Shown: positions 1-39,732, counted from the stretch's first letter. The stretch is DNA of 39,732 bases from Flavobacteriales bacterium (GCA_020630395.1 JAHDBM010000020.1:1-39732); one strand, 5' to 3'. Program-made: numbers and translations. The notes: generated by a model from the sequence alone, not told the origin.

Positions 1-1240
1 TATCATAAAAGAATTTAGTGTCCCAAACATAACTTCTTTTATCTAAATAAAACGTGTTTGATTCATCATCAAATACTGGTAAAAACATAGTAGTTTGAAA
101 CGAAAAATTATTTATTTTTTTAAATGGACTAACTTTTAATGAAAAACCAATATTACTCAATCCAGCTCTTGCAATTCCAACTCCGTTTTGTTCTTCTGTT
201 TTAAAGTTAAAAACACTAAAAGGGTTTTGATCATTACCATTATTAGACTTAATGTTAAATAATGCCCCTACATTAATTCTTGCATCTTTAGTAACTCCTG
301 TATAAAATTCTAAAGAAGTAGTGAAAAAATTTAATCTTGGTTGATTTTTAAACTCTTGACCATCACTATCAGCATACCGAGTTTGAGTATATAAATTGTT
401 AAACATTTTAATATCCCACTTTCCTTTTTTCATCAGTTTAGATGGGGTATATTCCAAAATATTTGAAGTAGGCTTATCAATTGGGTCTTTCGCATTTGTT
501 CCAGATGTTGGTTGACTATTTATACTCCAGTCGTAAGGGTAATATGATTGATTATAGGTAGACGGTATTTTATTATCCCTATATAAATTAACATAAGCTA
601 AAACGTTTGCTGATTTATCAGTTTTAAAATCTTTAGGGTACCATTTAAATATTTCAGAAAAACCTACTTTTTTCTCACCATCATTTACTTGAATAAAAAC
701 AGGATTGTTTAATGCTATTTTCGTCTGTATATCTAATTGCTCTTCTAGTGTTTTTGGTAAGTAAGCCTTATCTATTATAGGTGGGCAACCTCTTCCTCCG
801 CATACTAACACAAAATGTACGCGAGGATCATTATAAACGGCTCGTATCATTTTATTTTCTAAATCATTAAGCGTAACTTTTTTACCTCCAACATTATGTT
901 TTATACCTTTAAAAAATCCATCTACATCCATAGGCGAAGTAACGGGATAGTGATCTATAATTGATTTAATAACTAATACATTATAGGTGTTAATTAAAAA
1001 TGCTTTATTGTAAGATTCTTCCATCTTATTATCCAAGCTAATACTTTTAATTTCATTAACAATAGAATCGAGTTGCATGTGATTACGCTTAATAAATGCA
1101 TAATCTACTTCTCCATTTTTCACATACATATCCATAAATAGATCAACTCTTTTAAAGAAACTATCAAAAGACTGTTGCGAATTTAAGTTCTTGTAAATGA
1201 AAGAACAAAAAACGAATAATACTAAAAATAAATTTTTCAT
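1..1240 (-). CDS. DUF547 domain protein with C-terminal extension, 3' end cut by window edge
   Basis: Reading leftward from an ATG at 1240, the frame stays open for 413 codons to the window edge, so the C-terminus is missing. Residues 1-21 look like a signal peptide (MKNLFLVLFVFCSFIYKNL, then SQQ). The next ~210 residues match the DUF547 family: an AFLINTYNVLVI segment, a GGKKVTLNDLENKMI segment and the cysteine motif VCGGRGCPPI, corresponding to the family's usual C-x-x-x-x-CPPL. The biochemical role of DUF547 is not established. After the domain come at least 170 further residues with alternating hydrophobic, beta-strand-like pattern (for example RINVGALFNIKS), which is more than the family normally has and could be an outer-membrane or beta-sandwich module. 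It is divergent from the exported-protein operon that starts at 1369. The identification of DUF547 is firm; the extension is unassigned. Confidence 0.85.
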   Translation of the reverse strand, partial: MKNLFLVLFVFCSFIYKNLNSQQSFDSFFKRVDLFMDMYVKNGEVDYAFIKRNHMQLDSIVNEIKSISLDNKMEESYNKAFLINTYNVLVIKSIIDHYPVTSPMDVDGFFKGIKHNVGGKKVTLNDLENKMIRAVYNDPRVHFVLVCGGRGCPPIIDKAYLPKTLEEQLDIQTKIALNNPVFIQVNDGEKKVGFSEIFKWYPKDFKTDKSANVLAYVNLYRDNKIPSTYNQSYYPYDWSINSQPTSGTNAKDPIDKPTSNILEYTPSKLMKKGKWDIKMFNNLYTQTRYADSDGQEFKNQPRLNFFTTSLEFYTGVTKDARINVGALFNIKSNNGNDQNPFSVFNFKTEEQNGVGIARAGLSNIGFSLKVSPFKKINNFSFQTTMFLPVFDDESNTFYLDKRSYVWDTKFFYD

Positions 1241-1368
1241 AATAAGGTAAACGATAAACTAAACTACACCTTACAAGATAAGTTTATTAAATTCTTCTTT
1301 AATATATAGGCAACTTTTCTTTACTTTATGAAGTATAAATAGGTAAATTCATCATATTGACTCATAAA

Positions 1369-2019
1369 ATGACAATAAAAAATTATAAAGTTGTGTTTTG
1401 CTTCTTTCTTGCTTTTTGGGTAGGGATGTTTCAACATGACATTTTAGCACAAACTGGACCTAAAACTAAAATTAGAATATTTGATCAAACAACTGTTTTT
1501 GACAGCATTATATCTAGAAACGACTCAATATTATTTTTTAGTAAAGATACTATTGTAGGTGTTAGTTTAGATACCATATCGGATCAAGATTGGTTTAAAA
1601 TTGGGACTACTAATAGTCCTACCTCTATTAATGATAGTATTTTTACCAATGGAGATATACAATTAACTGATTATCCCGAAACAAGAGCTGATGATACTAT
1701 AGCGCAACTAAATATGTTATATACTGATGCTGCTGGTAACGTTAAAAGCGGTAGAAGAGAAATAGTGCCCCCAGCTGTAAGTATTAATATAGCAACTACT
1801 AGTTCAGGGAATACATTTAATTATTACAATCATTACACTACACAAGTTACCAATAATGGATATACTCCAATCGCTATTACCAATCTCGATTTTGAAGTGG
1901 TATATTTTGATCCTGGCATTTTTGCGAATGTTTCTATCAGTCCATTAGGAATACTTCAATATGATGTCATAGCAACAAGTGCTTATGGTGTTATAGATGT
2001 AAGATTTTACACGAAGTAA
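1369..2019 (+). CDS. exported protein of unknown function, first gene of adhesin operon
   Basis: I do not recognise this 216-residue protein. The frame can be opened at a TTG at 1357, but I chose the ATG at 1369 because it places a standard signal peptide at the start (TIKNYKVVFCFFLAFWVG..., cleavage probably after ILAQ). The mature part is rich in Thr, Ser, Asn and Asp with no cysteines, and its last 80 residues read as beta-strands (TTQVTNNGYTPIAITNLDFE and VYFDPGIFANVSISPLG). It has no recognisable T9SS sorting domain, lipobox or transmembrane segment after the signal. The next gene starts 6 bases after its stop, so the two are very probably co-transcribed. A periplasmic or surface accessory to the large adhesin-like neighbour is a reasonable guess from context only. 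Confidence 0.75.
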   Translation: MTIKNYKVVFCFFLAFWVGMFQHDILAQTGPKTKIRIFDQTTVFDSIISRNDSILFFSKDTIVGVSLDTISDQDWFKIGTTNSPTSINDSIFTNGDIQLTDYPETRADDTIAQLNMLYTDAAGNVKSGRREIVPPAVSINIATTSSGNTFNYYNHYTTQVTNNGYTPIAITNLDFEVVYFDPGIFANVSISPLGILQYDVIATSAYGVIDVRFYTK

Positions 2020-2025
2020 TTCTAT

Positions 2026-5000
2026 ATGTTAAAGAGAATACTTCAAATATTTATATTCGCCTTTATTAGTTTTAATGGTTGGTCCCAATTAGATGACATC
2101 CATTACTTACCTCCTTTAGTCGTAGATGAGAACCTAAAAAATTCTACCGGTAATTGTCAAGACCACTTTATTGTATTAACTACCCCTGAGATCAACTCTT
2201 TTAAAGTTTTTCTACAAGATGGTAACTCTAACCCAATAACAAATTACACAGTAATTAATGGAACTGGTAATGCGATAACAGGATTTGATTTATCAAAAAC
2301 TAACCCGTTAAAAATACGTTTATCAACAGTTGCTAATGCCTCTCATAATAGTCATGGAATTATTTCTCGAATAGAATTAAATGCTATTAATACTCAAGAT
2401 GTAATAATAGCTAAAGGAAGTAAACCTTTCTTTTGTAATATAAGACATATTTCAGGCGCCCAAGGAGGTTCACTAGCAGCTAAAGGTAGAAATGCATTAG
2501 GTACTTCGTTTAGAGTTGGTTTTGCAAATCATGTGCAAGATCCCGGTAAAAATTACTTAAATAACTTTATTTCGGTAATGGCTACTCAAAACAATACCGA
2601 GGTAGTCTTTACTAACTTTAAGAACAATGTCACTTTTTTTGGTGATCCTGCTGTTGCTGGAGACTCCATAAAAGTGGTTTTAGATGCTGGAGAATCATAT
2701 GCTATAGGACAAGAAATTGAAAACTTACCTGCCGTAGCAGATTTAAATGACTATAATGGTATTGAAGTATATTCAAATAAGCCAATAGCTATGAACAATG
2801 GTAGCTGGTTATCTGGAGGTAGTGGTGGAGCTAGGGATATTGGTTGGGATCAAAATGTACCTGTGTCAAAAGCAGGTAATGAATTTGTATTAATACAAGG
2901 TAATGGTGCAACTACAATTGAATCCGCTACTGTAGTTGCTACTAATTTTTTTACTAACGTATTTTTAAATGGTAGTGCTATTCCTGCCACTACACTTATT
3001 TTTCCAGGTGATTATTATGTAGTACCTGGAACTAATTACACTGCCGATCAAAACATACTAGTAGAAACAGACCAACCTGTTTTGGTATACCAAAAAATGT
3101 TTGGTTCTACTTCAATTGCTACTAATAGTATGAATTTAATCCCTCCCTTAAATGAATGCTCTGGTGCGGGTGAGGTTATTTTACATGATACTCGATTTTT
3201 TGGATCTGGTGAATTATTTATGACAACAAGGTTAGGATCTACAGTTGAAGTATATGAAAATGGTGTTATAACAGGTACATATAATCCTGTTGCTACCAAC
3301 ATAACAGGTGCAAGTGGAGCTAATTGGAGAACCATAAAACACATTGTAACTACTCCAAATCCAGTTGATGTTTGGGTAGAATCTGATAATATTATAAATG
3401 TTGGTTTTTTTGGCGCATCTGGTGCGGTAGGTGCGGCTGGATATTTTTCTGGATTTGAAACACCTCCCGTTATTTTAGGAGACTCTAGTTTATGTGATGT
3501 TGATTCTATGTACCTATATGTTAGAGATACATTTGGTTTAGCATCATTTAATTGGTATAGAAATGGCGTATTGGTAGATAGTGGAGGTGATGATTCTTTA
3601 CTAATAACCGATTTTGGTTTTTACACAGTGGAAGCTAATTATAGAAATTGTATTGGAACTTCCGAACTTTCTTATCCATATAGTGCAGACCAATCTTTAT
3701 GTTCTGCTCCTGGCGGAGTAGTTGCAGATTTAGTATGGTTAAAAGCAGATGATGGTCCATTAAATACGCTTTTACAAATTCCACAACAGAACGATCAAAT
3801 ATCTATATGGTTTGACCGGAGTAACTTCTCCAATGATTTTCTTGAAAATGATATTGGACTAACTGTTACTGGTCCCTTTTTCGAAGATAACTTTATGAAC
3901 TTTAACCCCTCTGTTGGTTTTTTTGGAAATAGTGGTATGAAGATTGATTCTTCTCTACTACAACACAAAGATACTGCTGGGACAATATTTGCTGTTGTTA
4001 AAATGAATACTAATCAAGGAATTATATTTTCCGATCAAGATGAAGATTCTACTTCAGGGGTGTCACTAAAAGGTAATGGTGCTACTGAAATTGATAATAA
4101 CAGCTATTTAACTCCAACTGGAACACTTAATACTTCTCAAATATATACTGTTAGAAGAGATTCAGCAATTGGCGGTTTTGTTGATGTAGATAACTTCTTA
4201 AATGCCGATCTTATTAGTAGTGCAAATGTTCCTATTACTTCTGAACCAACCTTTTTTAGTACACTAGGTTATAAGTATAAAGATAATTTACCTGCTGGTG
4301 TTGGATCAATGATGAATGGTTATGTCTCTGAAGTTATGCTGTTCAGCTCAAGACTTACCAATCTCGAACTTAGACAAGTTCAATCATACTTAGCTATTAA
4401 ATGGGGAATTACCCTAAATGGAGATTACCTATCCTCTTATGGTTCGGTTGTATGGGACTCTACTAGAAATCATCCATATATACATGATATTGCTGGAATT
4501 AGTAAAGATTTTGATGCTGCACTTCGTCAAAAACAATCAAAATCTGAAAACTTAGATGACATTTTAGCTGTTGGATTTGATACTGTTTTAAGATCAAATA
4601 ATGAAAACCAAGGAGTTTTTCCTGTTGATAGTGTTTATTTTATTTGGGGAAATAACGATAGTGCAATAGACATTACTACGCTTGATCTGCCCTTAACTGT
4701 TAATTCTAAAAGAAGGTTAAAAAGAGAGTGGAAAGTACAAGAAACTAACCCTTCTGCAATAGATCGATTTGTAAAACTTGATTTATGGTTTGATTTATCC
4801 ATCTTAGGAACTAGTACTTTTGCTGGTGCTGGTAATTATTACTTATTAATTGATGAAGATGGTGATGGAGATTTTAATACCGGTAATATAAGAGAAGAAC
4901 TTTTTAGCTCTAGAAGAGGCGATACTGTTTACTTTAACAACATTGATATTGATGATTTTGAAGTGTTTACATTAGGAGCTTCTATTATTAGTCCGGGATG

Positions 5001-6063
5001 TATTGTAGATGATTTAACCTTATGGATGCGATCGGATTTTGGTATTGATACTGTAAATGGAAATGCAAACTCTTGGCAATCTATTACAGGTGCGGTTACT
5101 ATTGATACTATTGACGCGATAAAACCCACTTATTTCGATAATACTTCTAATGTATTTAATTTTAACCCTTATGTAGATTTTTCTGGGGGTCTAAGTAGGT
5201 TGTCTGACTCCGTATATGACCTGATTTTTGATACAAATGTTACTGTTTTTGTTGTTCGAATTCCAGGAGCTGCTGGTGAAACTACTTTTGCTTATAACAA
5301 TAGCTTAAATCAGGTATATAATGCAGCTCATACTGCTGGTGTGAGTTCAAGAAACGATCAAATAAATTACGGAACATCAGTAATACCTCAAATTATAGGA
5401 TATAGTACTTCGGCAACTACATTTAACGTGATTGAAGATGGAACTGTAACGCTTGATCCTTTAGTTATTCCTTATGTCTTTTTAGATTCAATTGGTGAAT
5501 TAGTTATTGGAGGAAATAGTATAGGAGGAGATTTTTCTGGTCAAGTGGCTGAATTAATTTTTTACGATAGAACCTTAAATAATACTGAAATTCAAAAAGT
5601 AACCTCATATTTGGGACTAAAATATGGTATAACACTAGATCATAATTATAGATCGTCTATTGATAAAAAAGTTTGGGACTTAGAAATTAATAAACATTAT
5701 AATGACCAAGTATTAGCTTTAGTGAATGATAATGGTTACGATTTGAAAAAAGAAAAAGTATATAATTGGAATGAAAATTGTACTTTTTCAACAACATTCG
5801 AATCAGATTCAATTCATTACCTTATGATTGGATATAGTAACGAACTAGATGAGTACTTTGTATCTAATTCTTCTACAAGTAAAGACTTAACCATAGACTT
5901 TGCTAACGATATCGTTTCTTCCATAACTATTATTAATAAAAATGATAATACAGAAAAACAGTTATTTGTAAAAAATAACGTTATTAGTGTTAAAATAAAT
6001 CAAAACGAGAAACTTTACATGAAGTTTAACCGTAAAAACATTATAACTTCTATTCATGATTAG
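2026..6063 (+). CDS. large exported IgGFc-binding-like / LamG-like surface protein
   Basis: The 1345-residue product starts with a signal peptide (MLKRILQIFIFAFISFNGWSQ). Residues ~20-475 resemble the bacterial IgGFc-binding-protein N-terminal family: an N-terminal beta region, then NGIEVYSNKPIAMNNGSW and ILVETDQPVLVYQKM strands. Residues ~480-555 form a short Ig-like piece with cysteines. Two concanavalin/LamG-like units follow, each opening with a DLVWLKADDG or DLTLWMRSDFG motif and closing with a QSYLAIKWGITL or TSYLGLKYGITL motif (~565-800 and ~990-1208). The first unit is followed by the usual companion beta domain (HPYIHDIAGISKD, IWGNNDS, KREWKVQE; ~800-985); the second is not. The last ~135 residues are unassigned and lack a clear T9SS sorting domain. 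The role is probably cell-surface adhesion or ligand binding. It overlaps the next gene by 8 bases. Confidence 0.85.
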   Translation: MLKRILQIFIFAFISFNGWSQLDDIHYLPPLVVDENLKNSTGNCQDHFIVLTTPEINSFKVFLQDGNSNPITNYTVINGTGNAITGFDLSKTNPLKIRLSTVANASHNSHGIISRIELNAINTQDVIIAKGSKPFFCNIRHISGAQGGSLAAKGRNALGTSFRVGFANHVQDPGKNYLNNFISVMATQNNTEVVFTNFKNNVTFFGDPAVAGDSIKVVLDAGESYAIGQEIENLPAVADLNDYNGIEVYSNKPIAMNNGSWLSGGSGGARDIGWDQNVPVSKAGNEFVLIQGNGATTIESATVVATNFFTNVFLNGSAIPATTLIFPGDYYVVPGTNYTADQNILVETDQPVLVYQKMFGSTSIATNSMNLIPPLNECSGAGEVILHDTRFFGSGELFMTTRLGSTVEVYENGVITGTYNPVATNITGASGANWRTIKHIVTTPNPVDVWVESDNIINVGFFGASGAVGAAGYFSGFETPPVILGDSSLCDVDSMYLYVRDTFGLASFNWYRNGVLVDSGGDDSLLITDFGFYTVEANYRNCIGTSELSYPYSADQSLCSAPGGVVADLVWLKADDGPLNTLLQIPQQNDQISIWFDRSNFSNDFLENDIGLTVTGPFFEDNFMNFNPSVGFFGNSGMKIDSSLLQHKDTAGTIFAVVKMNTNQGIIFSDQDEDSTSGVSLKGNGATEIDNNSYLTPTGTLNTSQIYTVRRDSAIGGFVDVDNFLNADLISSANVPITSEPTFFSTLGYKYKDNLPAGVGSMMNGYVSEVMLFSSRLTNLELRQVQSYLAIKWGITLNGDYLSSYGSVVWDSTRNHPYIHDIAGISKDFDAALRQKQSKSENLDDILAVGFDTVLRSNNENQGVFPVDSVYFIWGNNDSAIDITTLDLPLTVNSKRRLKREWKVQETNPSAIDRFVKLDLWFDLSILGTSTFAGAGNYYLLIDEDGDGDFNTGNIREELFSSRRGDTVYFNNIDIDDFEVFTLGASIISPGCIVDDLTLWMRSDFGIDTVNGNANSWQSITGAVTIDTIDAIKPTYFDNTSNVFNFNPYVDFSGGLSRLSDSVYDLIFDTNVTVFVVRIPGAAGETTFAYNNSLNQVYNAAHTAGVSSRNDQINYGTSVIPQIIGYSTSATTFNVIEDGTVTLDPLVIPYVFLDSIGELVIGGNSIGGDFSGQVAELIFYDRTLNNTEIQKVTSYLGLKYGITLDHNYRSSIDKKVWDLEINKHYNDQVLALVNDNGYDLKKEKVYNWNENCTFSTTFESDSIHYLMIGYSNELDEYFVSNSSTSKDLTIDFANDIVSSITIINKNDNTEKQLFVKNNVISVKINQNEKLYMKFNRKNIITSIHD

Positions 6064-6625
6064 ATTTAGTTTCATCATATATGTTTTACTAGTTGGAACA
6101 GCACTTTTCTCTCAAACAAGAGAGTTACACATGAATACTCAAGTTGCTATTCCTTCTTGTGACCCAGATACATTACTTGTATATGATACAACTACTTACT
6201 CACATGATATTTTTGGCATAGCCAGAGATACATCTAAATTATTTGTTCAAAAAAAATCAACCTCAGTAAGTTATAAAGCGGTAACCATTGAAGTAACCTG
6301 TGATATTCAATCGGATAACTACTTAGTTTGTGGTCATGATAATGGCGCACTTGCTAGAGCACCTATTGGATCGGAAATAAACGCTTTACAAAGAACTTGG
6401 TATGCTGATATGACTGGAGCAATTGGAACTGTTAATCTAGAGCTAGATTTAGCTCTTATTACAGCAATTATTGGAAGTCCTCCGACTGATGTTAAAATTT
6501 TAGTAGCCAATAACCCTGGCTATGTTAATTACGCCACCATAGAAGCTACTTCAGTAGTGGCTGGAATTGCTTACTTTGAGGGTATTCCTCTATATAATAA
6601 ATATTTTACTTTTTCTGCACCTTAA
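6056..6625 (+). CDS. small exported protein resembling the domain that follows LamG units
   Basis: This 189-residue protein has a signal peptide (MIRFSFIIYVLLVGTALFSQ). Its ATG lies inside the last codons of the 1345-residue gene, giving an 8-base overlap that suggests coupled translation. Residues ~80-189 look like the C-terminal half of the beta domain found after the first LamG-like unit upstream: LVCGHDNGALARA parallels FIWGNNDSAIDI, LQRTWYADMTGAIGTVNLELDL parallels KREWKVQE...VKLDLWFDL, and VKILVANNPGY parallels YYLLIDEDGDG. The alignment is by eye. The function is unknown. Because the second LamG unit of the neighbour lacks exactly this piece, the two proteins may form a complementing pair, but that is inference. 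Confidence 0.75.
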   Translation: MIRFSFIIYVLLVGTALFSQTRELHMNTQVAIPSCDPDTLLVYDTTTYSHDIFGIARDTSKLFVQKKSTSVSYKAVTIEVTCDIQSDNYLVCGHDNGALARAPIGSEINALQRTWYADMTGAIGTVNLELDLALITAIIGSPPTDVKILVANNPGYVNYATIEATSVVAGIAYFEGIPLYNKYFTFSAP

Positions 6626-6641
6626 AAAATAAACCTACAAT

Positions 6642-8237
6642 ATGAAAACATTACTACTATTTGTAACTGGGCTATTAATTAGTTCAATTTCTATTTCCCA
6701 ACAATTATCTGAAGGATTTGAAACTTATCCTGCAACTGGTTGGACTGAAAGCCATACTGGCAATGACGAATTAAATCAAACTACTAACCAAGCTCATTTA
6801 GGAGCGCATTCCGTTCTTTTTAATTTTGGAAATAATATTGGAGTTGATACTAGCAAGTTAATATCTCCTGTTATAACATCCTTAAACCCAGGAAGCGAAC
6901 TTCGTTTTTGGGAATTTCAACAGGCTGGAACTTTTTACCAATATCATGGAGTATGGATTTCAGTTAATGGTGGCACACCATTTGAAATTAGCAATTTAGG
7001 TGTTGGCACAGATGGCACTTGGGTTGAAAAAATAATTGACTTATCGGCTTATGCTGGAGATAATATTCAATTAAGTTTTGTTTATAAAGGAATTCCAAAT
7101 GGACTACATGACGCATGGTATCTTGATGATGTTTCGGTAGATGCTTTATTAACTTGCCCACCTCCTACTAATGTTGATACAATTGGTTCTCCTTCAACTA
7201 CTAGCGTTAATTTAACGTGGGTAAATGGTGCTAATGATTCATCTTGGGTAATTGAATATGGACCTACAGGTTTTAGTCAAGGAACTGGAACTATGGTTAA
7301 TGCTGGTTCAAATCCATTTCTTTTAACAGGATTAACTCCTGCTACAGAATACGATATATATGTACATAGTTTATGTAGTCTTTATGACACTAGTGTTTTT
7401 GTTGATGCAGATATAACTATTACTACCCTATGCCCTAATGAAACATTACCTTATGTGCAAGATTTTACAACTTACCAACCAACTTGCTGGACAGGTGATA
7501 AAGGTACGCTAGCTAACCCTACTTCCTTTTTATTATTGCCTAACTCTCTTTGGATGGGAGATGATTATTTAAATAACCCATCTAATGGTCAAGCTGCCTC
7601 ATTACATATTTTTGGTAATGTACCAGGAGAATGGTTGTTTAGTCCACCAATTGATATGGGATTTGGAAGTATAAATAACGTAGTTGAATTTGATTTAGGA
7701 CTCAAAAATCATAATACTCAAGACAGTGGATATTTTGATAATGATGATTACCTAGCTTGTGTTATATCAACTGATGGAGGCAATACATGGAACCAAAGTG
7801 ATGTGTTACAAGATTGGGACATGAATAATTCACCTAATGTAAATGGAGAACGTATTAAAATATCACTAAGTGGAATTGTAGGAGTTATTAAAATTGGTTT
7901 TTATGGTTCTTCAACAAATGCAACAAGAAGTAGTGATGTGTTTATTGATAATTTTAGAGTTGGTTTAGATAACACTACTGGTATTAAACATAATCTTGTA
8001 GAAGAAAGCTTCTTTTTGTTTCCTAATCCAACTAATAGTGTAATTAATTTAAGAAGAAACAGTGCTGCTAATGCAAATGTTATTATATCTGATGCTTCTG
8101 GTAGGTTAATAACTTCATTTAACTCTACTAACAATTTAAATCAAATTGATGTTTCTAATTATGATAACGGATTGTATTTTATTACTATTAATACGGATTC
8201 TTATACAAATACAAAATCATTTATTGTTTCTCAATAA
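6642..8237 (+). CDS. T9SS-exported jelly-roll / fibronectin type III surface protein
   Basis: The 531-residue product is a multidomain secreted protein. Residues 1-19 are a signal peptide (MKTLLLFVTGLLISSISIS). Residues ~21-166 form a MAM/cleaved-adhesin-like jelly roll (SEGFETYPATGWTESHTG at the start, DAWYLDDVSVDA at the end). Residues ~170-260 are a fibronectin type III domain (CPPPTNVDTIGS, VNLTWVNGANDSSWVIEY, LTGLTPATEYDIYVHSLC). Residues ~262-443 are a second jelly roll (LPYVQDFTTYQPTCWTGDKG to DVFIDNFRVGLDN). Residues ~452-531 are a type A T9SS sorting domain (FFLFPNPTNSVINL, IISDASGRLI, YDNGLYFITI). It therefore should cross the outer membrane by the type IX system and be anchored at the surface. 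It lies 16 bases after the previous gene and is the only member of the four-gene run with a sorting domain I can recognise. Confidence 0.92.
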   Translation: MKTLLLFVTGLLISSISISQQLSEGFETYPATGWTESHTGNDELNQTTNQAHLGAHSVLFNFGNNIGVDTSKLISPVITSLNPGSELRFWEFQQAGTFYQYHGVWISVNGGTPFEISNLGVGTDGTWVEKIIDLSAYAGDNIQLSFVYKGIPNGLHDAWYLDDVSVDALLTCPPPTNVDTIGSPSTTSVNLTWVNGANDSSWVIEYGPTGFSQGTGTMVNAGSNPFLLTGLTPATEYDIYVHSLCSLYDTSVFVDADITITTLCPNETLPYVQDFTTYQPTCWTGDKGTLANPTSFLLLPNSLWMGDDYLNNPSNGQAASLHIFGNVPGEWLFSPPIDMGFGSINNVVEFDLGLKNHNTQDSGYFDNDDYLACVISTDGGNTWNQSDVLQDWDMNNSPNVNGERIKISLSGIVGVIKIGFYGSSTNATRSSDVFIDNFRVGLDNTTGIKHNLVEESFFLFPNPTNSVINLRRNSAANANVIISDASGRLITSFNSTNNLNQIDVSNYDNGLYFITINTDSYTNTKSFIVSQ

Positions 8238-8265
8238 GAGAATAATACTATCATAACATTTATTA

Positions 8266-8291
8266 AAAAGGCAGCCAAATGGCTGCCTTTT
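8266..8291. terminator. bidirectional intrinsic terminator
   Basis: A perfect 11-base inverted repeat, AAAAGGCAGCC and GGCTGCCTTTT, surrounds a 4-base AAAT loop. It gives an A-tract/T-tract hairpin that works in both directions. It lies between the convergent ends of the adhesin operon (stop at 8237) and the SPOR gene (stop at 8316). Confidence 0.92.
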
Positions 8292-8315
8292 CTGTCTTAT
8301 CTATTTTTAACTTTT

Positions 8316-9509
8316 TTATTTTTTCATTACATATGCGCCATCATTAAATTCTTGAGCTTTATCTAAATATTCTTTTGCCTCACTTCTAGATGACCATGAA
8401 CCCGCTACAACTTTACTTAAACCACCTCCGGGTAAAATTCGAGCATTAGAAAACCCTGCTTCTTTTAATTTATCTACTAAACCTTCAGCATTGGATTTGT
8501 TGCCAAATGCACCAACTAATATATGGTAATTTAAATCAGACGAAAGAGGTGTTTCATCCATAATAATTTCCTCCTCTTGTTGTTCAGTTTCTTCTTCTAT
8601 ATCATCTTTTGTTTCTTCTTCAGAATTAGATTCATCTTCTTCAACCTCCTCTTCATTCATGATATCTTCCTCGTTTAGCATAGTTGAATCTATCGTTTCT
8701 TCCTCAATTGAATCAGTAATTATTGGGTTGTCATCAACATTATTTATTTCTTCATCACTATTGGTATTTCCTAATGATATATCATCAGTTAATTCTTTTG
8801 CTTCTCCAGTAAATGAAGCTATCCAATTATTCACTTCTTTCCATTTAAGCCCTACAAAAGTTCCTCCTCCAGCTAATAACAATAAAATTATTAGCCAAAC
8901 AATCATTCCTTTTCTCTTTTTCTTCTCTTTTTTAGGCTTCTCTTTCTTTAGTTTATCCTTTTTTTCAGAAGTTTTAGCAGTTACTATAGGTGTTTCTTTT
9001 GCTGTAACAATCTTCTCTTCTTTTTTCTCCTCTTTTTTTTCAATTACATCACCTACAATTGATTCTTGCACAACTTCTTCTTTTATCTCTTCTGGTTTTG
9101 ATAAAACTTCTTCTACTTCATCTTTAACTTGCTCAATATTATCTGTATCTACATTAATTATTGGTGCTATTACTTGTTCCTCTTCTTGTTCTTCTTCAAT
9201 TACGCTTCCCTCTGGGGAAAAAACTATTTTGTCATTTTCATTTTTTGAAAAAGAACCAAGTCCAAAAATCGTATACGTATTTCCTTTATCTAAATCCGTT
9301 TGAATATCCCTTACATGACTCGCAATCATGTTTAATACTTCTTGCGGATCTTTTCCTTCTTTCTCAGCTATATAGTTTTGAAGCTTACCATCATTAAATT
9401 TTAAAATACCATTAAACATCAAGGATTTCCCTGATCCCATTAATGCTCCAAAATCTGGAATGATTACTGTAGATTCAGTTTTTAGTAATTCAATAATGTA
9501 CTTATTCAT
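8316..9509 (-). CDS. membrane-anchored HU-CCDC81-like / SPOR domain protein
   Basis: The 397-residue protein has three parts. Residues ~1-105 match the Bacteroidota HU-CCDC81 type of DNA-binding-like domain (MNKYIIELLKTESTVIIPDF, DPQEVLNMIASHV, YTIFGLGSFSKNENDKIVFS). Residues ~110-200 are charged and Lys/Glu-rich, ending in a basic stretch just before one membrane segment at ~201-222 (GMIVWLIILLLLAGGGTFVG). A long acidic linker (~235-320) leads to a SPOR domain at ~323-397 (YHILVGAFGNKSNAEGLVDK ... KVVAGSWSSRSEAKEYL), a fold that binds denuded peptidoglycan at division sites. The orientation implied is HU-like domain in the cytoplasm and SPOR in the periplasm. This architecture is recurrent in Bacteroidota and is thought to be cell-division related, although the HU part is not proven to bind DNA. 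It is preceded by its own plausible promoter. Confidence 0.9.
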   Translation of the reverse strand: MNKYIIELLKTESTVIIPDFGALMGSGKSLMFNGILKFNDGKLQNYIAEKEGKDPQEVLNMIASHVRDIQTDLDKGNTYTIFGLGSFSKNENDKIVFSPEGSVIEEEQEEEQVIAPIINVDTDNIEQVKDEVEEVLSKPEEIKEEVVQESIVGDVIEKKEEKKEEKIVTAKETPIVTAKTSEKKDKLKKEKPKKEKKKRKGMIVWLIILLLLAGGGTFVGLKWKEVNNWIASFTGEAKELTDDISLGNTNSDEEINNVDDNPIITDSIEEETIDSTMLNEEDIMNEEEVEEDESNSEEETKDDIEEETEQQEEEIIMDETPLSSDLNYHILVGAFGNKSNAEGLVDKLKEAGFSNARILPGGGLSKVVAGSWSSRSEAKEYLDKAQEFNDGAYVMKK

Positions 9510-9530
9510 ATTGGTTGTAATTAGATTACT

Positions 9531-9561
9531 TTAAATTATTCAAAAAACACCTGCAATCAAA
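9531..9561 (-). promoter_or_regulatory. putative Bacteroidota-type promoter for the SPOR gene
   Basis: On the minus strand, TTTG (9558-9561) is followed after exactly 19 bases by TAATTTAA (9531-9538), fitting the -33 TTG / -7 TAnnTTTG arrangement with two mismatches in the -7 box. The predicted start site would leave a leader of about 15-18 bases before the ATG at 9509. Confidence 0.35.
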
Positions 9562-9572
9562 GTTTAAATTAA

Positions 9573-12500
9573 TTAAAGGGCACCTGCATCAATTAACATC
9601 TGTTTATAGACTTTTCGTGATCTTTGAAGAACAGACTTATTCTTTCTTGTAAATGCATTAACGTTTGCCTTTGCATCTATCAATAATTGAACCGTTTGTA
9701 TATTCTCTTTCCCTCTTTTTCTTACTGCCAAATGTAAAGGAGTCTCATCAAATTTATTCCGAGCATCAACATCAGCTCCAGCATCTATAAACAATTTAAC
9801 AATTTCGTGTTTCCCTTTTTTATCAGCAGCTCTATGTAAAAATGTAAAACTTTTTCTTGGGGTTAAATAACCTGTATTTCCGTCATGAGCCAGAAGTAAC
9901 TCAATCATTGTTTTATCCCAATTATTTACAGCTTCATGCATTACTAATCCACCAGAAACATCTGCTTTAGCATCTATTAATACTTTTACTATTTGAAGTC
10001 TGTTTCTCTTTACAGCTAGAAAAACACCATCAGTTGGATTTGCTCCTTTTTCAATAAACTTACGAATTACCTTTTCGCTCGATTTTCCAGCAGCTTCTTT
10101 AATGTAATTTTTAACAGCTGCTCCATTATCCAATAAATAAATCAGTACTTCTCCTTTGTTATATTGTAATGCTGAAGCCATACCGTCATCTGGATTAGCT
10201 TTATTTTCAACTAATAACCTAACCATTGGCATCCATCCTTTACCTGCAGGAATGTCTAACCCTATTGGTTTAGCCCCTTTACTTAATAGATAAGTAACCA
10301 TTGGTATATCATTATTATTGATAGCTGCTAATCTTCCGTTTTCTGCTTTTGCTCCACCCTGCTCAATCAACATCTTAACCATTGGTAGGTTTTTATTGGT
10401 TGCTGCTTTTCCTATAAGAGTTGGATCCTTTACTTTTGCTCCTGCATCTAATAATAATTTTACAATTTGAGTGTGTTTGTTTTCTACTGCCCCTTTTAGT
10501 CCTAAATTAGGATCTGCTTTTTTGCTTAATAATAATTTAACCCACTCAATTTTCCCTTCCTTACTAGCCGCAGCTATATGATTTGATGCTTTAGCATTAC
10601 TATTTAAAGCAATGGTACCCATTTTTATATTGTTTTTTAAATAGGCCTTATTTAAACCAACATTAACATCTGCATGGTATTTATTAATTAAATTATCAAA
10701 AAACACAACATCAACTTTATTAACTGCATAATCAATTGCGCCTGTCCCATGAGCTCCTGCTTCTAACGCAACAATCATGGCTGGTTTTTTACTTTTAGTT
10801 ATCGCATATGCTAACGCTTCATCTTTAGAGCCTCCATGTGTAATCCCATCTTTAAGGATTTCCATATTATTCTTGTCGATTGCTTTATGGATAGGATCTA
10901 CGTTTATAACCCTAACTCTATTTTTCGTTAGCGTTTTAAATAGTTTTGTATCATTTCTTTCGGCTGCTGCTAATAAACTTAAGTGATCTGCTTTTCCAAC
11001 CTTAAGTAATTCATCTACCATAGCTGCGTTACCTTTTTTAATTGCATTTGTAATCATAACTGAGTTCGCTACAGCTCCATGTTTAATAAACTTCTTTGCT
11101 AATGATACATTATTTTTTGAGACAGCATAGTTAAGTTCAGCTTCACCAACTTGTACAAACGAAATAGACAACAAATAATTAATCATTGGTATATCATTTC
11201 GTGATATCGCTTTTTTAATGTGCCTCAGTTGTGGTTCTGCATGATGTTTTACTAATAACTTAGCATCATTAATATTACCTGTTCCAATTTCATTATATAG
11301 TGCTTCTGGGTTTGCTCTTACTCCTGTTCTTAATAAAAGCTTAATCATTTCTGGGTTTCGATATTGAGATTGAGTTGCTAAGACTAACTGACTAGCTCTT
11401 GCCATATTACCATGTTTATACAACCATTCTACAACATAAGGGGGGACTTTAGCTTTTATAGCCTCCTCTACTATATTATCAGCTTTTATATTACCTCCCT
11501 TTTTCATGAGGTAATCCAGCTCGCTAATTTTAGCATATCTTGCTGCAGCTCTCATTTGTTCATCACTTGGAGGGGGTGGTGGTGGGCCTTTTCTTTCGAC
11601 TAATTTAACCGTGTAAGTAATTTTAACTTCTTCATCATCTCCCCTATCTTCAAACCCTTTAAAAGAACCATTTATTGGTACACCCAATCGTAGGTCTCTA
11701 ATATTAATTGATTTTGATCCTTTCAAGTGATCATAATCTACATTACTGTTCCATTCCATTACTTTTGATACCATTTGTATCCATCCTTGTCCAGCATCTA
11801 TAGACGAATTAGCAACATAAAAATCTTTTGTGTGATATACGTTAACTGATTGTCCTTCTTCCGTATCATCACTTCTATTTACCATTGATTTTCCGTAAGC
11901 AAAAGGAGTTGACCCTTTATTCGATTTAATATTACTAGATACTTTTATTAAAACACTTCCGTATAGCTCTAAACCATCACTTCCAATACCTTCATCATCT
12001 GTAGTAGTAATTTGCTTAATCGTTACTGTGAAGTGACTATGATTATACGGAGTTGTTGCTTTTCTACCATTGCTTACTGGAGCAGTATATGTATCTCCAA
12101 CAAATACTTTTTCTAATTCTTTTCCTAAATCTTCGAATGCTTTAGCCATATACTCTCCTGCCTCTACTATTCCTTCGGCTGCAGCTTCTGCGCCTTCTAC
12201 CATTGCCTCACCAACAACCTCAGCTCCCTCTACAATATAACCTCCTAAATCTTCAAATGCAGTTTCTAGCTCTGCTCCTAATTTTTCAAAACCATTTGCA
12301 ATTTCATTATCTAATGAACCAAAGAAATCTATTACGTCTTCGCCTATAGCATCTACAATTAAATCGGTAAACATATCTTCCGAGATATTTAAATCTACCT
12401 TAACTGTTTCTTTAAGAGTTTTACCTGCAATTGTCATATCTACTTCTAGGTTAACTTTTGCTTTCATGGATGTTACTTCACCTTCGAAAGAGAGTTTGCG

Positions 12501-14972
12501 AACGTTTAATGCTTCTTTTAACAATCCTTCAACCACATAGCTTCCAGCTACAGCCATACCTCTATCCATCTCTGCAAAAGCATCTACCGTTTCACTTGCA
12601 AGATCAACAAACGCTTGTTCAAAATCATTTTTCCCTTTAGATTCAGCTAATACTTTCTTGGCATCCTTATATGCTTCTTGGCTCTTTTTACTTTCGGTTT
12701 CAATGAATTTTAATAATTCATCTGCTACCATAGTTTGTAGCTTATTTTCAAATGCCACCTTTGCATATAAGCCACTAGTTGGTGTAATTTCTCCTCCTTT
12801 AATATGAGCTGTAGCTGTTAAAGCACCTCCAGCAATTTTACCTGTAGTTTCAAATTCAAATCCTGTTTTATCAATTTTAATAAAAGATTCATTTGTTATT
12901 CCTAAAATGGTTACACTACCATCTAATTTAAAATGAGGATTGGTTGCATTTAATCCCAAACTAATCATTGGCCCTCCAATCTTTCCGTTTACATCTGGCC
13001 TAGAAGATTCTATAGCAAAAAGCTTCATTCCTCCTTCTTCTATTGCAAAACGATCCATAGAACCATATGCACTAATACCACTTTCACCAACAGAAAAACC
13101 AATAAGGGCATTCATTCCTAAAAATTTCAATTTTGCACTATCTAATGCTAGTCCTGGGTAATAAGTTTGACCAAATAACTCGACTTCTTTAGGTACAATT
13201 TTAACTTTAGCAGATTCTATTCCAGTATTTAATGCATCACGTAAATCCCCTTCGATTTTTGCATCAGAAAAAGCTTCGATAAAAGCCAAAGGTGTCATGT
13301 TTTGCACCTCAGCTACTAACATGGTTTTAGCTACATCAGCAATATTAATTTTTGCTGCAATAGAACCGCAAATATGTTTTCTTGAATCCTTAACTGTTCC
13401 TAAACGAATATTACCTCCCAAACTAACCACATTAATAAAAGGAAATGTAGTTCCTATTCCTGCTCCAAGACCAAGACTTCTAATACCAACTCCTGGAATT
13501 CCAAAAGGTTCTTTCCATTCGGCTTGAGGGACAATGCATGATTCTGGTCTCTCGGCTCGTTTTCCATCAGCAGCTAGTCCAGCTTCAAATTCTAAAGACA
13601 TACCAGATGGAGATGCTGCTCCAATAATTCCACCATAAATGCTTACCCGTTCTTCTCCTGCTTTAAATGATCCTGCCCCTTCTAACCTTAATTCAATTGT
13701 TCCTGCTGCATTTAAAACTAACCCTGCTCCAATATTATCAAAAGAAACTTCTTTGTTTTCTCCAATACTTAGATCCAACCCTAACTCCGCAAATAAACTT
13801 ATAGAAGTAAATGTTGGAGATATAGATCCAGAAAGAGTTATATCCGTAACCTTTAACATCTCTGCCATTTCTTGAGGCAGTTTCATAGATGACATTAAGT
13901 TAAATCCTTTTTTAACATTAAAACTTGCTGTGCTTGTTGATGCTTCGTCTAAAAATTTAATCGGAATAGCTGTTTGTTTATCGGATACGATAAAATAAGA
14001 CCCTGACATATCTAAATCATCAAGAGCTGCTATATTAGAACTTAAGCTTGAAAATTTAAAAGATGCTGGAGGGCGAATCGCTAATAAGGTTTTTTGCACT
14101 CCAGCTTTCCTTTTTAAATCTAATATGATGCCTCCAACTGATGATTGGGCTGTGAACTTAAGCTCTTTTTCACTAGGAATAATATTAATACTAGCCTTTG
14201 TTAGTTCTAAATCTTTAAACGCTTGTGGTGTAGCTTCTAAAAAGGATACTGCTTCATTAGGTAGTGTTGCTTCAATTACATTTTTAAGGTTAACTTTTTC
14301 AATGCTCATTTTTATGCCAGCTTTACTTGAATTATTTGATAACATTGCGGTAACAGAGACTGGTATTTCTCCAAAACTTGCCAATGCGCTCACTTCTCCT
14401 GTAATCTCTCTTGATGGTAATTTTGGGTTATTTACAGCTAAAGAGAACTCTACATCATTCATAGCAAAACTTCCTATTCCTAATAATTCCCATTTTTTTG
14501 CAGCAGCAACTGTTGCCGTCATATTAGTAGGCGCGTATCCACTGGCACCAAATTTTACGGCTAAATTCTTAACCCATACACCAGCTTCTAATGGGAATTC
14601 ACTTGGCAAATAAGCTTTTAACTTTCCATCTACTAATTCGTCTAAAAGCTTAAAATCTATGGTAGTTCCTTCAGGTAATTCTATAGAAAGATTCTCAATA
14701 CGTTTTGCTTTAGAATAAGATCCGAAGAGTACTACATTTTGTTTCTCAAAAACTTCTATAGCTCCTGTAATATCTCTTCCTCCATCTTGCCTTTTAGTGT
14801 GATCTATAGCATTCATTACAAACTTCCCTGCTCCAAACACAGCAGTCATTGCTTCTTTTAGCTGCGTTTTAATATCATCTTCAGGGGATACAATATGTAT
14901 GTCATGTTTAACTGAATTTGAAAAAGTAACTGAGAAGGCAAAAAAGAAAAGAAAAAAGTATAGTAGCTTCAT
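9573..14972 (-). CDS. giant exported protein with beta-rich N-terminal half and C-terminal ankyrin-like repeats
   Basis: The 1799-residue product begins with a signal peptide (MKLLYFFLFFFAFSVTFSNS). Residues ~25-870 are an unclassified, strongly beta-patterned region made of loosely recurring strands (for example SITGEVSALASFGEIP-type pieces, IGAGLVLNAAGTIELRLEGA, GNIRLGTVKDSRK). Residues ~880-957 are an Ala/Glu/Gly-rich amphipathic helical stretch (EGAEVVGEAMVEGAEAAAEG). A beta domain (~965-1120) ends in six consecutive prolines at about 1129. Residues ~1130-1799 are about 20 ankyrin-like units; most are only ~27-31 residues long, and only the last few show the canonical pattern (DETPLHLAV). 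No transmembrane segment, lipobox or T9SS sorting domain is visible, so a periplasmic location is likeliest. The gene is divergent from the DUF4407 operon. Ankyrin repeats normally mediate protein-protein contacts; the rest is unassigned. Confidence 0.88.
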   Translation of the reverse strand: MKLLYFFLFFFAFSVTFSNSVKHDIHIVSPEDDIKTQLKEAMTAVFGAGKFVMNAIDHTKRQDGGRDITGAIEVFEKQNVVLFGSYSKAKRIENLSIELPEGTTIDFKLLDELVDGKLKAYLPSEFPLEAGVWVKNLAVKFGASGYAPTNMTATVAAAKKWELLGIGSFAMNDVEFSLAVNNPKLPSREITGEVSALASFGEIPVSVTAMLSNNSSKAGIKMSIEKVNLKNVIEATLPNEAVSFLEATPQAFKDLELTKASINIIPSEKELKFTAQSSVGGIILDLKRKAGVQKTLLAIRPPASFKFSSLSSNIAALDDLDMSGSYFIVSDKQTAIPIKFLDEASTSTASFNVKKGFNLMSSMKLPQEMAEMLKVTDITLSGSISPTFTSISLFAELGLDLSIGENKEVSFDNIGAGLVLNAAGTIELRLEGAGSFKAGEERVSIYGGIIGAASPSGMSLEFEAGLAADGKRAERPESCIVPQAEWKEPFGIPGVGIRSLGLGAGIGTTFPFINVVSLGGNIRLGTVKDSRKHICGSIAAKINIADVAKTMLVAEVQNMTPLAFIEAFSDAKIEGDLRDALNTGIESAKVKIVPKEVELFGQTYYPGLALDSAKLKFLGMNALIGFSVGESGISAYGSMDRFAIEEGGMKLFAIESSRPDVNGKIGGPMISLGLNATNPHFKLDGSVTILGITNESFIKIDKTGFEFETTGKIAGGALTATAHIKGGEITPTSGLYAKVAFENKLQTMVADELLKFIETESKKSQEAYKDAKKVLAESKGKNDFEQAFVDLASETVDAFAEMDRGMAVAGSYVVEGLLKEALNVRKLSFEGEVTSMKAKVNLEVDMTIAGKTLKETVKVDLNISEDMFTDLIVDAIGEDVIDFFGSLDNEIANGFEKLGAELETAFEDLGGYIVEGAEVVGEAMVEGAEAAAEGIVEAGEYMAKAFEDLGKELEKVFVGDTYTAPVSNGRKATTPYNHSHFTVTIKQITTTDDEGIGSDGLELYGSVLIKVSSNIKSNKGSTPFAYGKSMVNRSDDTEEGQSVNVYHTKDFYVANSSIDAGQGWIQMVSKVMEWNSNVDYDHLKGSKSINIRDLRLGVPINGSFKGFEDRGDDEEVKITYTVKLVERKGPPPPPPSDEQMRAAARYAKISELDYLMKKGGNIKADNIVEEAIKAKVPPYVVEWLYKHGNMARASQLVLATQSQYRNPEMIKLLLRTGVRANPEALYNEIGTGNINDAKLLVKHHAEPQLRHIKKAISRNDIPMINYLLSISFVQVGEAELNYAVSKNNVSLAKKFIKHGAVANSVMITNAIKKGNAAMVDELLKVGKADHLSLLAAAERNDTKLFKTLTKNRVRVINVDPIHKAIDKNNMEILKDGITHGGSKDEALAYAITKSKKPAMIVALEAGAHGTGAIDYAVNKVDVVFFDNLINKYHADVNVGLNKAYLKNNIKMGTIALNSNAKASNHIAAASKEGKIEWVKLLLSKKADPNLGLKGAVENKHTQIVKLLLDAGAKVKDPTLIGKAATNKNLPMVKMLIEQGGAKAENGRLAAINNNDIPMVTYLLSKGAKPIGLDIPAGKGWMPMVRLLVENKANPDDGMASALQYNKGEVLIYLLDNGAAVKNYIKEAAGKSSEKVIRKFIEKGANPTDGVFLAVKRNRLQIVKVLIDAKADVSGGLVMHEAVNNWDKTMIELLLAHDGNTGYLTPRKSFTFLHRAADKKGKHEIVKLFIDAGADVDARNKFDETPLHLAVRKRGKENIQTVQLLIDAKANVNAFTRKNKSVLQRSRKVYKQMLIDAGAL

Positions 14973-14992
14973 TTAAACTGGATTTGTGGTTA

Positions 14993-15000
14993 CGAAAATA
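14993..15000 (-). promoter_or_regulatory. putative -7 box for the ankyrin giant
   Basis: The minus strand reads TATTTTCG, five of six matches to TAnnTTTG, about 20 bases before the ATG at 14972. I see no good -33 TTG at the expected distance, so this is weak. Confidence 0.3.
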
Positions 15001-15051
15001 ATCTTTTTGTATCAACTAACTCTATATGAATACATCTAATACAAATTATGC

Positions 15052-15059
15052 TAGTTTTG
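15052..15059 (+). promoter_or_regulatory. putative -7 box for the DUF4407 operon
   Basis: TAGTTTTG is a perfect match to the Bacteroidota -7 consensus TAnnTTTG. It lies 17 bases before an in-frame ATG at 15077, so it supports that start over the upstream ATG at 15026, which would lie before the transcription start. No TTG is present at the ideal -33 distance. Confidence 0.4.
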
Positions 15060-15076
15060 TCTTTATAAATTATCTC

Positions 15077-15532
15077 ATGAAGTACATAGTGCATGTTTTG
15101 CTTTATCTTTTTCATCATTTAAAATTGGTGTTTAATGTTTTTCAAATCATTTCTAACATATTAACTGCATTACTAAAAAAGCAATCAATAGTAATCAATA
15201 TGTTTGCTGCATTTAAACAAAATGGAGTAACCAAATTAGTGTTTAAAACCGAAGGAGTCTTTTTTATCTATGTTGTAGGGTTTGGATTTATAGATCAACA
15301 TGAAGGTGAGGTCAATATTCCTTTTGCCAATAAAAAAGTTAAGGCTTTATTTATTGGGCTAAAACCTTGTGTTAAAACTATACCCGTATCTCCGGAACCT
15401 TATACCTTAACTTTTAAACTTAAGAATAATCGTGCTCCAATTATTCGTATAAGCCATAAACCAAAACTCATTAATAAATTACAGATTAACGATAAAATAT
15501 TTAAAAATAGCTCAATAAACGATATATCATGA
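15077..15532 (+). CDS. small protein of unknown function, membrane helix plus beta domain, first gene of DUF4407 operon
   Basis: I do not recognise this protein. With the ATG at 15077 it has 151 residues; an upstream in-frame ATG at 15026 would add 17 residues without a signal-like character. Residues 1-~37 are a hydrophobic to amphipathic helix (MKYIVHVLLYLFHHLKLVFN, then VFQIISNILTALL). The remaining ~110 residues are beta-patterned (VTKLVFKTEGVFFIYVVGFG, GEVNIPFANKKVKALFIG, SPEPYTLTFKLKNN), resembling a small Ig-like fold with a single cysteine. Its stop overlaps the next start in an ATGA arrangement, which strongly supports that it is a real gene translated together with the DUF4407 protein. 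It is probably membrane-attached and may be a partner of that protein. Confidence 0.75.
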   Translation: MKYIVHVLLYLFHHLKLVFNVFQIISNILTALLKKQSIVINMFAAFKQNGVTKLVFKTEGVFFIYVVGFGFIDQHEGEVNIPFANKKVKALFIGLKPCVKTIPVSPEPYTLTFKLKNNRAPIIRISHKPKLINKLQINDKIFKNSSINDIS

Positions 15533-16800
15533 ATAATGAAACTTCTTTTTATCAATCTCCAAAAGCAGGGATTATTATGCGTCAATTATGGAAAGCTGCA
15601 GGTGCTGATTCCTATATCTTATCTCGATCTACTTATTCTGATCAAGTAAAATATGCTTGTTTAGGTGGAATTGTTGTAGCCACTGGATTTATGGCTGCTA
15701 TGGCAGGAGGATATGCTTTTTATACCATTTTTGAGCCTAAAACTGCTGAAGTTGTAGATAAAATTAACATGGTTTCAGAAAACGTAATGACTAAATCTAC
15801 GCATTGGCCAACCGTTATTCAGTCTTCTATTTTTGGACTGATTTGGGGACTTATTATTTTTAATATCGATCGGTTTATTGTTGCTGCATCTGGAAAAGGA
15901 GATGGAACTGAAAAAATTACTTGGAAAGAAATTAAGGGATCTGTACCAAGACTTATAATGGGGCTTATAATTGCGTTAACAATCTCTAAACCCATTGAAA
16001 TTAGAATGTTTCAATCGGAGATAAACGCAGCACTTTATGAAAAGCAAAAAGACGAACGAAAAAAGCTAGAAGAAAAAGTAAACATCTTGTATAATGACGA
16101 ATTTGTAAAACTTGATGAGTCACTGGATAAAATTGAAACCAAAAGAGAGGAATATGTGGCCAAAGTAGAAGAATATGATGTGCGTTACCAAAAAGAGGTT
16201 TCGGGCGGACAAGGCATGAGAGGTAAAGGTGAAGGTCCTGTTGCTAAAACACTAAAAACAGAACGTTTAAGATGGGAAGACAAGTTAAACTCTTTTGATA
16301 AATCTCATGAAGCCGAAAAACTAGCTTTGTTAGACCGTAAAAAAGATTTACAAATTGAGCGTAAAAATGAAATAGATGCCAATAAATCGGTTGCTGCTGG
16401 TATGGATGGTTTATTAGAACGGCTTAAACTGGCTCACGAAATAGCTGGTTTTTGGATTAGCTTATTCATTACCCTTCTTTTTGTTGTAATTGAGCTTACC
16501 CCTATTTTCTTTAAAATGATGCTGGTTAAAGGCCCGTATGATTTTATGCTCGATAATACCAAAGACTTAATTAAAGCAAAAAACGGCATTCAAGTTGTTC
16601 ATGATTTTTACAAAGACAAAATTGGTATTTCTCGAGATCTTGTTATTAACCATAAGGTAAAAAAGAAGCACGATATGATTCAAGCTCAAAATGAGATAAA
16701 TGAACATATTTTGGCTAAATGGAAAGAAGATCAAAAGAAAAAAATTGATGAAAATATAGGTGATTACATCCAAGATATTGGTAAAGAATCTAACGATTAA
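15529..16800 (+). CDS. DUF4407 family integral membrane protein
   Basis: The 423-residue protein shows the DUF4407 layout. Residues ~41-66 (CLGGIVVATGFMAAMAGGYA) are the first membrane helix, ~90-120 the second, ending in the family-typical NIDRFIV motif, and ~140-162 the third (VPRLIMGLIIALTISKPIEI). A long charged coiled-coil region of about 140 residues follows (~165-300, rich in Lys, Glu and Asp), then a fourth helix at ~303-335 (IAGFWISLFITLLFVVIELT) and a charged C-terminal tail. The four-helix pattern with a large hydrophilic loop between helices 3 and 4 is what is known for this family; its molecular function has not been established. It overlaps the upstream small gene by 4 bases and is followed 15 bases later by a divergent paralogue, so the three probably form one operon and perhaps one complex. 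Confidence 0.88.
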   Translation: MNNETSFYQSPKAGIIMRQLWKAAGADSYILSRSTYSDQVKYACLGGIVVATGFMAAMAGGYAFYTIFEPKTAEVVDKINMVSENVMTKSTHWPTVIQSSIFGLIWGLIIFNIDRFIVAASGKGDGTEKITWKEIKGSVPRLIMGLIIALTISKPIEIRMFQSEINAALYEKQKDERKKLEEKVNILYNDEFVKLDESLDKIETKREEYVAKVEEYDVRYQKEVSGGQGMRGKGEGPVAKTLKTERLRWEDKLNSFDKSHEAEKLALLDRKKDLQIERKNEIDANKSVAAGMDGLLERLKLAHEIAGFWISLFITLLFVVIELTPIFFKMMLVKGPYDFMLDNTKDLIKAKNGIQVVHDFYKDKIGISRDLVINHKVKKKHDMIQAQNEINEHILAKWKEDQKKKIDENIGDYIQDIGKESND

Positions 16801-16815
16801 TTCTTAATAATTGGC

Positions 16816-18522
16816 TTGAAAGAACAATCATCCATAAGATGGCTCATTAAGCGAACCGCTTGGATCGTTTCTGGTGAAAACCCATATTTAGTGCAAAAAG
16901 CAGATCGAAAATCTCAGCTTTGGCATTACTTTATTGGGGTATTCATGAGTATGGTGATATTAGTTAAAATTACTTCACTATTTATCTTTTTTCATAGTCT
17001 TATTGAGAGTATATGGATTTCCTTAACTATGTCTGTTTTAGTAAGCATTTCCATCTTTAATATTTTAAGGCTGCTTATTATTAGTTTTTCTGTACCAACA
17101 ATTCCTGTTCCTTTTGAATCAGGAATGCCTGTCTATTTTTCGAGATTAATTCGGTATTCAATTGTTATTCTATTAGCACTTTTTATTGCACAACCTATTG
17201 CTGTTTATTTGTTTAATGAGGATTTAGAACCTATTGTAACTAAACACAGGACAGAAGAACTTGAAAAATTAAACCAAGAGCTTAACACCATGTACTTGGA
17301 AGAAGTTGCTACCATTAATGAAATTATAGCATATTCGAATAAAGCAGATCAAGCGTTTTATAACAATCAATTAATAGAAAAAGAAGCTTCGCATGACAAA
17401 CAATTATTAGTTGTATCTAACCTAATTAGTAATTCTAATTATTTTATTTATCAAATTAAACAATTACATAAACAAGGATCAACTGAGTTTATATTGTTTC
17501 AGTTGTTTATTGTTTTATTATTTTACCTACCTGTTTTATTTAAGCGAAGAGCTCAAATTTTTGGAAATGTGCAGACATTAAAAAAAGAACATGATATGCG
17601 CCTTGTTTCAAGCGAATATGAAAGATTTAAAGCTCAATATAATGCTATATTATTAACTAAATATGGAGTTGAACCACATGAGCATGAGGTATTTCAAGAT
17701 CCTCCCTTTAATACAACCTTAACAGAAAAAGAGTATAAGGGACAAAAACTATTTATTCGAGAGTTTAGAACCAATAAAGATGCTCAATTGGGACTAGGAA
17801 TATCTAAACACTATATAACATCAACTTTTAAAGCTAAGTTTAAATCGAATATGATTTCGGATAAGCAAGAATTTAGCTTGAACAATATATACGACATTGA
17901 ACTTGTTTCCCCAACTGAACATTCTCTTGAAAATCATACAAAGACTCAACATAATCATAACCAATTTAATCCATTCTTTAAACTAGTTACTGCCTATTAT
18001 AAAACCTCAACAGGTATTGTATCTGAAAAAAAAGAAGATGCTTTATTTTTATTAGGACTGGAAGATGTAAAAATAGAGGATATAGATATAGAACACACTG
18101 TTGTTGATATAGATGAAATACATGGTACCCTTAAAGGCAAGTTAAGTGCTGAACTAACTTATAGAGATATAGATGAACGTTTACGTATTAATTACATTGA
18201 GGCCGATAAACAAAATCGACCTGATATTTTACCAAATAAACAATCTACTGCTTTTCCTAATTTCATTAAAGCTATGTATCTATTGCCTATTGGCTTATTT
18301 ACTATAGGTTTATTATACTATGGTTATACCCATTCTGGGCATTTGTTTTTTGTATCGTTTATTATATTACTTGGTTTAACATATGCTCGCTTTAAGCTCC
18401 ATAAAATCATTAAAAAGAAATGGATAAAAACTGTAATGACGATTGCCATAGTGTTGTTATTTATTAATGTAGTTGCACATAGTATTAAATTTTTAATTGA
18501 GATGGTAATGTCTTTGTTTTGA
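16816..18522 (+). CDS. divergent DUF4407-like membrane protein with extended C-terminal region
   Basis: The 568-residue product starts at a TTG. No ATG or GTG is available before residue 39, and the N-terminal segment (WLIKRTAWIVSGENPYLVQK) parallels the conserved start of DUF4407 proteins, so the TTG is needed. Helices lie at about 33-60, 62-90 and 108-132 (SIVILLALFIAQPIAVYLFN), then a charged coiled-coil loop (~135-215), a helix at ~220-242 (FILFQLFIVLLFYLPVLF), a hydrophilic region of about 240 residues, and three more helices at ~485-568. The first part follows the DUF4407 plan, but the family's Asp-Arg after helix 2 is replaced (FNILRLLI). The C-terminal half is additional and unassigned. 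I infer a partner of the preceding DUF4407 protein that has diverged after duplication. Confidence 0.8.
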   Translation: MKEQSSIRWLIKRTAWIVSGENPYLVQKADRKSQLWHYFIGVFMSMVILVKITSLFIFFHSLIESIWISLTMSVLVSISIFNILRLLIISFSVPTIPVPFESGMPVYFSRLIRYSIVILLALFIAQPIAVYLFNEDLEPIVTKHRTEELEKLNQELNTMYLEEVATINEIIAYSNKADQAFYNNQLIEKEASHDKQLLVVSNLISNSNYFIYQIKQLHKQGSTEFILFQLFIVLLFYLPVLFKRRAQIFGNVQTLKKEHDMRLVSSEYERFKAQYNAILLTKYGVEPHEHEVFQDPPFNTTLTEKEYKGQKLFIREFRTNKDAQLGLGISKHYITSTFKAKFKSNMISDKQEFSLNNIYDIELVSPTEHSLENHTKTQHNHNQFNPFFKLVTAYYKTSTGIVSEKKEDALFLLGLEDVKIEDIDIEHTVVDIDEIHGTLKGKLSAELTYRDIDERLRINYIEADKQNRPDILPNKQSTAFPNFIKAMYLLPIGLFTIGLLYYGYTHSGHLFFVSFIILLGLTYARFKLHKIIKKKWIKTVMTIAIVLLFINVVAHSIKFLIEMVMSLF

Positions 18523-18582
18523 ATTAAATGATACATGTTAGGCAATGTATAACTATCTTAGTACACTTAAGCTCTCTATTAC

Positions 18583-21408
18583 ATGAAAAAACTGTTATTC
18601 CTAATCACATTATTCGCTTTAGCCAATACACTTAAAGCAGGAACTATTGTTGTTCAAAATACAAATGATAATGGTGTTGGATCTTTGAGAGACGCTATTT
18701 CGAATGCAGTTAACGGAGATACTATTCGTTTTAACCCTAACCTAATTTTAAGCGGAAGTGATACCGTTAAGTTAACTAGCGAAATAGCTTTTAATAAATC
18801 TATAGTCTTCAAAGGTTTGTATAATTCTACCGATACTTTATCTATTAGTGGGGAAGATTCAGTAAGAATATTTAACCTAGGCGCTAATATAAATAAGAAT
18901 GTAGTGTTGGATAGCATGGTATTAATTAAAGGTAATTCCTCAAGTAATGGAGGAGCTATACACTTTCTTAATGGTGAACTAACCATCTTAAATTCTTCTA
19001 TTTCTAATTGCACTGCAAAAGGAGGAGGAGCTATATATGTTAATACACCTTGGAACGGCACCCCCACTGTTTCTATAACTATTCATAATTCATCCCTTAA
19101 CAACAATATTGCCAGTGATACTGCTTTTGGTGGCGGAGCAATATCTGCTTATTGTTCAGATTTTTTTCAAAATGTACCACTTTTAAATCTAGACATAAGT
19201 AATTCTGATTTATCGAATAATGTTTCTGCTGGATCTGGTGGTGCTATAAATTCTATTATGTTTCAAAACCAAGGAGACTCTTGTGATATAACTATAACGC
19301 TAACGAACTGCACTATAAAAAATAATTCGGCAAGTAAAGATGGAGGAGGGATCGCAACAGCATCTAGTATTATTAATTCTAATGGATTAAGGGGTAGAAA
19401 TATTAATGTAACATTATTAAATAGTTCAATTATAAATAATCAGGCATTAGAAGTTGGTGGCGGTATAACGAATAGCTGTGTTAACAACTCTAGTCCAGAT
19501 ACAGTTGTTGATTTTCACCTTAATGTTACAAACTCTCAGATTACAGGAAACACAGGATTTAATGGTGGAGGTATCGCTAATTATGGTTCTGGAACGAATA
19601 CCCTTAACCATGTTTCGTTAACAAATTCAACAGTAACAAATAACACTGCAAATAATGATGGTGGAGGAATATTTTATTACACTGAAAGAAATCGTTATTT
19701 GAATTTAGACATACACAATTCAGAAATTTCCTACAACAATAGTAATAATGGAGGTGGTATATTCGCTTACCTAAGTGATAACAACAACTCTGCAGACACC
19801 AACTATATTATAGCTACTATTTCTAATAGTAACGTTTCAAATAATAATGCTATTGCCGGAAACGGAGGGGGTATATCTTTATTTGGTATTGCTACACATC
19901 CTACTCAATTTTTGTTTTATAGTTTAGATGTATTTAACTCAACCATAAATAAAAATTCTTCAATTGGAAGTGGTGCCGGAATTAGTGCAACTCTAGGTCC
20001 ATCAAATAACCTACAGGGAGTTCAAAATATAACGATTGATAAATCAACAATAAGCGAAAATAATTCAGGTACTTTTGCGCTTGGATTAGAATTTAATGCG
20101 CCTTTTCAATATACTGCCAATACCATTATTTCGAACAGTACAATTTATAACAATGGGTTTTTAAAAACTGATGATAATAATATGTCACTTTCTAATACAA
20201 TTATAGCTAATAGTATACCAGGAGAAACAGCTCTAGCATCACAAACAGTTAATTCTTTAGGTTATAATATTTTTAGTGATTCTAGCGTAAACGGAAGTAT
20301 TGCATCCGATTTTTTAAATGTAACCCCTCTTCAATTAAAGCTAGATACCTTAACAAACAATGGAGGAGTTAATTTAACACATGCCCCTTTATGTGGCAGT
20401 ATTGCAATAGACGCAGGAAATCCTTCTGATATTAGTGATGCCCAAAACGGACCAATAAACGGAATAAGAAGAGATATTGGTGCCGCAGATTATGTAGATA
20501 TGATAGATACTAGTTTAACTGTTTTAGGTTGTGATAGTATAAGTTTTATGGGGACGACCTACTACAATGACACAATTATTTATACAGTTTACACATCTAC
20601 TTTTGGATGTGATAGTGCCGTTTATACGCCTATTGAGATTAACGCTCCTTTTACAATTGGAGAAACTATTGTAGCTTGTGATAGTTTTGAGGTAAGAGGT
20701 AACTGGTATTATACAACTCAAGTTATAGTGGATACATTTGCCTCACAAGTAACCGGATGCGATAGTATTTTAAGCACAACCCTACTTATCAATTTATCTG
20801 ACACCATTATTCATCCTATTATTTCTGGATGTGATTCTATATTTTATAATTGGGATGCTTATTTTGTTGATACATTAATGGAAACCATTACACCTGGAGG
20901 AGCTTCTAATGGTTGTGCCTTGTATGAGTTCCAGCAAATTTATGTTGATACTGTTAATAATGGAACCTCTTTAAATAATTTAATCATTACATCAAACCAA
21001 AATGGAGCTACCTACCAATGGATAGATTGTACCAATGGAGATACCGCTATTACAGGAGAAACAAACCAAAGCTTTACCGCAACTTCTAACGGAGATTATG
21101 CTGTAATTGTTACTAATGGTTACTGTATTGATACCTCTTCATGTGTTACCATTGCAACTGTTGGTCTAAATAGTTTGTCTCAAACTAAGTTTAGTATTTA
21201 TCCTAATCCAACAAATGATTTTTTTACTATTGATTTTGGAACGAAAAGTAACACATCTTATAACATTAGTATTATTGATGCTATTGGTAAAACTGTTAAA
21301 CAGGTTTCAACTAATAACCAAATCCAAACAATTGATTTAAGTAGTTACCAAAATGGGGTTTACTTTGTAAGAGTTAAGGAGGCTTTTATAAGAATTATTA
21401 AGCAGTAG
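18583..21408 (+). CDS. T9SS-exported right-handed beta-helix surface protein
   Basis: The 941-residue product has a signal peptide (MKKLLFLITLFALANTLKAG). The mature part begins with the hallmark TIVVQNTNDNGVGSLRDAIS of bacterial beta-helix surface proteins. Residues ~120-540 carry many short repeats around GGAI/GGGI and NN.A, as in polymorphic outer-membrane-protein and pectate-lyase-like helices. Residues ~609-632 hold the IDAGNP ... RRDIGAADY closing motif typical of 'choice-of-anchor' proteins. Residues ~645-790 contain repeats with a GCDSI/ACDSF core, then an Ig-like piece (~795-862). Residues ~868-941 are a type A sorting domain (FSIYPNPTNDFFTI, IIDAIGKTVK, YQNGVYFVRV). I see no catalytic residues of a polysaccharide lyase, so an adhesin or surface-layer role is more likely than enzyme. 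Its stop is only 4 bases from that of the convergent gene, leaving no room for a terminator between them. Confidence 0.9.
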   Translation: MKKLLFLITLFALANTLKAGTIVVQNTNDNGVGSLRDAISNAVNGDTIRFNPNLILSGSDTVKLTSEIAFNKSIVFKGLYNSTDTLSISGEDSVRIFNLGANINKNVVLDSMVLIKGNSSSNGGAIHFLNGELTILNSSISNCTAKGGGAIYVNTPWNGTPTVSITIHNSSLNNNIASDTAFGGGAISAYCSDFFQNVPLLNLDISNSDLSNNVSAGSGGAINSIMFQNQGDSCDITITLTNCTIKNNSASKDGGGIATASSIINSNGLRGRNINVTLLNSSIINNQALEVGGGITNSCVNNSSPDTVVDFHLNVTNSQITGNTGFNGGGIANYGSGTNTLNHVSLTNSTVTNNTANNDGGGIFYYTERNRYLNLDIHNSEISYNNSNNGGGIFAYLSDNNNSADTNYIIATISNSNVSNNNAIAGNGGGISLFGIATHPTQFLFYSLDVFNSTINKNSSIGSGAGISATLGPSNNLQGVQNITIDKSTISENNSGTFALGLEFNAPFQYTANTIISNSTIYNNGFLKTDDNNMSLSNTIIANSIPGETALASQTVNSLGYNIFSDSSVNGSIASDFLNVTPLQLKLDTLTNNGGVNLTHAPLCGSIAIDAGNPSDISDAQNGPINGIRRDIGAADYVDMIDTSLTVLGCDSISFMGTTYYNDTIIYTVYTSTFGCDSAVYTPIEINAPFTIGETIVACDSFEVRGNWYYTTQVIVDTFASQVTGCDSILSTTLLINLSDTIIHPIISGCDSIFYNWDAYFVDTLMETITPGGASNGCALYEFQQIYVDTVNNGTSLNNLIITSNQNGATYQWIDCTNGDTAITGETNQSFTATSNGDYAVIVTNGYCIDTSSCVTIATVGLNSLSQTKFSIYPNPTNDFFTIDFGTKSNTSYNISIIDAIGKTVKQVSTNNQIQTIDLSSYQNGVYFVRVKEAFIRIIKQ

Positions 21409-21412
21409 GTGG

Positions 21413-22549
21413 TTAAAATGCTTCTCCTATAAACAAATAAATGCCGTAACCATCTGGGTTTAAACCAACATCTAACCGTGTGTAAACATCTCTTTGAGGA
21501 AATAATAATACACGTAAGCCTCCTCCTGCTGTCCATAGTATTTTGTCAAAATTTAAATTAGGGGAAACAGACCCTATACCTGCAAATAAAGCTCCCCCAA
21601 GTCTTTTGCTAAATTTAAATGGTAACCACCTATGCTCTGCTTGTAACGCTAGCATGTTTTTATCTCGATATCTACCTAAATAATATCCTCTCATCATCAT
21701 TTCTCCGCCAATCATGCTGAGTTGATTGAAAGGCACATCTCCTTGTGAAAATTGACCTATAAACTGTCCTGCCAACACATTTCTTTCGGTTAAATCAAAA
21801 AATATACGGTTATCTAAAAATAAGGTACCTAATTTGTTAGTCGAACCCCATGCTTGGTCATAAAACAAATATCCAACTTCAGATAATAATCCATGCCTTA
21901 CGTTTAACACATTGTGTCTATTATCATATACAAGACCAGCACCTAAGCCTAAATTACCATAACCATTTTGCCCTAATATATTATTTTGGGGTATTATTCC
22001 ATGAAACCAATCAAAACTTACCTTACTTAACCGTTCGTAATTTAATTCTAATCCGAAATACCAGTTATTATAAACCTTTCTCAAAAGCCTCTCTCTAATT
22101 GAAATAATATTAGCGTTTGCAATAGCAAGTTCTTCCCCCGAAATATTTTGTCCTATTCCATAATAAGCCAAAGGATAACTCTGGAACTTTAACTTTCCTA
22201 ACCCAAACCACTTGTCTTTATTAGTATAAATTGCATGATCGAAATGCACGCCATATTGACCTGCTAACGTGATGAAAGAAAAGTTGCTAATTTCGCTTAA
22301 ACGATTTGTCTTATCTTTCTTAGCGTGATAAATATAAAGCGCAGATGCCCCTATTTCCCAACTAGTTTCTGGTGCATAAGCCAAAGTAGGATAAGCAATA
22401 AACTTTGATGTTTTAGTAGTATCTGTGTCGTTAAACATCTTATTGAATAGCTTAACAACTTTAGATTGAGCTTGGAATGAGTTAATAAAACAACAAAGTA
22501 ATACAATCAATATTCCTTGTTTAATAAAATTAAAACGATTTCTTATCAT
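21413..22549 (-). CDS. Omp85/BamA-family outer membrane barrel protein
   Basis: With the ATG at 22549 the protein has 378 residues. An in-frame ATG at 22582 would run into the preceding gene and precede the signal peptide (MIRNRFNFIKQGILIVLLCC ... FQAQ), so I reject it. The body is a continuous series of amphipathic strands characteristic of the bacterial surface antigen (D15/Omp85) barrel: YPTLAYAPETSWEIGASAL near the start, GLGAGLVYDNRHNVLNVRHG, FNQLSMIGGEMMMRGYYLGR (the family's RGY-type motif), MLALQAEHRWLPF and a final strand GYGIYLFIGEAF ending in Phe. It has no POTRA domains, so it is a short, barrel-only member rather than BamA itself. It starts 14 bases after the comM stop and is probably co-transcribed. 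Its substrate is unknown. Confidence 0.88.
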   Translation of the reverse strand: MIRNRFNFIKQGILIVLLCCFINSFQAQSKVVKLFNKMFNDTDTTKTSKFIAYPTLAYAPETSWEIGASALYIYHAKKDKTNRLSEISNFSFITLAGQYGVHFDHAIYTNKDKWFGLGKLKFQSYPLAYYGIGQNISGEELAIANANIISIRERLLRKVYNNWYFGLELNYERLSKVSFDWFHGIIPQNNILGQNGYGNLGLGAGLVYDNRHNVLNVRHGLLSEVGYLFYDQAWGSTNKLGTLFLDNRIFFDLTERNVLAGQFIGQFSQGDVPFNQLSMIGGEMMMRGYYLGRYRDKNMLALQAEHRWLPFKFSKRLGGALFAGIGSVSPNLNFDKILWTAGGGLRVLLFPQRDVYTRLDVGLNPDGYGIYLFIGEAF

Positions 22550-22562
22550 TAAAGTATTGCTA

Positions 22563-24101
22563 TTATCCCGCCCAATTCTCACGATCTAAACTTCTAAATT
22601 GAATAGCTTCGGCTAGGTGTTGTGTTTCTATATTTTTAGCGCCATCTAAATCGGCAATCGTTCGGCTTACTTTAAGTATGCGATCATAAGCTCTTGCTGA
22701 TAATCCTAAACGTTCCATTGCTCTTTTAAGCAAAGCAGTTCCTTCAAATGATATATCGCATACTTGCTTTAATTGTTTGGTATCCATTTGAGCGTTAGCA
22801 AATACATCCTTGGTTTCTTTAAACCGTTCGTTCTGTATTTTACGAGCTTCTACTACGCGATCTCTTATTGTTACACTATCCTCTGTGTTTTCTTTGCTCG
22901 ATAATTCATCAAAATTAACAGGGGTTACCTCAACATGTAAGTCTATACGATCCAATAATGGTCCCGATATCTTGTTTAAATATTTTTGAACCACTCCTGG
23001 AGAACATAAACAGTCTTTCTCTGGATGATTATAATACCCACATGGACATGGATTCATTGCCGCAATGAGCATAAAACTTGCAGGATACTCTACTGTAAAA
23101 CGTGCACGAGAAATCGTTACTCTTCTATCTTCTAAAGGCTGTCTCATTACCTCTAAAACTGTACGTTTATATTCGGGTAGTTCATCTAAGAACAATACAC
23201 CATTATGTGCAAGAGATATTTCTCCAGGCTGTGGATTCATACCTCCACCAACTAAAGCAACATCACTAATGGTATGGTGGGGTTTTCGAAAAGGTCTCTG
23301 TGTCATTAACGATTCATTACTTGCTAATCCACCTGATATAGAATGAATTTTAGTGGTTTCAAGTGCTTCATCTAGGTTAAGAGGTGGTAAAATAGTAGGT
23401 AGTCGTTTTGCTAACATGCTTTTCCCAGCTCCAGGAGGTCCAATTAAAATAACGTTATGTCCACCAGCTGCAGCAATCTCAAAAGCTCGTTTGATATTTT
23501 GCTGACCTTTAACATCTTTAAAATCTATACTACTATTGTGTAAACTATTGTAAAACTCTTGTTCAGTATCTATTATAGTTCTTTCTAATTGTTTTTCGCC
23601 ATTAAAAAAGTCTATTACTTCTTTTATTGTTTCTACACCATAAACCTCTAATCCATCTACAATTCCAGCTTCTCTAGAATTTGGTTTTGGAACAATAATT
23701 CCTTTTAATCCATGTTTTTTGGCTTCCATTGCTATTGAAAGTACTCCTTTTATTGGTTGCAAGCTACCATCTAAAGAAAGCTCCCCCATTATTAAATAAT
23801 CACTTACTCGTTCTGCAGATATCTGTCCAGAAGCTGATAAAATTCCAACAGCTATAGGAAGATCATAAGCCGATCCTTCTTTACGAATATCGGCTGGAGC
23901 CATATTAATGGTAATTTCCTTAATTGGAATTTTATACCCATTATTCTTTAGTGCCGCTTGAATCCTTTGCTGACTCTCTTTAACAGCACTATCGGGTAAA
24001 CCAACTAGAAAAAAATTAACTCCAACATTTATGTTTACCTCTATGGTAATAATAGTGGCTTCTATACCAAAAACAGCACAACCATAAGTCTTAACTAGCA
24101 T
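22563..24101 (-). CDS. comM: YifB/ComM family Mg-chelatase-like AAA+ ATPase
   Basis: The 512-residue protein has full family length. Residues ~1-165 are the Lon-like/ChlI N-terminal domain (MLVKTYGCAVFGIEATIITI, FLVGLPDSAVKES, DLPIAVGILSASG). The AAA+ core has Walker A GPPGAGKS at 221-228, Walker B GVLFLDELPEY near 298, and the cysteine cluster MNPCPCGYYNHPEKDCLCSP near 350. The C-terminal Mg-chelatase domain (~405-505) includes LSARAYDRILKVSRTIADLD. Members form hexameric helicases that promote branch migration during natural transformation and recombination in proteobacteria (ComM); that role has not been shown for this organism. It is the first gene of a two-gene minus-strand run with the Omp85-like barrel gene, a pairing without an obvious functional link. 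Confidence 0.96.
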   Translation of the reverse strand: MLVKTYGCAVFGIEATIITIEVNINVGVNFFLVGLPDSAVKESQQRIQAALKNNGYKIPIKEITINMAPADIRKEGSAYDLPIAVGILSASGQISAERVSDYLIMGELSLDGSLQPIKGVLSIAMEAKKHGLKGIIVPKPNSREAGIVDGLEVYGVETIKEVIDFFNGEKQLERTIIDTEQEFYNSLHNSSIDFKDVKGQQNIKRAFEIAAAGGHNVILIGPPGAGKSMLAKRLPTILPPLNLDEALETTKIHSISGGLASNESLMTQRPFRKPHHTISDVALVGGGMNPQPGEISLAHNGVLFLDELPEYKRTVLEVMRQPLEDRRVTISRARFTVEYPASFMLIAAMNPCPCGYYNHPEKDCLCSPGVVQKYLNKISGPLLDRIDLHVEVTPVNFDELSSKENTEDSVTIRDRVVEARKIQNERFKETKDVFANAQMDTKQLKQVCDISFEGTALLKRAMERLGLSARAYDRILKVSRTIADLDGAKNIETQHLAEAIQFRSLDRENWAG

Positions 24102-24127
24102 TATAACAGGTTTAAAAGATTTTAGAT

Positions 24128-24135
24128 CAATATTA
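24128..24135 (-). promoter_or_regulatory. putative -7 box for comM
   Basis: The minus strand reads TAATATTG, five of six matches to TAnnTTTG, about 26 bases before the ATG at 24101. The -33 region has no TTG at 19 bases. Confidence 0.3.
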
Positions 24136-24215
24136 CTTTAACAGCTTTTTAACTTTAAATAAGGCAATATTTTGTTTAAATTAGCATTTAATTGGTAAAA
24201 TCTAATCACCATTAT

Positions 24216-24641
24216 ATGAAAAAAATATACTTAATCACTTTTCTTTTATTGCCCTCATTTTTAAGTTTTTCTCAAGACGTAGATTGCTACAACTATTATT
24301 ATAAAGTTTTTGAAGCTAGAGGCGCATACAATGTACAAGATGGAACACACGAAGAAGTAATCATATCGATAAGGACTGGAAACTCAGCAGAATGTTATAA
24401 TGCCAAAGTTGAAGTTAAAGACAATACGGTTACAAAAATATTTTTAGAATTTGAAGATGGTACTTACGAACCTTACACTCCAAAATTTAAAAATGATTAT
24501 CCAACCACCATAAAAAATGGTGTTTCTAGGTCCCAAATAACTATGGAAGATGAAATTGTAAATGTCTTTTTTATAAAGAAAATTAAACCAAAGAAAAAGA
24601 AATACAAAAAAGCTAAATTGATAAAAATAGAAGACCTTTAA
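24216..24641 (+). CDS. small exported protein of unknown function
   Basis: I do not recognise this 141-residue protein. The ATG at 24216 gives a clean signal peptide (KKIYLITFLLLPSFLSFS, cleaved near SQ); an in-frame TTG at 24192 would add eight polar residues before it and is rejected. The mature part (~120 residues) has two cysteines (DVDCYNYYYKVF and SAECYNAKVEV), which may pair, several predicted strands (EEVIISIRTGN, TVTKIFLEFEDGTYEPYTP) and a very basic tail (IKPKKKKYKKAKLIKIEDL). It has no sorting domain or lipobox, so it is probably periplasmic or secreted. It stands alone: comM is divergent upstream and its own terminator lies at its stop codon. Confidence 0.78.
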   Translation: MKKIYLITFLLLPSFLSFSQDVDCYNYYYKVFEARGAYNVQDGTHEEVIISIRTGNSAECYNAKVEVKDNTVTKIFLEFEDGTYEPYTPKFKNDYPTTIKNGVSRSQITMEDEIVNVFFIKKIKPKKKKYKKAKLIKIEDL

Positions 24642-24657
24642 AAAGGTCTTTTTTTTT
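24631..24657 (+). terminator. intrinsic terminator overlapping the stop codon
   Basis: AAGACCTTT and AAAGGTCTT form a hairpin whose left arm contains the last codons and whose loop region includes the TAA stop (24639-24641); a run of nine T follows (24649-24657). It separates the small exported protein gene from pepP. Confidence 0.88.
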
Positions 24658-24670
24658 GCCTTTACTTTAG

Positions 24671-24678
24671 TAACTTTA
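24671..24678 (+). promoter_or_regulatory. putative -7 box for the pepP operon
   Basis: TAACTTTA matches five of six positions of TAnnTTTG and lies 22 bases before the pepP ATG, directly after the preceding terminator. The -33 region is a T-run, so the assignment is weak. Confidence 0.35.
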
Positions 24679-24700
24679 ACGAAACCTCAATTTAAACCCA

Positions 24701-25993
24701 ATGAAATACGATCGTATAGACTCCTCGTTATTTATTCATAATAGAAAACAATTTACAACTCAGCTCCAACCTAATTCATTAGCCATTTTTAACTCTAATG
24801 ATATTTTTAGTACTAGTGCTGATAGTACTTTACCTTTTGTACAACACAGAGATATTTTTTATTTAAGTGGAGTTGATCAGGAAGAAAGTATATTGTTATT
24901 ATTTCCTGATTCTTCTAATGAAAACATGAGAGAAATTCTTTTTTTAAAAGAAACTTCAAAAACGATTGCGATTTGGGAGGGAGAAAAATTAACTAAAAAA
25001 GCAGCTTTTGAAACTTCTGGAATTAAAACAGTTTTTTGGTTAGATCAATTCGAAAGAATTCTTGGGCAGTTGATGGTAGAAGCAACACAGGTTTATTTAA
25101 ATGTAAACATTCATACCCGAGCTAATACCGAAATGGAAACTCGTGAAGACCGTTTTATTAAATGGTTTAAAAACAAATTTCCTGCTCATCAATACAATCA
25201 ATCTGCTCCAATACTTCATAGCATTCGAGCAATAAAACATCCTATTGAACTTGAGTTAATGCAAAAAGCTTGTAACATTACAGAAAAAGGAGTTAGAAGA
25301 ATTCTTCCATTTATAAAGCCTGGGGTAATGGAGTATAATATCGAGGCTGAACTCATGCACGAGTTTTTAAATAGTAGATCAAAAGGATTTGCTTATACTC
25401 CTATTGTTGCTTCTGGTAAAAACGCTTGTGTATTACATTACATTGAAAACAATAAAGTATGTAATGATGGTGATGTTATTCTTATGGATTTTGGTGCAGA
25501 ATACGCTAATTATTGTTCAGATCTTACTCGATCTGTTCCAGTTAGCGGTAAATTTACCGAAAGACAAAAAGCAGTTTATAATGCAGTACTTCATGTAAAA
25601 AATGAGGCGACTAAACTGTTAGTTCCTGGTGTAAATTTACATGAATATCATAAAGAAGTTGGACTAATTATGCAAGATCAACTTGTTCAATTAGGGTTAA
25701 TCGATCAAACAGACATCAAAAACCAAGAAGCATCTTGGCCAGCTTATAAAAAATACTTTATGCATGGCACATCACATTTTATTGGACTTGACACACATGA
25801 TGTTGGTCATTGGCATGAACCCATAAAAGAAAATATGGTATTTACAGTAGAACCTGGAATCTATATTCCAGAAGAAAACCTTGGAATTAGATTAGAAGAT
25901 GATGTAGTTGTTCAAAAACAAGGCGTTCCTTTTAACTTAATGAAAAACATTCCTATTGAAGCTGAAGAAATTGAAGAGTTAATGAATAAATAA
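24701..25993 (+). CDS. pepP: Xaa-Pro aminopeptidase (aminopeptidase P, M24B family)
   Basis: The 430-residue protein removes N-terminal residues preceding proline in peptides. Residues ~1-130 are the AMP_N domain (FTTQLQPNSLAIFNSND, VQHRDIFYLSGVDQEESILL). The pita-bread catalytic domain covers ~180-415. The five dimetal ligands can be placed: Asp263 and Asp274 in MDFGAEYANYCSDLTRS, His359 in MHGTSHFIGLDTHDVGH, Glu384 in VEPGIYIPEE and Glu399 in GIRLEDDVVV, with spacing as in characterised PepP enzymes. Two manganese ions are the usual cofactor. There is no signal peptide, so it is cytoplasmic. It heads a run with two small membrane proteins and yraN (gaps of 23, 1 and 6 bases). Confidence 0.95.
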   Translation: MKYDRIDSSLFIHNRKQFTTQLQPNSLAIFNSNDIFSTSADSTLPFVQHRDIFYLSGVDQEESILLLFPDSSNENMREILFLKETSKTIAIWEGEKLTKKAAFETSGIKTVFWLDQFERILGQLMVEATQVYLNVNIHTRANTEMETREDRFIKWFKNKFPAHQYNQSAPILHSIRAIKHPIELELMQKACNITEKGVRRILPFIKPGVMEYNIEAELMHEFLNSRSKGFAYTPIVASGKNACVLHYIENNKVCNDGDVILMDFGAEYANYCSDLTRSVPVSGKFTERQKAVYNAVLHVKNEATKLLVPGVNLHEYHKEVGLIMQDQLVQLGLIDQTDIKNQEASWPAYKKYFMHGTSHFIGLDTHDVGHWHEPIKENMVFTVEPGIYIPEENLGIRLEDDVVVQKQGVPFNLMKNIPIEAEEIEELMNK

Positions 25994-26016
25994 TCAATTA
26001 TGTTTTACGAAATAAT

Positions 26017-26376
26017 TTGTCCTTCATTATCCTTAGCCTTTTTCTTCTTAGCCTTATTTTTGTAAATAAAGGAATCTTAATTTCTGCTATAATTGTAGAT
26101 TTAAGAGGTGGTATTGGCGGTAATGTTTACCCTATATTTGAATACACCATAAAAAATGTAAAATATAACGCTAAGCCTTTTTTTGGTGACTATAAATGGT
26201 CTTATAAACTAGGTAAAACCCAAGAAATAGTTGTGTCAAAAGAAAAGCCTAATAAAATTAGAGTCTTTTCATTGTATGGGCTTTTTTCCTTTTCTATTTT
26301 AAGCTCAATGCTTTCTTTAATTTTTTTTGTGATCTATTTTTACAATAATTGGTTTAATTTAAACTATCTAAGCTAG
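26017..26376 (+). CDS. small DUF3592-like membrane protein
   Basis: This 119-residue product has two membrane segments, ~2-28 (SFIILSLFLLSLIFVNKGIL) and ~88-112 (FSFSILSSMLSLIFFVIYFY). Between them lies a short beta domain (VYPIFEYTIKNVKYNAKPFF, TQEIVVSKEKPNKIRVFSL), which is the plan of DUF3592 proteins; the function of that family is unknown. The only available in-frame start is TTG at 26017. An ATG at 26000 in another frame encodes a similarly hydrophobic 21-residue stretch that ends at 26063, so a frameshift at the N-terminus (real or sequencing error) is possible. It is probably paralogous to the next gene, which has the same layout and begins 2 bases after its stop. Confidence 0.65.
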   Translation: MSFIILSLFLLSLIFVNKGILISAIIVDLRGGIGGNVYPIFEYTIKNVKYNAKPFFGDYKWSYKLGKTQEIVVSKEKPNKIRVFSLYGLFSFSILSSMLSLIFFVIYFYNNWFNLNYLS

Positions 26377-26377
26377 C

Positions 26378-26827
26378 ATGAAAAATCTTGGATTTCTTTC
26401 TAAACTCCTTTTTAATTTTATAGCTCCAATTGTTGGTTTTACTTGTCTTTATTTTGCATTTCCTATTCATAAGTGGGAAGTAAAAAAAATAGATTCTTGG
26501 GAAAAAACTCTTGCTCAAATAACAAAGGTAAAAGATATAGGAGATGATAAATTCCTACCAACCTTTACATATCTAGTTAAAAAAGATACTTTAGATATTG
26601 AATTTTACCCTGCTTCAAGTAAATGGAAAAATAGTACTCACAAAAAAATGCCCATTCTTTATAATCCTAAGAAGCCTTTTAAATTTAATTTATATTCTTT
26701 TGGTGGTCTGTTTTTTCTTAGCACTTTCATGATATGTTTTGGATTAATTTTTACCGCCCTTTTTTTATGGCATATTTGGTTTCACTATTTCTATTTTAAA
26801 AGAAAGTTAAATACAAGAAATTTATAA
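26378..26827 (+). CDS. second DUF3592-like membrane protein
   Basis: The 149-residue protein has one membrane helix at ~10-28 (LLFNFIAPIVGFTCLYFAFP), an extracytoplasmic beta domain with the DUF3592-type pattern (WEKTLAQITKVKDIGDD, FTYLVKKDTLDIEFYPASS, KMPILYNPKKPFKFNLYSF) and a second helix at ~105-130 (GGLFFLSTFMICFGLIFTAL), then a basic tail. The NPxxP-like segment before the second helix (NPKKPFKFNL) parallels KEKPNKIRVF in the preceding protein, supporting a tandem duplication with strong divergence. The function is unknown. It sits between pepP and yraN in one tight run. Confidence 0.75.
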   Translation: MKNLGFLSKLLFNFIAPIVGFTCLYFAFPIHKWEVKKIDSWEKTLAQITKVKDIGDDKFLPTFTYLVKKDTLDIEFYPASSKWKNSTHKKMPILYNPKKPFKFNLYSFGGLFFLSTFMICFGLIFTALFLWHIWFHYFYFKRKLNTRNL

Positions 26828-26833
26828 TAGGGC

Positions 26834-27202
26834 ATGGCTAAACATAACGAACTTGGAGTTGAAGGCGAAAAACTAGCCCAAGGGTTTCTTATAAAAAAAG
26901 GATATACAATAATTGCATCTAATTGGAGACAAAAAAATTTGGAAATCGATATTATTTGCATCCTCAAAAACACGTTATGTTTTGTAGAGGTCAAAACACG
27001 TTCTTCTTCTACTATTTTAGATCCTGTTCTATCAGTTAATACTAAAAAGCAAAAATTAATTATAAAAGCTGCTCATGAATTTTTGTTAAAAAACGAACGG
27101 TTTTCTACTAAACATGTGCAATTTGACATTGTGTCAATTGTTTTTAAATCAAACAATTACGACATTAAGCATATTGAAGATGCTTACTATCCTACTGTTT
27201 AA
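26834..27202 (+). CDS. yraN: YraN family (UPF0102) endonuclease-like protein
   Basis: The 122-residue protein matches YraN over its whole length. The restriction-endonuclease-like motifs are in place: GEKLA with Glu12 in helix 1, LEIDII with Asp39, and FVEVKTR with Glu52 and Lys54 (the E-x-K of the nuclease core). The later segment VNTKKQKLIIKAAHEFLL is the conserved helix and VQFDIVSI the following strand. A nuclease role in recombination or repair is predicted from the fold; it is not well proven. Cytoplasmic. It is the last gene of the pepP run, 6 bases after the DUF3592-like gene. Confidence 0.94.
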   Translation: MAKHNELGVEGEKLAQGFLIKKGYTIIASNWRQKNLEIDIICILKNTLCFVEVKTRSSSTILDPVLSVNTKKQKLIIKAAHEFLLKNERFSTKHVQFDIVSIVFKSNNYDIKHIEDAYYPTV

Positions 27203-27256
27203 TTTTTTTAATTTACTCAATTTGTTAACTTAATGTTATTAAAAATTAAAGCAACC

Positions 27257-27286
27257 TTGTTTATAACTTAAGCGTATTTATTAATG
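27257..27286 (+). promoter_or_regulatory. putative promoter for the giant T9SS protein operon
   Basis: TTG (27257-27259) is followed after 19 bases by TATTAATG (27279-27286), the expected spacing with a -7 box matching four of six consensus positions. The GTG start at 27311 would be preceded by a leader of about 15-20 bases. The surrounding 108-base gap holds no obvious hairpin terminator for yraN. Confidence 0.3.
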
Positions 27287-27310
27287 ACGCCCTAAAATCA
27301 ACATTCTCGA

Positions 27311-30300
27311 GTGAAAAAATTATTAACATATAGTATATTATTTTTCATTTTGTTTTTAACAAAAGAATTTCATGCTACACATGTTGCTGCCTCAGAAATG
27401 ACATATAGATCTAGGGTATTAAATTTAGTGTCTTTTGGTGGATTACCATTTCAACAGAATGATTCTGTATATGTTGAATTTACATTTACACTTAAGGTAT
27501 ATAGAGACTGTAGAGGAGTTGCCCTTGATCCAAACTACAATATTTATTATGACTATGGAGCAATTAGTAACTCTATTGTTCCTCCTGGAACCAGTGGACC
27601 TCTTCCTGGAGCACCTACTCCAAATGGTCATCCTAATTATTATTATTTTAACACTCCCGCAGATAATAGTATTTTTGTCCAAAGAACCAGCATTACAGAG
27701 GTTCCTCTTTCTTGTAGTTCATTACAAACAGAATGTACTACTGGTGGTATAATTGGTTATGAAGAACATGTATATGTTGGTACTGATACAATAGCTTTTT
27801 TTGTTTCTAACCATAGTGCAAATTCAAATTTTCCAGTGCCTACCATATTTCCCATACAAAACCACTCGAATGTTATTCGCTTTTATTTTGATGAATACGC
27901 TAGAAACAATGCCATTAATAATTTAAATGGGCCAGGAGGCAGAAGTTTATACAACCAATCATTAGTACATGTAGATAGATTAATAATAGAAGAAGCTAAT
28001 TATCTTGTTGATACCAACAGCAGTCCTAGAGTTAATCAACCCCCAATTTTTTATGGTTGTGTAAACGAACCCATTAATTTTAACAACATAACCATTGATC
28101 CAGATAATGATAGTATTGCATTTAGACTCATAACTCCTTTAGAGTCTAATGGCGCACCTCTTGGAAATCCTGGAGGTGAACCTTTTAGTATTCCTTTTAA
28201 CCCCCCTGCAGGTAATAGTTATTTAGATCCATTTAACTCTCTTCCTTTTACTTTGAACAATAGCACTGGACAATTGACATTTACACCTGGAGCAACTGGA
28301 CAATATGTTTTTGCAATTCTTATCACTGAGTATTCTCGAAATAGATTAACGGGTAATGCCTTTGCTGTAAAATCTACAGAAATGCGAGACTACCAGTTTG
28401 TTATACAAAATTGTGCGGGACCAGGACCCAATGCCACAGGACCTGACTTTGATACTACCACTTATAATTATTATGCTTGCTACAATGAGCCTTTTTGTTT
28501 TGATGTACTAGGAGTTGGTGATGGTGTAGACACTAATTTTCTAACCTACAATAATGAAATTGACACCTCCTCATCTCCCTTAAATTCCTTTACAGTTATT
28601 AGGCAAGATGCTGATAGTACAATTGTAAGGTTTTGTTGGGACCCAGGAACATTTGTTGGAACAAGAAACTTCACCATCACAAGTGCTCTAGATGTTTGTC
28701 CTTACAGGCTTATAGGAACATATAACTATAACATAATAATTGATACAAATTATTTGCCAATATGCCAAGATACTATTGTTTATTTAGACTCAAATGGGCA
28801 GGTTGTAATTGATAGCAGTTTTGTTTGGGACACAACAGTATTTAACCCTTGTCCTGTTGCTAGTTTGGTTATAGATAGAGATACCTTTTTATGTGCCGAC
28901 ATTGGAAATAATGTGGTTAATGTTACGGTTACCTATTCAAATGGAATTACTCGTACTTGCCAAGCAAATGTTTTAGTTGTAGATACCATTCATCCTAATA
29001 TTTCTTGTAATAGTCCTACGTTATATTTAGGCGCAACTGGTCAATTAATTATAGATACTACAGGTTTGGTTAACTCCGTTTATGATAACTGCGGTATAGA
29101 TTCTGTTTGGCTAAACTCAAATGACACCTTATTAGATTGTTTAGATACGGGTGTTTATAATGCTACACTATATGTAAGAGATGCAACTGGATTTATGGAT
29201 AGTTGTACAGCTTCTTTAACCGTTTTAGATACCATTGCACCAACAATAAATTGTTTGCCTGCCACTCTTTATTTAGATGCGAATGGTAACCTAGTGATTG
29301 ATACCACTGGTTTAATTTCATCAACTAGTGATAATTGTTCCGTAGATTCAGTTTGGATAAATGCTAACGACACCTCTTTTAGTTGTGTTGATACTGGTAT
29401 ATATAATGCCACAATATACGTAATGGATGGATCAGGAAATATTGATTCTTGTGTGTCTCAATTAACTATTTTAGATACAGTCTCTCCTTTTATTAACTGC
29501 CAACCAGCTAATCTTTATCTAGATCCATTTGGAGTTTTAATTGTAGACACTACAGGCTTAATTAGTGGTTTTGGTGATAATTGCGGAGTAGATTCTGTTT
29601 GGATAAATTCTAATGACACCTTGTTTGGATGTGTTGACACAGGTATTTACAATGCTACTATATATGTTAGAGATGCTTCTGGTAACATGGATTCTTGTAT
29701 GTCCCAGCTTACCATAATAGATTCTGTTAGACCAGTAGTTATTTGTAGAGATACAACTATTTATTTAGATGCTACAGGAAATTTTACAATAGATAGTAGT
29801 TATATTAACAATGGTAGTAATGATGCATGTGGAATTCAAAACATTACATTAAGTAGATATACATTTAACTGTATAGATACGGGATTGAATGCTGTTACCA
29901 TGTACGTTAGAGATGTAAATGGTAATATTGATTCTTGTTTTGCAACAGTAACTGTATTAGACACTATTCACCCATCTATCACCTGTCAATCTGCTACGCT
30001 TTACCTTGATAACAATGGTAATTTAGTTATTGATACTACAGGATTAATAGCCTCTGTAAGTGATAATTGTGGAGTAGATTCTGTTTGGTTAAACTCTAAT
30101 GATACTTCTTTTGGATGTGTAGATACTGGTATATATAATGCCACTATATATGTTATGGATCCATCAGGCAATATGGATTCTTGTGTATCTCAACTTACCA
30201 TTTTAGATACTATTGCTCCATACATTAACTGTCAACCTGCTACTTTATATCTAGACCCTCTTGGAGTATTAATAGTCGATACAACTGGTTTAATTAGTGG

Positions 30301-33300
30301 TTTTGGTGATAATTGTGGAGTAGATTCAGTATGGATAAATGCTAATGACACCTTATTTGGATGTGCAGATACTGGATTATACAATGCAACTATTTATGTT
30401 CAGGATGCAGCAGGAAATATCGACTCTTGTATATCAACCTTAACCATAGTGGATTCTGTTAGACCTAATGTAATATGTAAAGATACAACTGTATACTTAG
30501 ATGTTACTGGTATGTATACCATAGACAGTAGTTATATTGATAATGGAAGTAGTGATGCTTGTGGGATTCAAAGAATAACATTAAGTCGATACACTTTTAC
30601 TTGTGCCGACACTGGTGTTAATGGAGTAATCATGTACGTAACTGATGTTAATGGAAATATTGATTCTTGTTCAGCAAATGTTACGGTTATCGATACTATA
30701 GGGCCATTAGCACTATGCCAAGACACAACAATATACCTAGATGCTTTAGGTCAATATGTAATTGACAGTAGCTACATTGATAATGGAAGTAATGATGCAT
30801 GTGGTCTTTTTATAATAAGTCAAGATGTGTTTGATTGTACTCATGTAGGACCTAATAATGTTAGACTTTGGGTTTATGATGGAAATAACAATGTTGATAG
30901 TTGTGATGCTATTGTAACAGTTTTAGACACAATAAATCCAATAGCTATTTGCCAAGATTCTGCTGTATATCTTGATTCTACAGGACAAATTATTATTGAT
31001 AGTAGCTTTATAAACAATGGTAGTAATGATGCATGTGGGATTGCAACCATTACACTTAGTAGAGATACGTTTAATTGTATTGATACTGGGGCTAATATCG
31101 TTACCATGTATGTTACTGATGTAAATGGCAATGTCGATTCTTGCTTTGCTACAATAACGATAAGAGACTCTATTTTTCCTCCTGCCAATGCAGGAATTGA
31201 CGATAGTTTATGTGCACAATATACTTATGGTTTGGGTGCAAATACTCCTCCTGGTACATTTATAGGTACTTGGACTGTTATTACAGCTCCTAATGTTCCT
31301 GTTTTCACCAATGTAAATGATCCTAACGCAACTATTAGTAATTTAATTGAAGGAACATATGAATTAGAGTGGATGGTTACCAATGGTGTTGGTTGTAATG
31401 AAGTAAGAGACACTATGAACTTGTTCATATATGATATGCCTATTGCAAATGCAGGTGTTGACACCAGTTTATGTAACATATTCTCTTTAGGGCTTTATGC
31501 AAATACACCTGCAGGTTCTGCAACCGGTATTTGGACAGATATTACTCCTGCTCCTGCTCCATCAGTACCTTTCTTCACTAACCCTAATAACCCTAATACT
31601 GTAGTTTCAAACTTAGACGAAGGATCTTATACATTTGTTTGGACTGCTAGCAATGGAAATTGTGCCTCTGTGTCAGATACTATGCAAGTTCATATTTATG
31701 AGCCGCCTATTGCTTTTGCTGGGGCAGATCAAATGCAATGTGGAAGGCAAGATGCTTTATTTACGGCAACAGCTCCAGTTGGTACTTCAACAGGTATGTG
31801 GAGTTTAGACCCTGCTGCTCCAAACCCTAATGTACCTACAATAACTACTCCTGCTAGCCGTGTAACTACTGTTACCAACCTTATAGAAGGAACTTATACA
31901 TTTGTTTGGACTGTTAGCAATGGAGTATGTCCTGATGATACAGATACTTTAATCCTTGATGTATATGATTCGGTAAGTTCAAATGCAGGTGTTGATACAA
32001 ATTTATGTGCTGTATATAATTATCAACTTAATGGTAATCCTCCCCCTGGAAGAGCAACTGGTTTTTGGTTCCCTGATCCATCATCAACTCAACCAAGCAC
32101 CCCAATTTTTGTAGATTCCTCAGTCTATAACACAACTGTTTCTGGGTTAGTTGAAGGTACTTATACGTTACTTTGGATTGTACAAAATGGAGTATGTCCT
32201 AATGCCATTGATACCATGAGAATTCATGTTTGGGATGACCCTATTACTAATGCCGGAATAGATTCTAGTTTATGTGCAATATATAGTATTGATATGTGGG
32301 CAACTCCTATAACTGGTACCTCACAAGGATCATGGGCCTTAGATCCTACTGCTAATAATCCAAATATTCCAGTAATAGTAAACCCTAGTCAGTATAATAC
32401 ACGAGTTAATGGCTTAATTGAAGGAACTTATACATTTGTATGGCATGTAACAAATGGACCTTGTTATAACTATTATGACACAGTTATAATAACTGTTTAC
32501 GACCAACCTGCTGCCATAGTCGGTCCAGATCAAAATTTATGTGATCAATTATCAACTGTAATAGCAGCAGTTCCTTTAACCGGGACTTCTACTGGTACAT
32601 GGTATTTGGCAAATGCAACACCAAATAACCCTACTTTTAACCCTGCTACACCCACAACTACTGTAAGTAATATGCAAGAAGCAGGTACTTATACATTCTA
32701 TTTTGAAGCAGTAAATGGTACATGTCCTGTATCTAGAGACACAATTATAATCAATAATTATCCTGTTCCTAGGGTTGGTTTTACTCAAGATACAACCGAA
32801 ATTTGTCAAAATGATTGTATACAATTTACCGATACTTCTAGCATACATCCTTCGGGGGCTATAACTAACTATTATTGGACTGCTGGAAACCAAGGATCTA
32901 ATCTACAAAATCCGTTATTTTGTTTTCCTAATCCAGGAAGCATTGATGTTCAATTAATTGTTGAATCAGACCAAGGTTGTAGAGATACCATAACTAAAAA
33001 TAATTTAGTAACGGTATACACTATTCCAATTGCAGGGTTTAATGCTTTCTTAATTGATGATGAAGAAACAAGCACAAAAATTCAAATTCAAGATCAATCT
33101 AGCTTTGCAAACCAATACTGGTATGATTTTGGTGACGGAGACTCATCACTTATTCAAAACCCTCAGCATACTTATTATGACTCTGGCTTTTATGATATAA
33201 CGCAAATTGTACGTAACAGCTTTGGTTGTGCAGATACATTAGTTAAAACGGTATATGTTCATATTCTTACTGTATATGTTCCCAATACTTTTACTCCTGA

Positions 33301-33547
33301 TGGAGATGGAAAAAATGAAGGTTTTGTGCCTGTTGTGAATGGAGATGATCCAGATGAATATTTATTTAGGGTATTTAACAGGTGGGGAGAGCTACTTTTC
33401 CAAACTCAAATTAAAGAAGACCCTTGGGATGGTACATTTAAGGGAGAACCTAGTAAAACTGACACTTATGTTTGGACGTTAAAAACTAAATATAAAGATG
33501 GAGACCGTAAGTTTGAATATAGAGGACATGTTAATCTATTGAGGTAA
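27311..33547 (+). CDS. giant T9SS type B surface protein with HYR-like, Ig-like and PKD repeats
   Basis: The 2078-residue product starts at GTG, chosen because it begins the signal peptide (KKLLTYSILFFILFLTKEFH). Residues ~22-370 form the N-terminal beta region common in such proteins (THVAASEMTYRSRV, TLKVYRDCRGVALDPNYNI). Ten HYR-like repeats of ~81 residues follow (~482-1290), each with a C-x-x-x-x-x-YLD start and a DSC near the end, then six Ig-like repeats (~1291-1817) opening with an AGVDTSLC motif. Two PKD-type domains (~1818-1985; WYDFGDGDSSLIQNPQHTYY) precede the gliding-motility-associated C-terminal domain (~1987-2078; VYVPNTFTPDGDGKNEGF, FNRWGELLF, YRGHVNLLR), the type B T9SS signal. 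It is probably a long surface adhesin. Co-transcription with the next, paralogous gene (23-base gap) is likely. Confidence 0.94.
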   Translation: MKKLLTYSILFFILFLTKEFHATHVAASEMTYRSRVLNLVSFGGLPFQQNDSVYVEFTFTLKVYRDCRGVALDPNYNIYYDYGAISNSIVPPGTSGPLPGAPTPNGHPNYYYFNTPADNSIFVQRTSITEVPLSCSSLQTECTTGGIIGYEEHVYVGTDTIAFFVSNHSANSNFPVPTIFPIQNHSNVIRFYFDEYARNNAINNLNGPGGRSLYNQSLVHVDRLIIEEANYLVDTNSSPRVNQPPIFYGCVNEPINFNNITIDPDNDSIAFRLITPLESNGAPLGNPGGEPFSIPFNPPAGNSYLDPFNSLPFTLNNSTGQLTFTPGATGQYVFAILITEYSRNRLTGNAFAVKSTEMRDYQFVIQNCAGPGPNATGPDFDTTTYNYYACYNEPFCFDVLGVGDGVDTNFLTYNNEIDTSSSPLNSFTVIRQDADSTIVRFCWDPGTFVGTRNFTITSALDVCPYRLIGTYNYNIIIDTNYLPICQDTIVYLDSNGQVVIDSSFVWDTTVFNPCPVASLVIDRDTFLCADIGNNVVNVTVTYSNGITRTCQANVLVVDTIHPNISCNSPTLYLGATGQLIIDTTGLVNSVYDNCGIDSVWLNSNDTLLDCLDTGVYNATLYVRDATGFMDSCTASLTVLDTIAPTINCLPATLYLDANGNLVIDTTGLISSTSDNCSVDSVWINANDTSFSCVDTGIYNATIYVMDGSGNIDSCVSQLTILDTVSPFINCQPANLYLDPFGVLIVDTTGLISGFGDNCGVDSVWINSNDTLFGCVDTGIYNATIYVRDASGNMDSCMSQLTIIDSVRPVVICRDTTIYLDATGNFTIDSSYINNGSNDACGIQNITLSRYTFNCIDTGLNAVTMYVRDVNGNIDSCFATVTVLDTIHPSITCQSATLYLDNNGNLVIDTTGLIASVSDNCGVDSVWLNSNDTSFGCVDTGIYNATIYVMDPSGNMDSCVSQLTILDTIAPYINCQPATLYLDPLGVLIVDTTGLISGFGDNCGVDSVWINANDTLFGCADTGLYNATIYVQDAAGNIDSCISTLTIVDSVRPNVICKDTTVYLDVTGMYTIDSSYIDNGSSDACGIQRITLSRYTFTCADTGVNGVIMYVTDVNGNIDSCSANVTVIDTIGPLALCQDTTIYLDALGQYVIDSSYIDNGSNDACGLFIISQDVFDCTHVGPNNVRLWVYDGNNNVDSCDAIVTVLDTINPIAICQDSAVYLDSTGQIIIDSSFINNGSNDACGIATITLSRDTFNCIDTGANIVTMYVTDVNGNVDSCFATITIRDSIFPPANAGIDDSLCAQYTYGLGANTPPGTFIGTWTVITAPNVPVFTNVNDPNATISNLIEGTYELEWMVTNGVGCNEVRDTMNLFIYDMPIANAGVDTSLCNIFSLGLYANTPAGSATGIWTDITPAPAPSVPFFTNPNNPNTVVSNLDEGSYTFVWTASNGNCASVSDTMQVHIYEPPIAFAGADQMQCGRQDALFTATAPVGTSTGMWSLDPAAPNPNVPTITTPASRVTTVTNLIEGTYTFVWTVSNGVCPDDTDTLILDVYDSVSSNAGVDTNLCAVYNYQLNGNPPPGRATGFWFPDPSSTQPSTPIFVDSSVYNTTVSGLVEGTYTLLWIVQNGVCPNAIDTMRIHVWDDPITNAGIDSSLCAIYSIDMWATPITGTSQGSWALDPTANNPNIPVIVNPSQYNTRVNGLIEGTYTFVWHVTNGPCYNYYDTVIITVYDQPAAIVGPDQNLCDQLSTVIAAVPLTGTSTGTWYLANATPNNPTFNPATPTTTVSNMQEAGTYTFYFEAVNGTCPVSRDTIIINNYPVPRVGFTQDTTEICQNDCIQFTDTSSIHPSGAITNYYWTAGNQGSNLQNPLFCFPNPGSIDVQLIVESDQGCRDTITKNNLVTVYTIPIAGFNAFLIDDEETSTKIQIQDQSSFANQYWYDFGDGDSSLIQNPQHTYYDSGFYDITQIVRNSFGCADTLVKTVYVHILTVYVPNTFTPDGDGKNEGFVPVVNGDDPDEYLFRVFNRWGELLFQTQIKEDPWDGTFKGEPSKTDTYVWTLKTKYKDGDRKFEYRGHVNLLR
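28758..31182 (+). repeat. array of ten HYR-like repeats
   Basis: Ten in-frame units of about 240-244 bases begin near 28758, 29005, 29246, 29492, 29738, 29978, 30224, 30470, 30710 and 30946. Two sequence types occur: one with IDTTGL and DNCGVDSVW, the other with IDSSYI and NGSNDACGI. Each has about three conserved cysteines. In the first and ninth units some positions deviate. Confidence 0.88.
29246..30709 (+). repeat. tandem duplication of a 732-base, three-unit block
   Basis: 29246-29977 and 29978-30709 are both exactly 732 bases (244 codons). They carry the same order of three HYR-like subtypes and pairwise much higher similarity between corresponding units (3 with 6, 4 with 7, 5 with 8) than between adjacent ones, for example DTTGLISGFGDNCGVDSVWI occurs in units 4 and 7. 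Confidence 0.85.
31183..32760 (+). repeat. array of six Ig-like repeats
   Basis: Six units of about 85-90 codons start near 31183, 31438, 31705, 31975, 32241 and 32508. Each opens with (N)AG.D..LC, has a G.W or GTW strand in the middle and closes with an EGTYTFVW-like strand and a cysteine. The last unit has the variant EAGTYTFYFE that leads into the PKD region. Confidence 0.85.
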
Positions 33548-33570
33548 AATGTTTTAAGTAAGTTAACGTA

Positions 33571-36500
33571 ATGAAAAAGTGTTTTTTATATATTATTTTA
33601 GTGCACTTTATTGCTGTTGTTAATGTTTCTTTAGGTCAAGATATTTCAGCTTCTAATATACTATCGTCTCAAAATTGTGCTTCTGGTATATATAATAATA
33701 TTAACGTTTCTTATACAGTAACAAATAATCATGTTACTACCATTAATCGTTTAATTACGGTATCGTATTATTACGGAAATCCATTTCTTACCAATGCGAA
33801 AAAAATATATCAAGATTCCTATTTAATAAACCTTACTAATGGTGCTTCTGTTATTTTAAATGAATCTATTCCTAGCCCAAGTATAAGATCAGATTCATTA
33901 TTCGTTATACTAAATGACGGAGGTTCATTTACAACACCCTTTACTCAAATAGACACCCTCTTTTTTGAAAGCAATACAAATAACAACATTGTTAAGGAGC
34001 TTGTTAATGCCTGCCAAGAAATATGTGATGATGGCATAGATAATGATAATGATGGCCTACTGGATTGTTATGACGAGTTTTGTGCCTGTGATTCTAATAC
34101 AGGAAATAGACATCCATACTGTCAAGGTTTTTTTTATGGTAATTGTGATCCAAACTGTAGTGTAAAACCTATTCCTCCTATTTTAGATGCTCAATTAATG
34201 TGGGTTTCTACCGGTCCATCAATGGACTCAAGACAATCACCAACAGTAGGAGACATTGATAATGATGGGGTAACTGAAGTATTAGGGAGAAATGCAACAG
34301 GTGTTTTTATTTTTGACGGGCAAACTGGTGTATTAAAAAATTCTAATACAACCCTTAATTTAATTGCATATTTAGACGCTATCCCTTTTGCTGATGTTGA
34401 TGGTGATGGTACTTCAGAACTTTTTGTTACTAAGAATGATCACTCATTAGCTAGATTAGAACATGATTTAACAGTAACCTGGTCGCAACCTGCAAATACA
34501 TTAGTAAGTTTAACTGCTGGTCAAGGTTGGTCGGAATACTCGCCTGGCATTGCCGATTTTAATGGTGATGGTCAACCAGAATTATTTGTTGGGAATTATA
34601 TCATTAATGCTGCTACAGGTAATATAATTGCAAACGGAAGCGGCAACATAGGTCACCAACAACCTGCAAATGGTGGTTACTTATACCCTGCTGCTTATGA
34701 TATTTTACCTCCAGGGTTTTGTGCGAATTGTGATGGATTAGAGCTTATATGCGGTTCTCAAATATATTCTGTAGATGTTGCTACAGGAACAATGAATATT
34801 GAAGTAGAAGCTAATGGATTAATTGGTGTAGATGGATTCACTTCTATAGGTGATATGGATAATGATGGTGATCCTGATATTGTTTTTTCAACTGTTAGTG
34901 GTGGAGCTAAAGTTTATATTTGGGATGGTCAAACTAATACTATTTTGGCCACATATAATGCAGGAGGAGGAAATGTATCTCTTCCTACAATTGCCGATTT
35001 TGATGGAGATGGGTTAAATGAAGTTTCTATTTGCGTACCCAACCGATATGATCTAATTGAAGATATTATTTCTTCTGGTCCAACTGCTAATGTTAAATGG
35101 TCTCTTCCAACATCTGATGGATCTGGATTTACAGGAAGTACTGTATATGATTTTAATGGAGATGGTATATTTGAAGTTGTTTATAGAGATGAAACCGATC
35201 TTAGAATAATTGATGGGCCCTCTGGAACTACCTTGTATACTACTCCGTGTACCTCATCAACCAGAACAGAATACCCTGTTGTTGCTGATATTAATAATGA
35301 TGATGAAACCGAAATTGTATGTGGTTGTAATAATCGAATACGAGCATTTGAGTCAAGTACATTTCCTTGGATAAGATCTAGAGCAGTTTGGAATCAATTT
35401 ATGTATAATATTACTAACATAAATGATGACTTTACAGTTCCAAGAAGTCCTACAAAAAATCATTTTATCCCTTCATTAAATAATTACCTAACACAATCTC
35501 CTTACTTAACTTTTTCTGGTGTTGGTATATACAAGGCTCCGGATGCAATAATAAATGTGCTTAACACTAGTTTATCTGGTTATTGTCCTGGAGATTCAAT
35601 TAAAATAGTTTACGAAGTTTGTAATGTTGGAGATGTTCCTTTAGGGGATAGTATACCTATTAGCTTTTATCAAGAAAACCCAACAACAAATATAACATCA
35701 ATATTATTAGACACTAGTTTTATTGATAGTAATATTCTTAATGGCAGCTGTGTTATTGACTCTTTTTACTTTCCTATTACAAATAGTATTGATTCAATTA
35801 TTATATATCCTGTAGTGAACGCAAATAGCTCATTAACTCCTGCTTTTCAATTAGATACTAATCACTTTCCTAATTCTAATATTTACGAATGTGACTACAG
35901 TAATAACATGGACTCTGTAATAATATATTTAGATACTGTTCCTCCTGTTGCAATATGTAAAGACACAACTATATATTTAATACCTGGAGGAATCTATACT
36001 ATTGACACATCTTATGTAAATAATGGAAGTTATGATTCATGTGGTCTAGACTCAGTTTGGTTAAGTAATTATACTTTTGATTGTTCAAATAAAGGATTAA
36101 ATCAAGTCACATTATATGTAAGAGATTTTATTGGTAATATGGATAGTTGTATCTCAAATATAACTGTATTAGACACCATTCCTGTTGCTCTAGCTGGAGT
36201 TGACACTAATTTGTGTAATCAATATACTCTTACATTAAACGCCAATGTAGTTCAACCTTCTTTTACTGGATTTTGGTCTTATTTAACAAGCTCTACGAGT
36301 ATTCCTACATTTTCTAATATTAACGACCCTATCGCAACTGTATCTAATTTAGTTGAAGGCACTTATTCTTTAATTTGGGGAGTTACAAATAATACATGTG
36401 ATACCGTTTACGACACATTAATTATTAATGTATTCGATCAACCATTTGCAAATGCAGGACCAGATCAAAATTTATGTGCTGTAAATACAGCCCTTCTCAT

Positions 36501-38283
36501 TGCAAATACACCTACAGGATTAGCAAATGGAAGATGGTATGTTGACTCAACAGCTTCAAATCCTACTTTTCCTATTTTTAGTAATCCTACCTCAGAAATA
36601 ACCAATGTAAGTAATCTACAAGAAGGCACTTATACTATTATTTGGGAAATAAGCAATGGTTTTTGCCCTCCAGATTACGACACAATAATAATCGAAATCT
36701 ATGACCAGCCTAAAGCAAATGCCGGAAAAGACACTATTCTTTGTAACCTTTATGATTTATTTCTTTATGGAAATCAACCCAATGGAAGTACGGTTGGTAG
36801 ATGGTTAGTTGATCCTGGTTCAGTACCTCCAAGCACCCCTATTTTTTCAGATTCTTCTTTGTATAACTCTTATGTTTCTGGTTTGGTAGAAGGTACTTAT
36901 CGATTTCTTTGGATATTACAAAACGGATCTTGTCCTATATCGGTTGATACTATTGTTATAAATGTATTTGATGAGCCACAAGCAATAGCAGGAAATGATA
37001 CTGCTTTGTGCAATGTATATCAACTCCCACTTAATGCAAACGCTCCTACTGGTAGATCTAAAGGTAGGTGGTATGAAAATACATCTTTTGGAAATCCATC
37101 TACTCCTATTTTTGCTTCTTCAACACAAAACAACACTATTGTAAATGGTTTAATTGAAGGGACTTATGAGTTAATTTGGGAAGTAAGCAATTCTCCGTGT
37201 TTTGTATATACCGATACTATTCAAATAACCATATACGATCAACCTATAGCGTCAGTGAGTCCTGATCAATTTTTATGTGATTACGATTCCACTACTATTT
37301 CTGCTATTCCTCCTGTAGGATCAGCCTCTGGATTTTGGAATATTGCTAGTGCAACTCCAAATAGTCCAACATATAATACGGCTTTATCTACAACCAATGT
37401 TGGTTCAATGTTAGAAGCTGGCATCTATACTTTTTATTATGAAGTAAGTAATGGTATTTGCCCTGTAGATAGAGATTCTATAACCATTTTTAACAACCCA
37501 ATACCTCAATCAAATTTTACTCAAGACACACTGATTATTTGTCAAAACGGATGTGTTCAATTTTCTGATCAATCTACCATACACCCATCTGATTCCATAA
37601 TCTCTTATAACTGGAAAGTTGGCGGTAATACGTATAATGATACAAACCCATATATTTGTTTTCCTAATGAAGGCTCTTACCATGTTTCACTAATTACAAC
37701 CTCTTCTAATAATTGCTCAGATACAACTGTTAAATTTGATTGGATAACAGTATACTCTAATCCTGTTGCCGATTTTAATTACTTTCTTGTTGATGATCCA
37801 GATATTAGTAGTAAAATTCAAATACAAGATAACTCTTATAATTCTACTTCATATTGGTATAACTTTGGGGATGGTGATACCACTACAATTCAAAACCCTG
37901 GACATATCTATTATGATTCTGGATTCTACGATATTACACAAATAGTAACGAATAATTTTGGTTGTAAAGACACGCTTGTAAGAACAATTTTTGTAAATAT
38001 TTTGCTGGTTTATGTTCCTAATACTTTTACTCCTAATGGAGATGGTAAAAACGAATACTTTTTCCCATCAGTATTAGGTGATGATCCTGATAGTTACTTA
38101 TTTCGAGTTTTTAATAGATGGGGGCAATTACTCTATGAAACTCAACTCCAAAATAAAGGGTGGGATGGTACTTTTAAAGGAAAAAAAGTTAAAACCGATA
38201 CGTATATATGGACGGTTAAAGCAAAATATAAAGACGGAGAACGAGAGAATATATATAGAGGTCATGTGAATCTCATGCGTTAA
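33571..38283 (+). CDS. giant T9SS type B surface protein with FG-GAP, CARDB, Ig-like and PKD repeats
   Basis: The 1570-residue product has a signal peptide (MKKCFLYIILVHFIAVVNVS). Residues ~25-145 are a CARDB-like beta domain, then EICDDGIDNDNDGLLDCYD (~150-170), an Asp-rich linker typical of such proteins. Residues ~220-580 hold about seven FG-GAP/VCBS-type calcium-binding motifs (DIDNDGVTEV, DVDGDGTSEL, DFNGDGQPEL, DMDNDGDPDI, DFDGDGLNEV, DFNGDGIFEV, DINNDDETEI), which suggests an integrin-alpha-like propeller. A second CARDB-like domain (~657-785), one HYR-like unit (~794-871), five Ig-like repeats (~871-1311), two PKD-type domains and the gliding-motility-associated C-terminal domain (~1480-1570; VYVPNTFTPNGDGKNEYF, YRGHVNLMR) follow. 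The C-terminal ~780 residues are paralogous to the upstream protein; the N-terminal half is different. Confidence 0.94.
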   Translation: MKKCFLYIILVHFIAVVNVSLGQDISASNILSSQNCASGIYNNINVSYTVTNNHVTTINRLITVSYYYGNPFLTNAKKIYQDSYLINLTNGASVILNESIPSPSIRSDSLFVILNDGGSFTTPFTQIDTLFFESNTNNNIVKELVNACQEICDDGIDNDNDGLLDCYDEFCACDSNTGNRHPYCQGFFYGNCDPNCSVKPIPPILDAQLMWVSTGPSMDSRQSPTVGDIDNDGVTEVLGRNATGVFIFDGQTGVLKNSNTTLNLIAYLDAIPFADVDGDGTSELFVTKNDHSLARLEHDLTVTWSQPANTLVSLTAGQGWSEYSPGIADFNGDGQPELFVGNYIINAATGNIIANGSGNIGHQQPANGGYLYPAAYDILPPGFCANCDGLELICGSQIYSVDVATGTMNIEVEANGLIGVDGFTSIGDMDNDGDPDIVFSTVSGGAKVYIWDGQTNTILATYNAGGGNVSLPTIADFDGDGLNEVSICVPNRYDLIEDIISSGPTANVKWSLPTSDGSGFTGSTVYDFNGDGIFEVVYRDETDLRIIDGPSGTTLYTTPCTSSTRTEYPVVADINNDDETEIVCGCNNRIRAFESSTFPWIRSRAVWNQFMYNITNINDDFTVPRSPTKNHFIPSLNNYLTQSPYLTFSGVGIYKAPDAIINVLNTSLSGYCPGDSIKIVYEVCNVGDVPLGDSIPISFYQENPTTNITSILLDTSFIDSNILNGSCVIDSFYFPITNSIDSIIIYPVVNANSSLTPAFQLDTNHFPNSNIYECDYSNNMDSVIIYLDTVPPVAICKDTTIYLIPGGIYTIDTSYVNNGSYDSCGLDSVWLSNYTFDCSNKGLNQVTLYVRDFIGNMDSCISNITVLDTIPVALAGVDTNLCNQYTLTLNANVVQPSFTGFWSYLTSSTSIPTFSNINDPIATVSNLVEGTYSLIWGVTNNTCDTVYDTLIINVFDQPFANAGPDQNLCAVNTALLIANTPTGLANGRWYVDSTASNPTFPIFSNPTSEITNVSNLQEGTYTIIWEISNGFCPPDYDTIIIEIYDQPKANAGKDTILCNLYDLFLYGNQPNGSTVGRWLVDPGSVPPSTPIFSDSSLYNSYVSGLVEGTYRFLWILQNGSCPISVDTIVINVFDEPQAIAGNDTALCNVYQLPLNANAPTGRSKGRWYENTSFGNPSTPIFASSTQNNTIVNGLIEGTYELIWEVSNSPCFVYTDTIQITIYDQPIASVSPDQFLCDYDSTTISAIPPVGSASGFWNIASATPNSPTYNTALSTTNVGSMLEAGIYTFYYEVSNGICPVDRDSITIFNNPIPQSNFTQDTLIICQNGCVQFSDQSTIHPSDSIISYNWKVGGNTYNDTNPYICFPNEGSYHVSLITTSSNNCSDTTVKFDWITVYSNPVADFNYFLVDDPDISSKIQIQDNSYNSTSYWYNFGDGDTTTIQNPGHIYYDSGFYDITQIVTNNFGCKDTLVRTIFVNILLVYVPNTFTPNGDGKNEYFFPSVLGDDPDSYLFRVFNRWGQLLYETQLQNKGWDGTFKGKKVKTDTYIWTVKAKYKDGERENIYRGHVNLMR
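36181..37500 (+). repeat. array of five Ig-like repeats
   Basis: Units begin near 36181, 36443, 36710, 36978 and 37243, about 88 codons each, with the same AG.D..LC opening and EGTY....W closing pattern as the array in the upstream gene. The last unit (SVSPDQFLCD, EAGIYTFYYE) matches the last unit of the upstream array best, so the order at the C-terminal end is conserved. Confidence 0.83.
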
Positions 38284-38325
38284 TTTTTAAAATAATGTGT
38301 ATTTTGGTTTCTAAATTTTTATATA

Positions 38326-39201
38326 ATGAAACTGATTTATTTTTTCCCTCTATTATTTTTAACTTTTTCATGTGCTGAAAACGGAGTTTCAGATGAAATT
38401 AATACTATCCCTAATTCGCAAAATGATACGATTGAGTCTATTATAGATACCATTAAACCCACTGAAAAAATACAGGCTGAAAAAAAATCAGCCCCAACAA
38501 TTAATTATGATTCTCCTGCTCAACAATTTCTAGCAAATCACTTCAAACCATTTTTTGTAGAAGACTTTAATAAACTGGACAACAAAATCTATTCAATTAC
38601 TTCAAGCGAAGAACTCAAGTCTTACGAAAATGAATTAGAAGATTTTATTAATCAATTTAGAATTCATTCTATTTTAAAAGATAAAAGAGAGGCCATTTTT
38701 ATGAATTATTACGAATTTGTAGATAGCTTTAATGTTATTAAGCCAGCTTGTTTTGAAGAATGTACTTTTTTTGGTTTTACCATAAACAAAGAAGCTCTTG
38801 TAAGTTTATCTAAGGAAGTTGGTAATGAACATGATATTGAATATTTAGAACTCCTTACTTTATCCGAAAAAGATTTATCTTCTGTTAATCAAGAAGAAGG
38901 ACAAATGTCAATTCTAGGTAATAATAAATCCCTAAAATTTCTACAAAACACCTTTAAAGCTGTTCAAGAAGATGATATTAACACTGAAAAAATAAAACTC
39001 CTTCGTTTAAATTACATAAACGCTATGAAAATGGAAATGTATGAAAACAATACATTTGATGTACTTAAAGAAGTTGACGAAATATATGCTCAAAACTCTT
39101 TGCTGAAAAACGAGAAAAAATTAGTTAAAGCAGCTAAAGAATATATCAATAGCTGTAAAGGCTGTCAGTTCGATTGTATTGAAGGAGGCTGTACTTGGTA
39201 A
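38326..39201 (+). CDS. lipoprotein of unknown function with cysteine-rich tail
   Basis: The 291-residue product has a lipoprotein signal (MKLIYFFPLLFLTFSC), with the lipid-attached cysteine at position 16 followed by an acidic, Ser/Thr-rich linker. Residues ~65-250 are mostly charged alpha-helix (for example NEHDIEYLELLTLSEKD and AVQEDDINTEKIKLLRLN) with no domain I recognise. A mid-protein KPACFEECTFFG and a tail SCKGCQFDCIEGGCTW contain two and four cysteines that could form disulfides or bind metal. It starts 42 bases after the second giant surface protein, with no terminator between, so co-transcription is likely. The residue after the lipid-attached cysteine is Ala-Glu-Asn, not a clear exclusion signal, so inner or outer membrane localisation is open. 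A terminator follows. Confidence 0.82.
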   Translation: MKLIYFFPLLFLTFSCAENGVSDEINTIPNSQNDTIESIIDTIKPTEKIQAEKKSAPTINYDSPAQQFLANHFKPFFVEDFNKLDNKIYSITSSEELKSYENELEDFINQFRIHSILKDKREAIFMNYYEFVDSFNVIKPACFEECTFFGFTINKEALVSLSKEVGNEHDIEYLELLTLSEKDLSSVNQEEGQMSILGNNKSLKFLQNTFKAVQEDDINTEKIKLLRLNYINAMKMEMYENNTFDVLKEVDEIYAQNSLLKNEKKLVKAAKEYINSCKGCQFDCIEGGCTW

Positions 39202-39202
39202 T

Positions 39203-39236
39203 AAAAAAAGCGGAGATTTAACTCTCCGCTTTTTTT
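39203..39236. terminator. bidirectional intrinsic terminator
   Basis: A 14-base perfect inverted repeat (AAAAAAAGCGGAGA with TCTCCGCTTTTTTT) surrounds a 6-base TTTAAC loop. A-tract and T-tract make it active both ways, between the lipoprotein gene and the convergent Spy/CpxP-like gene, whose stop codon lies at 39235-39237. Confidence 0.93.
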
Positions 39237-39651
39237 ATTCTTCGTGTTTCTTTTCTCGCTTCGCTTTTCGTTCAGCTTTTTTCTTTTCTTGTCGTTCCAT
39301 CCTCTTTTTTTCCATCTCTTCAAACTTCTCTAGCTGATCTTCGTTCAACATATCTTTAATTTGATCTTTATGTTCTTCTTTTTTAACTTTAAGTTTTTCT
39401 TTTAAAGCTTTTTGTTTCTCTCTTAACTCTTGCATTTCTTGTCTTAAGTCTTTGGTTGATGTAATATGTGCCGAAGTTATATCTTCTAATTTAACTACTT
39501 GTTTATCATCTAAATCTAATTTTTTAGTTAATCGAGTTACATGTTTTGCTGCTTTCTCTTCATCAGTTAGCTTAGCTTTTTTTTGTGCACTTACTGAGCT
39601 CATCATTAATACTCCCATTAATACTAGAGCCGTGTTTTTAATTGTTTTCAT
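39235..39651 (-). CDS. Spy/CpxP-like periplasmic protein
   Basis: The 138-residue product has a signal peptide (MKTIKNTALVLMGVLMMSSV, cleaved near SAQ). The mature part is entirely helical and highly charged, ending in a Lys/Arg/Glu-rich tail (KKAERKAKREKKHEE). The pattern LTDEEKAAKHVTRLTKKLDL, DDKQVVKLEDI and LNEDQLEKFEEM corresponds to the LTXXQ-type repeats of the Spy/CpxP family of periplasmic chaperones and stress sensors. Many Bacteroidota carry such short proteins of unproved function; chaperone or envelope-stress activity here is inference from the family. The C-terminal polylysine-type tail could bind nucleic acid or anionic envelope polymers. It is transcribed convergently to the lipoprotein gene and shares its terminator. 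Confidence 0.82.
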   Translation of the reverse strand: MKTIKNTALVLMGVLMMSSVSAQKKAKLTDEEKAAKHVTRLTKKLDLDDKQVVKLEDITSAHITSTKDLRQEMQELREKQKALKEKLKVKKEEHKDQIKDMLNEDQLEKFEEMEKKRMERQEKKKAERKAKREKKHEE

Positions 39652-39732
39652 TGTGTTTCAATTTATTTGTTATGCTCTTTTGACGACCAAAAAATTAAAA
39701 GGTTTAATCTCTATGGAATTTTTATTTTTTTT

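Follow-up and report, generated by a model that had tools for sequence, protein, structure and literature searches.

Three co-directional genes in the window, by which we mean the whole stretch of 39,732 nucleotides analysed here, very probably make up a reduced member of a family of operons with the gene order s-D-d-T-Y. The family is apparently new, since no described counterpart turned up in open-access papers or in the family libraries used, and the novelty belongs to it and not to the link with a giant ankyrin protein that the initial annotation had claimed. No role is known for the large DUF4407 family, of which one clade is now tied to a fixed operon. The presence in that operon of a membrane-tethered, transglutaminase-fold putative enzyme gives DUF4407 its first testable context, in culturable genera that include Flavobacterium, Pedobacter, and Chryseobacterium.

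Gene Content of the Window

As Table 1 shows, all four of the open reading frames described earlier are present at their positions. The operon genes show the ATGA overlap and the 15-base spacing described earlier, and the distance of about 100 bases between operon and giant holds with the small protein s starting at 15077. The s frame is open from 15026 (168 aa) to the stop at 15532, and the start at 15077 agrees better with the family alignment than that at 15026. A Pfam search with s matched no family. Both of the proteins that follow score above the curated DUF4407 cut-off of 31.3 bits, w08 with 209 bits over the full model and w09 with 40.2 bits (E 3.3e-10) in a match confined to its N-terminal half, and in the window's genome DUF4407 occurs at this locus only. 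The reading of w09 as a second DUF4407-like paralogue stands for its N-terminal part. What had been taken for a 240-residue insert and three extra helices is instead the N-terminal part of T with transmembrane helices, fused on at the C-terminus. Iterated self-profiling of the giant gives 16–19 repeat stretches over aa 1058–1798, of which about a dozen are strong, and the earlier figure of about 20 ankyrin-like repeats is a fair one.

Table 1. Features of the window and their coordinates
Feature	Coordinates	Strand	Remarks
Giant ankyrin protein	9573..14972	-	1799 aa; signal-peptide-like N-terminus
N-terminal unit of the giant (about aa 29-781)	12630..14888	-	found without ankyrin repeats in other genomes
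Ankyrin-like repeat region of the giant (about aa 1140-1799)	9576..11555	-	Pfam ankyrin families and self-profiling
Intergenic region between operon and divergent giant	14973..15076		
Small protein s	15077..15532	+	151 aa from ATG 15077; operon gene 1; no Pfam family
DUF4407 protein D (w08)	15529..16800	+	423 aa; Pfam PF14362, E 1.3e-61
Fusion protein (w09)	16816..18522	+	568 aa; d plus N-terminal part of T
d part of w09 (aa 10-320)	16843..17775	+	d-family profile 2.8e-64; hhalign probability 100%
T-type beta domain of w09 (aa 331-467)	17806..18216	+	T-family profile; cytoplasmic by predicted topology
Three C-terminal transmembrane helices of w09 (about aa 482-562)	18259..18501	+	hydropathy
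T9SS C-terminal sorting domain protein	18583..21408	+	941 aa; Por_Secre_tail, E 9.2e-17; operon-side neighbour (T9SS cargo)
Omp85-type protein	21413-22582		operon-side neighbour
ComM/YifB	22563-24101		operon-side neighbour
Block missing in congener G001	9511..21412		blastn and gene map

An Operon Family in Bacteroidota

An alignment of DUF4407 proteins of the ~420-aa type was run against 84,980 species genomes in one scan, which yielded 80 loci whose named organisms are all Bacteroidota; relatives contributed 12 further loci. Calling and clustering the ORFs of these loci reveals the order s-D-d-T-Y, mostly with Y included. The protein lengths are 140–220 aa for s, about 415 for D, about 325 for d (about 510 in Flavobacterium), 370–670 for T, and about 168 for Y. 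The gaps are mostly −40 to +20 bases, and 4-base overlaps are frequent. When the loci are labeled with profiles of these position-defined families, the complete set is seen in 65 of 88 related loci and T in 81, a sample that includes one contig twice, under the names L018 and L142. The seven loci without T all stop at or near a contig end. In this conserved operon the small protein almost always accompanies the pair of DUF4407-type proteins, which supports the earlier suggestion that the three genes belong to a membrane system. The window follows the same arrangement of D and then d, as w08 scores 566 bits against the operon-type D profile and w09 scores 203 bits against the d profile. Its small protein is s-like in position, size, and ATGA overlap, and its similarity to the s profile is marginal (hhalign E 0.05).

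The D tree covers at least 11 families (Flavobacteriaceae, Weeksellaceae, Crocinitomicaceae, Sphingobacteriaceae, Chitinophagaceae, Saprospiraceae, Hymenobacteraceae, Spirosomataceae, Cyclobacteriaceae, Leadbetterellaceae, and Paludibacteraceae). In this quick tree members of separate families are interleaved, which indicates horizontal transfer of the operon. The D of the window groups with Flavobacteriaceae (97) on a long branch (1.26), so the placement is not firm, and five genomes from the same family as that of the window are without DUF4407. Judged from these sequence comparisons, the window operon was probably acquired horizontally.

The D protein has four predicted transmembrane helices, with a long helical hairpin (about aa 162–290) between the third and the fourth, and carries a conserved GKGDGT motif in a loop. 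In an AlphaFold2 model the hairpin has pLDDT values of mostly 88–96. At E 0.001 a fold search with the model gave no match, and the matches at Z 9–10 span the long helices only; searching for solved relatives by sequence produced coiled-coil noise only. No MotA/ZorA-like fold is among the matches listed for the D model, which has a pTM of 0.50.

The T protein begins with a beta-rich domain that lacks a signal peptide and continues through transmembrane helices into a C-terminal domain, presumably periplasmic, that usually has a transglutaminase (LapG-like) fold. The motif GDC[DE][TS] is found in a downstream protein of 63 of 89 loci, and Cys450, His478, and Glu503 (numbering of L095) are invariant in an alignment of 36 T proteins. 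The AlphaFold2 model of T has pLDDT mostly >90 in the C-terminal enzyme-type domain. No solved relatives of T were found in a sequence search, and Foldseek alone gave no significant match with the model, PNGase coming first at E 0.1. Structural comparison of the C-terminal domain retrieves LapG, a Parabacteroides protease, PNGase, factor XIII, and transglutaminases at Z 8–9.2, with the top matches in one superfamily; against LapG (4fgo) the Z score is 9.2, with 3.7 Å over 137 residues. On the basis of the modeled fold and of the conserved Cys and His, the T protein of the relatives is a putative enzyme of the transglutaminase-like superfamily. It is followed by Y, a DUF350-like four-helix membrane protein.

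The enzyme domain is exchanged in some of the relatives. At six Flavobacteriaceae loci its place is taken by a Cys-rich tail (VYICNG...YHL.P.C.GLSNC...GRTLCGWE), and 16 loci encode small stand-alone proteins that combine a similar motif with a signal-peptide-like start. Since the motif occurs in proteins with such starts, the tail of T would lie outside the cytoplasm, and the shared motif ties the stand-alone proteins to the operon system. One further clade encodes an OmpA-domain protein (E 2.9e-20) between d and T, with the same kind of N-terminal domain.

The surroundings of the related loci show a further regularity. In 29 of the 80 (L091, L094, L118, L146, L164, and others) there is a TPR-histidine kinase (c5) together with a LuxR-like response regulator (c3), often with a divergent membrane protein (c4), and these genes mostly lie 1–4 kb upstream of the operon. 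Variable co-directional small genes for an HSDR_N protein, an SNase, or Cys-rich small secreted proteins occupy the interval, and L118 and L164 also have another c4 and c3 on the downstream side of the operon. The c3/c4/c5 genes and the operon neighborhood look like a recurrent island with changing cargo. Two other DUF4407 contexts were seen. L021 and L086 carry a variant operon in which DUF4407 is more divergent, two T-type beta-domain proteins occur in tandem, and a T-like protein lies on either side, and at L071:1152-6992 a 588-aa DUF4407 protein comes after proteins that by sequence appearance are of vWA type, kinase-like, and zinc-ribbon.

A Reduced Copy in the Window

The window differs from its relatives in what follows D. 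The alignment of w09 with the family profiles assigns aa 10–320 to d (203 bits) and aa 331–467 to positions 24–168 of T (16 bits, 2e-7). Hydropathy peaks are located at aa 492, 519, and 552, as compared with, for example, 211/231/266 in T of the relatives, and w09 stops right after these three helices, where T of the relatives continues into the periplasmic domain. By sequence comparison w09 is thus d fused to the N-terminal part of T, and lacks the periplasmic domain; the beta domain and the transmembrane helices of T are retained as aa 331–568. At the window locus there is no periplasmic effector domain of T, either of transglutaminase fold or as a Cys-rich tail, and no Y, the gene after w09 being the T9SS cargo. 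The T profile has no match in the window's whole genome, and the same profile gives matches in four operon-carrying genomes used as a positive control. The operon is classed as a reduced variant because the effector domain is missing at the locus.

Such a copy could also be a decaying remnant, an operon on its way out after losing the enzyme part of T along with Y. The absence of both from the locus, and of T from the rest of the genome, would fit with decay, as would the long branch of the window's D. The three ORFs, however, are intact and overlapping or tightly spaced, and near-invariant positions are retained at 81 of 84 in w08 and 6 of 7 in w09. The former figure argues that the DUF4407 core is constrained rather than decaying. 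A frameshifted remnant of the enzyme domain was sought after w09 and there is no room for one, since the T9SS protein begins 60 bases downstream. The six Flavobacteriaceae copies with a replaced enzyme domain demonstrate, moreover, that the scaffold persists without the enzyme. We consider decay unlikely and continue to read the window operon as a reduced variant with a constrained core.

The Ankyrin Giant and the History of the Locus

The initial annotation had proposed a membrane complex of the DUF4407 pair with the small protein, with the giant as its partner outside the cytoplasm. The idea has some appeal, as the giant is exported, lies divergently next to an operon that lacks its usual periplasmic domain, which it might replace, and shares with the operon a block that is missing from G001. 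The distribution of the two, however, does not bear out the partnership. Among 199 related genomes DUF4407 is found in 42, the N-terminal part of the giant in three (the window's own genome, G005 at 62% identity, and G152 weakly), and both in one, which is the window's own. In G005, which belongs to the same family and is without DUF4407, the giant directly follows ComM on two contigs and on the same strand, as it does in the window, where the operon sits between them in the opposite direction. Of 395 genomes of the class, only two others contain the N-terminal part (L179, 27% identity; L171, 21%), in homologues of about 1000 aa that end without an ankyrin region. No giant or ankyrin relative is present among the ORFs of the 88 related operon loci, and no solved relatives of the N-terminal part were found. 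In these genomes and loci, neither adjacency nor co-occurrence of giant and operon was found outside the window's own genome, the pattern that the initial annotation itself had associated with chance adjacency. The sample has one congener, G001, and here the giant, the operon, and the T9SS protein are all missing from an otherwise collinear locus. Taken together, the data from G005 and G001 and the co-occurrence counts argue that giant and operon vary independently. A partnership is very unlikely; the giant is probably a chance neighbor outside the operon system, and a link confined to the window's lineage is possible.

The gene order in G001 runs ComM, a lipoprotein-like gene, w11, and w05, uninterrupted by the block. 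By blastn, 21413-22497 and 9219-9510 of the window match G001 in stretches ending at 12902 and starting at 13098, such that the block measures about 11.9 kb and the flanking genes are 196 bases apart in G001. A mobile-element signature was considered for the block and rejected, as no direct or inverted repeats of at least 10 bases flank it in the stretches compared. Judged from G005, the ancestral place of the giant appears to be behind ComM, and the operon may therefore have entered between ComM and the giant. In G005, however, w11 is located elsewhere, so this order of events is tentative. The T9SS protein of the window is absent from related operons.

This region and its counterparts have several further features. 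G005 has two ComM–giant junctions (L013, L016/L017, L015), with giants of 49% and 62% identity to that of the window, so that either the locus is tandem or duplicated or the assembly combines two strains. At 1357-6625 of the window, w01–w03 have relatives in the same G001 neighborhood and near ComM in G004, and w02 has an IgGFc-binding-like domain. Just past the window's right end, on its own contig C33 (L024:943-7725), are seven co-directional genes of about 311–332 aa with signal-peptide-like starts, apparently tandem paralogues.

A Possible Function

In the explanation that we consider best, and probable, the window holds a reduced, probably horizontally acquired, effector-less copy of an inner-membrane assembly whose normal form displays an exchangeable domain in the periplasm, and the T9SS protein and the giant are probably unrelated neighbors in a variable locus. 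Gene order, domain content, the fusion in w09, and the missing periplasmic domain of T come directly from comparison with the related loci; the function is what we infer from them. Two DUF4407-type proteins would reside in the inner membrane, where D and d may pair. With the N-terminus of D inside, a topology judged from hydropathy and logic would place its hairpin (aa 162–290) in the periplasm with about 60 residues per arm, or roughly 9 nm, and the GKGDGT-motif loop and the tail would face the cytoplasm. The beta domain of T and s, on the cytoplasmic side, would serve as the input and the periplasmic domain of T as the output, such that complete operons would place a periplasmic transglutaminase-fold cysteine enzyme (LapG-like) under cytoplasmic control. 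A small Cys-rich domain would stand in for the enzyme in the six Flavobacteriaceae, and in the subset with an OmpA-domain protein the latter could hold the assembly to peptidoglycan. The copy in the window would have kept the scaffold and the sensing side and be missing the effector. We regard this scaffold-plus-effector mechanism as plausible, at just short of an even chance.

Only tentatively would we extend this to a new envelope system, with a DUF4407 heteromeric scaffold, long periplasmic coiled coils, a cytoplasmic beta-domain readout, and exchangeable periplasmic effectors (transglutaminase-fold protease, Cys-rich domain, OmpA anchor), that spreads horizontally through Bacteroidota, possibly acts in defense or in the response to envelope damage, and is effector-less in the window. 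A more specific alternative is that the family is an anti-phage or anti-foreign-DNA system, in which a coiled-coil membrane scaffold carries a swappable periplasmic effector and, in some cases, a Zorya-like OmpA anchor. The patchy distribution and mixed taxa in the D tree are consistent with defense, as are neighborhoods containing HSDR_N (22 of 80 loci), SNase-like nucleases (11 of 80), and DNase I-like nucleases (6 of 80). The OmpA protein also scores to the PADLOC ZorB models, but that score spans the OmpA part, which is common to many proteins. A PADLOC search with s, D, d, T, and Y was without match, as was a PHROG search. A dedicated defense role is therefore doubtful, and the inner-membrane assembly with a swappable periplasmic domain remains our preferred reading.

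Comparison with Known Systems

In the open-access literature DUF4407 occurs in three papers, one of which also names PF14362, and in tables or lists only; nothing relevant to the operon was found there on transglutaminase-like proteins, LapG, or OmpA in Bacteroidota. The Pfam family, which w08 matches over the full model and w09 over its N-terminal half, comprises membrane proteins of unknown function. Many genomes encode a stand-alone form of about 350 aa without conserved neighbors, whereas the type in the window has about 420 aa and is bound to an operon.

The C-terminal domain of T in the relatives shares its fold and the invariant Cys and His with LapG-type cysteine proteases, and would like them be extracytoplasmic. 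Unlike LapG, this domain is joined by transmembrane helices to a beta domain in the cytoplasm, and its gene lies with those of DUF4407 proteins. The T operons showed no LapD homologue, and in the window the enzyme domain is missing. Two features recall Zorya: a membrane protein that contains a long coiled coil, and the OmpA-domain protein of some relatives, with its score to ZorB. Conversely, we saw in the operon neither a MotA-type protein nor a helicase nor any other protein of Zorya, and the window operon has no OmpA gene. The main text of a paper on PspA partners (PMC11237479) makes no mention of DUF4407 or transglutaminase; it describes DUF350/DUF4178 envelope-stress operons, with DUF350-type membrane proteins and with beta-rich proteins that are predicted to be intracellular. 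Like the s-D-d-T-Y family, these PspA operons combine a DUF350-type membrane protein with beta-rich proteins.
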